Of a DNA stretch of 64,000 nt, positions 1 through 64,000 are shown in pieces. A model generated the notes under the pieces. The model worked only from the letters and a program-made list of their open reading frames with translations, was not told the origin of the DNA and ran no database searches. Position numbers and translations under genes: made by a program. Location: NCBI RefSeq assembly GCF_003732275.1, contig NZ_MOBM01000012.1, forward strand, positions 124,001 through 188,000, written 5' to 3'. The DNA is from Pseudomonas frederiksbergensis (GTDB lineage: Bacteria; Pseudomonadota; Gammaproteobacteria; Pseudomonadales; Pseudomonadaceae). Every line of letters begins with the position of its first letter. Position 1 is the first letter of the stretch.

Positions 1-10
1 AGGTAGCACC

Positions 11-820
11 ATGCAACTCATCGATATCGGCGTCAACCTGACCAACCCCAGTTTCGCCGACAAACACCAGGCTGTACTCGACCGTGCCTATGCTGCCGGA
101 GTCTGCCAATTGGTGCTCACCGGGACCAGCGTCGAGGGCAGCGAACAGGCCCTGGAGTTGCGCCAGCAGCTGGACGAAAGCGCTCAACGGCTGTTCGCCA
201 CGGCCGGTATTCACCCACACTCGGCCAGCGACTGGAACGCCGACAGTGATCAGCGTCTGCGCAGTTTGCTCAAGGAGCCAAACGTGGTGGCAGTGGGTGA
301 ATGCGGCCTCGATTTCAACCGTGACTTCTCGCCCCGCCCGCAACAGGAAAAAGTCCTCGAAGAACATCTGGCGATGGCGGTCGAGCTGCAATTGCCGGTG
401 TTCCTGCATGAGCGCGATGCCAGCCAACGATTGCTGGAGATCCTGCGTGACTACCGCGACCAGTTGCCGGCCGCGGTGGTGCACTGCTTCACCGGTGAAA
501 AAAAGGCGCTGTTCAGCTACCTCGACCTGGATTTGCACATCGGCATCACCGGCTGGATCTGCGATGAGCGTCGGGGCACGCACCTGCATCCGCTGGTCAA
601 AGAGATTAAACGCGGGCGCTTGATGCTCGAGAGCGACGCGCCGTATCTGCTGCCCCGCAGTCTGCGCCCCAAGCCGAAGAACGGTCGCAACGAGCCGGCG
701 TATCTGACTGAAGTGTTGCGTGAGGTGGCGTTGCATCGTGGGGAAAGCCAGGAAGACCTGGCAAACCACACCACAGCATGCGCACGGGCATTCTACGGGT
801 TGCCTTCGATTCCCCAATAA
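11..820 (+). CDS. tatD: TatD family metal-dependent hydrolase (DNase)
   Basis: This 269-residue protein fits the TatD family (TIM-barrel metallohydrolases of about 260 residues); E. coli TatD is a cytoplasmic magnesium-dependent 3'-5' exonuclease. Seen: DIGVNLT at the N terminus, the form of true TatD in which the HxH of the related YcfH/YjjV proteins is missing, then GIHPH (66-70), GECGLDF (96-102), HERDA (133-137), HCFTG (158-162) and ESDAPYLLP (207-215), which carry the metal ligands and catalytic acids of the family. An AGGTAG ribosome site lies at 1-6, five bases before the ATG. The gene is followed by a REP pair that probably ends transcription. Its upstream neighbour is outside the window, so a link to tatABC cannot be judged. 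Confidence 0.93.
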
Positions 821-832
821 CCACAAACCCCC

Positions 833-921
833 TGTGGGAGCGGGCTTGCTCGCGAAAGCGGCCTGTCAGTCACATTGATGTTGGATGTGCCGCCGTCTTC
901 GCGAGCAAGCCCGCTCCCACA
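833..921. repeat. Inverted REP pair (GCGGGCTTGCTCGCGAA type)
   Basis: Two copies of a REP-type unit (TGTGGGAGCGGGCTTGCTCG) face each other with about 40 bases between them and can fold into a long hairpin. The pair fills the gap between tatD and the chemotaxis receptor gene and may serve as terminator or mRNA stabiliser. It belongs to the same subfamily as the pair near 58.05 kb. Confidence 0.93.
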
Positions 922-1026
922 TTGGGACTGCGGAGGATGTTGACCCATATCAAGAGTCGAAGCCCTGAATAGCGGCACAATGCTGGCACCTTGCCAAAAC
1001 TGTTTCCGCTATCAGAGAAGACCTCC

Positions 1027-2508
1027 ATGGGTGCCTGGCTTAGCAACATCTCGCTGAAATACAAATTCTGGGCAGTCAACGCCGTCGCCTTCGTCACCAC
1101 CCTGTTGCTGGTGCTATACGCCGTGCAGCTCGAACAACAGGCCCGCAGCCATGCCGCCCAGGCGTCAACCCAAGCCCTGGCGCGGTTGCTCAATGCCTGG
1201 CCTGCCGGGCAGCCGCTGCCCAAGGCCGATAACCTGCTGACCTTCAATCGCGGGCAGGCGCCGTTGCTGAACGGGCAACCGCTGCTGGAGCTGACCGATA
1301 CCAACGGTTGGACCGAAATCAACACCATGCCGCTGTTCGGTGAAAACCCGTTGATGGGCGCCGAGGTATTCACTCGCCCTGACGGTCAACAAGCCGCGGT
1401 AATTGCCTATGGCCCGAGCCTGAGCCAAGTGTTCGGCGAACGCTTCACCCACTACGCGGTAGCGGTGTTCATCCTGATGCTGGCTATGCTCGGTGCGTCG
1501 CAACTGTTGATCCGCTTTCTGCTCAGCCAGCTCAACACCTTGAAAGACGTGATGCTCCACGTCGAGAAAACCGGTGACCTGTCGGCCCGTGTGCCGCTGG
1601 CTTGCAAGGATGAAGTCGGGCAGATGGCCAACGCCTTCAACGCCATGCAGGCCGGTTACCAGCGGGTGGTCAACACCGTCGCCAGCACTGCCCGGCAATT
1701 GGATGTCGGCGCCGCGCGGCTGGCTTCGAGCATGAACGAGGTGCGTCACGGCATGCTCGGTCAACAAAGCGAAACCGATCAGGCCGCTACGGCGATCAAC
1801 GAAATGACCGCCACCGTCCATCACATCGCCCAACACGCCGGCGCCACCCGCGACCTCTCGCAAACCGCCGATACCCTGGCGGGCAGCGGCCAGGAAGTGG
1901 TCACTCGGGTGCAGAAATCGATTGGCGGGTTGTCCACCGGCGTACAGCAAACGGCCGAGATGATTCAGCGTCTGGCCGAGGACAGCCAAAAGATCAACGG
2001 CGTGGTCAGCGTGATCCACAGCATTGCCGAACAGACCAACTTGCTGGCCCTTAACGCCGCCATCGAAGCGGCCCGGGCCGGTGAAATGGGCCGCGGGTTT
2101 GCGGTGGTCGCCGATGAAGTGCGTAACCTGGCCAAACGCGTCCAGGCGTCCACCGACGAGATCACCACCATGGTTTCAGCGCTGCAAGCCGGCACTCGCG
2201 ACGCGGTGGACTTCATGCAGGAAAGCACGTACAAGGCGGACGATTGCATGCAGCAGGCTCAGGAAGCCAGCATGGCCCTGGCCGAAATTACCGGTGCGGT
2301 GGCGCAGATGCGTGAAAGCAATACGCAGATCGCGGTGGCGGCCGAGCAGCAGAGCCATGTGGCGGAGGAGATGAATCGGGCGGTGGTGAGCATTCGCGAC
2401 GTGACCGAAAACACCGTGCAACAGACCGTGAATTCGGCGATCACCAGCAATGAATTAGCGATGTTGGCTGGGGAACTGAGCAAGGCCATCGGGCAGCTCA
2501 AGCTTTAG
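1027..2508 (+). CDS. Methyl-accepting chemotaxis protein
   Basis: Transmembrane chemoreceptor that would signal through CheA/CheW. Seen in the 493-residue product: first membrane helix at about 13-34, a short periplasmic sensor of only about 100 residues, second helix at about 142-165, a HAMP linker at about 166-220, and the coiled-coil signalling domain with the conserved hairpin tip [19 protein letters not shown] and [15 protein letters not shown] at about 335-370. The small sensor domain is not one I recognise, so the ligand is unknown. An in-frame TTG exists at 991, but the ATG at 1027 is preceded by GAGAAG and places the first helix at the usual distance from the N terminus. It stands alone, with no other che genes nearby. 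Confidence 0.93.
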
Positions 2509-2516
2509 AGATTGCT

Positions 2517-2592
2517 AAAAGATCGCAGCCTGCGGCAGCTCCTACGGGGGACTGCGATCCGTGTAGGAGCTGCCGCAGGCTGCGATCTTTTT
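2517..2592. repeat. Inverted repeat pair (GATCGCAGCCTGCGGCAGC type)
   Basis: Two facing copies of a 29-base unit (beginning AAAAGATCGCAGCCTGCGGC and ending in its complement, with a trailing T run on the plus strand) lie nine bases after the receptor stop codon. This is a different REP-like family from the GTGGGAGC elements elsewhere in the window. The T-rich end means it could act as a rho-independent terminator. Confidence 0.88.
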
Positions 2593-2696
2593 TGCCCATC
2601 ACACCTATCATGTCGATAGCCAGCCTTGATTCGCCGACGGCTTTCGCCAGGCCTATTCTTCATTCAAGCGCCTCAACGAATCAAAGGATATGCATC

Positions 2697-3065
2697 ATGG
2701 GCAAACGTCATCCCAACCTTCCCGCCTGGCAATGGCGAGCGTACCCGCATAATCACCAGCACCCGACCAATCTGGTGTTGCACCTGATTGCCGTGCCGCT
2801 GTTCATCGTGGCGTTTTTGCTGATGGTCTCGGGGGTGTTCAGCCTGGATCTGGCGAGCATCGCGATCGGTGTCATCGGCCTGCTCGCCGCCCTGGGCCTG
2901 CAACGCCAAGGTCACCGCCTGGAGGCGCAAGCCTCCGAGCCGTTCAGTGATCGCAAAGATGCGGTATCACGCTTGCTGGTCGAACAGTTCCTGACCTTCC
3001 CACGGTTTTTCTTCAGTGGAGGTTGGTGGCGCGCCTGGCGTGAACGCCACCGTCGTCGTCACTGA
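2697..3065 (+). CDS. Small membrane protein, possibly Mpo1/DUF962-like
   Basis: A 122-residue protein with two membrane helices (about 30-52 and 56-76) and a basic C terminus (ending RHRRRH). The N-terminal WRAYPHNHQHPTNLVLH, with spaced histidines before the first helix, resembles the Mpo1-like (DUF962) family; members in yeast are iron-dependent 2-hydroxy-fatty-acid dioxygenases. The family call rests on this pattern only and the function is not established. Start: ATG at 2697, with AAAGGAT about six bases upstream; an earlier in-frame start at 2592 overlaps the terminator repeat and is unlikely. It is convergent with, and directly abuts, the thioesterase gene: the two stop codons are adjacent. 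Confidence 0.72.
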   Translation: MGKRHPNLPAWQWRAYPHNHQHPTNLVLHLIAVPLFIVAFLLMVSGVFSLDLASIAIGVIGLLAALGLQRQGHRLEAQASEPFSDRKDAVSRLLVEQFLTFPRFFFSGGWWRAWRERHRRRH

Positions 3066-3863
3066 TCAGGCGAAAATCGTTACAGTCTGCCGGCTCATGG
3101 CGATCAACTGACCGTCTTCGCTCCACAGTTTTGCGGCGGCGTGCCCGTAGCCGTCAGCGGCATACTCGATTTCCACCAGATACTTGCACCAGTCCAGCGT
3201 GCTCAATGCGAGCAACGGCTGGACGAATTCGATGGTCCAGGTCAGCGTGCTGCCTGCCGCCGGTTTCTTCAGATGCGACAACAAGGACGGCGGCCAGGCG
3301 TCAACCAGCGCCAGAATATGCGCCTCGTTGACCACCTCGTCCTTCACCTCTCCCCGCAAGCGCACCCAACCGCCCATTTCGCGGGAGGTGTTGCCGGTGA
3401 ACGGCAGGCCACCGATGCTCCAGCGCATTGCCAAATGACGCATGAATTCCGGGGTCACCCCTTTGATATAGGGCATTTCCTGGCAGTCGTCCCAGTGCTT
3501 CATCTCGGGCGCAGCGTTGGCCGTGACCGCCACTTCGGAAGGTCGCGAGGCGCCGAAGCTGCCCTGGACCAACGTCACCACTTGCCCCTTCTGCATCGCC
3601 CGGCCCAGTACCTGGCTGACGGCTTTGCCTTCGCGCAGCACATCGACTTCAAAACTGACCGGCACATCGGGCTCGACCGGGCCGACAAAGGTGATTGCCA
3701 GCGAGCGCACCGGACGATCCGCCGGAACTTTTGCGCGCATGGCTTCGTATTGCAAGGCGGCTATCAGCCCACCAAAACTCGCTCGCCCCTGACCCCATTC
3801 GGCTGGAATAGACAGCTCCTGCGGCTGACTGCGAACAGCGTCGAGCAGATCGGAAAAGTGCAT
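3066..3863 (-). CDS. TesB-like acyl-CoA thioesterase
   Basis: A 265-residue protein resembling the double-hotdog acyl-CoA thioesterases (TesB-like / 4HBT_3). Seen: an N-terminal hotdog with WGQGRASFGGLIAALQYEAM, the segment that packs as the central hotdog helix, then RSLAITFVGPVEPDVPVSFEV, and a second half with LTWTIEFVQPL and YAADGYGHAAAKLWSEDG, which reads as the second hotdog repeat. Such enzymes hydrolyse acyl-CoA to free acid and CoA in the cytoplasm; the chain-length preference cannot be read from sequence. It is a single gene, convergent with the small membrane protein on its left. Confidence 0.82.
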   Translation of the reverse strand: MHFSDLLDAVRSQPQELSIPAEWGQGRASFGGLIAALQYEAMRAKVPADRPVRSLAITFVGPVEPDVPVSFEVDVLREGKAVSQVLGRAMQKGQVVTLVQGSFGASRPSEVAVTANAAPEMKHWDDCQEMPYIKGVTPEFMRHLAMRWSIGGLPFTGNTSREMGGWVRLRGEVKDEVVNEAHILALVDAWPPSLLSHLKKPAAGSTLTWTIEFVQPLLALSTLDWCKYLVEIEYAADGYGHAAAKLWSEDGQLIAMSRQTVTIFA

Positions 3864-3980
3864 GGAAACCTCAGAGGCAGGAAAATGGATGGAACGATCT
3901 TAACCAGCCCGCAAAGCCGACACAGCGCTTATTCCGGCCAAAATCACTGACAGATGAGCCGCGTCTGGCTGAAACAAACT

Positions 3981-4074
3981 AATGTGGGAGCGAGCCTGCT
4001 CGCGATGAGGCCATGACATTCAACATTGATGCTGGCTGTCATGCCGCCATCGCGAGCAGGCTCGCTCCCACATT
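3981..4074. repeat. Inverted REP pair (GCGAGCCTGCTCGCGATG type)
   Basis: Two facing copies of the unit AATGTGGGAGCGAGCCTGCT, with about 40 bases between them, occupy most of the gap between the thioesterase and CHAD genes. They would form a strong hairpin just downstream of the CHAD gene's stop codon. Confidence 0.93.
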
Positions 4075-4089
4075 TGATCTTTAGGGTTT

Positions 4090-4857
4090 TCAGGATTTGA
4101 AGCAGGCGGCACTGAATTTGTCGAGGACGCGGTCGGCGCGCTCTTCGGCCTTGGCCAAGGTGGTTTTCCAGACCGCGACACACGGCTGCAAATCGGGCTC
4201 TTCTTTGGCGCGGTCCAGCCACTGCCAGCTGTCGTGCCAATCACCCAAAGCAGCCTGTGCCGATTTCAGTCTGGGCAGGGCCGCTTCCGGCAAGCGATCC
4301 AGTTCGGGGTAGGCTTCGATGCCATAGCGCACGCGTTTGATCAGCAGGCGCAGGCGATGGCGGTCATGGGCGGGATCATGCAGGGCCTGGTCGAGTTTCT
4401 TCCATTGTTTGCCCAGGCGTTTTTCGATGCGCTTGCGCAAACCCTTGAGCAAGCCCTGACGTTGGGAAGCCCGCAGGAAACGCGGAAAAGCGTCGAGGAT
4501 CATCAGCATCTGCGCCAGTTCCGGGCTCGCCGCCACGAGGGGATAAGCCTCGGCCATCCGCACCATGCGCCGTTGTGCGGCCTCGGGTTGATCGTGCTCG
4601 AGCAAGTACGCCGCCAGCACTTCGCGATCGCGCAACGGCGTGGTCAGGTCACCGACCCGGGATGCCGCCGCTTCCAGTTGCTCGACCCCGGGCAAACCGC
4701 GCAAGGGCCGCAGAAGGCTGCGCAAACGCCGCACGGTGGTGCGTAGATCGTGCAGCGCTTCAGCGTCGGTACGAGCACTCAAGCGTGCCTGACAGGCGAG
4801 CAGGCGAATGTCCAGGCTCAGCACACGAGCCACCAACCGATCAACCAAGGCAGACAT
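4090..4857 (-). CDS. CHAD domain protein (polyphosphate-binding)
   Basis: A 255-residue all-helical protein with the arginine/lysine/histidine-rich repeats of the CHAD domain: LHDLRTTVRRLRSLLRPL near residue 55 and HRLRLLIKRVRYGIEAY near residue 165. CHAD domains are known to bind inorganic polyphosphate along this basic surface. Here CHAD stands alone, without the CYTH triphosphatase domain it is often fused to. It starts at the ATG at 4857. No phosphate-metabolism gene lies next to it, so the physiological role is open. Confidence 0.85.
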   Translation of the reverse strand: MSALVDRLVARVLSLDIRLLACQARLSARTDAEALHDLRTTVRRLRSLLRPLRGLPGVEQLEAAASRVGDLTTPLRDREVLAAYLLEHDQPEAAQRRMVRMAEAYPLVAASPELAQMLMILDAFPRFLRASQRQGLLKGLRKRIEKRLGKQWKKLDQALHDPAHDRHRLRLLIKRVRYGIEAYPELDRLPEAALPRLKSAQAALGDWHDSWQWLDRAKEEPDLQPCVAVWKTTLAKAEERADRVLDKFSAACFKS

Positions 4858-4901
4858 CGCTTGCTCCCTGAATCGAATTCCCCCATTGGCTATAGCATGC
4901 T

Positions 4902-5180
4902 TCAGCGACCGGCGCGAGACTCACGAATGTAGAAGCGCGCCTTCTCGGCCTTCTTGGTACAACCCTCGTATGCTTCGAACTGCTGCTGGGTCTTGGCACC
5001 GGTCAGCAACGACAGCGCCTTGGAGTAGCTGACGGTCCCGGCAAAGCCCTCGACCTTGGCCAGGTCCAGCTCATGCCAGGCGGCGTCGAGCTGGCTACCG
5101 CAGCTGTCACGGTAAGCGGTTTTACCGGCACAACCGGCGAGTGCCAAGGCAATCAACGGCACACAGATCCAGGCTTTCAT
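4902..5180 (-). CDS. Small lipoprotein, function unknown
   Basis: A 92-residue protein with a typical lipoprotein signal: basic start, hydrophobic stretch and the lipobox LALAGC with the lipidated cysteine at residue 17. The mature part is about 75 residues, soluble and charged, with further cysteines (DSCGS, EGCTK) that could form a disulfide. Start: ATG at 5180, preceded by GAGG eight bases upstream; a GTG three bases earlier is also in frame. I recognise no family. It is probably an outer-membrane or periplasm-facing protein. Confidence 0.75.
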   Translation of the reverse strand: MKAWICVPLIALALAGCAGKTAYRDSCGSQLDAAWHELDLAKVEGFAGTVSYSKALSLLTGAKTQQQFEAYEGCTKKAEKARFYIRESRAGR

Positions 5181-5399
5181 CACTCACACCTCAAAGATAA
5201 TAAACAGTCGTGCAGCTAAGACGGCCTGGCGCGTGAAAAGTGCCTTGGACCCGCAGTGGAAACTATAGCGCTCGCGAGGATACCCATTCGCCTTTATTGA
5301 GTGTCAAAAAACGACGCTATCGCCTCGCCGAACGACCATAGCGATTGAAGCTTGCCCCTCGATAGGTGCATTGTTGAACCTTGTCAGAGAGGTCGATTC

Positions 5400-6440
5400 A
5401 TGAAAAAGCGTGTCGCACTGGTGTTAGGCTCGGGTGGCGCCCGGGGCTACGCCCATATCGGCGTCATTGAAGAGATCGAACGGCGCGGCTACGACATCGC
5501 CTGCATCGCCGGTTGCTCCATGGGCGCGGTGGTCGGCGGGATCTATGCCGCCGGTAAACTCAACGATTATCGCGACTGGATCGAGAGCCTGGATTACCTC
5601 GACGTCTTGCGTCTGGTGGACGTCAGCTTTCGCCTGGGCGCAATTCGCGGGGAAAAAGTCTTCGGGCAGATCCGCAAGATCGTCGGCGAGATCAACATCG
5701 AAGACCTGCGCATTCCCTACACGGCCGTGGCCACGGACCTGACCAACCAACAGGAAATCTGGTTTCAGGAAGGTTGCCTGCACCAGGCCATGCGCGCCTC
5801 GGCGGCGATCCCCAGCCTCTTCACCCCGGTGATGCAGGGCAATCGAATGCTGGTGGACGGCGGTATTCTCAACCCGTTGCCGATCGTGCCGGTGGTGTCG
5901 AGCCATTGCGACCTGATCATCGCGGTCAACCTCAACTCCACCAACCAGCGTCACTATCAACTGCCGGTGATCCAGCGCCCGGCCGCGTTCAAGACCCGCT
6001 TCGACAGCCTGATCAACTCGCTGGGCTCGAAATTGCCCTTCCGCCGCAAACAGGCCGAACAATTGCTGCTGCTGGAGAAGGAAGCGTTGATGGCAGAAGC
6101 GGCCGAGATTAATCCGTGGATCGAATCCGCCGAGCCCGAAGGCCAGCAACCGGCGGCGGCCCCGGAAAGCAACGGCGCACCGAAATCCGCCACCGGGTCG
6201 TTCATTATCGACAACGTCGGGCCGGCGTCCTTGCTGGATTTGATCAACCAGAGTTTCGAGGTGATGCAGACGTCATTGGCGCAGTACAAGATTGCCGGGT
6301 ATCCGCCGGATATCCTGATCAACGTGCCTAAGCGGGTGTGCCGGTTTTTCGAGTTCTACAAGGCGCCGGAGTTGATCGCGCTGGGGCGCGAGATTGCGCG
6401 CGATACGCTGGATCGGTATGAGAATGAGCGGGAGTCTTGA
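5400..6440 (+). CDS. Patatin-like phospholipase (RssA family)
   Basis: A 346-residue serine hydrolase of the patatin family. Seen: the oxyanion-hole motif GSGGARGYAH (10-19), the nucleophile elbow GCSMG with Ser40, and the catalytic aspartate in DGG (Asp153), all within the first 200 residues as expected of RssA-like proteins. The C-terminal 150 residues contain an alanine/proline-rich linker (about 237-262) and a conserved end (INVPKRVCRFFEFYKAPELI). The catalytic dyad is complete, so lipid acyl hydrolase activity is likely; substrate unknown. Start: ATG at 5400 after AGAGAGG. It stands alone, with a REP pair downstream. Confidence 0.9.
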   Translation: MKKRVALVLGSGGARGYAHIGVIEEIERRGYDIACIAGCSMGAVVGGIYAAGKLNDYRDWIESLDYLDVLRLVDVSFRLGAIRGEKVFGQIRKIVGEINIEDLRIPYTAVATDLTNQQEIWFQEGCLHQAMRASAAIPSLFTPVMQGNRMLVDGGILNPLPIVPVVSSHCDLIIAVNLNSTNQRHYQLPVIQRPAAFKTRFDSLINSLGSKLPFRRKQAEQLLLLEKEALMAEAAEINPWIESAEPEGQQPAAAPESNGAPKSATGSFIIDNVGPASLLDLINQSFEVMQTSLAQYKIAGYPPDILINVPKRVCRFFEFYKAPELIALGREIARDTLDRYENERES

Positions 6441-6459
6441 GGTTCTCGGGTGAATCAAA

Positions 6460-6564
6460 GGCCCCATCGCGAGCAGGCTCGCTCCCACAGTGGATTTAAG
6501 TGATACACAAATTTTGTGACCACCGAAGATCAAATGTGGGAGCGAGCCTGCTCGCGATGGGGCC
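6460..6564. repeat. Inverted REP pair between convergent genes
   Basis: GGCCCCATCGCGAGCAGG and its complement lie about 55 bases apart between the ends of the patatin gene and kdpE. It would make a hairpin in transcripts from either side and is a likely bidirectional stop. Confidence 0.92.
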
Positions 6565-6583
6565 AGATAATCCACCACAAAAA

Positions 6584-7282
6584 TTAAAGGCTACCCTCAC
6601 TCAAAAGCCGATACCCCACCCCCGCTTCGGTGACGATGAACCGTGGCTGAGTCGGATCATCCGCCAGTTTTTGCCGCAGGTGCCCCACCACAATCCGCAG
6701 ATAGTGGCTGTCCTCGGTATGGGTCGGGCCCCAGATGTCCTTGAGCAATTGCTGCTGGGTGATGACCCGTCCCGGATGCCGCGCCAGTTGCGCCAGTACC
6801 GCATATTCCTTGCGCGTCAGCGCCACTTCGGTGCCGTCCAACAGCACCCGGCGATAAGCCAGGTCCACGGTGAGCGGACCGAAGCTGAGCGCCGCTTCCT
6901 GGGCCTCACCCGTCGGCGCCTGACGCAGCAAGGCGCGCACTCGGGCCAGAAACTCCTGGATGCCGAACGGCTTGGTCACGTAGTCGTTGGCGCCGCCATC
7001 CAGGGCTTGTACTTTTTGCCCTTCGCTGGCGCGCACCGACAGCACCAGTACCGGCACCGTCGACCACTCGCGAAACTCGCGTAGCACCTGTTGGCCGTCC
7101 ATGTCCGGCAGGCCGAGGTCGAGCACCAGCAGGTCGGGTTTGTTCAGCGCGGCTTGGGCCAGGCCTTCCGTGCCGGTGCCGGCCTCCAGCACTTTGTAGC
7201 CTTGGGAGGCGAGGCTGATGCGCAGGAATTTGCGAATCTGCGGTTCATCATCGATGACCAAAATGGTCGCGGTCTGGCTCAT
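6584..7282 (-). CDS. kdpE: KdpE response regulator
   Basis: OmpR-family regulator of 232 residues: receiver domain 1-120 with acidic pocket D11/D12, phosphoacceptor Asp55 (LLVLDLGLP) and switch lysine in YVTKPF; C-terminal winged helix about 130-230 (TRKEYAVLAQLARHPGRV, DSHYLRIVVGHLRQKL, GVGYRLL). KdpE receives phosphate from KdpD and activates kdpFABC under potassium limitation or salt stress. It is the last gene of the kdp cluster, 46 bases after kdpD. Residue agreement with the family is complete. Confidence 0.97.
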   Translation of the reverse strand: MSQTATILVIDDEPQIRKFLRISLASQGYKVLEAGTGTEGLAQAALNKPDLLVLDLGLPDMDGQQVLREFREWSTVPVLVLSVRASEGQKVQALDGGANDYVTKPFGIQEFLARVRALLRQAPTGEAQEAALSFGPLTVDLAYRRVLLDGTEVALTRKEYAVLAQLARHPGRVITQQQLLKDIWGPTHTEDSHYLRIVVGHLRQKLADDPTQPRFIVTEAGVGYRLLSEGSL

Positions 7283-7328
7283 GAATTCATATCAACACAA
7301 AGAAGTGGCAAGAGTAGCGCAGGCGAGT

Positions 7329-9980
7329 TCAGGCTTCACTGTCCAATCCTGGCTGAGTCTGCAGCGGCAGGTGCAACGTGATGCAGGTGCCGCGTCCTTC
7401 GATGCCATCGGCGACGCTGATCCGCCCGCCATGAGCACCGACCATGCCCTGACAGATCGCCAGCCCCAAACCGGTGCCCTGCCCGCCGCGATCACCGCGA
7501 GCGGCGGTGTAGAACATGTCGAAAACTTTCGCCCGTTCCTCCTCTGGAATCCCTGGCCCCTCATCGCTCACCGAAAAAAACAGCTCGCTGTCATTGACCC
7601 CGGCACACAACTCAAGACGCCCGTGGGGCGGTGAGAATCGCGCGGCGTTTTCCAGCACATTGACCAGCGCTTGCTCGATCAACGCGGCATGCACATAGAG
7701 CAGCGGCAGTTCGGCCGGCACCTCGGTAATGACTTGCAACGACGCCAGTACCGCGCGCAGACGATTGAGCGCACTGCCGACGATGTCTGCCGGCGACACC
7801 CAATCGCGCGCCAGCTTCAGGGCGCCGTGACCGAGGCGAGTCATGTCCAGCAGGTTTTGAATGTAACGATCCAGCCGTTCGGCTTCATCGCGGGTGCCTT
7901 CTAGCAGTTCGCGGCGGTCCTCCAAGGGAATCGCCTCGCCAAGCGCCAGCAGGCTGTCAATGCTGCCGCGCATGGAAGTCAGTGGCGTGCGCAAATCGTG
8001 GGACACCGAGGCCAGCAACGCGCTGCGCAGTTGCTCGGTTTCACCATGCAAGCGCGCCGCCTCAAGGTCATCGGCCAGTTGTGCGCGGGCCAACGCCTGG
8101 GCCAGCGGTTGGCTCAGTGCGGTCAGCAGGCGCCGACGCTGGCCGCTCAGGGTCTGACCTTCTTTGGCGCACACACCGAGCAGTGCCAGCGGCCCATCGT
8201 CCACCGACAACGGCCACCACCACCAGCGCCCGAACGGCAAGGTGCCGGTGCCCGCGCCGGCCGGTTGGTCATGTTGCCAGGCCCAATCGGCGGCGGCGCG
8301 CTCGGCTTCGGAGAACTCCAGCGGCCCACCGGTTTCGACTTTCCAGCCGTTTTGGCCATCGCGATTGAGCAGGCACAGTTTCAGGTCAGTCCAGCCATTG
8401 AGGTGCTGGGCCGCAGCGCTGACCACGGCCTGACGGTCGGTGGCGGCGGTGAGTTTGCGCGACAGGTCGAGCAGTTCGCTGGTTTCTTCCTGGGTGTCGC
8501 GCAAGGCCTGCAATTGTCGCCGTTGTCGCGCCGCCAGGTTGCCGGTGAGGGCCGCCATCAACAGGAAGAACAGCAAGGTCAGCACGTCTTCTTCACGCTG
8601 GATGCTGAAGGAGAAAGTCGGCGGAATGAATAGAAAGTCATAGGTCAGAAATGACAGCGCCGCGCAGGCCAGCGCCGGGCCGAGGCTGCTGCGCACCGCC
8701 ACCAGCAACACCGCCGCGAGGAACACCAGCGAGATGTTCGGCAATGGCAGAGCACTCGCCACCGCCCAGGCCAGGGCACTGGCGAGCACCGTCGCCAGCA
8801 GCGCCAACGCGTAGTCGAACCAGACCAACGATTGCGCCGAGTGTTGGCGCGGTTGATGCTGTTCGTGATCGCTGTCGAGCACGTTGATTTCCAGCCCGCG
8901 AGCATCGCGCAGTAAACGTGAGGCCAGACCGCCACCGAACAACCGTCGACGCAACCGCTGGCGGGACTGTCCCACCAATATCAGACTGGCTCGACGTTCG
9001 GCGACGTGCTGGATCAAAGTTTTCACCACCTCACCGGCGCGCAGCAACACCACTTCCCCGCCGAGGCGTTCGGCCAGTTGCTGAGCGTTTTGCAGGCGCA
9101 GGCGCGACTGCTCGTCGCGCACACGGCCGTTGTCCACATGCACCAGGCTCCACGGCAAATGCCGGCGCTGGGCCACACGACTGGCGTGACGCACCAGACG
9201 TTCGGCCTGAGCATCGCCATCGACCCCTACCAGCAAACGACCGCGCACGGCCGGCGCGGCCTGCCCCAACTGGCGATAACCCTGCGCCAGATCGTCATCG
9301 ACCTGAGCCGCAGCGGTTTGCATCGCCAGTTCGCGCAAGGCGGTGAGGTTGGTCTGGGTGAAGAACGCATCGATGGCCGCCCGCGCCTGCTCTGGCACGT
9401 AGACCTTGCCGTCGCGCAGACGCTCCAGCAACTCACGCGGCGGCAGGTCGATCAGCAGCAACTCGTAGGCTTCTTGCAACACCCAGTCCGGCAGGGTTTC
9501 GCGAACCTGTACGCCGGTGATGCCGCGCACCTGATCGTTGAGGCTTTCCAGATGCTGGACGTTGACCGTGGTGAACACGTCGATGCCGGCGGCCAGCAAT
9601 TCCTGGATGTCTTGCCAGCGTTTGGCGTGACGACTGCCGGGGGCATTGCTGTGGGCCAGTTCGTCCACCAGCACCAGTTTCGGTTTGGCTTTGATCAGAC
9701 CGTCGAGGTCCATTTCTTCGAGCATCACGCCGCGGTATTCCGAGCGCACCAACGGCTGCTGCGGCAAGCCGGCCAGTAGCGCTTCGGTTTCGGCGCGACC
9801 ATGGGTTTCGACCACCCCGGCCATGACTTTCACACCCTGGCGCAGTTGAGTGTGGGCGGCCTGCAGCATGGCGTAGGTCTTGCCCACCCCTGGCGCTGCG
9901 CCAAGGAACACCTTGAGCCGGCCACGGCCATCGCGGGGCAGGTCTGCTAACAGCGCGTCGGCGCGGCCGGAGTTGCTCAT
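7329..9980 (-). CDS. kdpD: KdpD osmosensitive potassium sensor histidine kinase
   Basis: An 883-residue membrane kinase. Domains in order: KdpD ATP-binding domain with Walker A GAAPGVGKT (27-35) and VLVDELAHSNAPG (104-116); a Usp-like domain (about 245-370); four closely spaced membrane helices (about 386-481); a GAF-like region (about 500-640); HisKA with SHDLRTP and phosphohistidine 661; and HATPase with NVLENAARFSP, DEGPGIPEEE and GTGLGLAICQG. It senses low potassium or ionic strength and phosphorylates KdpE. The start chosen, ATG at 9980, gives the conserved MSNSGRADALLADLPRDG; an in-frame start at 10106 would read through a REP copy and is rejected. Confidence 0.97.
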   Translation of the reverse strand: MSNSGRADALLADLPRDGRGRLKVFLGAAPGVGKTYAMLQAAHTQLRQGVKVMAGVVETHGRAETEALLAGLPQQPLVRSEYRGVMLEEMDLDGLIKAKPKLVLVDELAHSNAPGSRHAKRWQDIQELLAAGIDVFTTVNVQHLESLNDQVRGITGVQVRETLPDWVLQEAYELLLIDLPPRELLERLRDGKVYVPEQARAAIDAFFTQTNLTALRELAMQTAAAQVDDDLAQGYRQLGQAAPAVRGRLLVGVDGDAQAERLVRHASRVAQRRHLPWSLVHVDNGRVRDEQSRLRLQNAQQLAERLGGEVVLLRAGEVVKTLIQHVAERRASLILVGQSRQRLRRRLFGGGLASRLLRDARGLEINVLDSDHEQHQPRQHSAQSLVWFDYALALLATVLASALAWAVASALPLPNISLVFLAAVLLVAVRSSLGPALACAALSFLTYDFLFIPPTFSFSIQREEDVLTLLFFLLMAALTGNLAARQRRQLQALRDTQEETSELLDLSRKLTAATDRQAVVSAAAQHLNGWTDLKLCLLNRDGQNGWKVETGGPLEFSEAERAAADWAWQHDQPAGAGTGTLPFGRWWWWPLSVDDGPLALLGVCAKEGQTLSGQRRRLLTALSQPLAQALARAQLADDLEAARLHGETEQLRSALLASVSHDLRTPLTSMRGSIDSLLALGEAIPLEDRRELLEGTRDEAERLDRYIQNLLDMTRLGHGALKLARDWVSPADIVGSALNRLRAVLASLQVITEVPAELPLLYVHAALIEQALVNVLENAARFSPPHGRLELCAGVNDSELFFSVSDEGPGIPEEERAKVFDMFYTAARGDRGGQGTGLGLAICQGMVGAHGGRISVADGIEGRGTCITLHLPLQTQPGLDSEA

Positions 9981-10031
9981 GCTTGGGGATCTCTTTTTTT
10001 CAGATGTTGATGTGGTGCCTGCGAAGCCGTC

Positions 10032-10142
10032 ATCGCGAGCAGGCTCGCTCCCACAATTAGATAGCTGTCGTATAGATAGCTGTCGTATGCACAAATTTGT
10101 GGTCAATGAAGATCCCCTGTGGGAGCGAGCCTGCTCGCGATT
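10032..10142. repeat. Inverted REP pair inside the kdp cluster, with a 15-bp tandem repeat
   Basis: Facing copies of ATCGCGAGCAGGCTCGCTCC lie between kdpC and kdpD. Between the arms is a perfect tandem duplication of TAGATAGCTGTCGTA (10058-10087). The hairpin would sit in the mRNA between the pump genes and the sensor gene. Confidence 0.9.
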
Positions 10143-10157
10143 GGCCGCACCACCGAT

Positions 10158-10703
10158 CTACAACTTTTCCAGCGCCCTATTCAGCGCCAACACATTCACT
10201 ACCGGTGGCCCCACCAGCGGCTGCTCGATGTGCGCGTCCATTAGTTGCTCAAGCGTAGACACTGGCAGATTGCGCGCTGCCGCGACTCGCGCCAGTTGAT
10301 AGGCAATCGCGGCCGGTGGCAAGTGCGGATCGAGGCCGCTGCCGGAGGTGGTCAGCATGGCCAACGGCACCGGACCCTGCCCTGGCACCTGCAATTTATT
10401 GGCCTCGTCGATAACCCGAGTGCCCAGCGCTGGATTGCTTGGCGAGAGGTTGCTGGCGCTGCTCGACACGGTGGCAAAGGCACCGGCCGATGGCCGTGGA
10501 TGGAACCAGGCGTCGCCGACGAAATCCTGGGCGATCAGCGACGAACCGCGGACCTTGCCGTCGGTGTCGCGCACCAGGCTGCCGTTGGCCTGGTCAGGGA
10601 AGGCGACCTGGGCGACGCCGGTGACCACCAAGGGGTAAGCGACGCCGGTGATCAGGGTCATCAGCACCAGTAGGCTCAGGGCCGGACGTATCAGTGTGGA
10701 CAT
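10158..10703 (-). CDS. kdpC: KdpC potassium-transporting ATPase subunit C
   Basis: A 181-residue accessory subunit with one N-terminal membrane helix (about 8-30, [20 protein letters not shown]) and a soluble domain containing [13 protein letters not shown] and [20 protein letters not shown], both characteristic of KdpC. It stabilises the KdpFABC complex and aids high-affinity potassium binding. Start: ATG at 10703, fixed by the conserved [10 protein letters not shown]; a longer frame to 10874 runs through a REP copy. It is separated from kdpB by about 200 bases that contain a REP pair, which is unusual for this normally tight operon. Confidence 0.96.
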
Positions 10704-10742
10704 TTCAAAATCCTCGAATTCAGTGGAGACACACACATCACC

Positions 10743-10875
10743 TGTGGCGAGGGAGCTTGCTCCCGCTCGGCTGCGCAACAGTCGTAAACCCGGCAAATGC
10801 AGTGTGCCTGAATACATACGGTGGACTGGTTTGGGGCCGCTTCGCAGCCCAGCGGGAGCAAGCTCCCTCGCCACA
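10743..10875. repeat. Inverted REP pair between kdpB and kdpC (GGCGAGGGAGCTTGCTCCC type)
   Basis: Facing copies of TGTGGCGAGGGAGCTTGCTC, each itself containing a small palindrome (GGGAGCTTGCTCCC), enclose about 70 bases. Same subfamily as the pair at 16.86 kb. It lies within the kdpFABC transcription unit. Confidence 0.92.
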
Positions 10876-10902
10876 AAAAAGCCCCTACTCCAGCGACAGC
10901 CG

Positions 10903-12960
10903 TCAAACCAGATGCAACGCCGTCAACAGCATGTCGATCGCCTTGATGCCCACGAACGGCACCAGAATCCCGCCCAGCCCATAGATCAGCAGATTGCGCC
11001 GCAGCAACGCCGCCGCGCTCACCGCCTGCACCCGCACACCGCGCAGCGCCAGCGGAATCAGCACCACAATGATCAACGCGTTGAACACAATCGCCGACAG
11101 GATCGCGCTCTGCGGACTGCTCAGGTGCATGACGTTGAGCACACCCAGTTGCGGGTAGATCGAGGCGAACAACGCCGGCAGGATCGCGAAATACTTGGCC
11201 ACGTCGTTGGCGATGGAAAAGGTCGTCAGCGCACCGCGGGTCACCAGCAATTCCTTGCCGATTTGCACCACGTCCAACAGCTTGGTCGGATCGCTGTCAA
11301 GGTCGACCATGTTCGCCGCCTCACGCGCTGCTTGCGTACCATCGTTCATCGCCATGCCGACGTCCGCCTGGGCCAGGGCCGGGGCGTCGTTGGCACCGTC
11401 GCCGCACATGGCGACCAGGCGCCCGTCGTTCTGCTCGTGACGAATGCGCGCCAGTTTTTTCTCCGGCGTGGCTTCGGCCAGCACATCATCCACGCCTGCT
11501 TCGGCGGCAATCGCGGCGGCGGTCAGCGGATTGTCACCAGTGACCATGACCGTGCGAATCCCCAGCTTGCGCAGCTCGGCGAAACGCTCACGGATGCCAG
11601 GCTTGACCACGTCCTTGAGGTGGATAACACCGAGCAATTTTCCGTCAACGCAGACCAGCAACGGCGTGCCGCCACTCTGAGCAATCTTGTCGATTTCCCG
11701 GGACAGAGGCGCGGCCAGATCGGCGCGTTTCAGGCCGACGAAGGTCAGCAGCGAATCCACCGCACCTTTGCGATAGACCCGGCCCTGATAGTCGACACCA
11801 GACAAGCGGGTTTCAGCGCTGAACGGCACAGCGGTCAGTACATCAGCGGACGGCTCAGGTTGCGGGTGAAGACCGCGCAGGTAGTCGACGATGGATTTGC
11901 CTTCAGCCGTGTCATCGGCCAAGGAGGCAAACAACGCGCCCTCGGCCAGTTCCTTGGCAGTGACACCAGGCGCGGCATAGACCGCTGAGCAGCGACGGTT
12001 GCCGAAGGTGATGGTGCCGGTCTTGTCCAGCAGCAGGACGTGAACGTCCCCCGCCGCTTCCACGGCGCGACCGGACTTGGCGATCACATTCAGGCGCACC
12101 AGACGGTCCATCCCGGCGATACCGATGGCCGACAACAAACCGCCGATAGTGGTCGGAATTAGCGTGACCAATAACGCCACCAGGAACACCAGCGGCAGGC
12201 TGCCGTTGGCGAAGTGAGCGAACGGTTGCAGGGTCACCACTACCAACAGAAAGATCAGGGTCAGGCCGATCAGCAGGATATCCAGCGCCACTTCGTTGGG
12301 GGTTTTCTGGCGTTTGGCGCCTTCGACCAGCGCAATCATGCGGTCGAGAGTCGACTCGCCGGGGTTGGCGGTGATGCGCACCAGCAGCCAATCGGACACC
12401 AGTCGGGTGTTGCCGGTGACAGCCGAGCGGTCGCCGCCGGATTCGCGAATCACCGGCGCCGATTCACCGGTAATTGCCGCTTCGTTGACCGCCGCGATAC
12501 CTTCGATCACCTCGCCGTCACCGGGGATCATCTCCCCCGCTTCGACGCGCACCACATCGTCCTTGCGCAGACTCGTCGCGGGCACCACTTGAAAGCTGCC
12601 ATTGGCGCTTTTGCGCCGGGCACTCAAGCCTTCGCTGCCGGCCTTGAGGCTGTCGGCGCGGGCCTTGCCGCGACCTTCGGCCAGCGCTTCGGCGAAGTTG
12701 GCAAACAGCACGGTGAACCACAGCCACAACGCGATTTGCGCGGCGACGAAAGTCGGCACGGCGTTGTCGGGAATGAAGCACAGCACCGTGGTCAGAATCG
12801 CGGTCAGTTCGACCACCAGCATCACCGGCGCACGCTGCAACTGCCGTGGGTCGAGCTTGACGAACGCTTGCACCAGCGCCGGACGCCAGAGGGCCGAGAT
12901 CGCGGTTTTCGGTTGTTCCGGCGCCTTGACGACGGCGGCTTTAGTTGCGGGCATATTCAT
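10903..12960 (-). CDS. kdpB: KdpB potassium-transporting P-type ATPase
   Basis: The ATP-driven catalytic subunit, 685 residues. Seen: phosphorylation motif DKTGT with the acceptor Asp at about 312, actuator motif TGES at about 164-167, the nucleotide-domain segment [12 protein letters not shown] with [23 protein letters not shown], and the hinge [16 protein letters not shown]; membrane helices at about 38-60, 63-85, 225-280 and three near the C terminus. Start: codons at 12963, 12960 and 12954 are all in frame; GAGGAGC lies just upstream, so the first two are the best choices. It follows kdpA by ten bases. Confidence 0.97.
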
Positions 12961-12970
12961 CATCAGCTCC

Positions 12971-14665
12971 TCAGAAGCCTAAACTCAGATGTTCAGCAAT
13001 CGGACCCAACGCCAGCGTCGGTAAGAACGTCAAACCACCCACCAGCAAAATGGTCACGGTCAATAGCGTCACGAACAGCGGGCCATGGGTCGGAAAGCTG
13101 TTCTGGCCGATCGGCGCGGTTTTCTTCATCGCCAGGCTGCCGGCCAGGGCCAGAACCGGGAGGATGTAACCGAAGCGCCCGATCAACATGCCGAAGCCCA
13201 GCATCAGGTTGTGGAACGCTGTGTTCGCCCCAAATCCAGCAAACGCCGAACCGTTGTTGGCACTGGCCGAGGTGTAGGCATAAAGCAACTGACTGAAACC
13301 GTGAGCGCCGGGGTTACTCACCGCCGCAACCGGGCCTGGCAGGCTGGCGGCAATCGCGCCGAGCACCAGCACACCCACCGGCATCACCAACAAGGTCACC
13401 ACCAGCAGCTGAACTTCCCGGGCTTGCAGTTTCTTGCCGAGGTATTCCGGAGTACGGCCGATCATCAACCCGGCGAGGAACACCGCGATCAGCACGTTGA
13501 GCAACATGCCGTAGAGCCCGGCGCCGACGCCACCGAAGATCACTTCGCCGACCATCATGTTGATCATCGCCACCATGCCGCTCAGCGGGTTGAGACTGTC
13601 GTGCATGCCATTGACCGAACCGTTCGACGCCGCAGTGGTAGTCACCGACCACAGCACCGTGGCGGTGGTGCCGAAACGCGCTTCCTTGCCTTCCAGCGGC
13701 GCGGTCTGTTCGACGGCGACGTTGGCCAGGGTCGGATTGGGTTGGTATTCAGCCCACAGCGACGTCGCGCCGCCGATCAAAAACAGCGCCAGCATGCAGG
13801 CGATGATCGCGCGGCTCTGACGCAGGTCTTTCACGTAATGGCCGAAGGTGAACACCAGCGCCACCGGGATCAGAATGATCGAGGAGACTTCGAACAGGTT
13901 GCTCCAGGCTGTCGGGTTCTCGAATGGATGCGCCGAGTTGACGCCGAAGAAACCACCGCCGTTGGTACCCAGTTGCTTGATGGCGATCTGGCTGGCAGCC
14001 GGGCCGAGCGGGATCACCTGATCGACGCCTTGCATCGTCACGGCGTTCACGTAGTGGGCGAAGGTTTGTGGCACGCCCTGCCAGACCAGGAACAGCGCCA
14101 GCAGCAGGCACAACGGCAGCAGGCCGTAGAGGGTGGCGCGGGTCATGTCGACCCAGAAGTTGCCCAGGGTCTTGGTGGATTTGCGACCAATGCCGCGACA
14201 CAACGCGACCAACACAGCGAGCCCGGTGGCGGCGCTGACGAAGTTCTGCACGGTGAGGCCGACCATCTGACTCAGATAGCTGAGTGTCGCTTCGCCGCTG
14301 TAGGACTGCCAGTTGGTGTTGGTCATGAAGCTGACGGCGGTGTTGAACGCTTGAGTCCACTCCTGACCCGGCAGGTTTTGCGGGTTCAGCGGCAAGTGAT
14401 CCTGGAACAACAGGATCGCAAACAGCAGCAAAAAACCCGCGAGGTTAAAGGCGAGCAAGGCCAAAGTGTATTTCTGCCAGCTCTGTTCGGCCTGCGGATC
14501 AACGCCGGCCACTCGATAGCAACCACGTTCCACCGGCCCGAGGATCGGCGAAAGCCAGGTGCGCTGCCCTTCCATCACCTTGTAGTAGAAGCGCCCCAGA
14601 AACGGTGCCGGGATCAGCACCACGGCGAAGAAGGCGAGGATCAGCCAATAGTCATAACTGTGCAT
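12971..14665 (-). CDS. kdpA: KdpA potassium-binding channel-like subunit
   Basis: A 564-residue polytopic protein (about ten helices) that binds and conducts potassium in the Kdp pump. Four degenerate filter loops are visible: [48 protein letters not shown] and [10 protein letters not shown]. Start: ATG at 14665 gives [15 protein letters not shown] and has AGGAG five bases upstream, overlapping the end of kdpF. A longer in-frame extension to 15049 passes through the kdpF gene and a REP and is rejected. Confidence 0.96.
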
Positions 14666-14673
14666 AGCCGCTC

Positions 14674-14763
14674 CTAGTTCCGGTCCGCGCGCAACAGCGC
14701 AACCAACAGATAAATGAACAGCCCCACTGCCAGTAGCAGTGACACTCCGTCCAGAACGCTCAT
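14674..14763 (-). CDS. kdpF: KdpF small membrane subunit
   Basis: A 29-residue single-helix peptide reading MSVLDGVSLLLAVGLFIYLL followed by VALLRADRN. It has the length, hydrophobic core and LLRADRN-like end of KdpF, which stabilises the KdpFABC complex in the inner membrane. It lies eight bases before the kdpA ATG, in the normal first position of the operon, and GAGAACTTCC precedes its ATG. Confidence 0.92.
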   Translation of the reverse strand: MSVLDGVSLLLAVGLFIYLLVALLRADRN

Positions 14764-14853
14764 GGAAGTTCTCCGTGTTACGGCGTATTGCCGCGTGTGG
14801 AGTGATTGTCTGCAGGGAGGCTGTAAAGGCGCGAGATCGAGGGGTGGGGCGGG

Positions 14854-14872
14854 GCATAAAGAATGCGTAAAG
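14854..14872 (-). promoter_or_regulatory. Candidate KdpE-binding direct repeats upstream of kdpF
   Basis: Read on the minus strand, CTTTACGC and CTTTATGC occur as direct repeats 11 bases apart, followed by CCCGCC, about 90-110 bases before the kdpF start. The T-rich block resembles the E. coli KdpE box (TTTATACTTTTTTTACACCC). This is a pattern match only. Confidence 0.35.
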
Positions 14873-14916
14873 AGTGGGTTTATGCCGGGGTTTCGGTGGT
14901 GTTCGGGCGGGCCTCA

Positions 14917-14998
14917 ATCGCGAGCAGGCTCGCTCCCACATTGGAATGCCGTCGTCCATACAACGCCGAACTCCTGTGGGAGCGAGCCTGCTCGCGAT
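14917..14998. repeat. Inverted REP pair (GCGAGCCTGCTCGCGAT type)
   Basis: Facing copies of ATCGCGAGCAGGCTCGCTCC, about 35 bases apart, lie in the intergenic region between the divergent kdpF and permease genes. It is one of the few REP pairs here placed between two 5' ends. Confidence 0.92.
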
Positions 14999-15168
14999 AG
15001 CGCCAGAACAGGCGTCGACGCCCCTAACTGGAGCACAAAAATCACCCATCCAGCCGCGAACATCCCCGATACGACAGCTTTCAGCGCTTTACGACGCTCA
15101 ACTGCAAAATGGCACGCCCGCTGCACACGCCCTCCCCCGAACTTTCCAAACCGTTCAGGGAGCAACGC

Positions 15169-16533
15169 ATGAACACACAACTCAAACCCACGCTGGGCAC
15201 GCTGCATCTGTGGGGTATCGCGGTCGGGCTGGTGATTTCCGGTGAGTACTTCGGCTGGAGTTATGGCTGGGGCGTAGCCGGGACACTTGGCTTCCTGGTG
15301 ACCTCGTTCATGGTCGCCACCATGTACACCTGTTTCATTTTCAGTTTCACCGAACTGACCACCGCCATTCCCCATGCCGGCGGTCCCTTTGCCTACAGCC
15401 GCCGCGCCTTTGGTGAAAAAGGTGGATTGATTGCCGGGCTGGCGACGCTGATTGAATTCGTCTTCGCCCCACCGGCGATTGCCCTGGCCATCGGTGCCTA
15501 CCTGAACGTGCAGTTTCCGGCCCTCGACCCGAAACACGCGGCGGTCGGCGCCTACATTGTGTTTATGGGCTTGAACATCCTCGGCGTGAAACTCGCCGCG
15601 ACCTTCGAGCTGGTGGTCTGCGTATTGGCGGTCGCCGAATTGCTGGTGTTCATGGGCGTGGTCGCCCCGGCGTTCAGCTTCAGCAACTTCGCCCTCAACG
15701 GCTGGGCCGGTTCTGATGTGTTCGGCGCGCCAGCGATTGCCGGGATGTTCGCGGCGATTCCGTTTGCCATCTGGTTCTTCCTGGCCATCGAAGGTGCAGC
15801 CATGGCTGCCGAAGAAGCCAAGGACCCGAAACGCACGATTCCCAAAGCCTACATCAGCGGCATCCTGACCCTGGTGCTGCTGGCTATGGGTGTGATGTTC
15901 TTTGCCGGCGGCGTCGGCGATTGGCGCACCCTGTCGAACATCAACGATCCGCTGCCGCAAGCCATGAAAGCCGTGGTCGGCGAAAGCTCCGGCTGGTTGC
16001 ACATGCTGGTGTGGATCGGCCTGTTCGGTCTGGTGGCGAGTTTCCACGGGATCATCCTCGGCTACTCGCGGCAGTTCTTCGCCCTCGCCCGGGCCGGTTA
16101 CCTGCCGGCATCCCTGGCCAAACTGTCGCGCTTCCAGACCCCGCACCGGGCGATCATCGCCGGTGGCGTGATCGGCATCGCGGCGATCTACAGCGACGGC
16201 CTGATCAACCTCGGCGGCATGACGCTGACGGCAGCGATGATCACCATGGCGGTATTCGGTGCGATCGTGATGTACATCATGAGCATGCTCAGCCTGTTCA
16301 AACTGCGCAAGACCGAACCGAACCTGGAACGCACCTTCCGCGCGCCTTGCTACCCGTTGGTGCCATTCATTGCGCTGGTGCTCGCGGTGGTTTGTCTGGT
16401 GGCGATGGCTTGGTTCAACACCTTGATCGGGTTGATCTTCCTCGGCTTCATGGCAGTGGGTTTCGTGTACTTCATGCTCACCGCGCAATTGCGGGCCGAT
16501 GCGCCGGCGGATGCGATGTTGACCGGGCTCTGA
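15169..16533 (+). CDS. eat: APC-family permease, ethanolamine permease type
   Basis: A 454-residue inner-membrane transporter with about 12 helices. The N terminus (TLHLWGIAVGLVISGEYFGWSYGW), the APC helix-3 region HAGGPFAYSRRAFG, and the helix-6/7 segment AIWFFLAIEGAAMAAEEAKDPKRTIP agree with the ethanolamine permease subgroup of the amino acid-polyamine-organocation family. No eutBC genes are present in the window, so the substrate is taken from the subgroup only. Start: ATG at 15169 with CAGGGAG nine bases upstream; a GC-rich in-frame extension to 15109 lacks a ribosome site. Confidence 0.82.
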   Translation: MNTQLKPTLGTLHLWGIAVGLVISGEYFGWSYGWGVAGTLGFLVTSFMVATMYTCFIFSFTELTTAIPHAGGPFAYSRRAFGEKGGLIAGLATLIEFVFAPPAIALAIGAYLNVQFPALDPKHAAVGAYIVFMGLNILGVKLAATFELVVCVLAVAELLVFMGVVAPAFSFSNFALNGWAGSDVFGAPAIAGMFAAIPFAIWFFLAIEGAAMAAEEAKDPKRTIPKAYISGILTLVLLAMGVMFFAGGVGDWRTLSNINDPLPQAMKAVVGESSGWLHMLVWIGLFGLVASFHGIILGYSRQFFALARAGYLPASLAKLSRFQTPHRAIIAGGVIGIAAIYSDGLINLGGMTLTAAMITMAVFGAIVMYIMSMLSLFKLRKTEPNLERTFRAPCYPLVPFIALVLAVVCLVAMAWFNTLIGLIFLGFMAVGFVYFMLTAQLRADAPADAMLTGL

Positions 16534-16678
16534 CTTCACACACCGCGCCTGCAAGGATGTACGGCGTCTACGGCATATCAGGCATAGAATGGAACCACTG
16601 CGAAAATTAATCGCTCAAAGTGGTATGCACGATCGGTCGGCGAAAACCGCCAATCGGCCTGCCCTCAAGGAGAGCTCT

Positions 16679-16846
16679 ATGCCCTGGTATGCCTGGTTGA
16701 TTCTGATCGTTGCCATCGGCTCGATCGTTGGCGGTTTGATGATGCTGCGCGACACTGCCAACAAGGTCGAATTGACCGAAGAGCAACGCAAACGCGTCGC
16801 CGAACGCAATGCGGAAGCGGATGCCAAGGATGCGCAGGACCGCTAG
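16679..16846 (+). CDS. DUF2897 family small membrane protein
   Basis: A 55-residue protein: one membrane helix at 3-23 (WYAWLILIVAIGSIVGGLMML) and a short, highly charged cytoplasmic tail rich in Glu, Arg and Ala (LTEEQRKRVAERNAEADAKD). This matches the DUF2897 type found in pseudomonads; no function is known. Start: ATG at 16679, preceded by AAGGAGAG. It lies about 145 bases after the permease and before a REP pair. Confidence 0.8.
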   Translation: MPWYAWLILIVAIGSIVGGLMMLRDTANKVELTEEQRKRVAERNAEADAKDAQDR

Positions 16847-16854
16847 CAAACAAT

Positions 16855-16962
16855 TGTGACGAGGGAGCTTGCTCCCGCTGGGTCGCGTAGCGGCCCTTGA
16901 GGTCCCTCGCACATTTTTTGCGCCCGCTGCGCGGTCGAGCGGGAGCAAGCTCCCTCGCCACA
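16855..16962. repeat. Inverted REP pair (GAGGGAGCTTGCTCCC type)
   Basis: Facing copies of CGAGGGAGCTTGCTCCCGCT lie between the convergent DUF2897 and DUF1989 genes. Same subfamily as the pair between kdpB and kdpC. This is the last REP before the long REP-free stretch that spans the O-antigen locus. Confidence 0.9.
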
Positions 16963-16970
16963 AACCGTTT

Positions 16971-17822
16971 CTATTTTTCCCAATCCGCCTTGGCAATGTG
17001 CAAGCCATGCAGCCCTTTGTAAGCCGCACGCTCCGTCTGGCTCCAGCCTTCAAGCATCGACTCCTCCAACCGATAAATCTCCACCCCCAGCGGACGACAC
17101 ACACTCAGCGGGTCCTGCGCATCCGGCCCCCACATGGCCAGTGACAAATCACCACCCGGGCAAGTCGACAGCGCGCACAGCAAATCAATCTCGGCAAAGA
17201 ACTCCAGATAATCGCCCTTCTGCGCCGGGCAGGCTTTCATGAAGTACATGTCGTCGTGGTTCAGACCGGTACACTGGAAAATGTTCAGCACATCATGCAC
17301 GTCAAACTCGGTCAGGCCATGGGGCAACACTGCGCGAGTCAAATTCGAGTGACAGTGATGATGGAAGTCCTCGCCCGTGAGCATTTTGTTCACATATGGA
17401 TCACACCGCGTCCCCAGCAAATCATGCAAACGCCCGCCATGTTCGTCGATACCGTACCCGGCCAGGCTATCGTCGGTGATGGTCACCAGCGGCCGTAAAA
17501 AGGGCAGGTTCGACCAGAGCCGGTCATGGGTGCTGACATGCGCCCCTTGCAACTGCCGGGTCCGCGCTGCCCACAAGCGTTCGCGCGGGTCGTGGGCATT
17601 CCAGACATTGAAGTCGCCGACTTGCGGGCCGACAGGGGTCGTGACCCTGAACACATGCCCCGCCGGCACATTCCAGGCGCGACCGGTGCGGATCGGCACC
17701 TCGAACTGTTCGATCAGCGTGCGCCCCTCTTTGTTGTCTCGGACTCTCTCGTAGAAAGCCGTGTCTACCTGCAAGGCCGAGCCTTTGCTGACTTGATAGG
17801 CCGCCGGATAGTCTTTGTACAT
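16971..17822 (-). CDS. DUF1989 / urea carboxylase-associated family protein
   Basis: A 283-residue protein of the DUF1989 family, whose members include urea-carboxylase-associated proteins and carboxyguanidine deiminase subunits. Seen: GRAWNVPAGHVFRV near 48-61, GPQVGDFNVWNAHD near 65-78, then GTRCDPYVNKML, the histidine-rich EDFHHHCHSNL, and FQCTGLNHDDMYFMKACPAQKGDYLEFFAE, a histidine/cysteine set consistent with metal binding. No urea carboxylase or hydrolase gene is adjacent. It starts 16 bases after the GntR regulator gene and is probably controlled by it. Confidence 0.83.
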   Translation of the reverse strand: MYKDYPAAYQVSKGSALQVDTAFYERVRDNKEGRTLIEQFEVPIRTGRAWNVPAGHVFRVTTPVGPQVGDFNVWNAHDPRERLWAARTRQLQGAHVSTHDRLWSNLPFLRPLVTITDDSLAGYGIDEHGGRLHDLLGTRCDPYVNKMLTGEDFHHHCHSNLTRAVLPHGLTEFDVHDVLNIFQCTGLNHDDMYFMKACPAQKGDYLEFFAEIDLLCALSTCPGGDLSLAMWGPDAQDPLSVCRPLGVEIYRLEESMLEGWSQTERAAYKGLHGLHIAKADWEK

Positions 17823-17837
17823 GGCACAAATCCTCGA

Positions 17838-18491
17838 TCAGTGATGGGAAGAAGGGGCAAGTATCTGCAACAGGAGGTGTTCGGAGTCGTCGAGATAAAG
17901 GCTCATGGCGTCCCCAGCCGCGCGTTTGTCGCCATCGGCTAGCAAGTCATGAATCTGTCGGTCACGCGCCAGCCAGGGCGCCTGAAAACGTGATTCGTCG
18001 GGAGCGGTGCAAAACACCAGGCGCAATTGCGCGACGACGTTGGTGAAGAACTCATCGAACAATGGACTGCGCAGCAATCCGACGATGTGTTGATGAAATG
18101 CCAGGCTGTGGGTGCCGACCGCGCGCCAATCCTCACGCTCCCGGGCCAGCTCGGTGGCCTCCAGGGCTTCAAGCATCCGGTCGGACTGATAATCACGCAG
18201 CGGCTGACAGGTGCTGATGGCTTGCAGTTCCAGGGTGCGACGGACCTTGAACAGATCGCGCACATCATCAGCCCCCAACCTGCGCACCATCACCCCCTTG
18301 TTGCGGACATAACGGGTCAGCCCTTCCTGCCCCAGACGGTGCAACGCCTCGCGAATCGTGTTTCGCGAGGCGTTGTAAGCCGACACCAGATCGTTTTCCA
18401 CCAACGCCATGCCGGGCAGCAAACGACCGCCAATGATGTCAGCGCGTAACTCCAATGTGATGTGGTCGGCCAGGGACAGTCCGCTGTTCAT
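17838..18491 (-). CDS. GntR-family regulator (FCD subgroup)
   Basis: A 217-residue regulator. N-terminal winged helix about 10-75 with NASRNTIREALHRLGQEGLTRYVRNKGVMV, the typical GntR recognition region; C-terminal all-helical FCD domain with FHQHIVGLLRSPLFDEFF carrying the histidines that line the ligand or metal pocket. FCD regulators respond to small carboxylates. It is directly upstream of the DUF1989 gene in the same direction and probably regulates it. Start: ATG at 18491, with GAGG eight bases upstream, preferred over a TTG at 18518. Confidence 0.9.
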   Translation of the reverse strand: MNSGLSLADHITLELRADIIGGRLLPGMALVENDLVSAYNASRNTIREALHRLGQEGLTRYVRNKGVMVRRLGADDVRDLFKVRRTLELQAISTCQPLRDYQSDRMLEALEATELAREREDWRAVGTHSLAFHQHIVGLLRSPLFDEFFTNVVAQLRLVFCTAPDESRFQAPWLARDRQIHDLLADGDKRAAGDAMSLYLDDSEHLLLQILAPSSHH

Positions 18492-18565
18492 ACTCAATGC
18501 CTCGTGATTGTTCAACAATCGTCAGCAAATGAGTAATCACTATTCGTGCCATCGCCTGTCGTGAA

Positions 18566-19840
18566 CTAGTCCTCCCAATATTTGAACAACACGCTGGCGT
18601 TCACGCCGCCAAATCCGAAGCCGTTGGACATCGCGTACTCGATCGTCATTGGCCGCGCCTGACCATGAACAATGTCCACGCCTTGGGCGGCTGGATCCGG
18701 GTTGTCGAAGTTGAGCGTGGCCGGCACCACCTGATCACGGAGTGCCAACAGCGTAAAGATCGCCTCGATCCCGCCAGCGGCGCCGAGCAAATGCCCGGTC
18801 GCGGACTTGGTCGACGTTACCGCTATCTTGTTGTCCGAGCCGAACAGCGACTTGATGGCCGCCAATTCCCCGAGATCGCCAACCGGTGTCGAAGTTGCGT
18901 GAGCATTGAGATGTTGCACCTGTGCCGGCGAAATGCCCGCCTGAGCCAACGCCAGCGACATCGCCCGACGCGCACCGCTGCCATCTTCAGGTCCCGCGGT
19001 CAGGTGATAGGCATCGGCACTGGTACCGTAACCGACCAGCTCGGCCAATGGCTGAGCGCCACGCGCCAAAGCATGTTCCAGGGATTCGATCACCAGAAGG
19101 CCCGAACCCTCGCCCATCACAAAGCCATCGCGACCACTGTCGAACGGTCGCGAGGAGCGCTCCGGGGTGTCGTTGTAACCGCTGGACAAGGCTCGAGCCG
19201 CCGCGAACCCGGCGAGGCTGACACGATCGATCGCCGCCTCCGCACCGCCACACACTGCAATATCCGCCTCGCCACATCGAATCAGCCGTGCCGCGTCGCC
19301 AATCGCCTGAACCCCGGCCGCGCACGCCGTTACCGGAGCCCCCAAAGGGCCTTTGAAACCGTGCTGGATCGACACATGACCCGCGGCGAGATTGACCAGA
19401 AACGAAGGAATGGTGAACGGCGACAAACGTCGCGGGCCACGGTTGTCGGTGGTGCGCACCGCATCGGCAATCGCGCCGAAACCACCCACGCCCGAGCCAA
19501 TAATGGTGGCAGTACGTTCCTGGGCGCTGGTGTCCTGCGGTTGCCAACCGGCCTGTTCCAGTGCCTGACGCGCCGCCTCCATGGCAAACATAATGAAGCG
19601 GTCCATCTTCTTCTGCTCTTTGGGCGGCGTCGCTCGGTCCGGATCGAAACCCGCCTCGGGATCTTCCGCCAGGGTTTGCACCGCACCGCCGACCTTGGCC
19701 GGTAAATCGGCAACCACTTCGTCCGGCAACACCCGCAACCCCGAGCGCCCGGCCAGCAAACGCGCCCAAACCTCTTCGACGCTGCTACCCAACGGCGACA
19801 CCAGGCCCATACCTGTGACTACCACTCGACGATTACTCAT
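18566..19840 (-). CDS. fabF: Beta-ketoacyl-ACP synthase II (FabF-like)
   Basis: A 424-residue KAS II enzyme that extends acyl-ACP by condensation with malonyl-ACP. The active-site triad is complete: Cys173 in TACAAGVQAIG, His314 in NAHATSTPVGD and His350 in KSATGHLLGAAGG. The N-terminal VVVTGMGLVSPLG is also typical. It sits away from any acpP-fabD-fabG cluster and is paired with an SDR gene, so it is probably a second, specialised copy (compare P. aeruginosa FabF2) rather than the housekeeping gene. It lies 33 bases after the SDR gene and is probably co-transcribed. Confidence 0.9.
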   Translation of the reverse strand: MSNRRVVVTGMGLVSPLGSSVEEVWARLLAGRSGLRVLPDEVVADLPAKVGGAVQTLAEDPEAGFDPDRATPPKEQKKMDRFIMFAMEAARQALEQAGWQPQDTSAQERTATIIGSGVGGFGAIADAVRTTDNRGPRRLSPFTIPSFLVNLAAGHVSIQHGFKGPLGAPVTACAAGVQAIGDAARLIRCGEADIAVCGGAEAAIDRVSLAGFAAARALSSGYNDTPERSSRPFDSGRDGFVMGEGSGLLVIESLEHALARGAQPLAELVGYGTSADAYHLTAGPEDGSGARRAMSLALAQAGISPAQVQHLNAHATSTPVGDLGELAAIKSLFGSDNKIAVTSTKSATGHLLGAAGGIEAIFTLLALRDQVVPATLNFDNPDPAAQGVDIVHGQARPMTIEYAMSNGFGFGGVNASVLFKYWED

Positions 19841-19873
19841 AACGCAAATACCTCAAGCCGATTCAATGGCGCC

Positions 19874-20668
19874 TCACTTGTAACGCGTGGCGGCCGTGCT
19901 TCTGGACAGATTCGGCGCCATCGCATGACGCGCCGCTACATAGGACTCCCACTCAGAGAGATTCGGCAAGGAAGGAATGGTGATCAACTCACCCTGGTCC
20001 AGACCCGACAATGCCGCGTCGACCATTTCCCCCGCTTCCATCACCATCTCCGCCGGAATCTGGCTTGCATCGATACCGGAGCGCTCTAAGATTTCGGTGC
20101 GTGTTACGCCCGGCAACACCGCCTGGACCTGGACCCCGGTGCCCGCAAGCTCCGCGTTCAACGACTGAGTCAGGCTCAACACATAAGCCTTGCTCGCGCT
20201 GTACGTCGCATTAAACCGCTCCGGAAACAACGCCACCACGGATGCAATATTGATGATCGTCCCGCGACCGGCCTTGGTAAAACTGGCCGCCGCCGCCGAG
20301 GCCAAGCGCGTCACTGTGGTGACGTTCAGCTGAATCAACCGCTCCATCTGATCCATGTCTGCGTTGGCCAGCAACCCATCTGCAGCAACTCCAGCGTTGT
20401 TCAGCAACAGGCTGATACTCGAATCGCTGCGCAAACGCTGCTCAAGCTTCAACACATCATCCTTTTGCGTCAGATCCGCCTTCAGCACCTCCACCTGAAC
20501 ACCATGCTCGGCGCGCAACTTGCTCGCCGCGGCCTCTAGCCGTTCCTGATCACGGGCCACCAGCAATAAATCAAAACCACGCGCCGCCAACCGCTGCGCG
20601 TAAACCGCACCGATGCCGGAAGATGCGCCGGTGACAAGGGCCGTACCTTGGGTCTGGACAGAATTCAT
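19874..20668 (-). CDS. SDR-family NAD(P)-dependent oxidoreductase
   Basis: A 264-residue classical short-chain dehydrogenase: cofactor motif TGASSGIG (13-20), LLNNAGV (88-94), catalytic Ser143, Tyr156 and Lys160 (YSASK). The substrate is not evident. Being first in a two-gene unit with the FabF-like synthase suggests action on an acyl-ACP-derived ketone, but the basic SDR fold covers many substrates and its low similarity to FabG-type active-site loops argues for caution. Start: ATG at 20668 with CAGGAGCAC just upstream. Confidence 0.88.
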   Translation of the reverse strand: MNSVQTQGTALVTGASSGIGAVYAQRLAARGFDLLLVARDQERLEAAASKLRAEHGVQVEVLKADLTQKDDVLKLEQRLRSDSSISLLLNNAGVAADGLLANADMDQMERLIQLNVTTVTRLASAAAASFTKAGRGTIINIASVVALFPERFNATYSASKAYVLSLTQSLNAELAGTGVQVQAVLPGVTRTEILERSGIDASQIPAEMVMEAGEMVDAALSGLDQGELITIPSLPNLSEWESYVAARHAMAPNLSRSTAATRYK

Positions 20669-20744
20669 GACTGTGCTCCTGAGAGGAATGCCGGAGGGAA
20701 GGCAAGCGCCTGAGAATCAGGGCGCCTCCGCGAATTACGAATTT

Positions 20745-20785
20745 ATTATAGGCATAATTTAATCGCCGTATGATAGCCGTAATTT
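20745..20785. promoter_or_regulatory. Imperfect direct repeat, candidate operator upstream of the SDR gene
   Basis: ATTATAGGCATAATTT (20745-20760) and ATGATAGCCGTAATTT (20770-20785) match at 13 of 16 positions and are 25 bases apart, in an AT-rich block 77-117 bases upstream of the SDR start. The spacing places the copies on nearly the same face of the helix. Likely a regulator or promoter site; the regulator is unknown. Confidence 0.4.
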
Positions 20786-20831
20786 TTTTCATTCCGATGA
20801 AAGCAGCCAATCGCTCACTGCGGCAATATGC

Positions 20832-20857
20832 AAAAAAGGCCGGTCAATGACCGGCCT
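20832..20857 (-). terminator. Rho-independent terminator after comEA
   Basis: On the minus strand AGGCCGGT-cattg-ACCGGCCT is followed by TTTTTT. It lies 21 bases beyond the comEA-like stop codon. Confidence 0.9.
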
Positions 20858-20877
20858 CTTGGTGTGGATTTACAAGC

Positions 20878-21212
20878 TTAGTTCACTTCCAGCTTATCGC
20901 GATTCTTGTCCAGAATGGCTTTGCCGATCCCTTTCACTTCCAGCAATTCGTCGACGGACGAAAATGGCCCATTACTCTCACGATACGCAACAATCGCCTT
21001 GGCCTTCGCCTCACCAATCCCGGACAACTCGCGCTGCAGAGTCGGCGCATCGGCCCCATTGAGATCGACCTTACTCGTTTGAGCCTTGCGGCAACATCCA
21101 GCATCAAGGGTGCCTTGGCAGCCTCTGGCGCAGCCGTTGGCGCAGCAATGGCCGCAATAGAGGCGCTGGTGAGCAGGGCAAAAACCAGAGAGTAGAAATA
21201 GCCAGTACGCAT
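20878..21212 (-). pseudogene. comEA: ComEA-like helix-hairpin-helix protein, frameshifted
   Basis: The reading frame from 21212 encodes a signal peptide (MRTGYFYSLVFALLTSASIA) and a short linker, but the two helix-hairpin-helix motifs (DAPTLQRELSGIGEAKAKAI and FSSVDELLEVKGIGKAILDK) are in the +1 frame ending at 20878. The switch falls at about 21086, where the minus strand reads GCAAGGCTC; one extra A (GCAAAGGCTC) would join the halves as AAKAQTSKVDLNG. As given, the product would lose its DNA-binding domain. This is either a real one-base deletion in a short A run or a sequence error. The gene normally follows wbpM in pseudomonads and resembles DNA-uptake protein ComEA. Confidence 0.82.
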
Positions 21213-21323
21213 AAGTGAAGCTCCATGACATCGATTGAGAAAGCAGCTTTCCGAAGCTGCCCCCTAAACTTAGGCGATGGGATAGAGCTGTCAAAAATGT
21301 GTCCGTTACAGGATGTGAAACAA

Positions 21324-23318
21324 TCAGGGCTCGAGACGGCGTTGCTGGTGGATCCAGTCCACAATCTCGCCATCGGGGGTATAGCCACTGACCGTTTCGC
21401 GCAGGAGCTGGCGCACGCGGGAGTAGTCGTCCTGCTCGACCGCCAATAACAGCTCAGTCAAACGCCCCTTGAGCATGTCCCAGGGAAGATGGTCTTCGTT
21501 GGCGGTCATGATCATCGGATGTGGCGTCGCTGCGACGTTATCCCCAATCAGCAACTCTTCGTAAAGCTTCTCGCCCGGACGCAGCCCCGTGAACTCGATC
21601 GAAATATCGCCTTGGGGATTTCGCTCGGAGCGAATGCTCAAACCGGACAGGTGAATCATCTTCTCCGCCAGCTCGACAATCCTCACCGGTTCACCCATGT
21701 CCAGCACAAACACATCGCCTCCCTGCCCCATGGAACCGGCCTGAATCACCAGTTGCGCGGCTTCGGGAATGGTCATGAAGTAACGGGTGATCTTCGGGTG
21801 CGTGACCGTCAGCGGACCACCGGACTTGATCTGACTGTGAAACAACGGAATCACCGAACCGGACGACCCCAACACATTGCCAAAACGCACCATGGTGAAA
21901 CGGGTTTTGTTGACCCGGGATACATTGGCCTTGTCACCAAACAGTACAGGGGCGATTTCACGACTGAGGGCCTGAAGGGTCAACTCCGCCAAGCGCTTGG
22001 TGCTGCCCATGATGTTGGTCGGACGAACGGCTTTATCGGTGGAGATCAACACAAAGTTGGCCACCCCCGACTGCAACGCTGCCTGAGCCGTGTTCAATGT
22101 GCCGATGACATTGTTGAGCACGCCCTCAGCAATATTGTGCTCGACCATCGGCACATGCTTATAAGCGGCCGCGTGATAGACGGTATCCACGCGCCAGGTC
22201 TTCATCACATCGAGCAGTTTGTGCGGATGACGGATGGAGCCCAGGATAGGCAGCAACTTGACCGACACTGACTCACGACAGCCGCGCTGCTCCAACTCCG
22301 ACAGAATGCTGTAAAGGTTGAACTCACTGTGTTCGAACAGAATAAGCGTGGTCGGGCCAAGGGAGAAAATCTGCCGGCACAGCTCCGAACCGATCGACCC
22401 GCCAGCGCCAGTGACCATCACTGTCTTGCCTTTGATGCAGCGCTCAAGCAAATCAGCCTGGGCTGGCACAGCATCACGGCCCAGCAAGTCAGCGATATCC
22501 ACTTCCTGAATGTCTTCAACCTTTACCCGCCCGCTGGCCAGATCGGTGAAGTTCGGGACGCTTCGTACGTGAAGGGGGTAAGCCTCCAGCAGATTGAGAA
22601 TTTCCCTGCGTCGTGCACGGGTAGATGACGGCAGGGCCAGGAGGATTTCCTGTGCGCCAGTCACGTCGATCATCTGTTGGATATGTTTGGGTTTGTAGAC
22701 CTGGAGGCCTGAGATAGAGCGATCGGCGATGCTTGGGTCGTCGTCGATGAATGCCACGGGGCGCATCACTCGGCCCATGCGCAACGCAGCAACCAACTGA
22801 TTGCCTGCGACGCCTGCACCGTAGATGGCGACCTTGGTAAGGCCGTCGTCGCGGCTTGTGAACGGCACGTGCTGGGCGGTGGTGAACCAATCGCCCATGA
22901 AGTACTGGCGCATGCACAGGCGCAGACCGCCGATGATCACCATGCTCAGCCACCAATAGTTAAAGATGATGGAGCGCGGAACGACAGTTTGGTGGTTGCT
23001 GTACCAATAGACGACGACTGCAAGGATCAGCGATGACAGGCTGACCGCCTTGACGATTGCGATCAGCGCATCATTGCCGAAATAGCGCATGACGGCGCGA
23101 TACATACCAAAGCGTATGAAGAGCGGGATAGCGATAATCGGGGCGCAGGCGAAGAGCCAGAAATGGACCCTGAGCGGGTTGTACATATCGTCTATGCCGA
23201 GGCGCACGATGAAGGCCAGCCATAAAGCAACCCACACCAAAATCACATCGGTGGCGACCTGTATCAGCCTTTTTTGCCTACGAGGCAAACCCAGCAAAAC
23301 TGTCCGCACTTTATCCAT
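21324..23318 (-). CDS. wbpM: WbpM-type nucleotide-sugar 4,6-dehydratase
   Basis: A 664-residue inner-membrane enzyme. Four N-terminal helices (about 20-150), a first Rossmann motif GAGVAGNQLVAALRM near 170 and the catalytic Rossmann domain with VTGAGGSIGSEL near 305. The usual YxxxK is replaced by MGSTK, as in WbpM/FlaA1/PglF. Family role: UDP-GlcNAc to UDP-4-keto-6-deoxy-GlcNAc, the precursor of QuiNAc and FucNAc. Its position at the far end of the O-antigen locus, before comEA, is the standard Pseudomonas arrangement. Confidence 0.95.
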   Translation of the reverse strand: MDKVRTVLLGLPRRQKRLIQVATDVILVWVALWLAFIVRLGIDDMYNPLRVHFWLFACAPIIAIPLFIRFGMYRAVMRYFGNDALIAIVKAVSLSSLILAVVVYWYSNHQTVVPRSIIFNYWWLSMVIIGGLRLCMRQYFMGDWFTTAQHVPFTSRDDGLTKVAIYGAGVAGNQLVAALRMGRVMRPVAFIDDDPSIADRSISGLQVYKPKHIQQMIDVTGAQEILLALPSSTRARRREILNLLEAYPLHVRSVPNFTDLASGRVKVEDIQEVDIADLLGRDAVPAQADLLERCIKGKTVMVTGAGGSIGSELCRQIFSLGPTTLILFEHSEFNLYSILSELEQRGCRESVSVKLLPILGSIRHPHKLLDVMKTWRVDTVYHAAAYKHVPMVEHNIAEGVLNNVIGTLNTAQAALQSGVANFVLISTDKAVRPTNIMGSTKRLAELTLQALSREIAPVLFGDKANVSRVNKTRFTMVRFGNVLGSSGSVIPLFHSQIKSGGPLTVTHPKITRYFMTIPEAAQLVIQAGSMGQGGDVFVLDMGEPVRIVELAEKMIHLSGLSIRSERNPQGDISIEFTGLRPGEKLYEELLIGDNVAATPHPMIMTANEDHLPWDMLKGRLTELLLAVEQDDYSRVRQLLRETVSGYTPDGEIVDWIHQQRRLEP

Positions 23319-23655
23319 TCACGCATTCGAGCACGTAGCTCCCTCCTTCACACAGTCGTCGACCGGCATTGTAACCTCAATACACGAATGATCAGCCGAA
23401 TACTTGTCCGATACTACCCAGTCGCGCTGGTCCGTTTCCAACGTTTCAGTACGAGCATTTTGTGGAAAGCATAGCTACAATTCATCGAATGGCCGAAAGT
23501 AAGACGTTCTTGAATTTGCGAATTGAAGACCTTCAGCATGATGCCGATAAGCCATGACTGGACACACATTCATTGGTCTAACGAGGCGGTGAACCAGATC
23601 ACTTCCAAATCCCTGTGCTCCTGATCCGATATTGGTCAATTTATAACGAGACAAC
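23319..23655. other. Divergent intergenic region wbpM / cysC
   Basis: 337 bases between two divergent genes. Presumably holds promoters in both directions. I see no convincing gene, hairpin or repeat. Base composition drops in GC from here towards cysC, marking the right edge of wbpM-type sequence. Confidence 0.5.
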
Positions 23656-24249
23656 ATGTCCGAAAATCTTATAGCTCACTCGCAAACTGTGGATATCGAG
23701 CGCCGCAGCGCTATAAAAAGTCAGCGCCCTATTGTGATTTGGCTAACGGGCCTGAGTGGGGCTGGCAAATCATCCATTGCGAATGCCTTGGAGCTGGCAC
23801 TATGCGATGCAGGCCGTCATACCTATTTGCTTGATGGTGACAATGTTCGGCTTGGACTCTGCCAGGACTTAGGGTTTAGCGACGTCGATCGTGTTGAAAA
23901 CATACGACGTATTTCAGAAGTAGCAAAATTATTCATTGATGCGGGGCTGATCGTCATCACGGCGTTCATATCGCCATTCATACGCGACCGCGCCCTGGCC
24001 CGCGACGTGATTGGCGAAGATAGTTTCATTGAAGTTTTCATCGATACGCCGCTGAGCGAATGCGAGCGGAGAGACCCTAAAGGCCTTTATAAAAAAGCCC
24101 GAGAAGGACTGATAAAGAACTTCACAGGTATCGACTCTGGTTATGAGCCGCCATTGAATCCACACATCAGGATCAATACGTTAGAGGACGATCTTGAGAC
24201 AGCGGCACAGCGCATTATCGACTTTCTTAATAAGCAGCCGTCAAAATGA
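23656..24249 (+). CDS. cysC: Adenylylsulfate (APS) kinase
   Basis: A 197-residue stand-alone APS kinase, which phosphorylates adenylyl sulfate to PAPS. Seen: Walker A GLSGAGKSS (32-40), DGDNVRLGLC (60-69), NIRRISEVAKLF (the APS-binding helix), ITAFISPFIRDR, and the lid segment KGLYKKAREGLIKNFTGID. No cysD/cysN sulfurylase or cysH/cysG genes accompany it, so it is not part of an assimilation operon. It lies in the O-antigen locus, on the strand opposite a glycosyltransferase that carries a sulfotransferase domain, and probably feeds that enzyme. Lower GC than the flanking chromosome. The stop codon overlaps the next ATG (ATGA). Confidence 0.94.
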   Translation: MSENLIAHSQTVDIERRSAIKSQRPIVIWLTGLSGAGKSSIANALELALCDAGRHTYLLDGDNVRLGLCQDLGFSDVDRVENIRRISEVAKLFIDAGLIVITAFISPFIRDRALARDVIGEDSFIEVFIDTPLSECERRDPKGLYKKAREGLIKNFTGIDSGYEPPLNPHIRINTLEDDLETAAQRIIDFLNKQPSK

Positions 24250-25628
24250 AAACGTTAGTCATCATTGGTGCAGGGTTCAGTGGAACAGTCGCCGCCATAG
24301 AGTTTTTACGTTCTGCTCCACCCGGCGCCAGACTCATAATCATCAACAGATCTGGAGCCGTTGCACGCGGCCTGGCCTACGGCACCAACAGTTCAAAACA
24401 TCTGCTGAACGTACCCGCTGGCAATATGAGTGCATTGGCGGACAAACCTGACTCTTTCCTACAGTACTGCCAGTCTTTGTTGCCAGATACAACATCAAGC
24501 TCTTTCGTCTCCAGAAAACTATACGGAAACTATTTAGCATCACTTCTGGACAATACCGAACTCAACGCAAAAGGGAATGTTGCCATCGAGCGGATAACGG
24601 CTGAAGTCAAAAGCCTGACCCCTCATGAGCACGGGGCACATATTGAATTGTGCTCAGGCGAAAAGATATTTGCCGATCAAGTAATCTTAGCGTTTGGTCA
24701 TTTTCCACCGCGTACCCCTGCCGTACTTCAGGACTTACTCGACTCTTCCAGCTACATGGAAAACCCTTGGAACGGCCCAGTCTCTCTCCCCGAGAATCCA
24801 CACGCGTCAGTTTTGTTGATTGGGGGTGGCCTCACTGCTCTCGATGTCATTTCCAGCCTGAGACAAGTATCCAGTACCGGTCAGATTTATATGCTGTCTC
24901 GTCGTGGTCTTCTGCCATTGGCGCACCGGACGACTAAAAGTGCATCGCAAGCGCCCGCTTCATTTCACGATGAACTACTGAATGCAGCCCCCACCGCCCG
25001 GAGTTATTTACGCTCCATCAAGGCACAGATAAAGTCCAGCGCAGCATCCGGCACCAACTGGCGAGACATTATCGCGGCCGTGCGCCCTATTACATCCAGT
25101 CTGTGGAAAAGGCTTCCCGAGCATGAACGAAGCAGGTTTTTACGCCACGTACAACCTTACTGGGATGTTCATCGCCACCGAGTAGCGCCAGAGACTTACA
25201 AGCATTTCGATGAAGCGCTGAAACTTAAAAAAATCGTGCCGATAGCCGGTCGAATCAAGTCCATTGAACTCCACAATGGCAAACCACTCGTCTCCATCCA
25301 GTCACGCGGCACACAAGACGTCAAGACAATACCCGTTGACCGCATCATAAACTGCACGGGCCCTAATTCGAACCCAAACTTAATAGAAGAACCGCTGATA
25401 CAGCAGCTTATTAGCGACGATCTGATTTCTGTCGACAGCCTGGGCTTGGGGCTACTGGTGGATAATCAGTTGGCGGTCAAAAGCAAAGACGGGACCCCTT
25501 CCGAGTGGCTGAGTTATGTCGGCCCGATGCTGAAAGCCAACTACTGGGAAGCAACGGCGGTACCCGAACTACGTCTCTACGCCTCAGCACTTGCCAGAAA
25601 AATATCGAATAAATTCAGCAACCTGTAA
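24246..25628 (+). CDS. FAD/NAD(P)-binding oxidoreductase, role unknown
   Basis: A 460-residue flavoprotein-like enzyme with two dinucleotide-binding motifs, IIGAGFSGTVAA (6-17) and LLIGGGLTALD (190-200), and an N-terminal segment ARGLAYGTNSSKHLLNVPAGNMS typical of the NAD_binding_9 (FAD-NAD(P)-binding) group. A conserved INCTGPNSNPN occurs near 377. No membrane helices. The substrate cannot be deduced. It overlaps cysC by four bases and precedes the SGNH-like gene by nine, so the three form one unit; this suggests a role in making or modifying the sulfated glycan, but there is no direct evidence. Confidence 0.82.
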   Translation: MKTLVIIGAGFSGTVAAIEFLRSAPPGARLIIINRSGAVARGLAYGTNSSKHLLNVPAGNMSALADKPDSFLQYCQSLLPDTTSSSFVSRKLYGNYLASLLDNTELNAKGNVAIERITAEVKSLTPHEHGAHIELCSGEKIFADQVILAFGHFPPRTPAVLQDLLDSSSYMENPWNGPVSLPENPHASVLLIGGGLTALDVISSLRQVSSTGQIYMLSRRGLLPLAHRTTKSASQAPASFHDELLNAAPTARSYLRSIKAQIKSSAASGTNWRDIIAAVRPITSSLWKRLPEHERSRFLRHVQPYWDVHRHRVAPETYKHFDEALKLKKIVPIAGRIKSIELHNGKPLVSIQSRGTQDVKTIPVDRIINCTGPNSNPNLIEEPLIQQLISDDLISVDSLGLGLLVDNQLAVKSKDGTPSEWLSYVGPMLKANYWEATAVPELRLYASALARKISNKFSNL

Positions 25629-25637
25629 GGTCCATTT

Positions 25638-26489
25638 GTGAATAGCCCTACCGCCCCTGATACAGCAGACATCTTCGGCGGTGGGCTGCAACATCACCTC
25701 GAAGAATCAGGAACCCATCAGATAATGAAAGCTGTACTTGTACTCGGCGACTCCCACGCCTTGGTTTTCAGCTCTGAACAAATGAAAACATTGTTTCCTG
25801 AGTACTCATTTGAAGTGACGTCCGTTGGCGGTGCCACGGTCTCCGGATTAAAAAATCCAAACGCCGTCACCCAGGCAATGCCGCAATATATGTCGGCACT
25901 GGAAACAACCACGGCGAACACCGTGATCGTGATGCTTGGCGAGGTGGATACGGGCTTTGTGATTTGGTACAGAGCTCAAAAACATGGCAGCTCCGTAGAG
26001 CAGATGCTTCAACAGGCTCTCGAAAACTACCAGAAGCTCTTATTGGATGTGGCGAGCAGATTTCACGTTATATGCGTCAGCACTCCTCTTCCAACCATCC
26101 GAGACAACATGGATTGGGGGGAAGTGGCCAACCTGCGAAAAGAAGTGAAAGCGTCACTCTCGGATAGAACATTACTCACCATAAAGTTCAACAAACTCAT
26201 GGAAGCCTTTTGCATCCGAGAAGGCATAAGCCACTTGAACTACGATAGCGACTCTATGGATGAGAGCGGCACGCTGAAATCATCACTTCGCAACCCAAAC
26301 CCCAATGATCACCACTATGATCCCTCTGCCCATGCACTGATGATTGAACCCCTCCTGAGCCCGGTGCTCAATCAGTACACGAGCCTCAAGCAAAAGAGTT
26401 TCGACAATCTTGATACCGCAGATGAGCAAACACCTGAAAAGCGCTCCTTCCTTCGTAGACTATGGGTTTCACTTTTCTGCAGACAATAA
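25638..26489 (+). CDS. SGNH/GDSL-hydrolase-like protein
   Basis: A 283-residue protein that shows the SGNH block pattern: block I VLGDSHALVF with candidate Ser39, the GEVD segment (101-104) where block III usually has GxND, and DHHYDPSAH with candidate Asp228 and His232 as block V. SGNH proteins of polysaccharide loci are usually O-acetyl esterases or acyltransferases. It lacks a signal peptide, so a cytoplasmic site is likely. The start is uncertain: GTG at 25638 (TAAGG upstream) or ATG at 25725, which begins directly before block I. Third gene of the cysC unit. The call is by motif pattern only. Confidence 0.62.
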   Translation: MNSPTAPDTADIFGGGLQHHLEESGTHQIMKAVLVLGDSHALVFSSEQMKTLFPEYSFEVTSVGGATVSGLKNPNAVTQAMPQYMSALETTTANTVIVMLGEVDTGFVIWYRAQKHGSSVEQMLQQALENYQKLLLDVASRFHVICVSTPLPTIRDNMDWGEVANLRKEVKASLSDRTLLTIKFNKLMEAFCIREGISHLNYDSDSMDESGTLKSSLRNPNPNDHHYDPSAHALMIEPLLSPVLNQYTSLKQKSFDNLDTADEQTPEKRSFLRRLWVSLFCRQ

Positions 26490-26490
26490 A

Positions 26491-26510
26491 AAATCGCTCA
26501 GTGGCGATTT
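26491..26510 (+). terminator. Hairpin after the cysC unit
   Basis: AAATCGC-tcagtg-GCGATTT directly follows the stop codon of the SGNH-like gene and ends in TTT. Probably terminates the three-gene unit, though the T run is short. Confidence 0.65.
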
Positions 26511-26663
26511 CCCGGGGCCTCTCATTGTTCTTCAGTGAAGGCGCTGACCGTGATTGCCAGCAGCTGGAATGGCCTTTGGAGGTCCATTCCAGCTGCTGGT
26601 TTTCAACGTTTCAGGCAGAGGCGATGTGTTGAACTCTACGCCACATCCCCAGCCGGCTGTTTT

Positions 26664-27644
26664 TCAGTCGATTCTCGAAGCCGGGTTTTCCAGCAACCAC
26701 ATCGAAAACTGCTCCACACCCTGTTCGAAGCTCACGGTCGGAGCCCACCCCAGCGCGTGTTTTGCACGGTCTATATTTAATACGCTGACCGGCACATCAA
26801 AGCCTCGGCCCGACAAGTATTTGCGGTTGGCGACTCGCCCGGTGATCTTTTCGATCGTATCAAGCACTTCATTCAAGCTGTGCCCATAACCTGAACCAAT
26901 GTTGAATACATGCTCTTGCCTTGATGGCTCAAGAGCCACGAGCAGGGCTTGCACGACATCGGCAACATGGATGTAATCACGAACGACGGAGCCATCACCC
27001 CAAATCTCGATAGGTTCATCACGCAACACCTTACCCAGGAACACGGCTACCGCACCCTGGCTCGCGTGAGTGCGCTGACCTTCACCGAAGGGATTAGCCA
27101 AACGTAAAACGGTGTAGTCCAGGCCATGTAGACGATGGAAAAGCGCCAAGTACTTTTCGATCGCCAGTTTCGCAATCCCATAAGAGCACACAGGATCTGT
27201 TGCGTGCGTTTCGGGGATTGGTACCTGGATTGGATCACCGTAAACGGTGCCACCCGATGAAACGAAAATCACCTTCTTGACGCCTGCCTTGAGTGCCAAC
27301 GTCAACAAACGAATCGTCGCGACTAGATTGCTTTCCACATCAAAAACGGGGTCCGCATTTGAAGACTTCGGTAATGTAGTCGATACCAAATGGTAGCAAA
27401 TATCGCAATCTTGCAACGCTTCGCTTATATCAGCTTCGCTGGTGAAGTCGCCTTCATACAGCTCGAAACCAGGATGCTTCGCGTGAGTGTCTCCAAGCGC
27501 GACAACATTCGGCCGATCGAAACAACGTACGGCATGCCCCTGATCGAGCAATGCGTCGATCAGATGGGTACCGATGAAGCCTCGCCCGCCCAATACCAGC
27601 GACCGTACTGATTTTCCAGCCAAGCTGTTCTCGGATTTTTTCAA
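26664..27644 (-). CDS. NAD-dependent sugar epimerase/dehydratase (UDP-glucose 4-epimerase-like)
   Basis: A 326-residue extended SDR acting on nucleotide sugars. Seen: LVLGGRGFIGTHLIDALL (cofactor motif GGxGFIG), SSGGTVYG, catalytic YGIAK, and RDYIHVADVVQALLVAL with VFNIGSGYGHSL, which are typical of the GalE-like group. The exact sugar is not determined. The start is a TTG at 27644 with a perfect GGAGG six bases upstream, giving KKSENSLAGKSVRSLVLGG; the longer frame to 27698 lacks such a site. It is followed by convergent genes of the cysC unit. Confidence 0.88.
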   Translation of the reverse strand: MKKSENSLAGKSVRSLVLGGRGFIGTHLIDALLDQGHAVRCFDRPNVVALGDTHAKHPGFELYEGDFTSEADISEALQDCDICYHLVSTTLPKSSNADPVFDVESNLVATIRLLTLALKAGVKKVIFVSSGGTVYGDPIQVPIPETHATDPVCSYGIAKLAIEKYLALFHRLHGLDYTVLRLANPFGEGQRTHASQGAVAVFLGKVLRDEPIEIWGDGSVVRDYIHVADVVQALLVALEPSRQEHVFNIGSGYGHSLNEVLDTIEKITGRVANRKYLSGRGFDVPVSVLNIDRAKHALGWAPTVSFEQGVEQFSMWLLENPASRID

Positions 27645-27956
27645 CGTTTGCCTCCAATGCAGCAGGTTCGATCTACCGCTTCGCCAGCAGTGGCCCAAGT
27701 CACCTTGTGGCTGCCCTCGACCTGATCGCGCCTAGCAAGTACTTCAAATTTAACAGCAATAGTGGCGCACCGTAGCAGGTACCGAAACGCCAGAGAGTTA
27801 GACAGCCAGCATCAAAAAGCTCTCAACTGACTTCCGCCAGCTTCTACGTTCCACGTCACGATCATTCGTAACCTTCCCTCCCCCCTCTCAACACCGCCAT
27901 ACGCCTGATAAATACCAACAGGCGTGCTGACCGTGCTGAGACGGCAGCCTCAACCT
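27645..27956. other. Gap between the epimerase and the giant glycosyltransferase
   Basis: 312 bases without a supportable gene. A seven-base-pair hairpin ACGCCTG/CAGGCGT lies at 27901-27925, just beyond the stop codon of the 1773-residue gene, but has no U run. The rest probably carries the promoter of the epimerase gene. Confidence 0.5.
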
Positions 27957-30900
27957 TTAAATGACTGACTTTACCGACTGCATCAACTTCGCTTCGATGT
28001 CTCGTTCGAACAGACGTACATACTGAGCAGCTACAGCGTCGATTCGATAACGGCTTGAAACATCTTTCACCAATGCCAGGGCATGCTGGTGCTTATTCTT
28101 GTCGGTTGCAAAAGCGGCAATGATTTGCGCAGCTTTCTCGATCGGGATTTCCCAATCCTCCAGACAGAGCACCTCTCCAGCGACCTCATTTTCTATGGTA
28201 AGCATGTTTCTGATGTCGCCCACGTCGGAGGCGATGTACGGCTTGCCGGCAAAGAGACAGTCGACAATCGTCAGAGGAAAACTCTCGGACTTGAACTTGG
28301 TCAGCATGATGCCCATATCCGCCGCCGCATAGTGACCGACGGCGTTATCGCTGAAACCAGCCAAATAGACGAACTCAGGTACTCCAGCCTGACAGTACCC
28401 ATCGTAGACCGGTCCGTTCCCGACCAGTATCAGACGGATGTCCCGCCCCGAGATAACCCGCGCTCTCTCGACGGCCTCAATAGTTTCGTCCCATCCCTTG
28501 TCAGGAATCGCACGGCTGACACAGCACAGTACAAATGCGTCTTCGGGTATACCCAGTTGCACTCGTGGAATGGCAACAACCTTTGGAGGTTGTAATCCGT
28601 TTGGCACTTTGACAAACCGATCGGAAGGTTTGTCATACAGCGAAAAATTCGAGAAGGGAACAAGGTTCTTCTCGGCGGTATAGACCCAAGTGCTCACGCT
28701 ATTATCAGCCGTACGAAGCTGCTCCTCAGTCACGCCAAAGGCATCCTCATGCTCAATCATCCCGTGCAGGGACGCGACATGAGCACCCAACTCGGAGAAA
28801 ACATCCGGCACATGTAGCGGGTACCGCTGGATGTGCCACTGATGGGTATTGAGTGCTTCGACCCCAAAATCGCGGATGATAGTCTTCACTGCATCTACTT
28901 CCGAGGTTTCGACAAGCGGAACATCGGTCCTGAGCATGTTGCGAATACCCTCTTCACGCAAGGTCAAGCCCGCACTCAGCAAGAATACAGAAAGCCCTTG
29001 ACGCTTGAACTCGTTGGCCAACCGGATAGGAAGGATCTCGGCTCCACCAGGATAGAAACCGATCGTCGAAACCATAACATTCGGCTTTCGGTTTGCGCGG
29101 GCCTGCAGGATCGCGTCTTTATCGTACCAACGCAGAAACTCTTCGTTAGAATTCCCAACATAGTGGTCGTAAAGTCTTTTACTCCCCTCTTCACAGCGCT
29201 CAAGAACAGAAAGCGGCACGTTATACAGCGCCTGTACGGTCTGACTCGAGATCCCGAGTTCACGGTAGAAAATCTCTTTCCTGTAGGTACTCTCGGCAGC
29301 GCTGCCTTCATAACGGCGGAAGAAGTTTGTCCCTTCAGTGGAGTAGGCAATCTTGCCACCCCGAAGAATGTGAAGGTAGAAAACCCAGTCGCCTGCAACA
29401 CGCATCGACAACCAGGATTCGTCTTCCAGCAGAGGTAGATTGGTAGGACGCTTGAAAATCGTGCCGCTGGCGTTAGGAATCGTGTTCTTGATGCCCAGCC
29501 CCGTGCGCACTTCGTTGTGAGCGGTTTCTACGTAGGAACTTCTCCACTTTTCAGCGCATTCCAGATCGTAAACATACCTATGGAACTCATCCTCCATGAC
29601 GACTTCGTCACTGCTGACAAACTCGCATTTTGAATAAGCAAGCATTACGGCTTCATCTTCAAAACAACGGACAAGTGCTTCCAGAAAGTGCTCATCACAG
29701 TAGTCATCGCTTTCAGCAACCCAGACCAGATCCCCGGTCGCTGCCTTGATGCCCTTGGCCCACTGACGGAAAACACCACCCGAATTGGTCTCGTTGAACA
29801 ACTTCACCGTCACGTCAGGGAAGTCGGCCGCGTATTGACTCAGTACCGCGCGACTTTGATCGGACGAACAGTCATCCATCAAAATGACTTCAATATTCTT
29901 GTACGTCTGCCCGTAGATGCTATCCAATCGACGAGGCAGGAAACGCTCGTGATTGTAGTTCGGCACAATGACCGACACTTTGGGCATGATCGTATTTGAT
30001 TTGATATCCAGCAGTGCGCGAGTCGTTTCATTCACACGACCGAAGCCGCCCACTCGATCAGGCTCAAGGAAAAGGCCCTGCGTCCAATCGTTCCAGGCGT
30101 TCACGAACACAAGACGACGATCTTCAGCGTGGGTAGCCCTTGCACCGGCAATCGCCGCATCAAGCCAGCGACGATATTCTCTGGCGTTAAAACGCGTATA
30201 AACGAGCGGAGAATTTGGTTTCAGTGCGGTTTCATCGCGTCCAAGCGTAATGGCGTGAAAGACCGGACTGGATTGAAGTTGAGTACTTTGCGCCCGCAAC
30301 ACGCCTTGCGAAGCAACGACGGAATACGGAACGGCAGCAATACCATTCTTCTCCTGAGGTACAAAGACGCCTGTTTCTCCTGGCACGGGAGCGGCAGGAA
30401 GATCAAGGACGGCATCACACAGACTTACCAGAGTCTTGTCCAGCTCCCCCGCACCTGCTTGCGACAACTGACCGATCAGATAAACACTGATGCCAAGGTC
30501 GAACAGTTGACTGCGCAGCTGACGAAGCGCATCCGCATCTGTCTGTACGTTGCCAGGTATCCCGACCACAACCACGGAACGACCGTCGATTTGCATGCAC
30601 CGCTTATCCGACACCGCAGGCAACAGCGCGGCGGCCAAAGACCCTTGAAGACCTTTAGGATGCAAATCTGTCTGGGCGCAGAACGTGAAGTCGATGCCTG
30701 GATGCGCGATAAACACATCCAGCGGCTGGACCGATTGAACTGCATTGGTGTCAACATTCAGCTTAAAGCAGAAGCCATACACGCCATGACGCTTTGCAAG
30801 CTGCGCCTGTTTGTCCAGAACCTCCCAGTCCAGCGGATCGTAGAAACCAAACTCCTCATGAGGAACCAGCAGTTGCGAGTTGCCTTTAGACGCCGGCTTG

Positions 30901-33278
30901 GCGCTACGCAACGCATCCCACGCAGGAGACGTATAAAATGCGAGCAGTTTGATGTCGCTAGTCACTTCGCCAAATCGAATGTCTTTTTCATAACGAACGA
31001 CCGCGTCAGGCACTGCGATCCGCTGCTCCGACGCACCGGCGACAACGTAGTGCCATAACGGGTTGACCCCGGCACTGCTGATATCTTTATAGGTGTTCAG
31101 GTACGAAAGGGTATCGAAGTCAGGAGAAGGATTTCGGCCGTCGAACCAACCCTCTTCGCAATAGTGTCTGATCGGATCGATAGAAGCATCGAGCTCGGTG
31201 TACATCGCAAAATAGAACGACTCATCGAAAAGCCCGGACTTTCTGATCACGTCGACCTGCGCGTCAACTACAGCCTTGGGAACAGGTATGCGCACGGGTT
31301 GTTCGACTGCTTTCGGCTCAAGTGCCACAACAGATTGCGCGTGTGGCGCACTCGACTTCACTACTTTGGGAGCAGAATGGGAGGCGATCGAACGCCCTTC
31401 CACTTGACCGCACCTGAGATAGTGGACCAGCGGATTCACTCGCGCAGCGGCAACATCCGGGTTATCGAAAAGATACTTCGAGGTACTGAACAGGGCAGAA
31501 GGATTACGGTTTTCCCTCCATCCATGAAGCATATAATGCTTGAGCGGATCGATGCCTTGATCTCGAACGTCAGGGTTGCTGGTCAGATAGTAATCTGCAT
31601 CAAACAGAAAGCTATCGCGCACCAGTTGGACTGTTGCCTTGTTAAAGAAATCGCGTCGAACCCTCAAGACTTCAATGATCTTGCCCAGTGAAGGAACGCT
31701 CATCGGCCGTACGGCCCGACGGGCAATGCGACCGACCCCGCGCAAAGGCGAAGTGACGCGCCAGGAGCGGGAACCCAGAAGCTGATTGAGTTCCTGCTTC
31801 AACGAATGAACATCGGTTTCTTTTTCCAGCACGATGCGCACGATTTCGTTTTTCAGGTTCCCAATTTCACCTTCACGCTCGATGATGATGTGTTTGAGGT
31901 TGGTGACCTGCCCATCACGCTCGCCGACGACATGATTGAGATGGGAAATCTGCCCTTCGCGCTCAACCACCGCGCGATTGAGAACGTCAACGTTTTGGGT
32001 TTGACTGTTAATCGCGCCTTCGTGTTCGATAATGGCACCTTTGAAGGCACCCAGTTGAGCTTCAAGCTCCACGACAGTATGCCGGAGACTGGCGATCTGA
32101 CCTTCTCGCTCGACAACACTTTGTGTCAGGCCGGCGATTTGCCCATCACGTTCAATAAGTGTGTGGCTAAGGTTTGCGATCTTCTCGTCATACTCAACAA
32201 CACTGGCGTTGAGGTTCAGATGGTCGACCTGCCCCTCCAGATCGACCACGCTGTGGTTGAGTTGAGCAATCTCAGTCTCACGCTCGACAACCAGATGACT
32301 GAGACGGGTGATCTGCACATCACGCTCGCTCATGGCAAGGTTGAGACTCGCGATTTGCGCCTCAAGCCCCGCGACAGTTTGTGTCAGAGTGGAAATCTGA
32401 AGCGTGCGCTCTCCCAGGCGTTGATGACGCCCTCGAATCAGCTTGATTGCCCGCAGTGCCAACTCCAGTTCTTGCTCGGAGAAGTGCTCTTTTGACTGCG
32501 GCAGCTGCGTGTCATACCCAAAAACATCAAAGTCTTCAGCATACAAAGTCCGGATCAAACTTGCGCTGCGCTCTGTCACGAACTCTGGCAGGTAGGGAAT
32601 CAGACTCTCGTTCGCTCGACGCTCGGCAAAAGGATCGGGAACATACTCACCCAAGCGCTCCGACAGCGCTTTACTAAGCTGTTCCGAGTCTTCGATCTTG
32701 ACCAGTTTGGAGTAGTTGATCAAATCCGGCCTAAGCAGGACGGCTTGCGGCGTCCAGTGCTGATCCCAATAAGAAGGGGCCTCCTGACTGGCGAGATGCT
32801 CCAGAAAACCTTCAAAGGCCAACGCGATGTCATCTGCATTTCTTAACGGTTGATGAAAGAAATCCCGCTGAAGATAAGGCCCAATCTGCTGCGGCTCTTG
32901 CAACAGCAATTTTGATTGCCAAGCCGAAAAAATTCGCTTGTAAGGGTTTCTGACGACAGCAAATCGGAAGTAAGAATCGGAGGTCAGCGCCTCAGAAAGC
33001 TCTTCTGAAGAAAGACCGGTAAGGTGTGGTGCCACTTTATGCAACTCATGAACAACCTGATCCGGATTACTTTCTGCACTATCAGTGATATTGCTCAATG
33101 CTTTCGAGCAGCCCTCTAAAGAAGCAAACCACCATTTGAGAGATGTGCATGCAACTTTTGGCGTACTAACGTAGAACAGCTTGTACTGCTCCGAACGATA
33201 GCTATTCCACTGGAGATAGTTGAATACTTTCTTTTCGTCGCTCGGCGGCCAATCACTAATATTTAGCATATACGTCAA
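27957..33278 (-). CDS. Giant sulfotransferase-coiled coil-glycosyltransferase fusion, 1773 residues
   Basis: Domains in order. About 30-255: carbohydrate sulfotransferase of the Sulfotransfer_2 type, with the 5'-phosphosulfate motif STPKVACTSLKWW (Lys41) and the 3'-phosphate motif RNPYKRIFSAW (Arg110, Ser118). 293-500: coiled coil of about twelve 14-residue repeats (for example GQIASLRHTVVELE). 555-750: two repeats like FDADYYLTSNPDV...DPLKHYMLHGW, common in large glycosyltransferases. 775-1090: GH99-like/WbsX region ending NAWNDWTQGLFLEPD. 1099-1330: GT2 (VSVIVPNYNHERFL, ESDDY). 1400-1770: GT4 (FYPGGAEILPIRLANEF, VPNGL, ESFPLTIVDCLFAGKP). It probably polymerises and sulfates the glycan exported by the adjacent Wzm/Wzt. 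It lies 148 bases after wzt. Confidence 0.87.
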   Translation of the reverse strand: MTYMLNISDWPPSDEKKVFNYLQWNSYRSEQYKLFYVSTPKVACTSLKWWFASLEGCSKALSNITDSAESNPDQVVHELHKVAPHLTGLSSEELSEALTSDSYFRFAVVRNPYKRIFSAWQSKLLLQEPQQIGPYLQRDFFHQPLRNADDIALAFEGFLEHLASQEAPSYWDQHWTPQAVLLRPDLINYSKLVKIEDSEQLSKALSERLGEYVPDPFAERRANESLIPYLPEFVTERSASLIRTLYAEDFDVFGYDTQLPQSKEHFSEQELELALRAIKLIRGRHQRLGERTLQISTLTQTVAGLEAQIASLNLAMSERDVQITRLSHLVVERETEIAQLNHSVVDLEGQVDHLNLNASVVEYDEKIANLSHTLIERDGQIAGLTQSVVEREGQIASLRHTVVELEAQLGAFKGAIIEHEGAINSQTQNVDVLNRAVVEREGQISHLNHVVGERDGQVTNLKHIIIEREGEIGNLKNEIVRIVLEKETDVHSLKQELNQLLGSRSWRVTSPLRGVGRIARRAVRPMSVPSLGKIIEVLRVRRDFFNKATVQLVRDSFLFDADYYLTSNPDVRDQGIDPLKHYMLHGWRENRNPSALFSTSKYLFDNPDVAAARVNPLVHYLRCGQVEGRSIASHSAPKVVKSSAPHAQSVVALEPKAVEQPVRIPVPKAVVDAQVDVIRKSGLFDESFYFAMYTELDASIDPIRHYCEEGWFDGRNPSPDFDTLSYLNTYKDISSAGVNPLWHYVVAGASEQRIAVPDAVVRYEKDIRFGEVTSDIKLLAFYTSPAWDALRSAKPASKGNSQLLVPHEEFGFYDPLDWEVLDKQAQLAKRHGVYGFCFKLNVDTNAVQSVQPLDVFIAHPGIDFTFCAQTDLHPKGLQGSLAAALLPAVSDKRCMQIDGRSVVVVGIPGNVQTDADALRQLRSQLFDLGISVYLIGQLSQAGAGELDKTLVSLCDAVLDLPAAPVPGETGVFVPQEKNGIAAVPYSVVASQGVLRAQSTQLQSSPVFHAITLGRDETALKPNSPLVYTRFNAREYRRWLDAAIAGARATHAEDRRLVFVNAWNDWTQGLFLEPDRVGGFGRVNETTRALLDIKSNTIMPKVSVIVPNYNHERFLPRRLDSIYGQTYKNIEVILMDDCSSDQSRAVLSQYAADFPDVTVKLFNETNSGGVFRQWAKGIKAATGDLVWVAESDDYCDEHFLEALVRCFEDEAVMLAYSKCEFVSSDEVVMEDEFHRYVYDLECAEKWRSSYVETAHNEVRTGLGIKNTIPNASGTIFKRPTNLPLLEDESWLSMRVAGDWVFYLHILRGGKIAYSTEGTNFFRRYEGSAAESTYRKEIFYRELGISSQTVQALYNVPLSVLERCEEGSKRLYDHYVGNSNEEFLRWYDKDAILQARANRKPNVMVSTIGFYPGGAEILPIRLANEFKRQGLSVFLLSAGLTLREEGIRNMLRTDVPLVETSEVDAVKTIIRDFGVEALNTHQWHIQRYPLHVPDVFSELGAHVASLHGMIEHEDAFGVTEEQLRTADNSVSTWVYTAEKNLVPFSNFSLYDKPSDRFVKVPNGLQPPKVVAIPRVQLGIPEDAFVLCCVSRAIPDKGWDETIEAVERARVISGRDIRLILVGNGPVYDGYCQAGVPEFVYLAGFSDNAVGHYAAADMGIMLTKFKSESFPLTIVDCLFAGKPYIASDVGDIRNMLTIENEVAGEVLCLEDWEIPIEKAAQIIAAFATDKNKHQHALALVKDVSSRYRIDAVAAQYVRLFERDIEAKLMQSVKSVI
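31839..32402 (-). repeat. 14-residue tandem repeat region (coiled coil) within the giant glycosyltransferase
   Basis: Residues 293-480 are built of 14-residue units of the form (G/A)QI-x-x-L-x-x-x-V-V-E-R-E, for example VQITRLSHLVVERE, GQIAGLTQSVVERE, GQISHLNHVVGERD and GQVTNLKHIIIERE. Two units are longer (16 and 21 residues), which shifts the register. Fourteen residues equal two heptads, so this should form a long rod. Confidence 0.88.
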
Positions 33279-33392
33279 AAGATCCTATGAATGTGCTGTC
33301 ATACAGCACCAAACTTCCAAGCTAATAAATTAACTGCACAAGTCATTACGCTTGTGCCCGTCCTGAGCGACCTCATCGCCATCAAACCGAAC

Positions 33393-33419
33393 GCTGTCGG
33401 GGCAACCGGCCCCGACAGC
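33393..33419 (-). terminator. Strong hairpin between wzt and the giant glycosyltransferase
   Basis: GCTGTCGGGGC-aaccg-GCCCCGACAGC, an 11-base-pair GC-rich stem eight bases after the wzt stop codon. On the minus strand the following bases are only moderately T-rich (GTTCGGTTTG), so it may be an inefficient terminator or a processing site rather than a full stop. Confidence 0.6.
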
Positions 33420-33426
33420 CCACTTC

Positions 33427-34797
33427 CTAAATCGTGGTTTTTCGGCCAATTTCCGACTGAGGCGCGCTCGACATCAAGTCCACATACCCAAATGAATTCA
33501 ACTTTTCACCCGGAATTACCCGAAACATGATTGCGTCCATGATGCGGTGGGCACAGCTCGGTTCCTGGGTCGACCAAACGCCGCCACCGACAAAATAGAC
33601 ACCTGGCAGTAAATGCATCCGGAACGAAAATTTCACGTTGAAGGTGTTACCGGCACTGACGCGTTCAAAGTACGTACCGTCTTCGGGAAACCGCTGACCT
33701 GTAATAACGGCTCCAGAGACGTTACGAATGTGTATCCCCCAATAAGTACCAGCGAAGTCCTCCATGAAGTGGCCCGCCACTTCGATCTGATACGTTTTAC
33801 CAGCCTGCAGCACATTTACCACATGCCCATCCGCATCCAGGATGGAGATCTTCTTGATCTCGGCACCCTGGGTTGGATAGATCGCGGTGGTTTCCGGAAC
33901 AAGTCCCGAATCAAATGCATCGCTGGGGGCGTGCTTTGTCTCGACGGGCAACAACGCGACCTTATCGGTATCGACAGCCCCCCCCGAGCGATCTGCTGTG
34001 GTGTACAGCTCAACGAGTCGTTTGTACTCTGCTTCCGGTGCATAGATGAGTTTCTGGTAAGCACGCACGGCTTCTGGAGCAGCGCCGTACATGAGCCGGA
34101 CACCATGATCGAGCAGCAACGTTCTGTCGCACAGTTCAATGATGCTGGGCGCCGAGTGCGACACGAAGAGAATCGAAGTACCGTTGCGCTTCAGCTCTTC
34201 CATACGAGCAAAGCACTTACGCTGAAACTTCTCATCGCCGACTGCGAGTGCTTCATCGACAATAAAAATATCCGGATCAATCATCGCTTGAACGGCAAAC
34301 GCCAAACGAACGACCATCCCGCTGGAATAGCTTTTTACCGGTTGTTCAATAAAATCACCGATGTCAGCAAAGGCAGCAATTTCATCGAAACGCTGGTCGA
34401 TTTCTTCCCTTGCCAAACCAAGTACTGCGGCGTTCATGTACACGTTATCGCGCCCGGTGAACTCAGGGTCGAAGCCTGAGCCCAACTCCAGCAACGCAGC
34501 AATGCGACCGTTGGTCTGGACGCTGCCAGTGGTCGGGTTCAACGTACCGCAAATCATCTGCAGCAGAGTGGATTTACCACTGCCGTTACACCCGATGATC
34601 CCGACCGTTTCGCCCTTTTTCACTTCGAAAGAAACATCCTTCAAAGCCCAGAACTCGCGATAGAACTGACTGGACTGCATGCGCAAAGCGCCCTGCATGC
34701 GAGGCACGATAAACTGCTTCAACCGGTCACGGGGCTGATCATAGATTTCGTAGCACTTGCTAAGGTTCTCGACCTTGATAGCGACTTCAGAGGACAT
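33427..34797 (-). CDS. wzt: Polysaccharide ABC exporter ATPase, first system (Wzt-like)
   Basis: A 456-residue ATPase. Nucleotide-binding domain 1-245 with Walker A GCNGSGKST (69-77), signature YSSGM (157-161) and Walker B IFIVDEAL (177-184). A further 210 residues follow, including a beta-rich region (GTYWGIHIRNVSGAVITGQR, LLPGVYFVGGGVWS) that matches the carbohydrate-binding C-terminal domain of Wzt proteins, which in E. coli O8/O9a recognise the modified end of the glycan before export. Start: ATG at 34797, overlapping the permease end by 11 bases, with AAGGG upstream. Confidence 0.93.
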   Translation of the reverse strand: MSSEVAIKVENLSKCYEIYDQPRDRLKQFIVPRMQGALRMQSSQFYREFWALKDVSFEVKKGETVGIIGCNGSGKSTLLQMICGTLNPTTGSVQTNGRIAALLELGSGFDPEFTGRDNVYMNAAVLGLAREEIDQRFDEIAAFADIGDFIEQPVKSYSSGMVVRLAFAVQAMIDPDIFIVDEALAVGDEKFQRKCFARMEELKRNGTSILFVSHSAPSIIELCDRTLLLDHGVRLMYGAAPEAVRAYQKLIYAPEAEYKRLVELYTTADRSGGAVDTDKVALLPVETKHAPSDAFDSGLVPETTAIYPTQGAEIKKISILDADGHVVNVLQAGKTYQIEVAGHFMEDFAGTYWGIHIRNVSGAVITGQRFPEDGTYFERVSAGNTFNVKFSFRMHLLPGVYFVGGGVWSTQEPSCAHRIMDAIMFRVIPGEKLNSFGYVDLMSSAPQSEIGRKTTI

Positions 34798-35605
34798 CAG
34801 CAAATCCCTTACGTGTTTTCTGGAACCAGGCAAAACCCAACCAAGCGATGCAGGTGGTGACTACCCAATAGATTCCCAATATTTCAAAGTCCGGAAGTTT
34901 TCCCCAGAAAAGAACATCGCGCGCCATCTCAATCGCAGGTGTCAGCGGGTTGAGGTAGAGCAAATGGCGATACGCCTCGGGCAGTGCCGTCGCGGGGTAG
35001 AAAATAGGGCTCAAGAACATCAGAACTGTGGTCAGAATACCGATAAATTGTGAAACGTCGCGCAGGTACACACCCAACGAGGCCAATGCCCAGCTAACCC
35101 CCATAATGAACATGATGAAAGGGATGACGATCAGTGGCAGGTAGAAGGCTGTAGCGTGCGGCATTCCGAAAAATATTCCGTAAGCGGCAAACCATACGCC
35201 CAAGCTAATGGCGGCATGGAACAACGCAGACCCCAATACCACGACGGGCAGAATTTCGAGGGGATACACCACTTTCTTGACAAAATTGACCTTGCCAAGA
35301 ATGAGACCGGGGGCTCGGTTAATACACTCGGCAAACAGGTTGAAAATGATCAATCCCGCAAACAGGATCAGTGCGAATTCGGTTTTCGAATCACTGTCTA
35401 CGCTCCACCGGGCCCGGAGTACCGCGCTGAACACAAAGGTGTATACCGCAAGCATCAGTAGTGGATTGAAAAACGACCAAAGCAGGCCCATGGCCGAACC
35501 ACGATACCGACCTAGGACCTCCCGGATCGTCGACGCTTTGATTAACGCTGTGTTACGCCACAGGCTGGCGAACATTTCCAAAGGATTGGCAGAAAACTGG
35601 CGCAT
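34787..35605 (-). CDS. wzm: Polysaccharide ABC exporter permease, first system (Wzm-like)
   Basis: A 272-residue ABC-2 permease with six predicted membrane helices; the N-terminal interfacial region (ASTIREVLGRYRGSAMGLLWSFFNPLLMLAVYTFVFS) and the end WFQKTRKGFADVL are typical of Wzm/KpsM-type O-antigen and teichoic acid exporters. It moves lipid-linked glycan across the inner membrane with the Wzt ATPase whose gene overlaps its 3' end. Its ATG shares bases with the stop of a 57-codon frame upstream (TGATG), suggesting translational coupling. Confidence 0.93.
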   Translation of the reverse strand: MRQFSANPLEMFASLWRNTALIKASTIREVLGRYRGSAMGLLWSFFNPLLMLAVYTFVFSAVLRARWSVDSDSKTEFALILFAGLIIFNLFAECINRAPGLILGKVNFVKKVVYPLEILPVVVLGSALFHAAISLGVWFAAYGIFFGMPHATAFYLPLIVIPFIMFIMGVSWALASLGVYLRDVSQFIGILTTVLMFLSPIFYPATALPEAYRHLLYLNPLTPAIEMARDVLFWGKLPDFEILGIYWVVTTCIAWLGFAWFQKTRKGFADVL

Positions 35606-35778
35606 CAGGCAAAAACCTCAGCAGTAAATGGTGCGCTGCGTACATCATTGGCAGCAAGCGATGGGGCTATACCCAATGGAGTGGCATGGAAGGTTTCAAG
35701 GGAGATGCCTCGTTCCTCAACGCAGGACTTGAGGCAGCTCGGCATGACGTCGAACATAGCAAGGGGAGTTCCATTCAT
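35605..35778 (-). CDS. Possible 57-residue small protein coupled to wzm
   Basis: An open frame begins MNGTPLAMFDVMPSCLKS and ends SAPFTAEVFA, with its TGA overlapping the wzm ATG by one base (TGATG). AAGGA lies 12 bases before the start codon, rather far. The frame cannot extend upstream: a TAA lies five codons before. No family recognised. It could be a genuine small protein, a leader that couples translation, or the stub of a decayed gene at a recombination joint. Confidence 0.38.
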   Translation of the reverse strand: MNGTPLAMFDVMPSCLKSCVEERGISLETFHATPLGIAPSLAANDVRSAPFTAEVFA

Positions 35779-36450
35779 TGGTGCAGTGTTTCCTTAAGCG
35801 CACAGCGAGTATTGCCAGTAACAGTGGACCACCAGCGCTCAGTCAGACTGCCCGGTTCGCCTGCAGCGCGTACCGACAACCATAGTAAAAAGAGAGCCAA
35901 ATCAAGCATGAACGACTACCCGATGCGAGTCCGTCAGAGGCCTGTGCGACGGACGATGAAGACCTTATCGGCGAAAATAGCCAAGGACTGAAACCCTAAC
36001 CAATAAACTGCAAAAATGGACACCCTGACGTTAGTCAGCGATGTCGAAAATCGTCAATTTTTGCCAGCCTCAGGGCCGCCAAGCTGGAAACGTTGCAGTA
36101 AACCCAAGGCTTCAAAGCCGGCAAAGCTGTGGGCATTATCCTGTCAGATGATAACATTCAAACCCACACAGAAACACGAAAAATCCTACTTGCTCCGTCC
36201 CTCAGACACCTGCAATAGACCTTCAGCGTGATCGAAAAAGGCTCCTGCCGAGAGGTAAATGAGTGGTTTTGAGCTTCTAAAAACACCTCGGTACTGGCGA
36301 CGGTATGAACGACCATGTTCTGTCGCCAGGCTGCCGTACTTCATGCTTTATAGTCTGCGGCTCTCCGCTGCATCGATTGCGTGGAGATGAAAATCGCCAG
36401 CGACTCCACGAAAATGGCCAGTCAGCCTACCCCCCTCAAAAAAAGACAAA
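35779..36450. other. Long non-coding gap between the two export modules
   Basis: About 670 bases with no supportable gene on either strand; short frames here have atypical composition and no recognisable motif. It separates the first exporter module from the end of the second and presumably contains the promoter of the small frame/wzm/wzt/giant glycosyltransferase unit. Likely an old recombination or deletion joint. Confidence 0.5.
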
Positions 36451-36454
36451 AAAA

Positions 36455-36474
36455 AGCTGCCTGAAAAGGCAGCT
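36455..36474 (-). terminator. Rho-independent terminator after the second giant glycosyltransferase
   Basis: AGCTGCCT-tttc-AGGCAGCT read on the minus strand, followed by TTTTTTTGTCTTTTTTTTG. It begins about 34 bases beyond the stop codon and is a textbook terminator. Confidence 0.93.
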
Positions 36475-36507
36475 CATTTCTACGTGCAATGCATCAAGCC
36501 AATTAGG

Positions 36508-39500
36508 CTAAATATAACCCTCACAAGACTTCACCGCCCGGTTCTTGGCAATAAAGTAGGCTTCATGCAGTTGTTTATGCCTACTCAGCCTTACTTTTGG
36601 ATCCGCAGGCGTCCTGAACAACGATGTCGTTTTGGGCACGTAACAGAACTCATTTTTATACCCATAACGCAACCAAAGATTCCAATCCTCGAGGTTACTC
36701 ATATCGGTCTCGAAACCGCCCCGCTTCAGATATAGGTCTCTCTTGAAAAGAAGGGACTGTATGGGGATGAAGTTATGATCAAGCAGCACATTGTAATCGT
36801 ATTCATGCTTGAAGGAATCGTGAGTCTCATGACTGACTTCCGTATACCGCCCATTCGTATTGTCAGTGACTGTGCCGACCTCCATTGCCAACGAGTAAGC
36901 CGCAACGGCGGTGTCATTCTTCAGCAACGCCGCAACAAGGACCTCGACGTGATCCGAAAAAAGCAAATCGTCGTCGTCAAGAAACATACAGTATTTGCCT
37001 TTGGCGACCTCAAGACCGTAGTTGCCTGTCACCGAACGTCCTACTTTCTCCAGACCATAGAAGCTGACGCTTCGCCCTTCTGCGGACGGTACCTCAGAAA
37101 CGAGAGCTTTCATCGTCGAGCCACCGTCCTCGACCACAATTAACTCAATATTGCGGTACGTTTGGTTGAACACAGACATGATGGACTGCCTCAGGAACTC
37201 GTCCCTCTTCTGATAGGTACGAGTCACGATGGTGACCAAAGGCTGTTCAACGAAGGGGTCACCCACGCGCCAGAAAGCACCGTCTCTGATCATTTCATAA
37301 TCAAAGCCCCTGAAAGGAAAATAAGCATCCTTATCCGGACCTTTACCACCGAGAAAATAAGACGCTTTCTTTGTGAGCTGAGCAATATTACGCATCAGAT
37401 CCCGGCGAGAGCCTGGGTATGCTTGTGGCCGCATAAACAGTAAGAACTGTAGAACGATACCGCCCCACTTATCGGTCAGCCTACCATAACGCAATCTAAT
37501 ATAAGCATTGGCCAAAGTGCTGCCGGCATACTGAATCGGCTTCACATGATTCTCATGCTCATAGGTGTAATGGTAAACGACTGCTGAAGGGCAATATTTC
37601 AGACGATAGCAATAAGATCTAAACCGATAAGAAAGCTCGACATCTTCTCCATACATGAATATCTGGCTTTCATACCCGCCGACCTTAACGTAGGCAGACC
37701 GCCTGATTAAAATGCACGCATGTGAAGACCAATTGGTTTCCAGCGTCACCGGATCATAATACTTCGGATGCTCATATGGGGCCTGCCTCAACTCCCAGGA
37801 TGCGACATTTTCCTGACCGTCTGACAAAGCGCTGGAAACTATCTTCTCAATGGAGTTATCCGCGAAAGTAATATCAATATTACTGACCAAAAAATACTCT
37901 GCATCGCCTTGCCCGATAGCCCTATCATGGCCCGCACCAAAACCTACGTTATCTCCCCGCAAAACCTCAAAGCCGGCCAACTCCGCACCCAGCGTTACTT
38001 TCCAGCGCTCCAGTGCTTCGACTGTGCTATCGCTAGAGCCATTATCGACAAAATAGAGGTTCAACTTTCCAAGGGGATAGCTTTGAGATTGCAGTGACTC
38101 AAAAAAACCATCGACCCACTTGACGCTATTATAGGTAACGATTGAAACATCAACGACAGGTTGAGCAGAGACTGTCGGCGCTACCAAAACATGAGAAAAA
38201 CGACGATCCGTAATGACCTGTATCGCCTTGATATTATCTTTTGAATATATAACGGAAAGAAGCTTCACACGTAATGATTTCGAGTAAAGACCTATCCGAA
38301 CACGAATACTCGCCAAAAAAGGAAACTTCTGATAAAGCGGCCGAAGGACCGACTTCGGACTCGACACAAGTCGACGCAGCCCCGCGAAGCAGCGCTTTAC
38401 AAATGATATTATGGAATGCCCCATACCGAATACTTCATCCTTTAAAAACGAATTTTTTTCTTCTGAATTCCCAAACTTTGAACCCGTCACCTGCAAGGCA
38501 TCAAGTTGCGCCTCGACTTCAAAAAGCTGGTCCTTCACCTGAAAGAGCTCTTCATTCAACAATGCCAGATCGGCATTAATTTCTTTATTCTTTGATTCAA
38601 GCCATGAAATATAAGATTGTTGGCGATAACTTTCCAAATCAGGATCGAAGCGGTTTCTTTCAAAACCCGGTTCACTGGCATGCCCCAGTCGAGCAAGATG
38701 AGCTGACGGCTCGCAGAACTGAGCAGCAGAAAGAAAGTACTGCGTCTCGGCAAAGTCCAGAATGAAAGCTCTGAGCGCTGACGAACACACACTATCTGTT
38801 TGGTGAGCTTGCCAAACAGACATCAAATCTGCGGGCTCCCGAACATCGATAGTCAACCCCAACCCTGAATAGGGAGCCAGTCCCAGGACGTAAACAGGTT
38901 TGCCGGCCAGAGCGGCCTCAAAACCGGCGGAGGAGTTGAGGGTAAAGACAACATCCGCGGCGGCGATCAAATCAGAAATATTATCCTCTTTGCCGGCGAC
39001 GAAGACATGTTCCGGCAGCGGTGGGATAGAGTCCAACGGATGCGGTTTGACGATGATTTTTAAGCCTGATCCCGAGATAACATCCGATACATGCTGAACA
39101 TAATCAGCCATGCTCGAATAGGGAGACCCCATGATTACATTGGAGTCATCCTGAACCTGCAGCAGAACCAAAGCATTGGGTTCCCTGACGCCACCCTGGT
39201 ACTTATAACGGTCCTCCAGTGCCCTTAACCGGTCAACACATCCACTATTGTCGTAGGTCTGCACCCTCTCCAGATAGGCAGCAAACTCCGCCCTGAAGGC
39301 ACTTCGAGCATTCACGCCCTGCGGATCCGAGTAGTAACCCATGGCATTAGGTTCTCGTAACATGCCCAGCTCATTAAAAATCAGAGGAATCGTATGAGAT
39401 GAACAAATCCTGTCCAGCGAACCGTCGTAATTCCAACAAAAAACGAGATCTGGATCTAGCTCACTTACCATGCGGCGAACAAAATCGTCGTGATAAGAAA

Positions 39501-40239
39501 CCGCCTCCTTCTTGAGTATTGCTGTCCAGTCGCTCAGCCAATCAACGTCAGGTCCATTGGGGTAAACACACGAGAATGTCGCTGGACTTACCCATTGATG
39601 AGCAAATACACCGTACTCGTTTTTCAGTTCGTCAGAGCCGACAAATATGCACTCCCAGCCTTCACTGGCAAATTTGTTCGCCAGCGGCAAATACACATCG
39701 ACAATACTGCTGAACAACGTCGGCCGCCCTCTTAAAACCAGGGGCAGTGTGTAGAACACAACCTTCTTGAATTTTCGCTGCGCCACCCGCACGGCAGGAC
39801 TGCCCGCGGCAATGCTTTGCGGCTCAATATTAAATTTTACAACCGAGTTCGCTGCGACTACTACTCCCTTACCCACTACCGCTCCCGCCAGAACTGAGGC
39901 ATTTGCACCAATCCAGGCATCATCCTCAATAATCACCTCGGCCAACTTCAGACCCTGATCCTTGATAGATATTTTGCGATCATAACGATGGGTAGAAGAA
40001 GTTATGGAAACGTTAGGCGCGATCAACACATTCGCACCGATAGTTACCTTTCCACTTCCGTTGATCCACGCCCCGTAGTTAACCACGGTTCCGGATGAGA
40101 TACTTAAAAAACCGCCTGCCCCGCACTCAATAACGACATTGTCGCGAATCTGCACGTCGTCGGCGATAATACAAGTTGCTGTATCATCAACATAAAACTT
40201 TACCGTTTCGGCAATGAGCGCGTTACCAATCTTCAGCAT
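36508..40239 (-). CDS. Multidomain glycosyltransferase with N-terminal acyltransferase domain, 1243 residues
   Basis: Domains in order (numbered from a TTG four codons earlier): 1-155 left-handed beta-helix hexapeptide domain (IGANVLIAPNVSITSSTHRY, IIEDDAWIGANASVLAGAVV) like maltose/serine O-acetyltransferases; 160-510 capsule-type transferase with VKPHPLDS and FTLNSSAGFEAALAGKPVYVLG, like KpsC/KpsS-type enzymes; 550-590 short coiled coil; 700-900 GT2 (DVSIVTYNSVKWVDG, VDNGSSDST, FMYGEDVELSYRF); 1003-1220 second GT2 (VTIVTRTYQKRDEFL, LDDDDLLFSDHVE). It probably builds, and acetylates, the glycan exported by the adjacent second ABC system. Start: ATG at 40239, four bases after the ATPase stop; the TTG at 40251 has its ribosome site too close. 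Low GC. Confidence 0.88.
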   Translation of the reverse strand: MLKIGNALIAETVKFYVDDTATCIIADDVQIRDNVVIECGAGGFLSISSGTVVNYGAWINGSGKVTIGANVLIAPNVSITSSTHRYDRKISIKDQGLKLAEVIIEDDAWIGANASVLAGAVVGKGVVVAANSVVKFNIEPQSIAAGSPAVRVAQRKFKKVVFYTLPLVLRGRPTLFSSIVDVYLPLANKFASEGWECIFVGSDELKNEYGVFAHQWVSPATFSCVYPNGPDVDWLSDWTAILKKEAVSYHDDFVRRMVSELDPDLVFCWNYDGSLDRICSSHTIPLIFNELGMLREPNAMGYYSDPQGVNARSAFRAEFAAYLERVQTYDNSGCVDRLRALEDRYKYQGGVREPNALVLLQVQDDSNVIMGSPYSSMADYVQHVSDVISGSGLKIIVKPHPLDSIPPLPEHVFVAGKEDNISDLIAAADVVFTLNSSAGFEAALAGKPVYVLGLAPYSGLGLTIDVREPADLMSVWQAHQTDSVCSSALRAFILDFAETQYFLSAAQFCEPSAHLARLGHASEPGFERNRFDPDLESYRQQSYISWLESKNKEINADLALLNEELFQVKDQLFEVEAQLDALQVTGSKFGNSEEKNSFLKDEVFGMGHSIISFVKRCFAGLRRLVSSPKSVLRPLYQKFPFLASIRVRIGLYSKSLRVKLLSVIYSKDNIKAIQVITDRRFSHVLVAPTVSAQPVVDVSIVTYNSVKWVDGFFESLQSQSYPLGKLNLYFVDNGSSDSTVEALERWKVTLGAELAGFEVLRGDNVGFGAGHDRAIGQGDAEYFLVSNIDITFADNSIEKIVSSALSDGQENVASWELRQAPYEHPKYYDPVTLETNWSSHACILIRRSAYVKVGGYESQIFMYGEDVELSYRFRSYCYRLKYCPSAVVYHYTYEHENHVKPIQYAGSTLANAYIRLRYGRLTDKWGGIVLQFLLFMRPQAYPGSRRDLMRNIAQLTKKASYFLGGKGPDKDAYFPFRGFDYEMIRDGAFWRVGDPFVEQPLVTIVTRTYQKRDEFLRQSIMSVFNQTYRNIELIVVEDGGSTMKALVSEVPSAEGRSVSFYGLEKVGRSVTGNYGLEVAKGKYCMFLDDDDLLFSDHVEVLVAALLKNDTAVAAYSLAMEVGTVTDNTNGRYTEVSHETHDSFKHEYDYNVLLDHNFIPIQSLLFKRDLYLKRGGFETDMSNLEDWNLWLRYGYKNEFCYVPKTTSLFRTPADPKVRLSRHKQLHEAYFIAKNRAVKSCEGYI

Positions 40240-40243
40240 AGCG

Positions 40244-41503
40244 TTAAGCAACCTTCACAACGTTTACGGTTGACGGACAATAAGCCACGCCTACAGCCTG
40301 ACGACCACCAGACACACTCATTTTTCTCAAGGGCCAACGCTGATCCAGCTCAACACGCTCGCCATCGAGACTGGCCATACCGATATACAGAAAGTACTCA
40401 CCGGGCGCGACATTCAGCGAATAGGAAAAGCTAACCTTATACGCCCCTTCCTCGAAGCTTATTTCACCGCCAGCCAAAAGAGTATTATCACCCGCCACGT
40501 CGACACCTTTAGCGTTTCGTAACGAATAACCAATCACAACATTGCTAAACTCAGCCCGAGACTGAATATAGCAATTCATTATAACTTCATCCATAGGTTC
40601 GAAATGATTCGTTGGGACTCCCGCAGCATCAAGAAAATCAACCGCATTGATTTTTGCTTCTCCGGAGCCAAATCTCACTTCTGAAATATCACCCAACTCT
40701 TTCTCGTAAGAAACATCAACATGCAGCTCCTCAGCTAGCCCCATTGGCGATGGACCCGCATTACGGATATTTTTTTCATAATTCTTGGTGGCCGACAAAA
40801 CGTCGGCACTGTAATCAATTATGCGACCGGCCTGCATTACAATGACTGCTTGGCAAAACCGAATAACTGACTGAGTATCATGAGAAACAAAAAGTATAGT
40901 CGTACCGCGCTCCTGCATATACTTCATTCTAAGCATACACTTAAGCTGGAACCCTGCATCCCCTACACTCAGCGCCTCATCAACAATAAGCACATCGGGA
41001 TCAACATTAATTGCGACAGAAAAGGCCAGCCGCGCAAACATGCCACTGCTGTACATTCGAACAGGCTGATTGATAAATTCGCCAATATCTGCAAATTCCG
41101 TGATTGCCGAAACACGCAGTTGCATTTCCGCGTGACTGTAGCCCATCAAAGTGCCTTGAAAGTAGATGTTCTCCATCCCGGTATAGTCGGGATTGAAGCC
41201 GGCCCCCAACTCCAATAACGAGGCTACCCGGCCAAATACTTTAACGTCACCGCTTGTCGGCGTGAGAACACCGGTCAAAATCTTGAGCAACGTACTCTTG
41301 CCTGCTCCATTCTTTCCTAATATACCAACGGTCTGCCCTTTCTTGACCGTGAAGGAGACATCCGAGAGAGCATGAAAATCATGATGCCGAGGTTTCCCGA
41401 ACAAAGACAATGCCTCAATCAATCTATCAACAGGCTTGTCGTACAGTCGATAAAGCTTACAGATATTGCTGGCAACAATGGCGTCCTCGAATACTTCAGT
41501 CAT
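40244..41503 (-). CDS. wzt: Polysaccharide ABC exporter ATPase, second system (Wzt-like)
   Basis: A 419-residue ATPase with Walker A GKNGAGKST (63-71), signature YSSGM (151-155) and Walker B VLIVDEAL (171-178), then about 180 residues of beta-rich extension (VAGDNTLLAGGEISFEEGAY, LNVAPGEYFLYIGMASLDG) of the Wzt carbohydrate-binding type. The extension is clearly different in sequence from that of the first Wzt, so the two probably recognise different glycan ends. Start: ATG at 41503, sharing a base with the permease stop (TGATG). Confidence 0.93.
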   Translation of the reverse strand: MTEVFEDAIVASNICKLYRLYDKPVDRLIEALSLFGKPRHHDFHALSDVSFTVKKGQTVGILGKNGAGKSTLLKILTGVLTPTSGDVKVFGRVASLLELGAGFNPDYTGMENIYFQGTLMGYSHAEMQLRVSAITEFADIGEFINQPVRMYSSGMFARLAFSVAINVDPDVLIVDEALSVGDAGFQLKCMLRMKYMQERGTTILFVSHDTQSVIRFCQAVIVMQAGRIIDYSADVLSATKNYEKNIRNAGPSPMGLAEELHVDVSYEKELGDISEVRFGSGEAKINAVDFLDAAGVPTNHFEPMDEVIMNCYIQSRAEFSNVVIGYSLRNAKGVDVAGDNTLLAGGEISFEEGAYKVSFSYSLNVAPGEYFLYIGMASLDGERVELDQRWPLRKMSVSGGRQAVGVAYCPSTVNVVKVA

Positions 41504-42291
41504 CACAAAACATCCGCAAAGTGAGGTCTTAATTTTTTGAACGTCCGCAAACCTACCAGCATGAGAACAGTCAGAACAATCCAGAACACAATCGTTTGCT
41601 CCAGACGATCCCAAAACCAGACACCCCGAATGAGTGAATCCCTGAATCCCTCAACAATATAAGAAAACGGATTAAATTGAAGATATTTTACAGCCTTGCT
41701 CTGCATGGCGTTGATATCCCAGAAAACGGGAGTTAACCAGAAACCAAACTGTACCGCCATGGAAACCAACTGACTCAGGTCAGGAAAGAAGATAACAACC
41801 GAACTGGTGATCCAGGCTATCGCCAACAACAAAGCAAACAAACAGACAATATAATAGATGACTTGAAGCCAGTAGATCGTTGGCGTATAGCCATAAACCA
41901 AAAACAAAAGAATCAGTATGCAAACAAAAAAAATGTGAACCATCAACGCCGAACCCAGCTTCACCAACGGCAGCAATGAAACCCTAAATACTATCTTCTT
42001 TACCAGAAAACTATTTTCTTTCACCGACGAGCATCCTGAGTTCAATGCCTCGACGATAAAAAACCAGGGCACCAGGCCACAAACCAACCACAAGACAAAC
42101 GGAAAATCGTTTTGAGCGGCCGCCTTGAATCCAAACTGAAATACGAACCACAAAATAACAGTAGTTGCTACAGGCTGAATAAAAACCCACAAAATACCAA
42201 GGTAATTTGTCAGGTATCTTGCACGAAGGTCATTGGCTATCAAACTCAACAAGACCCTTCGATCCCGTGCAAACTCTCTGAATATGCGCAT
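41503..42291 (-). CDS. wzm: Polysaccharide ABC exporter permease, second system (Wzm-like)
   Basis: A 262-residue ABC-2 permease with six predicted helices. It opens MRIFREFARDRRVLLSLIAN and contains RARYLTNYLGILWVFIQPV, with the end GLRTFKKLRPHFADVL as in the first permease, but the two are distant in sequence and this one is rich in phenylalanine and isoleucine codons of low GC. Start: ATG at 42291, with AAGGA eight bases upstream, preferred over an in-frame start at 42339. Confidence 0.92.
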   Translation of the reverse strand: MRIFREFARDRRVLLSLIANDLRARYLTNYLGILWVFIQPVATTVILWFVFQFGFKAAAQNDFPFVLWLVCGLVPWFFIVEALNSGCSSVKENSFLVKKIVFRVSLLPLVKLGSALMVHIFFVCILILLFLVYGYTPTIYWLQVIYYIVCLFALLLAIAWITSSVVIFFPDLSQLVSMAVQFGFWLTPVFWDINAMQSKAVKYLQFNPFSYIVEGFRDSLIRGVWFWDRLEQTIVFWIVLTVLMLVGLRTFKKLRPHFADVL

Positions 42292-42667
42292 CAAACTATT
42301 CCTTCGAGATAGACACCCAACAAGGTCATCAGCCAACAATCGAAAGGCCTACAGACAGTCAGCAGCCTTCTGTTTCCTTTAATCCGTGATTCAGAGAAAC
42401 GACCAGGCTTGACACTCGACCGTTATCCCTCTTCCCTGCACAACTGAGCGGGACACCCTATCACTGTAGCCCGAAAAATCAGAATCTTATCCGCAGGGTA
42501 GGCCTACATCGGCCAAGCGCCCCCGCTCATGCCTCCAACTCATAAGCCCTCCTCACCTGGGAGATCTGTTTCGTTAGGATACGGACTTTTAATGGGCGAA
42601 ATATGTAAGAATTCTGAAAAGGTCGTAAGAAAAGTCCTAGAAAAATCGACCTGCAAAACAGCAGACA
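42292..42667. other. Leader region of the second exporter module
   Basis: 376 bases between wbpL and the second permease. Probably carries a promoter for the permease-ATPase-glycosyltransferase unit. It also holds an 18-codon frame (42487-42543, minus strand) with a very strong ribosome site, GAGGAGG six bases before its ATG, reading MSWRHERGRLADVGLPCG. No other gene is visible. Confidence 0.45.
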
Positions 42668-43687
42668 TTACTTTGCCGGCTCCAACATTCCGGCCTGGTA
42701 TTTGTATGCGATCAGGAGCAGTGGAGTGTAGGCAATGATCAGCGCGGCAACACCTGGAATCAAACCGGTTCCGACAGCGACCGCCAGCGGCGCGAGCCAT
42801 AACAGATTTATTGCCAGGACAGCATAAACAACCGTTTTATGATTTCCGTATTGTCGAGATGCATATTGATAAGCGTGGCTGCGATGGGCTTCATAAATTT
42901 TTTCGCCACGCAGTAGACGTCGCATCAGCGTCCAGGTGGCATCTACAATGAACACCCCCAAGAGAATCAGCCAGCACCAAAGCAACTCGGGTACTTTTGT
43001 AGCGGCAATAATGGCCAGTAAGCCCACCGTCAGCCCGAGAAAACCGCTGCCGGCATCTCCCATGAAAATTCGCGCAGGGGGGAAGTTCCAGCAGAGAAAA
43101 CCCGCAACAGAGCTTGCCAGTACCCAAACCACCCAGCTCAGCTCCTGATGTCCACTCAGCCAATAGACCAGACACCCTGACAAGCAAACAGAAATGGCCT
43201 CAACACTGGCCAGTCCATCGATACCATCCATAAAGTTGTAGAGATTGAGCATCCAGACCAGAAAGACTGCGAACAGAATGGTTGCGAACCAGTTCAAGTT
43301 GAGCAGCACACCAAAAAAAGAGATCTGCGGCCCACCACCCAACCAGAACAATGCCCAACCCGCGGCAACGAAATGCCCCAGCAGACGCCATCGCGCAGCG
43401 ATGTGACCATGATCATCAGCAAAACCTAAAGCGGCAACCAACGCTCCCGCCCCCAATAGCCCTGCAAACACCGACAGGTCTATTAAGTCGAGGTAATACA
43501 ACACAGGTAATGCGAGCAGAAATGAAACGACTATCGCCACTCCGCCGCCTCGCGGAGTAGGCAGAGTGTGGGAGCTACGTAGATTTGGAATATCGATCAG
43601 GCTATTTGCCAACGCATAACGCCGTAAGACATAAGTCAAAAATAGCGACACGATGAATACTGCACTAAGCAGCCAACAGAAATTCAT
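42668..43687 (-). CDS. wbpL: WbpL-type undecaprenyl-phosphate sugar-1-phosphate transferase
   Basis: A 339-residue membrane protein with about ten helices, of the MraY/WecA/WbpL family. Seen: FADDHGHIAARWRLLGH near 88, NLYNFMDGIDGLAS near 150, FMGDAGSGFLGLTVG near 208 and the cytoplasmic RGEKIYEAHRSHAYQ near 265, all diagnostic. WbpL starts O-antigen synthesis in P. aeruginosa by transferring FucNAc-, QuiNAc- or GlcNAc-1-phosphate to undecaprenyl phosphate. It is the only initiating transferase in the locus. Overlaps the reductase gene by four bases. Confidence 0.94.
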   Translation of the reverse strand: MNFCWLLSAVFIVSLFLTYVLRRYALANSLIDIPNLRSSHTLPTPRGGGVAIVVSFLLALPVLYYLDLIDLSVFAGLLGAGALVAALGFADDHGHIAARWRLLGHFVAAGWALFWLGGGPQISFFGVLLNLNWFATILFAVFLVWMLNLYNFMDGIDGLASVEAISVCLSGCLVYWLSGHQELSWVVWVLASSVAGFLCWNFPPARIFMGDAGSGFLGLTVGLLAIIAATKVPELLWCWLILLGVFIVDATWTLMRRLLRGEKIYEAHRSHAYQYASRQYGNHKTVVYAVLAINLLWLAPLAVAVGTGLIPGVAALIIAYTPLLLIAYKYQAGMLEPAK

Positions 43688-44646
43688 TTTTTTAGAGTAT
43701 CCAGATAGTGATCAGCCGTCTGACGTAATGCTCTGGTCATCGTGACGGGAGGAGACCAACTCAAGAGGGTTTGAGTTCTGACGATATCGACCTCAAGAGA
43801 ATCGAATAAGCGCTGGGCTATCACCTTTTTTCCGAGCACCGACAAAACACCCTTCAACATCCAGACAGGTACTGGAATCAACAGCGCCGGCTTTCCGAAT
43901 GCCCTGCCAATGCATTGCAATAGCTGCGTTGTTGACAGGTCTTCGCCATCACTTACCAGGAACGTATTATTCGCCGCTTCAGGGTGATCGACACACTTGA
44001 TAACCAGATCCACAAGGTTATCTACCGCAACAAAACTTCTTCGATTATTTATGGCACCTAATGGCAGCGGAACTCTTTTATTCAGCCAACTCATCATACT
44101 TAAAAAGTTAGCCCTTACTCCCGGACCATAAACCAGTGGCGGACGAATAATCACCACTTCCATGCCGGTATCAAGGCTGATTTGCCGCAGTGCGTCCTCT
44201 GCTTCCAGCTTGGAGATACCATAAGGATCGATCGGTGCCGGAGGATCATCGAATTTGAAGGGGTTGCCCGGAACGGTATTCTCGCCGTTCACCTTGATCG
44301 AGCTGATGTAAATGAAGCGCTTCACACCTGATTCAGCAGCCTTGCGAGCGAGACTTACTGTGCCATCCACGTTGATCTTACGAAACTCCATCAAGGCGTC
44401 AGTCGCAGACTCCTTCATCACATGCACCCGCGCGGCACAGTGAATGACTACCTGAACATCGTCCAGTACTGGCAGCCTTGAGTTATTTCCCAGACTGAAT
44501 GGCACGACTCGGCAAAGTCCGCCAAGGCGTGAAGAGCCGCGAACCGCAGCCACTGGCGTGAGCTTCCTGTCCAGTAACAGCCTCAAAACCACGGCTTCGC
44601 CGACAAAGCCGGACGCACCAGTCACTAGAACTTTCGGTCCTTTCAT
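43684..44646 (-). CDS. Nucleotide-sugar 4-reductase/epimerase (WbpV/WbpK-like)
   Basis: A 320-residue extended SDR: VLVTGASGFVGEAVVLRLL at the N terminus, IYISSIKVNGE, catalytic YGISKLEAE and RPPLVYGPGVRANFL. It groups by these motifs with WbpV/WbpK, which reduce the WbpM product to UDP-QuiNAc or UDP-FucNAc, the sugar that WbpL loads. The exact stereochemistry cannot be read. Start: ATG at 44646, overlapping the upstream glycosyltransferase stop (ATGA); a 67-residue upstream extension lies inside that gene. Confidence 0.88.
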   Translation of the reverse strand: MKGPKVLVTGASGFVGEAVVLRLLLDRKLTPVAAVRGSSRLGGLCRVVPFSLGNNSRLPVLDDVQVVIHCAARVHVMKESATDALMEFRKINVDGTVSLARKAAESGVKRFIYISSIKVNGENTVPGNPFKFDDPPAPIDPYGISKLEAEDALRQISLDTGMEVVIIRPPLVYGPGVRANFLSMMSWLNKRVPLPLGAINNRRSFVAVDNLVDLVIKCVDHPEAANNTFLVSDGEDLSTTQLLQCIGRAFGKPALLIPVPVWMLKGVLSVLGKKVIAQRLFDSLEVDIVRTQTLLSWSPPVTMTRALRQTADHYLDTLKK

Positions 44647-45566
44647 TTGGTTTTTTTTCCGATCATTGCGGTAGCCCAGCAAATCAGAAAGAAAAACAAC
44701 TTGTCCCGCAACCGCCGCCGACACTTCCAGGCACTGAACGAAAGCAGCATCAATTGCATACGCCCAAGCCGAAACCAGCGCCGAACAAAAGGATCGGTTT
44801 CCTTGCCTACAAGCGCCGTGATGAGTTGTACCTGCGAAAACCACCAACCGTCATGAATGGTTTTGTAGCGCATGAATAGCGAACCAATCCCGATATTCGC
44901 GCCTACCTGGTTACTTTCGTGCTGACGATATTGCATAGCCGGTACCGGATCGGTAAACCACTTGAAACCATGGCTGCGAGCGAATGCATAGATGTACCAG
45001 TCATGTAGACTGACGCCCTGAAGTTCTTGCCAATGGGCAAGCACCGAGGTCTTGAGTTGCATCGCCAGTTTTTTGTTCAGAACATAGGTGCAGCCGGGCC
45101 CCGCAGCTTCGAAAAGATAATCCCAGGTTACCTGTGGCTGCGCCTTGTCCAACAAGTGGGTCTTGCCATTCTGCCAGAACGCTGTGACATTGCTCGAATA
45201 GCCATCCACCTCTCGCGCGCAAATCACCTCACTCGCCCGCTTGAGCTTGTCACTATGCCAAACGTCATCCTGATCGGAGAAAGCGATGAGGTCGTACCCG
45301 TCAAAGTCGACATCGCGGATAAGCCTGAAGAAGTTGCGCGAGGCGCCACCGAAACTACCGACTACCGGCAACAGAACAATGCCTTGATGGCAATTAGCGA
45401 ACTCAGCACACCAGACTTCAGTTCCATCCGTAGAAGGATCGATACTGATATATACGGTTACGTCGACTGTTGATTGGCTGAGGATCGAGGCCAACTGCTC
45501 CTCGATCCACTGCATGCCATTGTAGGCAGCCAGCAAAACCGCAATCTTGGGAGATTTTACTGGCAT
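44643..45566 (-). CDS. GT2 glycosyltransferase, rhamnosyltransferase-like
   Basis: A 307-residue cytoplasmic GT-A enzyme: KIAVLLAAYNGMQWIEEQLASI, SIDPSTDGTEVW and the metal-binding FSDQDDVWHSDKL near 96. It resembles O-antigen rhamnosyltransferases, fitting its place directly after rmlBDA, but the donor is inferred from context. It sits where rmlC is usually found. Confidence 0.88.
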   Translation of the reverse strand: MPVKSPKIAVLLAAYNGMQWIEEQLASILSQSTVDVTVYISIDPSTDGTEVWCAEFANCHQGIVLLPVVGSFGGASRNFFRLIRDVDFDGYDLIAFSDQDDVWHSDKLKRASEVICAREVDGYSSNVTAFWQNGKTHLLDKAQPQVTWDYLFEAAGPGCTYVLNKKLAMQLKTSVLAHWQELQGVSLHDWYIYAFARSHGFKWFTDPVPAMQYRQHESNQVGANIGIGSLFMRYKTIHDGWWFSQVQLITALVGKETDPFVRRWFRLGRMQLMLLSFSAWKCRRRLRDKLFFFLICWATAMIGKKTK

Positions 45567-45619
45567 GCCATTCCTGCTTGCATGGTTTGAACACTGGAGA
45601 GAAAGATAACGCTCTCGTC

Positions 45620-46510
45620 TTAACGAGAAGGCGAATCCAGTAGCTTCTGCAGATACTGACCATAGCCAGTCTTCTTCAGCGCATCAGCTTGAGTACCCAA
45701 CTGCTCGGCAGTAATCCAGCCATTGTGATAAGCGATCTCTTCCAGGCACGCCACTTTCAGACCTTGGCGCTGCTCAATGGTATGCACGAAGTGACTGGCT
45801 TCCAGCAGCGAATCATGGGTACCGGTGTCCAGCCAGGCGAAACCACGACCGAGCATTTCGACGTTGAGGGTCTTCTGCTCAAGGTACACACGGTTAACGT
45901 CGGTGATTTCCAGCTCGCCACGTGGGGATGGTTTGATGCTCTTGGCGATCTCGACAACCTGGTTGTCGTAGAAGTACAGACCGGTCACTGCGTAGCTGGA
46001 TTTTGGCTTCAGCGGCTTCTCTTCGATGCTCAAGGCACGGCCGGTAGCGTCAAACTCGACGACACCGAAACGCTCTGGATCCGATACGTGATATCCGAAT
46101 ACAGTCGCGCCACGCTCTTGAGTGATGGCGGAACGCAGGTTTTCCGAGAAGTGCTGACCGTAGAAGATATTGTCGCCAAGGATCAGGCAGCAAGGATCTT
46201 TGCCGATGAATTCTTCGCCGATGATAAAGGCTTGTGCCAGGCCGTCCGGGCTAGGTTGCTCGGCGTAAGTCAGCTTGATGCCGTACAGGCTGCCGTCACC
46301 CAGCAGTTTTTGGAAACTTGGCAGGTCTTCAGGGGTGGAAATAATCAGAATTTCGCGCATACCGGCGAGCATCAGCACCGACAGCGGATAGAAGATCATT
46401 GGCTTGTCGTAGATCGGCAGCATCTGCTTGGACACGCCGAGGGTCAACGGATGCAGACGCGTGCCCGAGCCGCCAGCGAGGATGATGCCTTTACGATTTG
46501 TCGTGGTCAT
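45620..46510 (-). CDS. rmlA: Glucose-1-phosphate thymidylyltransferase
   Basis: A 296-residue enzyme making dTDP-glucose from dTTP and glucose-1-phosphate, first step of dTDP-L-rhamnose synthesis. Seen: [49 protein letters not shown] and TGLYFYD, all invariant in RmlA. Starts inside the rmlD stop (four-base overlap). Confidence 0.97.
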
Positions 46511-47400
46511 TTATTCAGGACTTCCATAAGCATTCGGGTGACACCACTTTGCCAATCCGGCAAGTGTAGAGAAAAATTGTCGCGCAACTTCTGAGTGTTC
46601 AACCTTGAATTCAGAGGGCGGCGCGCCGGTGTTGGGTAGGCGGTTGTGTCTATTGGATTGACCGACGTGACGGCGAGTTCTTCACCGTTGGCCTTGGCAA
46701 AACCGATCACATGGCTGGCATAGCCGTGCCAGGACACTTCGCCGGCGGCCGCCAGGTGATACAGGCCTGCCAGTTCAGGACGTTGCATGACTTGCTGAAT
46801 GGCCAATGCCGTCACGTCGGCAATCAGATCCGCGCCGGTCGGGGCGCCGATCTGGTCGGCGATAACGTTCAGGGTGTCGCGGTCCTTGGCCAGGCGCAGC
46901 ATGGTTTTGGCAAAGTTGTTGCCGCGCGCGCCATAAACCCAGCTGGTGCGGAAGATCAGGTGCTTGCAGCCCGAGGCAGTAATCGCTTGCTCGCCGGCCA
47001 GTTTGCTCGCGCCGTAGTGATTCACCGGGGCGACGGCATCTGTCTCTTGCCATGGCTTCAGGCCTTCACCGCTGAACACGTAGTCGGTTGAGTAGTGAAT
47101 CAGCCAGGCGCCCAGGGACGCAGCTTCTTCAGCCATGACCTGACTCGCCTGACCGTTCACACGCTCGGCCAGCTCAGTCTCGGACTCGGCTTTATCGACG
47201 GCAGTGTAGGCCGCTGCGTTGACGATGACCTCGGGCTTGAGCTGACGGATCGTCGCGCGCAGTGCATCGAGGTCGGACAGGTCGCCGCTCAAACCATCGA
47301 CCGGGTGACGGTCCAAGGCGATCAATTCACCCAGCGGCGCAAGGGAGCGTTGCAGCTCCCAGCCTACCTGGCCATTTTTTCCCAACAGGAGGATTTTCAT
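46507..47400 (-). CDS. rmlD: dTDP-4-dehydrorhamnose reductase
   Basis: A 297-residue SDR carrying out the last step of dTDP-L-rhamnose synthesis. Seen: [41 protein letters not shown], catalytic YGASK, and [18 protein letters not shown]. Four-base overlaps with rmlB upstream and rmlA downstream show a tight operon. Confidence 0.97.
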
Positions 47401-48473
47401 GCTTTATCCGAACGATCCGTGTAGTTCTGGTCGATCCATTGCTGGTAGCTGCCGCTCTTCACGTGAGCCACCCATTCAGTATTGTTGAGGTACCACTCGA
47501 CGGTCTTGCGAATGCCGGTTTCAAAAGTCTCTTCCGGCGTCCAACCCAGCTCGCGCTGAATTTTGCTGGCGTCGATTGCGTAGCGCTGGTCATGGCCCGG
47601 GCGATCCTGAACGTAGGTGATCAGGCTGGCATGTGGACGATGAGCGGAATCCGGACGCAGTTCGTCGAGCAGCGCGCACAGGGTATGCACCACTTCGATG
47701 TTTTGCTTCTCATTATGGCCGCCGATGTTGTAGGTCTCGCCGATCACGCCTTCGGTCACAACTTTGTAAAGTGCGCGGGCGTGGTCTTCGACGTAGAGCC
47801 AGTCACGGACCTGGTTGCCTTTGCCATAGACCGGCAGCGGCTTGCCTTCCAGCGCATTGAGAATGATCAGCGGGATCAACTTCTCAGGGAAATGGCACGG
47901 ACCGTAGTTGTTCGAGCAATTGGTGACCAGGGTCGGCAGACCATAAGTACGAGCCCAGGCGCGAACCAGGTGATCGGAACTGGCCTTGCTGGCCGAGTAC
48001 GGCGAGCTTGGCTGATAAGGAGTGGTTTCGGTGAAGAGGTCTTCCGGACCTTCGAGGTCTCCGTAGACTTCGTCGGTGGAAATATGGTGGAAGCGGAAGT
48101 TGGCTTTACGCGCATCATCCAGTGCCGCCCAATAATGGCGTGCAGCTTCCAGCAAGGTGTACGTGCCGATGATGTTGGTCTGGATGAATTCAGACGGACC
48201 GGAAATCGAGCGGTCAACGTGGGACTCTGCGGCCAGATGCATGATGGCATCCGGTTGGTGTTCACGCAGGACACGGTCCACTTGATCGCGGTCGCAGATG
48301 TCGACGCGCTCGAACACATAACGCGAGTTCTGGCTGACTTCGGCCAACGATTCAAGATTACCGGCATAAGTCAGTTTATCGACGTTAACGACAGAGTCGT
48401 TAGTGTTGGAAATGATATGACGAATGACTGCCGAGCCGATAAACCCGGCGCCGCCGGTAACTAGAATTTTCAC
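47397..48473 (-). CDS. rmlB: dTDP-glucose 4,6-dehydratase
   Basis: A 358-residue [34 protein letters not shown], the catalytic STDEVYG and [11 protein letters not shown], and [15 protein letters not shown]. Converts dTDP-glucose to dTDP-4-keto-6-deoxyglucose. The start is GTG at 48473 with AAGG six bases upstream. First gene of the rmlBDA unit; the 228 bases upstream, up to the LapA-like gene, contain no wzz gene, which often lies here in other pseudomonads. Confidence 0.97.
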
Positions 48474-48701
48474 GCGAAACCTTACCCTTAAGTTGCTGAC
48501 AGGCCCGCCAATCGCGCACTGTCAAATCCATGAATGCAAAAGCCATCAAAATCAGCCGTGGCTTCTGACAGAGTCAGTCTGAACCGATGCGGGAACACCC
48601 CAATCAGCCAAGCGCAGCATTTTACAGCTTAATGAAGGTTTTACTAATGGATATGGACAAGCTGCGACACAAACTCGATACGCACAAGGTACTTGTCGCC
48701 G

Positions 48702-48941
48702 TCAGACAAGGCGCTTGCGTGAGGCTCTGGCCGTACGTCCCAGAAACCAGCCGAGAATCGGCCCGATCACCATGCCAACCAACAGCGCAATCAGCATGAT
48801 CAGTGATACTGGCAACTGTGGGCCCGACCAGCCCAGGAATAGCAGCGACACGCCTTGCTGGTTCTCAAGAACGAACGCCAGGATCGCTAGAACGAGCAAC
48901 AGGACAAATACAGCGAGAAGTACGCGCTTGAGGTTATGCAT
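48702..48941 (-). CDS. LapA (lipopolysaccharide assembly protein A)-domain protein
   Basis: A 79-residue inner-membrane protein with two helices, about 4-24 and 41-64, joined by ENQQGVSLLFLGWSGPQLPVS, the signature of the LapA/DUF1049 family; E. coli LapA helps control LpxC and LPS levels. Start: ATG at 48941, with AAGGAA eight bases upstream. Directly follows ihfB by 27 bases, a common Pseudomonas arrangement. Confidence 0.87.
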   Translation of the reverse strand: MHNLKRVLLAVFVLLLVLAILAFVLENQQGVSLLFLGWSGPQLPVSLIMLIALLVGMVIGPILGWFLGRTARASRKRLV

Positions 48942-48968
48942 CAGCGGTTCCTTGAAGTGCAGCAACTG

Positions 48969-49265
48969 TCAAAGCCCTTCCTCCTCGTCCTCGTTCACGC
49001 GATCGCGCAGTTCTTTGCCTGGCTTGAAATGCGGAACGAACTTGCCGTCGAGGCTGACGGACTGACCGGTTTTCGGATTGCGACCTACGCGCGGCGCGCG
49101 ATAGTGCAGGGAGAAGCTGCCAAAACCACGGATCTCGATTCGATCACCGGTGGCCAGACACTGGGACATTTGCTCAAGCATGGTCTTGATGGCCAACTCC
49201 ACATCCTTGGATGAGAGCAGCCCTTGATGGGTGACAATTCGTTCGATCAACTCCGACTTCGTCAT
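48969..49265 (-). CDS. ihfB: Integration host factor subunit beta
   Basis: A 98-residue DNA-bending protein of the HU/IHF family: [10 protein letters not shown] start, [21 protein letters not shown], and the beta-arm RNPKTGQ with the proline that intercalates DNA, then [14 protein letters not shown]. Pairs with IhfA. Marks the conserved left border of the O-antigen locus. Confidence 0.97.
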
Positions 49266-49414
49266 ATTTTTCCCTTCTTTTTCAAGCAGCTAGGAAAAGC
49301 GCTTCAAAGGTTTTAGCATGCCCGGAAGAATTTGAACAGCCTGAGTTTTCACATATCTTTCCTGCAATGAGGTGCCCGATTTCAGAACATCGGAACACTG
49401 CTCAAACCCAGCAT

Positions 49415-49693
49415 TCATCTACAGATAACCAGCATGGTGCGCGTCAGATAACCCGCGGGATTGAAGCCAAAAGGGAATTCATCTTCCTCTTTCGCGTCAT
49501 CGGACCTTACGACGACCTTATAGCCTGCACCCTTGCATTCCTTGGCAGCTCTTTTGTGACACCTCTCCCATCCGGAGCCCAACCCCGAACAATCGATCTC
49601 TATGCCACTGACTCCGCGCACCGCATGAGTCTTGGCATTGGTGGTACAACCCGCCAATGTCAGTACTGCTATCACGACAATGAGCTTGTTCAT
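49415..49693 (-). CDS. Small lipoprotein, function unknown
   Basis: A 92-residue protein with lipobox LTLAGC (lipidated Cys16). The mature part has four more cysteines (EIDCSG, ERCHKR, KECKGA, LVICR) and the pattern CSGLGSGWERCHKRA, known from small Pseudomonas lipoproteins of no assigned role. Lies between ihfB and rpsA with about 150-220 bases on each side, so it is probably a separate transcript. Confidence 0.75.
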   Translation of the reverse strand: MNKLIVVIAVLTLAGCTTNAKTHAVRGVSGIEIDCSGLGSGWERCHKRAAKECKGAGYKVVVRSDDAKEEDEFPFGFNPAGYLTRTMLVICR

Positions 49694-49869
49694 TTATTTC
49701 CTTATGCCGGGCGTATTGCCCAGCGGTCGTTCACTTCAGACTAAGCCTAGCCTTGAATAGACGATTGACCTGTATGAAGTTACAGACAGCTTATGTAGAT
49801 CATTGGTTTCACGAAAGAAATAAGGCGGGGTCAGCCCCCCCCTGGAACTCACCAAATTGCAGACACAAA

Positions 49870-49893
49870 AAAGGGCGACCGAAGTCGCCCTTT
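49870..49893 (-). terminator. Rho-independent terminator after rpsA
   Basis: AAAGGGCGAC-ttcg-GTCGCCCTTT on the minus strand with flanking A/T runs, 20 bases beyond the rpsA stop. The UUCG-type tetraloop makes it especially stable. The A/T runs on both sides make it work in both directions. Confidence 0.93.
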
Positions 49894-49912
49894 TTCTATG
49901 GTCTGACAGAAC

Positions 49913-51604
49913 TTAGTTCTGCTTTTCCATTTGTGCGCGCAACAGGTCGCCCAGAGTGGTAGGACCAGCAGCGATGCTATCTGAAGGCTTGTCTTTCAAG
50001 CTCTGGATGGCTTCTTTCTCGTCTTCAACGTCTTTCGACTTGATCGAGAGCTGGATTACGCGGCTCTTGCGGTCAACGCTGATGATCTTGGCTTCTACTT
50101 CTTCGCCTTCTTTCAGAACGTTGCGCGCGTCTTCAACGCGGTCACGGCTGATTTCGGAGGCTTTCAGAGTCGCTTCGATATCGTCGGCCAGAGTGATGAT
50201 GGCGCCTTTAGCGTCAACTTCTTTCACGATGCCTTTAACGATGGCGCCTTTGTCGTTCTCTTGAACGTACTCGGAGAACGGATCGCTTTCCAGTTGCTTG
50301 ATACCCAGGGAGATGCGCTCGCGCTCTGGGTCAACCGACAGGATAACGGTGTCCAGCTCGTCGCCCTTCTTGAAGCGGCGAACGGCTTCTTCGCCCACTT
50401 CGTTCCAGGAGATGTCGGACAGGTGAACCAGACCGTCGATGCCGCCGTCCAGACCAATGAAGATACCGAAATCGGTGATCGACTTGATGGTGCCGGAGAT
50501 TTTATCGCCCTTGTTGAACTGGCCAGAGAAATCTTCCCATGGGTTAGATTTGCACTGCTTGATGCCGAGGGAGATACGACGACGCTCTTCGTCGATGTCC
50601 AGAACCATAACTTCCACTTCGTCGCCGACTTGTACGACTTTCGAAGGGTGGATGTTCTTGTTGGTCCAGTCCATTTCGGAAACGTGTACCAGACCTTCAA
50701 CGCCTTCTTCCAGCTCAGCAAAGCAGCCGTAGTCGGTCAGGTTGGTTACACGAGCGGTAACGCGAGTGCTTTCTGGGTAACGGGCTTTGATAGCAACCCA
50801 TGGATCTTCACCCAGTTGCTTGAGGCCCAGGGAAACACGATTGCGTTCGCGATCGTACTTCAGAACCTTGACATCGATCTCGTCGCCAACGTTGACGATT
50901 TCGGAAGGATGCTTGATACGCTTCCAAGCCATGTCGGTAATGTGCAGCAGGCCATCGACGCCACCCAGATCGACGAATGCGCCGTAATCGGTGAGGTTCT
51001 TGACGATACCTTTGACTTGTTGGCCTTCCTGCAGGGATTCCAGCAGAGCTTCACGCTCGGCGGAGTTCTCGGCTTCGAGGACGCTACGACGGGAAACGAC
51101 AACGTTGTTGCGTTTCTGGTCGAGCTTGATGACCTTGAATTCCAGCTCTTTGCCTTCCAGGTGCGTGGTGTCGCGCACTGGACGGACGTCAACCAGAGAA
51201 CCTGGCAGGAACGCACGGATGCCGTTAACGTCGACAGTGAAGCCGCCTTTAACCTTACCGTTGATAACGCCCTTGACCACTTCTTCGGCTGCGAAGGCTG
51301 CTTCCAGAACAATCCAGCATTCAGCGCGCTTGGCTTTTTCACGGGACAGCTTGGTTTCACCAAAGCCGTCTTCAACCGAGTCCAGAGCAACGTGAACTTC
51401 GTCACCGACGTTGATAGTCAGTTCGCCAGCATCGTTGTAGAACTGCTCAAGCGGGATGAGTGCTTCAGACTTCAGGCCAGCGTGAACGGTTACCCAGCGA
51501 GCTTGGTAATCGATATCAACGATAACACCGGTGATGATGGAGCCTGCCTGAAGGTTCAGGGTTTTTAGGCTTTCTTCAAAGAGTTCCGCAAAGCTTTCGC
51601 TCAT
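49913..51604 (-). CDS. rpsA: 30S ribosomal protein S1
   Basis: A 563-residue protein of six S1 (OB-fold) repeats; clear repeat cores are [40 protein letters not shown] and [20 protein letters not shown]. It helps the 30S subunit bind structured mRNA and autoregulates its own translation in E. coli. The N terminus [13 protein letters not shown] is that of S1. It follows cmk as in other gammaproteobacteria. Confidence 0.98.
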
Positions 51605-51644
51605 TTTAATTCCTGTTGAATAAGGGCGAAGGATACGCCCATCT

Positions 51645-51664
51645 CCACATCCCAGACGATGTGG
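51645..51664 (-). promoter_or_regulatory. Hairpin in the rpsA leader
   Basis: CCACATC-gtctgg-GATGTGG, about 40 bases upstream of the rpsA ATG. Stem-loops in this leader are the targets of S1 autoregulation in E. coli; the match here is by position and shape only. Confidence 0.4.
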
Positions 51665-51680
51665 GTTACGTTCATTTAAA

Positions 51681-51720
51681 GAAACGACACAGGACTATGA
51701 CTGGTCCCCTGGGTCGTTTC
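51681..51720 (-). terminator. Hairpin between cmk and rpsA
   Basis: GAAACGAC and GTCGTTTC pair around a 24-base loop five bases after the cmk stop, followed on the minus strand by TTTAAA. Possible partial terminator, letting some transcripts continue into rpsA. Confidence 0.5.
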
Positions 51721-51724
51721 TTGG

Positions 51725-52414
51725 TCACCCGGCGATATCGCGAATGGCGATTTCACTCATGATGCGTTCCAGCACCTGATCGATGGATAATTCCGTGGAA
51801 TCCAGCTGGATGGCGTCAGCCGCCGGTTTGAGCGGGGCTACCGCTCGCTGGGTGTCGCGCTCATCGCGCGCACGTATCTCATCTAGCAGACTCGACAGAC
51901 TAACACCATCGACTTTGCCCTTCAACTGCAAGTATCGACGGCGCGCACGCTCCTCGGCACTGGCAGTGAGGAATATCTTCAACGGCGCGCTGGGAAATAC
52001 CACCGTGCCCATGTCGCGACCATCGGCCACCAGACCCGGTAGCTCCTGAAAGGCCCGCTGGCGCTGTAGCAGTGCCTCACGAACGGCAGGCAATGCTGCG
52101 ACCTGCGAGGCGCCCGAGCCAATACTCTCGGTGCGAATGATATCGCTGACTTCGTCGCCTTCCAGAATAATGCGCTGCAGCTGACCGTCGGTCGCCGCGA
52201 TGAATTGCACATCCAGATGAGCGGCAAGTTTTTTGAGCAGCTCTTCATTCGTCAGATCGACGCCATGGTTATACGCCGCGAACGCCAGCAATCGATACAG
52301 CGCACCGGAATCCAGCAAGTTCCAGCCCAGACGCTTGGCCAGCATCCCGGCGACAGTACCCTTGCCAGAGCCGCTTGGCCCATCAATGGTGATGACCGGT
52401 GCGATGATTTTCAC
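51725..52414 (-). CDS. cmk: Cytidylate kinase
   Basis: A 229-residue P-loop kinase: [18 protein letters not shown] near the N terminus, [14 protein letters not shown], and [14 protein letters not shown]. Phosphorylates CMP and dCMP. The start is GTG at 52414, sharing bases with the aroA stop (GTGA), with AGAGG upstream; the longer frame in aroA is rejected. Confidence 0.96.
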
Positions 52415-54618
52415 GACTGAGCCTCTTGTGCAACGCGGATACCGACCTGCGCGCACAGCGCGAGGAAGTTCGGGAACGAGGTCGCGACGTTGGCGCAATC
52501 ATGGATGCGGATCGGTGCGCTCGCGCGCAAAGAAGCCACGCTGAAAGCCATGGCAATCCGGTGATCGCCGTGACCGTGCACTTCGCCGCCGCCGATCCGG
52601 CCGCCGTCGATGATGATGCCGTCCGGGGTTGGCTCGCACTTGACGCCCAGCGCCAGCAGACCATCCGCCATGACCTGGATCCGGTCCGACTCCTTCACGC
52701 GCAGCTCTTCGGCACCGCGCAGCACGGTGCGCCCTTCGGCACATGCAGCGGCCACGAACAGCACCGGGAACTCGTCGATCGCCAGTGGAACCAGCGCCTC
52801 AGGGATCTCGATACCTTTGAGTTTAGCTGCCCGCACGCGCAGATCCGCTACCGGTTCGCCGCCAACTTCACGCTGGTTTTCCAGGGTGATGTCAGCGCCC
52901 ATCAGGCGCAGGATGTCGATCACGCCGGTACGGGTCGGGTTGATGCCGACGTGCTCAAGCACCAGTTCCGAACCTTCGGCAATCGACGCCGCCACCAGGA
53001 AGAATGCCGAGGACGAGATATCGCCCGGCACTTCAATGTGGGCCGCGGTCAACTTGTGGCCGGACTCGACCGATGCGGTGGCGCCGTTGACAGTGACCGG
53101 GTAGCCGAAGCCGCGCAGCATGCGCTCGGTGTGGTCGCGAGTCGGTGCCGGCTCGGTGACGGTGGTCTTGCCTTCGGCATACAGACCTGCCAGCAACAGG
53201 CAGGATTTAACCTGCGCGCTGGCCATTGGCATGGTGTAAGTCAGGCCCTTGAGCTTGTTACCGCCACGAATGGTCATCGGTGGACGACCTTCAGCAGCGG
53301 TCTCGATCACGGCGCCCATTTCGCGCAGCGGATTGGCCACGCGATTCATCGGACGCTTGGACAGCGAAGCGTCGCCGGTCAGGGTGCTATCGAAGTTCTG
53401 CGCAGCCAAAAGGCCAGACAGCAGACGCATCGAGGTGCCGGAGTTGCCCAGATAGATCGGGCCCGGCGCAGGCTTTAGGCCATGCAGGCCGACGCCGTGG
53501 ATGGTCACGCGACCGTGGTGCGGACCTTCGATGACGACACCCATGTCGCGGAAAGCTTGCAGGGTCGCCAGGGCGTCTTCGCCCTCAAGGAAACCTTCCA
53601 CTTCGGTGACGCCTTCGGCCAGGGAACCGAGCATGATCGAACGGTGGGAAATCGATTTGTCGCCCGGTACACGAATCCGCCCAGTCAGGCGGCCACCAGG
53701 TTGTGCCAGGAAAATCAGATCGTTGGAATTCATAGCGTCCACATAGGCCCGGCGGGCCAGGATTTTACTGAAATGCTCGCGGGCAACCCGGGCGCGCGTG
53801 AACACGCCCAATAATTGGTGCCCATCCCCTGCATCGACCGCGTCGCGCAAGGCGTCGAGGTCGCTGCGAAATGTATCGAGTGTGCGCAGGACAGCTTCGC
53901 GGTTGGCGAGGAAGATGTCGTGCCACATGACCGGGTCGCTACCGGCGATTCTTGTGAAATCGCGGAAACCGCCCGCAGCGTAACGGAAGATCTCAAGATT
54001 TTCATTGCGTTTGGCCAACGAATCGACCAAACCGAATGCCAGCAAGTGCGGCAAATGGCTAGTCGCCGCCAACACTTCGTCGTGACGCTCGACCTGCATG
54101 TGCTCGACGTCGGCGCCCAGTTCGCGCCACAACCGGTCAACCACTGCCAAAGCGGCCGGATCGGTCTGATCCAGCGGCGTCAGAATGACTTTATGGCGAC
54201 GGAACAGCTCGGCATTGGAGGCTTCCACCCCGCTCTGCTCGGAACCGGCAATCGGATGCCCCGGCACGAAACGCGCCGGCATGCCGCCAAACGCTTCGGT
54301 CGCCGCGCGCACCACATTGCCCTTGGCGCTGCCGACGTCGGTCAGAATCGCTTGCCCCAGATCCATGCCCGCCAACAGCGCGAGCAACTTCTCCATGGCC
54401 AGGATCGGCACCGCCAGCTGAATCACGTCAGCGCCCTGGCAAGCTGCCGCCAGGTCTTCTTCGCAGCGATCCACCACGCCCAACTCGACCGCCAGCTTGC
54501 GCGACTGCGGATCAAGATCGACCCCGACCACTTCGCGGCACAGACCGCTTTCACGCAAGCCTTTGGCAAACGAACCGCCGATCAACCCCAGGCCGACCAC
54601 CACCAGGCGACCGATCAT
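52411..54618 (-). CDS. tyrA-aroA: Fused prephenate dehydrogenase / EPSP synthase
   Basis: A 735-residue bifunctional enzyme. N-terminal 280 residues are TyrA-like ([16 protein letters not shown] cofactor motif, [31 protein letters not shown]), giving 4-hydroxyphenylpyruvate; from about 300 on is AroA ([50 protein letters not shown]), making EPSP from shikimate-3-phosphate. The fusion is standard in Pseudomonas. Start uncertain: ATG at 54618 or GTG at 54654, the latter overlapping hisC by eight bases; neither has a good ribosome site. Confidence 0.95.
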
Positions 54619-54646
54619 AGGTTGAGCAGATTGCAGTGCAGTGACA

Positions 54647-55759
54647 TCAACCACGAGCCATAACCTTGGTCAACGCCTCGAGGAAGCGGCTGTTTTCAGC
54701 CGGCAAACCGATGGTGATACGCAGGTGGTTCGGCATGCCGTAGTTGGCCACCGGACGCACGATCACGCCTTCACGCAGCAACCCCTCGAACACTGGAGCC
54801 GCAACGCGCCCCAGATCGACACAGATGAAGTTGCCTTTGGATGGAATCCAGCTCAGACCCAGCTCACGGAAACCCGCTTGCAGCTGCTGCATGCCGGACT
54901 CGTTCAGGCGACGGCTTTCGGCCAGGTACTCGACGTCTTGCAACGCGGCACAAGCGGCAGCCAGCGCGAGGCTGTTGACGTTGAACGGCTGACGCACGCG
55001 ATTCAGCACATCGGCGACGATGGCCGAGGACAAGCCGTAACCAACCCGCAGCGACGCCAGACCATAGGCTTTGGAGAAGGTGCGCGAGACCAGCAGGTTC
55101 GGGTAGGCCGCCAGATAGTCCAGACCATCGGGCAAGTCGCTGCCTTCGGCGTATTCGATGTAGGCCTCGTCCAGCACCACCAGCACATGAGCCGGCACGT
55201 CCTGCAGGAAATCATCCAGCGCCTGGGCGTCGAACCAGGTCCCGGTCGGGTTGTTCGGGTTGGCGATGAACACCACACGGGTATCGGCATCGATCGCGGC
55301 GAGCATGGCCGACAGATCATGACCCCAGTCTTTGGCCGGGATCACTTTTGCTTGGGCACCGACGGCCTGGGTGACGATCGGATAGACCGCAAACGCATGC
55401 GCGCTGAACACCGCGTTCAGGCCCGGCGCCAGATAGGCGCGCGCGACCAGCTCCAGAATGTCGTTGGAGCCGTTGCCCAGCGTCACCTGGTTCAGCTCGA
55501 CGCGGCACTGATCGGCCAGCAGGGTCTTGAGCGCAAAACCGTTGCCGTCCGGATAGCGGGTCAGCTCGGTCAGCGCTTCGCGAATCGCTGCCAGCGCCTT
55601 GGGACTAGCGCCCAACGGGTTTTCGTTGCTCGCCAGCTTGACGATATTGGCCGGATCGAGGTTCAGCTCACGGGCCAGTTCGTCCACGGGTTTGCCCGGA
55701 ACGTAAGGCGAAAGTTGTTGCACGCCCGGCTGTGCCAGAGCGAGGAAGTTGCCACTCAT
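54647..55759 (-). CDS. hisC: Histidinol-phosphate aminotransferase
   Basis: A 370-residue fold-type I PLP enzyme: KLASNENPLGASP near 41-53, LGNGSNDILELVARAYL, NPNNPTGTWF, LDEAYIEY (197-204) and SRTFSKAYGLASLRVGYG with PLP lysine 230. It sits among aromatic genes, and in this position (HisC2-like) it may also transaminate aromatic keto acids such as phenylpyruvate. Confidence 0.95.
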   Translation of the reverse strand: MSGNFLALAQPGVQQLSPYVPGKPVDELARELNLDPANIVKLASNENPLGASPKALAAIREALTELTRYPDGNGFALKTLLADQCRVELNQVTLGNGSNDILELVARAYLAPGLNAVFSAHAFAVYPIVTQAVGAQAKVIPAKDWGHDLSAMLAAIDADTRVVFIANPNNPTGTWFDAQALDDFLQDVPAHVLVVLDEAYIEYAEGSDLPDGLDYLAAYPNLLVSRTFSKAYGLASLRVGYGLSSAIVADVLNRVRQPFNVNSLALAAACAALQDVEYLAESRRLNESGMQQLQAGFRELGLSWIPSKGNFICVDLGRVAAPVFEGLLREGVIVRPVANYGMPNHLRITIGLPAENSRFLEALTKVMARG

Positions 55760-55771
55760 TTGCTACCGCCC

Positions 55772-56866
55772 TTAGAGAACTGCTTTCGGGTAGGAACCCA
55801 GCACTTTGAGTGCTACTGCTTCCTGACTGATCTTTTCCAGCACACCTTTGATCAGCGGATCGCGATGGTGGCCGACGAAGTCGATGAAGAACACGTAGGT
55901 CCATTTACCGCTGCGCGACGGACGGGTCTCGATGCGTGTCAGGTCGATGCCGTTGTCATGGAACGGCACCAGCAGCTCGTGGAGCGCGCCGGGTTTGTTG
56001 CTCATGGAAACGATGATCGAGGTCTTGTCGTCGCCGGTCGGCGGCACTTCCTGGCTGCCGATCATCAGGAATCGCGTGGAGTTGTCCGGACGATCCTCGA
56101 TTTTTTCGGCCAGACGAGTCAACCCGTACAGACCAGCGGCCATGTCGCCGGCGATCGCCGCCGAGTTCCACTCACCCTTGACCCGCTTGGCCGCTTCGGC
56201 GTTGCTGGAAACCGCCACGCGCTCGACATTCGGGTAATGGGCGTCCAGCCACTTGCGGCACTGGGCCAGCGACTGGGCGTGGGAATAGATGCGACTGATG
56301 CTGTCGGTCTTGGTGTTTTCACCGACCAACAGGTGATGGTGGATGCGCAGCTCGACTTCGCCACAGATCACCATGTCGTGTTCGAGGAAGCTGTCGAGGG
56401 TGTGGTTGACCGCGCCCTCGGTGGAGTTTTCCACCGGGACCACGCCAAAGTTCACTGCACCGGCCGCCACTTCACGGAACACTTCGTCGATCGCCGCCAT
56501 CGGCTTGCTGATCACCGCGTGACCGAAGTGCTTCATGGCCGCAGCCTGGGTGAATGTCCCTTCAGGGCCGAGGTAAGCCACTTTCAGCGGCTGCTCGAGG
56601 GCCAGGCACGAGGACATGATTTCGCGGAACAGCCGCGCCATCTCTTCGTTGCCCAACGGCCCCTGGTTACGCTCCATCACACGCTTGAGCACCTGAGCTT
56701 CACGCTCAGGACGATAGAACACCGGCACTTCGCCTTCGGCCAGCGAGGCCATCTTTACTCGCGCAACTTCCTGGGCGCAGCGTGCGCGCTCACTGATCAG
56801 CTCCAGGACCTTTTCGTCCAGAGCGTCAATGCGCAGGCGCAGTGCCTTGAGTTCTTGCTCAGACAT
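55772..56866 (-). CDS. pheA: Bifunctional chorismate mutase / prephenate dehydratase
   Basis: A 364-residue enzyme. Chorismate mutase about 1-90 (LRLRIDALDEKVLELISERA), prephenate dehydratase about 95-270 (YLGPEGTFTQAAAMKHFG, VPVENSTEGAVNHTLDSF, TRFLMIG), ACT regulatory domain about 275-360 with GALHELL and IETRPSRSGKWTYVFF, the phenylalanine-binding motif. Starts within the serC stop. Confidence 0.96.
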   Translation of the reverse strand: MSEQELKALRLRIDALDEKVLELISERARCAQEVARVKMASLAEGEVPVFYRPEREAQVLKRVMERNQGPLGNEEMARLFREIMSSCLALEQPLKVAYLGPEGTFTQAAAMKHFGHAVISKPMAAIDEVFREVAAGAVNFGVVPVENSTEGAVNHTLDSFLEHDMVICGEVELRIHHHLLVGENTKTDSISRIYSHAQSLAQCRKWLDAHYPNVERVAVSSNAEAAKRVKGEWNSAAIAGDMAAGLYGLTRLAEKIEDRPDNSTRFLMIGSQEVPPTGDDKTSIIVSMSNKPGALHELLVPFHDNGIDLTRIETRPSRSGKWTYVFFIDFVGHHRDPLIKGVLEKISQEAVALKVLGSYPKAVL

Positions 56867-57951
56867 TAACCGTGTTCCTTCTCGAACTCTGCCATGTACG
56901 AAACCAGTGCGTTGACCGCAACGATATCGACGGCGTTATAGATGGAGGCACGCATGCCGCCCACGGAACGGTGGCCCTTGAGGTTCAGCAGGCCGCGCTC
57001 GTCGGCGCCAGCCAGGAACGGCTTGTCGAGACGATCGTCGGCCAGACGGAACGGCACGTTCATCCACGAGCGGTCCGACTTGTTGATCGGGTTGCTGTAC
57101 AAGCTGCTGGCGTCGATGAAGTCATACAGCGTGCGCTGCTTCACTTCATTGAGCTTGCCGATGGCTTCGACACCACCCTGCTCTTTCAGCCACTCGAACA
57201 CCAGACCGGACAAGTACCAGGCCAGGGTTGGCGGGGTGTTGTACATCGAGCCGTTATCGGCCGCGACCTTGTAGTTGAGCATGGTCGGGCAAATGGAACG
57301 GGCGTGACCCAGCAGGTCTTCGCGAACGATGTTCACGACGAGGCCGCTCGGGCCGATGTTTTTCTGGGCGCCGGCGTAGATCATGCCGAAGCGCGAAATA
57401 TCCACCGGACGCGAGAGAATGTCCGAGGACATGTCGGCAACCAGCGGTACATCACCGGTTTCCGGGATCCATTGGAATTCCAGGCCACCAATGGTTTCGT
57501 TCGGTGCGTAGTGAACGTAGGCCGCGTCTTTCGACAGGCTCCATTCGTTCTGACCGGGGATAGCGAAATAGTCATAAGGCTTGGCGGTGGCGGCAACGTT
57601 GACGTGGCCGTAGCGCGAGGCTTCTTCGATAGCTTTCTGCGACCAGATACCAGTATCGATATAGTCGGCGGTGCCGCTTTCCGGCAACAGGTTCAGAGGA
57701 ATCTGAGCAAATTGCTGGCTCGCGCCACCTTGCAGAAACAGCACTTTATAGTTCGAGGGGATATTCAGCAGATCACGCAGATCCTGCTCGGCCTTGGTGG
57801 CAATGGACACGAACTCATCACTGCGATGGCTCATTTCCATGACCGACAGACCCTTGCCGTGCCAATCAAGGAGTTCACCCTGGGCGCGCTTCAGGACAGC
57901 TTCGGGAAGCGCCGCAGGACCGGCACAGAAGTTATAGGCTCTCTTGCTCAC
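56866..57951 (-). CDS. serC: Phosphoserine aminotransferase
   Basis: A 361-residue PLP enzyme: YNFCAGPAALPEAVL start, FLQGGASQQFAQIPLNL, and AGAQKNIGPSGLVVNIV with PLP lysine 197. Makes phosphoserine for serine and also acts in PLP synthesis. The start is GTG at 57951 (MSKRAYNF), the usual SerC N terminus; a TTG two codons earlier is also in frame. Confidence 0.96.
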   Translation of the reverse strand: MSKRAYNFCAGPAALPEAVLKRAQGELLDWHGKGLSVMEMSHRSDEFVSIATKAEQDLRDLLNIPSNYKVLFLQGGASQQFAQIPLNLLPESGTADYIDTGIWSQKAIEEASRYGHVNVAATAKPYDYFAIPGQNEWSLSKDAAYVHYAPNETIGGLEFQWIPETGDVPLVADMSSDILSRPVDISRFGMIYAGAQKNIGPSGLVVNIVREDLLGHARSICPTMLNYKVAADNGSMYNTPPTLAWYLSGLVFEWLKEQGGVEAIGKLNEVKQRTLYDFIDASSLYSNPINKSDRSWMNVPFRLADDRLDKPFLAGADERGLLNLKGHRSVGGMRASIYNAVDIVAVNALVSYMAEFEKEHG

Positions 57952-58016
57952 ATCCAATCTCGCTCTGATTTGGTGGTATCACGCAATAAATCACAACATC
58001 AATCGCCACGAAACTC

Positions 58017-58108
58017 ATGTGGGAGCGGGCTTGCTCGCGAAAGCGGTGTATCAGGCGACATCAGTACCGAATGTCAGTCCGTCTTCGCGAGCAAGCCCGC
58101 TCCCACAT
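58017..58108. repeat. Inverted REP pair between gyrA and serC
   Basis: Facing copies of ATGTGGGAGCGGGCTTGCTC enclose about 40 bases, same subfamily as the pair at 0.83 kb. First REP seen after a gap of about 41 kb. Confidence 0.93.
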
Positions 58109-58152
58109 TTGATCTTCGTGGGTGTCGAAATATTCTTTAGGGACAAACAACA

Positions 58153-58178
58153 AGGGGGCGAATCTTCATCCGCCCCCT
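58153..58178 (-). terminator. Hairpin after gyrA
   Basis: AGGGGGCG-ten bases-CGCCCCCT, ten bases after the gyrA stop, followed on the minus strand by TTGTTGTTTGT. Probable terminator of gyrA. Confidence 0.75.
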
Positions 58179-58188
58179 GCTTGCCCGC

Positions 58189-60858
58189 TTACTCTTGCGG
58201 CTCTTCGTCAGCGGCGGCGTCGAGTTGCTGGTCTTCGGCAACGTCGTCGATCACGACCTCACCGTCGAACACTACACCTTCTTCACCTTCGAGCCCTTCG
58301 CCTTCCAGCTCTTCGCCTTCGACTTCCGACGGCTCTTGAACCCGCTCCAGGCCCACCAGCGTTTCATCGCTGGCCAGCTTGATCAGGGTCACGCCCTGGG
58401 TGTTACGGCCCAGGCTGGAGACTTCGTCGACACGGGTACGAACCAAAGTACCCTGGTCGGAAATCAGCATGATTTCCTCGCCGTCGAGCACCTGGACTGC
58501 GCCGACCAGACGGCCGTTACGCTCGTTGCTGACCATGGCGATAACGCCCTGACCGCCACGCTTGTATTCAGGGAACTCGGTGATCGCGGTGCGCTTGCCG
58601 AAACCACGCGCCGAAGCGGTGAGGATCTGGCTGCCTTCTTCCGGGATCAGCATGGAAATCAGCTTCTGGCCTTCCGGCAGACGCATACCGCGGACACCGC
58701 GAGCGGTACGGCCCATGGCACGGACGTCGGTTTCCTTGAAGCGAGTGACCTTGCCACCGTCGGAGAACAGCATGACTTCGCGCTCGCCATCGGTAATGGC
58801 GGCAGAGATCAGTACGTCACCTTCGTCCAGCTCCAGCGCGATCAGACCAACGCTGCGTTGACGGCTGAAGGATTCCAGCGGGGTCTTCTTCACGGTGCCT
58901 TTAGCAGTGGCCATGAAGATGAAGTGACCTTCGGTGTATTCCTCGACCGGCAGCATGGTGGTGATGTATTCATCACTGTCCAGCGGCAGCAGGTTGACCA
59001 GCGGACGACCACGGGCTGCGCGGGACGCTTCCGGGATTTCGTAGGTTTTCAGCCAGTACACTTTGCCTTTGCTGGAGAACAGCAGCAGCGTGGTGTGGCT
59101 GTTGGCGACCAGCAGGTGAGCGATGTAGTCCTCATCCTTGACGCCGGTAGCCGATTTGCCTTTACCGCCACGACGCTGAGCCTGGTACGCAGCCAATGGC
59201 TGGGTCTTGGCGTAGCCACCGTGGGAAATGGTCACGACGCGCTCTTCTTCCGGGATCATGTCACCCAGGGTCAGGTCGAGACGGGCATCGAGAATCTCGG
59301 TGCGACGCACATCGCCGTATTCGGCGCGGATCACTTCCAGTTCTTCGCGGATCACTTCCATCAGGCGCGTGGCGCTGCTGAGGATGCGGATCAGCTCGCC
59401 GATCTGGTTGAGGATCTCTTGATATTCGGCCAGCAGCTTTTCGTGTTCCAGACCGGTCAGACGGTGCAGACGCAGCTCCAGAATGGCTTGCGCCTGCTCT
59501 GGCGACAGGAAGTACTTGCCTTCGCGCAAACCGTATTGCGGGTCCAGGGTCTCTGGACGGCAAGAGTCGGCACCGGCACGTTCGACCATCGCGACCACGG
59601 CGGAAGATTCCCAGGCCGTGCTGATCAGCGCTTCCTTGGCTTCCGACGGCGTTGGCGAGGCTTTGATCAGGGCGATGACCGGGTCGATGTTCGAGAGGGC
59701 AACCGCTTGACCTTCCAGAATGTGGCCACGTTCGCGCGCTTTACGCAGCTCGAACACGGTACGACGGGTCACCACTTCGCGACGGTGACGAACGAACGCT
59801 TCCAGCAGGTCCTTGAGGTTCAGGATCCGCGGACGGCCGTCGATCAGTGCGACGATGTTGATACCGAACACCGCTTGCAGCTGGGTCTGGGCGTAGAGAT
59901 TGTTGAGGATCACCTCAGGCACTTCACCGCGACGCAGCTCGATCACGACGCGCATACCGTCCTTGTCGGACTCGTCGCGCAGCTCGGTGATGCCTTCGAG
60001 CTTCTTCTCTTTTACCAGCTCGGCGATCTTCTCGATCAGACGCGCCTTGTTCAGCTGGTAAGGGAGTTCGGTGATGACGATCTGCTGACGACCACCGACC
60101 TTGTCGATGTCTTCGATCATCGAGCGGGCGCGCATGTAAATGCGCCCGCGACCGGTGCGGTAGGCTTCGATGATGCCGGCGCGACCGTTGATGATCGCGG
60201 CGGTCGGGAAGTCCGGACCGGGGATGTATTGCATCAGTTCATCGACGGTCAGTTCCGGGTTGTCGATGAGTGCCAGGCAACCGTCGATGACTTCACCGAG
60301 GTTGTGCGGCGGAATGTTGGTCGCCATGCCCACGGCGATACCGCTGGAGCCGTTGACCAGCAGGTTGGGAATACGGGTCGGCATGACCGCCGGGATCATT
60401 TCGGTGCCGTCGTAGTTCGGCACCCAGTCCACGGTTTCTTTGTGCAGGTCAGCCAGCAGCTCGTGCGCCAGCTTGGTCATGCGCACTTCGGTGTATCGCA
60501 TGGCCGCGGCGTTGTCGCCGTCCACCGAACCGAAGTTGCCCTGACCGTCTACCAACAGGTAACGCAGCGAGAATGGCTGCGCCATCCGAACGATGGTGTC
60601 GTACACCGCGGTATCACCGTGAGGGTGATACTTACCGATCACGTCACCGACAACACGGGCAGATTTCTTGTACGGCTTGTTGAAGTCGTTGCCCAGCTCG
60701 CTCATCGCGAACAGCACACGCCGATGCACGGGCTTCAAGCCATCGCGCGCATCCGGCAGTGCCCGCCCGACAATCACGCTCATCGCGTAGTCGAGGTAGG
60801 ACTGCTTCAGCTCGTCTTCGATATTGACCGGGAGGATTTCTTTGGCCAGTTCGCCCAT
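58189..60858 (-). CDS. gyrA: DNA gyrase subunit A
   Basis: An 889-residue topoisomerase subunit. Seen: [20 protein letters not shown] start, catalytic tyrosine in [12 protein letters not shown], and the C-terminal beta-pinwheel with the GyrA box QRRGGKG. In the quinolone region [12 protein letters not shown], residues 83 and 87 are Thr and Asp, the wild type of pseudomonads. The acidic tail ([14 protein letters not shown]) is typical. Start: ATG at 60858. Confidence 0.98.
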
Positions 60859-61175
60859 GAGAAGCCTGATTCCTTTTTCTGGTGAAACTTCGTCACATCC
60901 ATATGGGACGAACGAAGCTCGCCGATGCAGACTGAGTGCCATGCACCGACTTACGACAAATCAACGAGTTATGCCATGGATCTGCGCAGTAAAGGCAGCC
61001 ACATCAGGCTACCCTGGAAACCGCCGGATGTTATCACAAGAGCCGCCACGCACCTATCCCCCAGATGCGCATGGAGCATAGTTAGTTGACCGGTGACAGG
61101 CTTGAAAGGGACGAGAGGGGCTTAGAGGAAAATTTCAGAGGGGATTGAAGCGTATTTGTTGGCTGCCAGGGCCTC
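60859..61175. other. gyrA upstream region
   Basis: 317 bases between gyrA and a REP pair. Expected to carry the gyrA promoter; I see no gene and no clear hairpin. Confidence 0.5.
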
Positions 61176-61250
61176 ATCGCGAGCAGGCTCGCTCCCACAT
61201 TGGATCTGCGTCGTTCACAAATCCCCTGTGGGAGCGAGCCTGCTCGCGAT
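61176..61250. repeat. Inverted REP pair after mtnA
   Basis: Facing copies of ATCGCGAGCAGGCTCGCTCC, about 30 bases apart, just beyond the mtnA stop. Likely ends mtnA transcripts. Confidence 0.93.
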
Positions 61251-61276
61251 GGCAATCTCTCAGGCGCCAAAAATCA

Positions 61277-62353
61277 TTAATGCAGACGCTTACGGCACAT
61301 CAACTGGGCCATTTTCGCCGTATCCGGCCGCTCGACAATGCCTTTTTCGGTGACAATCGCGTCGATCAAATCCGCAGGCGTCACATCGAACACCGGGTTG
61401 AACGCATCGACATCCGCCCCCACCCGCTTGCCGCCGACTTCCAGCAATTCGCGGCCATCGCGCTCTTCGATGGGAATCTCGTCGCCACTGGCCAGGTTCA
61501 TGTCGATGGTCGAACTTGGCGCCACCACCATGAAGCGCACGCCGTGGTGCATGGCGTTGACCGCCAGTTGGTAGGTGCCGATCTTGTTCGCCACATCACC
61601 ATTGGCGGTGATGCGGTCGGCGCCGACGATCACCCAGGTCACACCCTTGGTTTTCATGATGTGCGCGGCGGCGGAATCGGCATTGAGGGTCACGGGAATG
61701 CCTTCATTGGCCAATTCCCACGCGGTCAATCGCGAACCTTGCAGCCATGGCCGGGTTTCATCGGCATAGACGCGTTCGACCATGCCTTCGATGAAAGCCC
61801 CGCGAATCACCCCCAGCGCCGTGCCGAAGCCGCCGGTGGCCAGTGCGCCGGTGTTGCAGTGCGTGAGGATCGCCTGGGCGTTGCCCTGATGCTTGCGGAT
61901 CAGGTCGACACCCAGTTGGGCCATGGTCAGGTTGGCTTCGCGATCACTTTCATGGATGGCGATAGCTTCGGCCTCCAGCGCCGCCAGAGGGTCTGCGTCT
62001 TCCTTGAGGCGGTCCAGGCGATCACGCATGCGACTCAACGCCCAGAACAGATTAACCGCTGTTGGACGGGAATCGGCCAGTAACGCGTAATCCTCTTCCC
62101 ACGCTGCCTGCCAGTCACCGCCCTCGGCAATTCGGGCGCGGGCTGACAGCACCATGGCATACGCCGCACTGATGCCAATGGCCGGCGCGCCACGCACCAC
62201 CATCGAGCGAATGGCTTCGGCCACACCCGCAGCGCTGGTGTAGGCGATCCAGGTTTCCTCGAACGGCAAAATACGCTGATCCAGCAGATACAGGGCGCCA
62301 TCTCGCCAATCGATGGCCTTCACCTTCTCCGCAGCCAACAGTCGATCGCGCAT
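61277..62353 (-). CDS. mtnA: Methylthioribose-1-phosphate isomerase
   Basis: A 358-residue enzyme of the methionine salvage pathway (MTR-1-P to MTRu-1-P), related to eIF2B. Seen: [35 protein letters not shown] with the catalytic Cys, and [12 protein letters not shown] with the general-acid Asp. Start: ATG at 62353 with GGGG upstream. Divergent from mtaD, with 109 bases between them that should hold both promoters. Confidence 0.96.
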
Positions 62354-62462
62354 CCACTTACCCCGCACTCATGAACAAAAGCCGCCGATTATAGCGATCC
62401 CCCCGCGAAGACGCTCGGGTATACTTCGCCATCCTTTACAAAAGCACTGGAACCGACTTTCG

Positions 62463-63797
62463 ATGCCGACCCCCACCGCTGCGCTCGACCTATTATTGCT
62501 GCCGACCTGGCTGGTACCCGTCGAACCGGCTGGCGTGGTCCTTAAAGAGCATGCCCTGGGCATCCGCGACGGTCGTATCGTATTTATCGGCCCGCGTGCA
62601 GCAGCCTTGAAGCTTAACGCAACTGAAGTCCGCGAATTGCCGGACATGTTGCTCAGCCCCGGCCTGATCAATGCCCACGGGCATGCGGCAATGACGCTGT
62701 TCCGCGGCCTGGCTGACGATCTGCCGCTGATGACCTGGCTGGAAAACCATATCTGGCCGGCCGAAGCCAAGTGGGTCGACGAGGCGTTCGTTCGCGACGG
62801 CACGGACCTGGCCATCGCCGAGCAGATCAAAGGCGGCATCACCTGTTTCTCCGACATGTATTTCTTCCCGAAGGTCGCCAGCGAACGCGTACATAACAGC
62901 GGCATTCGCGCCCAGATCGCCATTCCGATCCTCGATTTCCCGATTCCAGGCGCCGCCACGGCGGATGAAGCCATTCGTCAGGGCGTTGAATTATTCGGCG
63001 ATCTCAAGCATCACGAGCGGATCAAAGTCACCTTCGGCCCCCATGCACCCTACACCGTGGGCGACGAAACCCTGGAAAAAATCAGGGTCATCGCCGAAGA
63101 ACTGGACGCTTCGATTCATATGCACGTCCACGAAACCGCTTTTGAAGTGCAGCAGTCGGTCGAGCAGTGCGGCGAACGCCCGCTGGCCCGCCTTGGCCGC
63201 CTAGGCCTGCTCGGGCCGCGCCTCCAGGCCGTTCACATGACCCAGATCAGCGATGAAGACCTGGTGCTGCTGGTAGAAAGTAACACCAATGTGATTCATT
63301 GCCCGGAGTCGAACCTGAAGCTGGCCAGCGGTTTCTGCCCGGTCGAGCGCTTGTGGCAGGCCGGGGTCAATGTGGCGGTCGGCACCGATGGTGCAGCCAG
63401 CAATAATGATCTCGATTTGCTCGGCGAAACCCGCACCGCTGCGTTGCTGGCCAAGGTTGTCGCCGGCTCGGCCACCGCGCTGGACGCCCATCGCGCCCTG
63501 CGCATGGCCACGCTCAATGGCGCCCGTGCGCTGGGAATCGAAGCTGAGACGGGTTCGCTGGAAGTCGGCAAAGCGGCGGACATCGTTGCGTTCGACCTGT
63601 CGGGCCTGGCGCAGCAACCGGTCTACGACCCGGTTTCGCAACTGATCTATGCCAGTGGCCGCGACTGCGTGAAACACCTTTGGGTCGCCGGCAAGCAACT
63701 GCTCGACGACCGCCGCCTGACCCGTCTGGATGAGGCGCAGTTGTGCGCCACTGCCAAGGCCTGGGGCAGGCGCATCAGCGGCCACACCGAATCGTAA
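62463..63797 (+). CDS. mtaD: MTA/SAH deaminase-type amidohydrolase
   Basis: A 444-residue TRZ/ATZ-family metallohydrolase: [47 protein letters not shown] and [13 protein letters not shown], which supply the zinc ligands and catalytic acid. P. aeruginosa PA3170, at the same locus, is a 5'-methylthioadenosine deaminase, fitting the divergent mtnA. Note that the first motif has HGH where most relatives have HxH of the form HTH. Start: ATG at 62463. Confidence 0.93.
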
Positions 63798-63854
63798 GCA
63801 CCCTGGACCAAAACCGGGGCAACAGGATTTTTCAAGTTTTAGAGGACTGACACC

Positions 63855-64000
63855 ATGAGCAACGTCGACTACGCCGAAATCGCCAAATTCGAAGCCCTGG
63901 CCCATCGCTGGTGGGACCGCGAAAGCGAGTTCAAACCGCTGCACGACATCAACCCGTTGCGGGTCAACTGGATCGACGAGCGCGTCAATCTGGCAGGCAA
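63855..64000 (+). CDS. ubiG: Ubiquinone 3-O-methyltransferase, 3' part cut by window end
   Basis: The first 48 codons only: [20 protein letters not shown] then [20 protein letters not shown], the conserved N terminus of UbiG, which carries out both O-methylations of ubiquinone synthesis. AGAGGACTG precedes the ATG. Position after mtaD matches P. aeruginosa PA3171. Confidence 0.95.

What the first reader, a model, noticed from the sequence alone, without database searches (positions are those of the whole stretch)
27957..33278. Sulfotransferase fused to an O-antigen glycosyltransferase, with a private PAPS kinase gene nearby
Seen: residues 30-255 of the 1773-residue protein carry the two PAPS-binding motifs of carbohydrate sulfotransferases (STPKVACTSLKWW, RNPYKRIFSAW), and the locus holds a stand-alone cysC (23656-24249) without cysDN. 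Known: CysC makes PAPS, the donor of Sulfotransfer_2 enzymes, and such enzymes sulfate sugars. Inference: the O-polysaccharide of this strain is sulfated, which is rare for bacterial LPS outside rhizobia and some marine bacteria. I know of no described Pseudomonas O-antigen built by such a fused enzyme.
Basis: partly seen in the sequence, partly recalled or inferred. Interest (0 to 1): 0.82.

Follow-up and report, generated by a model that had tools for sequence, protein, structure and literature searches.

The report
Sulfotransferase end-capper for bacterial surface sugars
A giant bacterial enzyme that builds surface sugar chains carries a sulfate-adding head on a long coiled rod, and related gene clusters suggest that the sulfate marks the finished chain end for export, a kind of end-cap that the papers searched do not describe.

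Summary
In detail: a minus-strand protein of about 1770 residues (27957-33269) has an N-terminal Sulfotransfer_2 domain with intact PAPS motifs, then a coiled coil, then WbsX, GT2 and GT4-type modules; cysC lies 3.7 kb from its 3' end. Relatives change the reading. Next to wzm-wzt the N-terminal slot is exchangeable: Sulfotransfer_2, other sulfotransferases, methyltransferases or DUF4915, mostly followed by a coil. This is the layout of WbdD/WbbB chain terminators with a molecular ruler. The exporter Wzt1 has the cap-binding domain, with Arg where A. aeolicus Wzt has the Trp that stacks on a methyl cap. Over 78 Wzt loci, Arg occurs in 22 of 23 with a sulfotransferase in the next two genes and 13 of 55 others; relatedness weakens this. 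An E. coli conjugative plasmid carries the cassette with cysDN, an SLC13 permease and cysC. Most likely the enzyme adds a terminal sulfate that ends the chain and licenses export. Against: six relatives keep the fused enzyme without a cap-binding Wzt or linked cysC; structure predictions failed; no chemistry exists. New variant of a known kind.

The parts
27957..33269 (-).
32511..33197 (-). Sulfotransfer_2 domain (residues 28-256), proposed chain-terminating (capping) module
   Evidence: E 1.7e-23; PAPS motif columns invariant in 11 aligned relatives
31824..32456 (-). Coiled coil (about residues 275-485), 14-residue periodicity; proposed molecular ruler
   Evidence: own heptad score; lag-14 identity 0.27, highest of 500 shuffles 0.15; model helices 268-352 and 360-502; pLDDT mostly 60-80 beyond residue 300, below 50 before it and around 350-370
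31740..31763 (-). WRVTSPLR motif after the coil, shared by cap-slot proteins of several chemistries
   Evidence: 22 of 65 cap-slot genes against 6 of 766 other ORFs of at least 330 aa
30042..30920 (-). WbsX glycosyltransferase domain (residues 787-1079)
29637..29975 (-). GT2 domain (residues 1102-1214)
28170..28535 (-). GT4/GT1-type glycosyltransferase domain (residues 1582-1703)
33427..34833 (-). Wzt1, ABC exporter ATPase with C-terminal cap-binding domain (Wzt_C, residues 319-453)
33544..33546 (-). Codon of Wzt1 Arg430, at the column of A. aeolicus Wzt Trp362 (methyl-cap stacking residue)
34787..35605 (-). Wzm1, ABC exporter permease (96-97% identical in L035 and L058-L060)
23656..24249 (+). 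cysC, APS kinase (PAPS synthesis)
24246..25628 (+). FAD-NAD(P)-binding protein (PF13454) overlapping cysC; adjacent to cysC in many related loci
25638..26489 (+). SGNH-like protein (by eye; no Pfam match); a relative lies between wzt and the sulfotransferase gene in L055 and L057
26664..27698 (-). NAD-dependent sugar epimerase family protein, conserved near the fused gene
21324..23318 (-). WbpM-like protein (Polysacc_synt_2; gene name recalled)
36508..40251 (-). Second large multidomain protein (hexapeptide transferase, capsule-synthesis-type domain, GT2 domains); its C-terminal half is shared with sulfotransferase loci
40244..42339 (-). Second Wzt/Wzm pair (Wzt2 with its own C-terminal domain; Gln at the Trp362 column in my alignment)
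42668..43687 (-). WbpL-like initiating glycosyltransferase (Glycos_transf_4; gene name recalled)

Best explanation
The protein is a single-chain polymerase plus chain terminator for an ABC-transporter-dependent O-polysaccharide. Its C-terminal glycosyltransferase modules extend the lipid-linked chain. Its N-terminal sulfotransferase, held away from them by a coiled-coil ruler, transfers sulfate from PAPS (made with the help of the neighbouring CysC) to the non-reducing end once the chain is long enough. The sulfate stops growth, and the C-terminal domain of Wzt1 recognises it, through a pocket with Arg430 where methyl-cap transporters have Trp, so that only capped chains are exported. Shown: domains, gene order, exchangeability of the N-terminal module, the pocket residue. 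Inferred: sulfation itself, its place at the chain end, the ruler function, cap recognition.
For: (1) Slot exchange: relatives with the same WbsX-GT2-GT4 array carry Methyltransf_11/24 or DUF4915 instead of the sulfotransferase. Five Pseudomonas loci have a separate sulfotransferase protein with a coil-like C-terminal part beside Wzm-Wzt. (2) Layout equals that of known terminators: PMC11231755 says that the terminating enzyme sits at the distal end of a coiled coil and calls the coil a marker of the strategy. (3) Wzt1 has the cap-binding domain. At nucleotide-domain identity 68-74%, cap-domain identity is 46-55% between sulfotransferase loci (36 pairs) and 26-31% between these and other loci (20 pairs). 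(4) Trp362 of A. aeolicus Wzt, which stacks on the methyl cap (PMC9445017 passages), aligns with Arg430. Arg is in 22 of 23 loci with a sulfotransferase in the next two genes and 13 of 55 without. PDB chain 2r5o_A (by recall E. coli O9a Wzt, methylphosphate cap) also has Arg there. (5) PAPS supply: genus association 93/99 vs 103/299; plasmid cassette with cysDN, SLC13 permease, cysC. (6) 14-residue coil periodicity; on the plasmid a 42-bp repeat of 13.8 copies.
Against: The six 1661-residue-class loci (L044-L049) have an intact-looking sulfotransferase; in five the Wzt nearby is 264 aa without cap domain (L045: none in that stretch; the same contig, L090, has a 264-aa Wzt and a 121-aa remnant of a cap domain), and none has linked cysC. 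Those six genomes have no Wzt_C match. L085 has a sulfotransferase next to a Wzt with Trp; L155 has Arg but a methyltransferase gene; L086 has a cap domain 59% identical to Wzt1's but no Sulfotransfer_2 in the locus. Of eight loci with other sulfotransferase families after wzt, one (L087, picked for it) has cysC in the stretch. Only 4 independent pairs on the nucleotide-domain tree: 0-2 agree, none opposes, cannot reach significance. A whole sulfate-activation set seems lavish for one sulfate per chain. Structure models failed. In A. salmonicida, with a sulfotransferase gene after wzt, the authors report no such residue in the O-antigen structure.
Confidence: 0.58

Rival explanations
1. The sulfotransferase decorates internal residues: each repeat unit is sulfated during polymerisation, so the O-chain is a polyanion as in sulfated marine polysaccharides.
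For: Dedicated PAPS supply (cysC; cysDN and an SLC13 permease on the E. coli plasmid) suggests a high flux of sulfate; sulfated marine capsular polysaccharides with biosynthesis gene clusters are in print (titles and abstract starts only). The 1661-class keeps the domain without a cap-recognising transporter.
Against: The domain sits in a slot that methyltransferases also occupy, at the far end of a coiled coil, and goes with a particular type of transporter cap domain.
Confidence: 0.21
2. The export mark is made by another enzyme of the locus (for example the second large protein with its hexapeptide transferase domain and its own Wzt2), and the sulfate is accessory.
For: The window holds two Wzm-Wzt pairs, each with a C-terminal Wzt domain and a neighbouring large protein. 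L056 (by eye) and L086 (Methyltransf_24 at 26.4 bits, cut-off 26.3) have methyltransferase-like genes directly after wzt.
Against: The nearest relatives (L035, L058-L060) show the same sulfotransferase cassette next to Wzm1-Wzt1, and Wzt1 has Arg430 while Wzt2 does not.
Confidence: 0.11
3. The sulfotransferase domain is a relic or structural piece and the polysaccharide is not sulfated; cysC serves something else.
For: No activity or structure was obtained here; strong APS kinases also occur in many genomes without Sulfotransfer_2 (103 of 299); the A. salmonicida O-antigen is reported without sulfate despite a sulfotransferase gene.
Against: PAPS-binding motif columns are invariant over 11 sequences; linkage with cysC in gamma- and betaproteobacteria and on a plasmid.
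Confidence: 0.08

Closest known systems
WbdD (E. coli O9a / K. pneumoniae O3)
   Same: N-terminal cap enzyme, coiled-coil ruler, system with a Wzt that carries a cap-binding domain. The separate sulfotransferase-coil proteins L036-L040 match this layout best (PMC11231755, introduction and discussion read in part).
   Different: Cap enzyme is a PAPS sulfotransferase instead of a kinase-methyltransferase; in the window the polymerase modules are fused to it.
WbbB (K. pneumoniae O12) and ORF6 of K. pneumoniae O7
   Same: One polypeptide with N-terminal terminator, coiled coil and C-terminal polymerase glycosyltransferases.
   Different: Those cap with Kdo or methylphosphate; the glycosyltransferases here are WbsX, GT2 and GT4-type.
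Aquifex aeolicus Wzm-Wzt with methyl-cap-binding domain
   Same: Same transporter architecture and cap-binding domain (PMC9445017 passages; alignment).
   Different: Trp362, which stacks on the methyl group, is Arg in the window Wzt1.
Aeromonas salmonicida wbsalmo cluster, ORF19
   Same: A sulfotransferase-domain gene directly after wzt and before a WbbB-like gene (PMC4483657 passages).
   Different: 216-residue separate protein; no function assigned by the authors, who know of no such residue in the O-antigen structure.
Short Sulfotransfer_2 genes beside cysC in Pseudomonas (about 240 aa)
   Same: Same Pfam family, cysC match about 90-100 bases from the sulfotransferase match (for example G175, G355).
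   Different: Too short for a coiled coil plus glycosyltransferases; function not studied here.

Membership tests
PAPS-dependent sulfotransferase, Sulfotransfer_2 (PF03567) | Profile match over curated cut-off along the whole domain | tested here: met
   84.5 bits against 22, profile 5-252 of 252
PAPS-dependent sulfotransferase, Sulfotransfer_2 (PF03567) | Conserved 5'-phosphosulfate and 3'-phosphate binding motifs (motif roles recalled) | tested here: met
   T-P-K-V-A and R-N-P-Y columns invariant in 11 sequences
PAPS-dependent sulfotransferase, Sulfotransfer_2 (PF03567) | Sulfotransferase fold | tested here: inconclusive
   Models at mean pLDDT 50.3 and 38.5 from 8- and 6-row alignments; no PDB sequence match for the single sequence, none credible for the profile
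PAPS-dependent sulfotransferase, Sulfotransfer_2 (PF03567) | Transfers sulfate from PAPS | not testable with these tools
   Needs an enzyme assay
Coiled-coil chain terminator of ABC-dependent O-antigens (WbdD/WbbB type) | Coiled coil separating cap enzyme from polymerase modules | tested here: met
   Own heptad score, 210 residues; 14-residue periodicity; long helices in an otherwise poor model
Coiled-coil chain terminator of ABC-dependent O-antigens (WbdD/WbbB type) | Encoded with Wzm-Wzt whose Wzt has a C-terminal cap-binding domain | tested here: met
   Wzt_C E 3.4e-24 in Wzt1; a related domain in L035-L040, L055-L060, L065. Not met in the 1661-class L044-L049
Coiled-coil chain terminator of ABC-dependent O-antigens (WbdD/WbbB type) | Cap added at the non-reducing end and needed for export | not testable with these tools
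   Needs LPS chemistry and mutants
Coiled-coil chain terminator of ABC-dependent O-antigens (WbdD/WbbB type) | Coil length sets chain length | not testable with these tools
   Coil length differs between near relatives (post-coil motif at residue 506 in the window, 382 in L058-L060), but no chain lengths are known
Methyl-cap-recognising Wzt domain (A. aeolicus type) | Trp at position 362 of A. aeolicus Wzt | tested here: not met
   Arg430 in Wzt1; column identified through chain 8dku_A

The most novel reading that the evidence does not exclude
Sulfate is a further class of chemical end-cap for ABC-exported O-antigens, beside methyl or (methyl)phosphate groups and Kdo. Different sulfotransferase families (Sulfotransfer_2, _3-like, _1), and perhaps DUF4915 as an unrecognised sulfotransferase, have been plugged into the same coiled-coil terminator slot, and Wzt transporters switched one pocket residue from Trp to Arg to read an anionic cap. 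The cassette, with its own sulfate import and activation genes and a ruler made of 42-bp repeats, also sits on a conjugative plasmid.
Probability: 0.38. Interest if true: 0.88.

Novelty: new variant of a known kind. Interest (0 to 1): 0.73.

Why it matters
If true, it adds sulfate to the short list of O-antigen end-caps (PMC9445017 names methyl, (methyl)phosphate and sugars such as Kdo). It offers a one-residue sequence signature (Trp or Arg at the A. aeolicus 362 column) that might predict cap chemistry from genomes. It would explain why cysC sits in several O-antigen loci, and it makes the question of how Wzt reads caps directly testable with an isolated domain and a sulfated sugar. One sulfate per chain could be missed in routine analysis of O-antigen repeats, so such caps may have been overlooked (inference).

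Tried and rejected
Structure prediction of residues 1-530 (8 rows) and of the domain alone (268 residues, 6 rows) gave unusable sulfotransferase models, so no fold search was made. PDB sequence searches with the domain, alone and as profile, found nothing credible.

Rejected: 'cysC is the strain's only PAPS kinase' (one search shows two more full-length domains). Rejected: 'the cap domain always goes with Sulfotransfer_2' (L086 is a counter-example). Tested and weak: the phylogenetically independent version of the Arg association (4 pairs on supported branches). The 27-cluster version at 45% cap-domain identity (the only threshold tried) gives Arg in 5 of 5 sulfotransferase clusters and 6 of 22 others, Fisher p 0.006.

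Sampling, bias and dropped rows: searches took 41 of the 100 places listed (mostly the top-scoring) and 19 places, whose 60 genomes had been chosen because they carry Sulfotransfer_2. L085-L088 and L091 were picked because an APS kinase or a sulfotransferase lay near a Wzt_C match, so their cysC linkage is no independent evidence. The 78 Wzt rows leave out Wzt frames over 560 aa (L127, L179 and one of L167), loci where no Wzt frame passed my filter (L132, L137, L154, L160, L162, L163, L169, L180), L068 and the 264-aa Wzt of L044-L049 and L090. In some G+C-rich loci (L127, L144) the next ORF chosen by my script may be a wrong frame.

How sulfotransferases were called: a profile from A4; a profile built from L087, L145, L149, L171 and L157 themselves (they match it by construction); single sequences of L131, L143, L166 and L085. 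Pfam support: L083/L131 Sulfotransfer_1 63.6 bits (cut-off 22); L166 Sulfotransfer_3 60.7 (27); L080/L149 Sulfotransfer_3 29.4 (27); L145 Sulfotransfer_1 24.3 (22); L085 Sulfotransfer_2 39 (22); L087 and L171 only below the cut-offs; L143 no match and L157 not scanned, both called by the P-loop motif. DUF4915 rows were called with a profile of four of them. My heptad score is weak in L037 and L039 (29 residues each) although their sequences look coil-like; it is weak (31 and 30 residues) in L063 and L067 and absent after the N-terminal domain in L066. The cysC column misses L055, where one search finds cysC.

Literature: nine text searches. No paper holds both 'sulfotransferase' and 'WbdD'; four hold 'sulfotransferase' and 'Wzt'; of these I looked at passages of PMC4483657 only. 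'sulf' occurs 0 times in the held main text of PMC11231755 and PMC9445017. Other papers named in the searches were seen as listings. Subscription papers and preprints were not searched.
Full report
WHAT IS THERE. The reported ORF is real, on the minus strand (the plus strand is interrupted by stops). Its nearest relatives begin at the ATG that corresponds to 33269, so the protein is probably 1770 residues. Pfam gives, from the N-terminus: Sulfotransfer_2 (28-256, E 1.7e-23), WbsX (787-1079), GT2 (1102-1214) and a GT4/GT1-type domain (1582-1703). Between sulfotransferase and WbsX lies a coiled coil of about 210 residues by my own heptad score, with 14-residue periodicity (identity 0.27 at lag 14; highest of 500 shuffles 0.15). 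cysC (23656-24249, +) is a clear APS kinase (E 1.8e-66), followed by a PF13454 protein and an SGNH-like protein. Directly upstream of the fused gene lie wzt and wzm (33427-35605), and Wzt1 has the C-terminal Wzt_C domain. Farther out are a wbpM-like gene, a sugar epimerase, a second wzm-wzt pair with a second large multidomain protein, a wbpL-like gene and rml-like genes (gene names recalled). This looks like an O-antigen locus of the ABC-transporter type.

IN OTHER GENOMES. Sulfotransfer_2 occurs in 99 of 398 Pseudomonas genomes; most copies are short, and 17 of the 99 genomes carry the domain in a frame of about 400 residues or more. A genome scan with the whole protein gave 18 loci. Full-length relatives occur in Pseudomonas (L055, L058-L060), Uliginosibacterium (L056), Paraburkholderia (L057) and Mesorhizobium (L065; there the last module is in a separate frame). 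The order wzm - wzt - [sulfotransferase, coil, WbsX, GT2, GT4] - epimerase is kept, with an extra small gene after wzt in L055-L057 and L065 and an extra glycosyltransferase gene before the epimerase in L055, L056 and L065. cysC is found in the fetched flanks of L035, L055, L057, L058-L060 but not of L056, L065 or the six loci L044-L049 of a 1661-residue class. Across the genus, 93 of 99 genomes with Sulfotransfer_2 have an APS kinase at E<=1e-54, against 103 of 299 without (Fisher p 1e-27, species not independent). Five of the six exceptions (G135, G178, G228, G237, G337) are genomes of the 1661-residue class.

THE SLOT IS EXCHANGEABLE. In relatives that keep the WbsX-GT2-GT4 array but lack Sulfotransfer_2, the N-terminus is Methyltransf_11 (L061, L064, L067), Methyltransf_24 (L062) or DUF4915 (L063, L066), followed by a coil by my score in five of these six, short in two; a seventh, L068, has no extra N-terminal domain and is not beside wzm-wzt. 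Five Pseudomonas loci (L036-L040) have instead a separate 453-618-residue protein after Wzt, with the sulfotransferase and a coil-like C-terminal part (score strong in three of five), the layout of WbdD. By the terminator model (PMC11231755, introduction and discussion read in part) the cap enzyme sits at the distal end of a coiled coil that acts as ruler, the coil marks the strategy, and only capped chains are exported because a domain on Wzt binds the cap. After the coil, a WR..(P/S)(L/M)R motif occurs in 22 of 65 cap-slot genes, of methyltransferase, sulfotransferase and DUF4915 types, and in 6 of 766 other ORFs.

THE TRANSPORTER GOES WITH THE CAP ENZYME. At nucleotide-domain identity 68-74%, the C-terminal domains of Wzt from sulfotransferase loci are 46-55% identical to each other (36 pairs) and 26-31% identical to those of other loci (20 pairs) (pairs are not independent, and the sulfotransferase rows form one side of a branch). 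I then searched 398 Pseudomonadota genomes with a profile of the sulfotransferase-type C-terminal domain: 12 hits including the window. The next genes of the other 11: L080 (Sulfotransfer_3) and L083 (Sulfotransfer_1) by Pfam; L077 (same gene as L145, weak Sulfotransfer_3 and _1 matches); L076 and L079 by the P-loop motif read by eye; in L081/L157 a sulfotransferase, called by motif, is the second gene after a methyltransferase-like one; L074 and L084 are methyltransferases; L075, L078 (contig end) and L082 (GT8-like) gave no sulfotransferase. Among these hits as kept in the final table, 5 of 10 have a sulfotransferase in the first two genes; of 24 other loci taken from the phylum sample, 0 by the same profiles (profiles built on some of the positives).

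ONE POCKET RESIDUE. In A. aeolicus Wzt, Trp362 stacks on the methyl cap, and replacing it essentially abolishes LPS binding (PMC9445017 passages). The corresponding residue of chain 8dku_A (Trp363 in that construct; His355 of the paper is shifted by the same one) aligns with the Trp of the methyltransferase-type Wzt L067, which is the column of Arg430 in the window Wzt1. Over 78 Wzt loci: with a sulfotransferase in the first two downstream genes, Arg 22 and not Arg 1 (L085, Trp); without, Arg 13 and not Arg 42 (Fisher 1.9e-9, rows related). The 13 are five DUF4915 loci (L063, L066, L086, L088, L091); L146, L147 and L168 (L147 is a Methyltransf_12-type protein, and its Wzt domain matches 2r5o_A, by recall the E. 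coli O9a methylphosphate-cap transporter, which has Arg at the column); L158 (contig end); L175 (pyruvyltransferase-like by eye); L151; L152; and L155 (methyltransferase). Arg may be the mark of an anionic cap. Caution: on the nucleotide-domain tree there are only 4 independent contrasts on supported branches (0-2 agree, none opposes), too few for significance; at 27 clusters p is 0.006.

PAPS GENES BY LOCUS. cysC or cysNC lies in the fetched stretch of 13 of 23 sulfotransferase rows (14 with L055), 5 of 5 DUF4915 rows and 2 of 50 other rows (L043 and the window's own Wzt2, both with a sulfotransferase elsewhere in the locus). But L085, L087, L086, L088 and L091 had been picked for such neighbours, and of the eight loci with other sulfotransferase families only L087 has one; so this linkage is firm only for the Sulfotransfer_2 group and, unpicked, for the DUF4915 loci L063 and L066.

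A PLASMID VERSION WITH ITS OWN SULFATE PATHWAY. The conjugative E. coli plasmid pKTa005_1 (NZ_CP147085.1, river water, Japan) carries rfbBDAC, a GT2 gene, wzm, wzt, the fused protein (sulfotransferase 63% identical), a glycosyltransferase, the epimerase, cysD, cysN, an SLC13-family permease and cysC in one run. Its Wzt has Arg at the column. Its coil is encoded by a 42-bp tandem repeat, 13.8 copies, 91% matches: a ruler that could change length by repeat gain or loss (inference). This record alone matches it closely, in 5426 complete E. coli genomes and in 72,556 plasmid records.

HOW IT PROBABLY WORKS. The glycosyltransferase modules polymerise the lipid-linked chain; the sulfotransferase at the far end of the coil sulfates the non-reducing end with PAPS when the chain reaches it; sulfation ends growth; the Wzt1 C-terminal domain binds the sulfated end and export follows. 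Sulfation, its position, and recognition are inferred.

AGAINST. The 1661-class has the sulfotransferase, a shorter coil, no linked cysC, a 264-residue Wzt without cap domain, and no Wzt_C anywhere in the six genomes. G228 shows a 121-residue remnant of a Wzt cap domain beside a second sulfotransferase protein. L086 breaks the rule that the cap domain follows Sulfotransfer_2. The dedicated sulfate pathway is more than one sulfate per chain would seem to need. A. salmonicida has a sulfotransferase gene after wzt, but the authors report no such residue in the O-antigen structure; a single terminal sulfate could have been missed, which is conjecture. Neither structure prediction was usable.

NOVELTY. 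In the papers I could search, O-antigen caps are listed as methyl, (methyl)phosphate and sugars such as Kdo (PMC9445017); no text with both 'sulfotransferase' and 'WbdD' is held. I file this as a new variant of a known kind: a terminator-ruler system with a new cap chemistry.

Noticed in passing
window 36508-42339: A second Wzm-Wzt pair in the same locus, next to a large protein that begins with a hexapeptide transferase domain; Wzt2 has Gln at the Trp362 column. Possibly a second export system with another (acyl?) end-cap; in L058-L060 the related protein has only the C-terminal half.
   Followed up: partly
L063, L066, L088, L091, L086: DUF4915 (PF16261, or its profile) takes the cap slot or the gene after it, with Arg in the Wzt pocket (5 of 5) and cysC or cysNC in the locus (5 of 5, three of them picked for it): a candidate unrecognised sulfotransferase or anionic-cap enzyme.
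   Followed up: partly
window 24246-25628; L035-L040, L054, L055, L058-L060, L086-L088: A PF13454 FAD-NAD(P)-binding protein lies directly beside cysC (or cysNC) in many of these loci, also in L054, where Sulfotransfer_2 was not found; its role is unknown.
   Followed up: no
L184 14939-15517 (plasmid NZ_CP147085.1): The coiled coil of the plasmid-borne relative is a 42-bp tandem repeat of 13.8 copies, a coding repeat that could vary the ruler length.
   Followed up: partly
L090 6936-7301 and 3141-6899 (G228): A 121-aa remnant of a Wzt cap-binding domain just upstream of a second sulfotransferase-coil protein (1252 aa): perhaps a decayed second O-antigen module.
   Followed up: partly
e.g. L051 (G175): Many Pseudomonas genomes carry a short (about 240 aa) Sulfotransfer_2 gene; in those compared by eye cysC lies about 90-100 bases away. 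Target unknown.
   Followed up: no
L166 (G013): Two sulfotransferase-type genes in a row directly after wzt (239 and 507 aa).
   Followed up: no
L175, L177, L178, L181: The gene after wzt looks like a polysaccharide pyruvyltransferase (by eye, family recalled), which suggests pyruvate as yet another cap; Arg at the column in L175, Glu in my alignment for the others.
   Followed up: no
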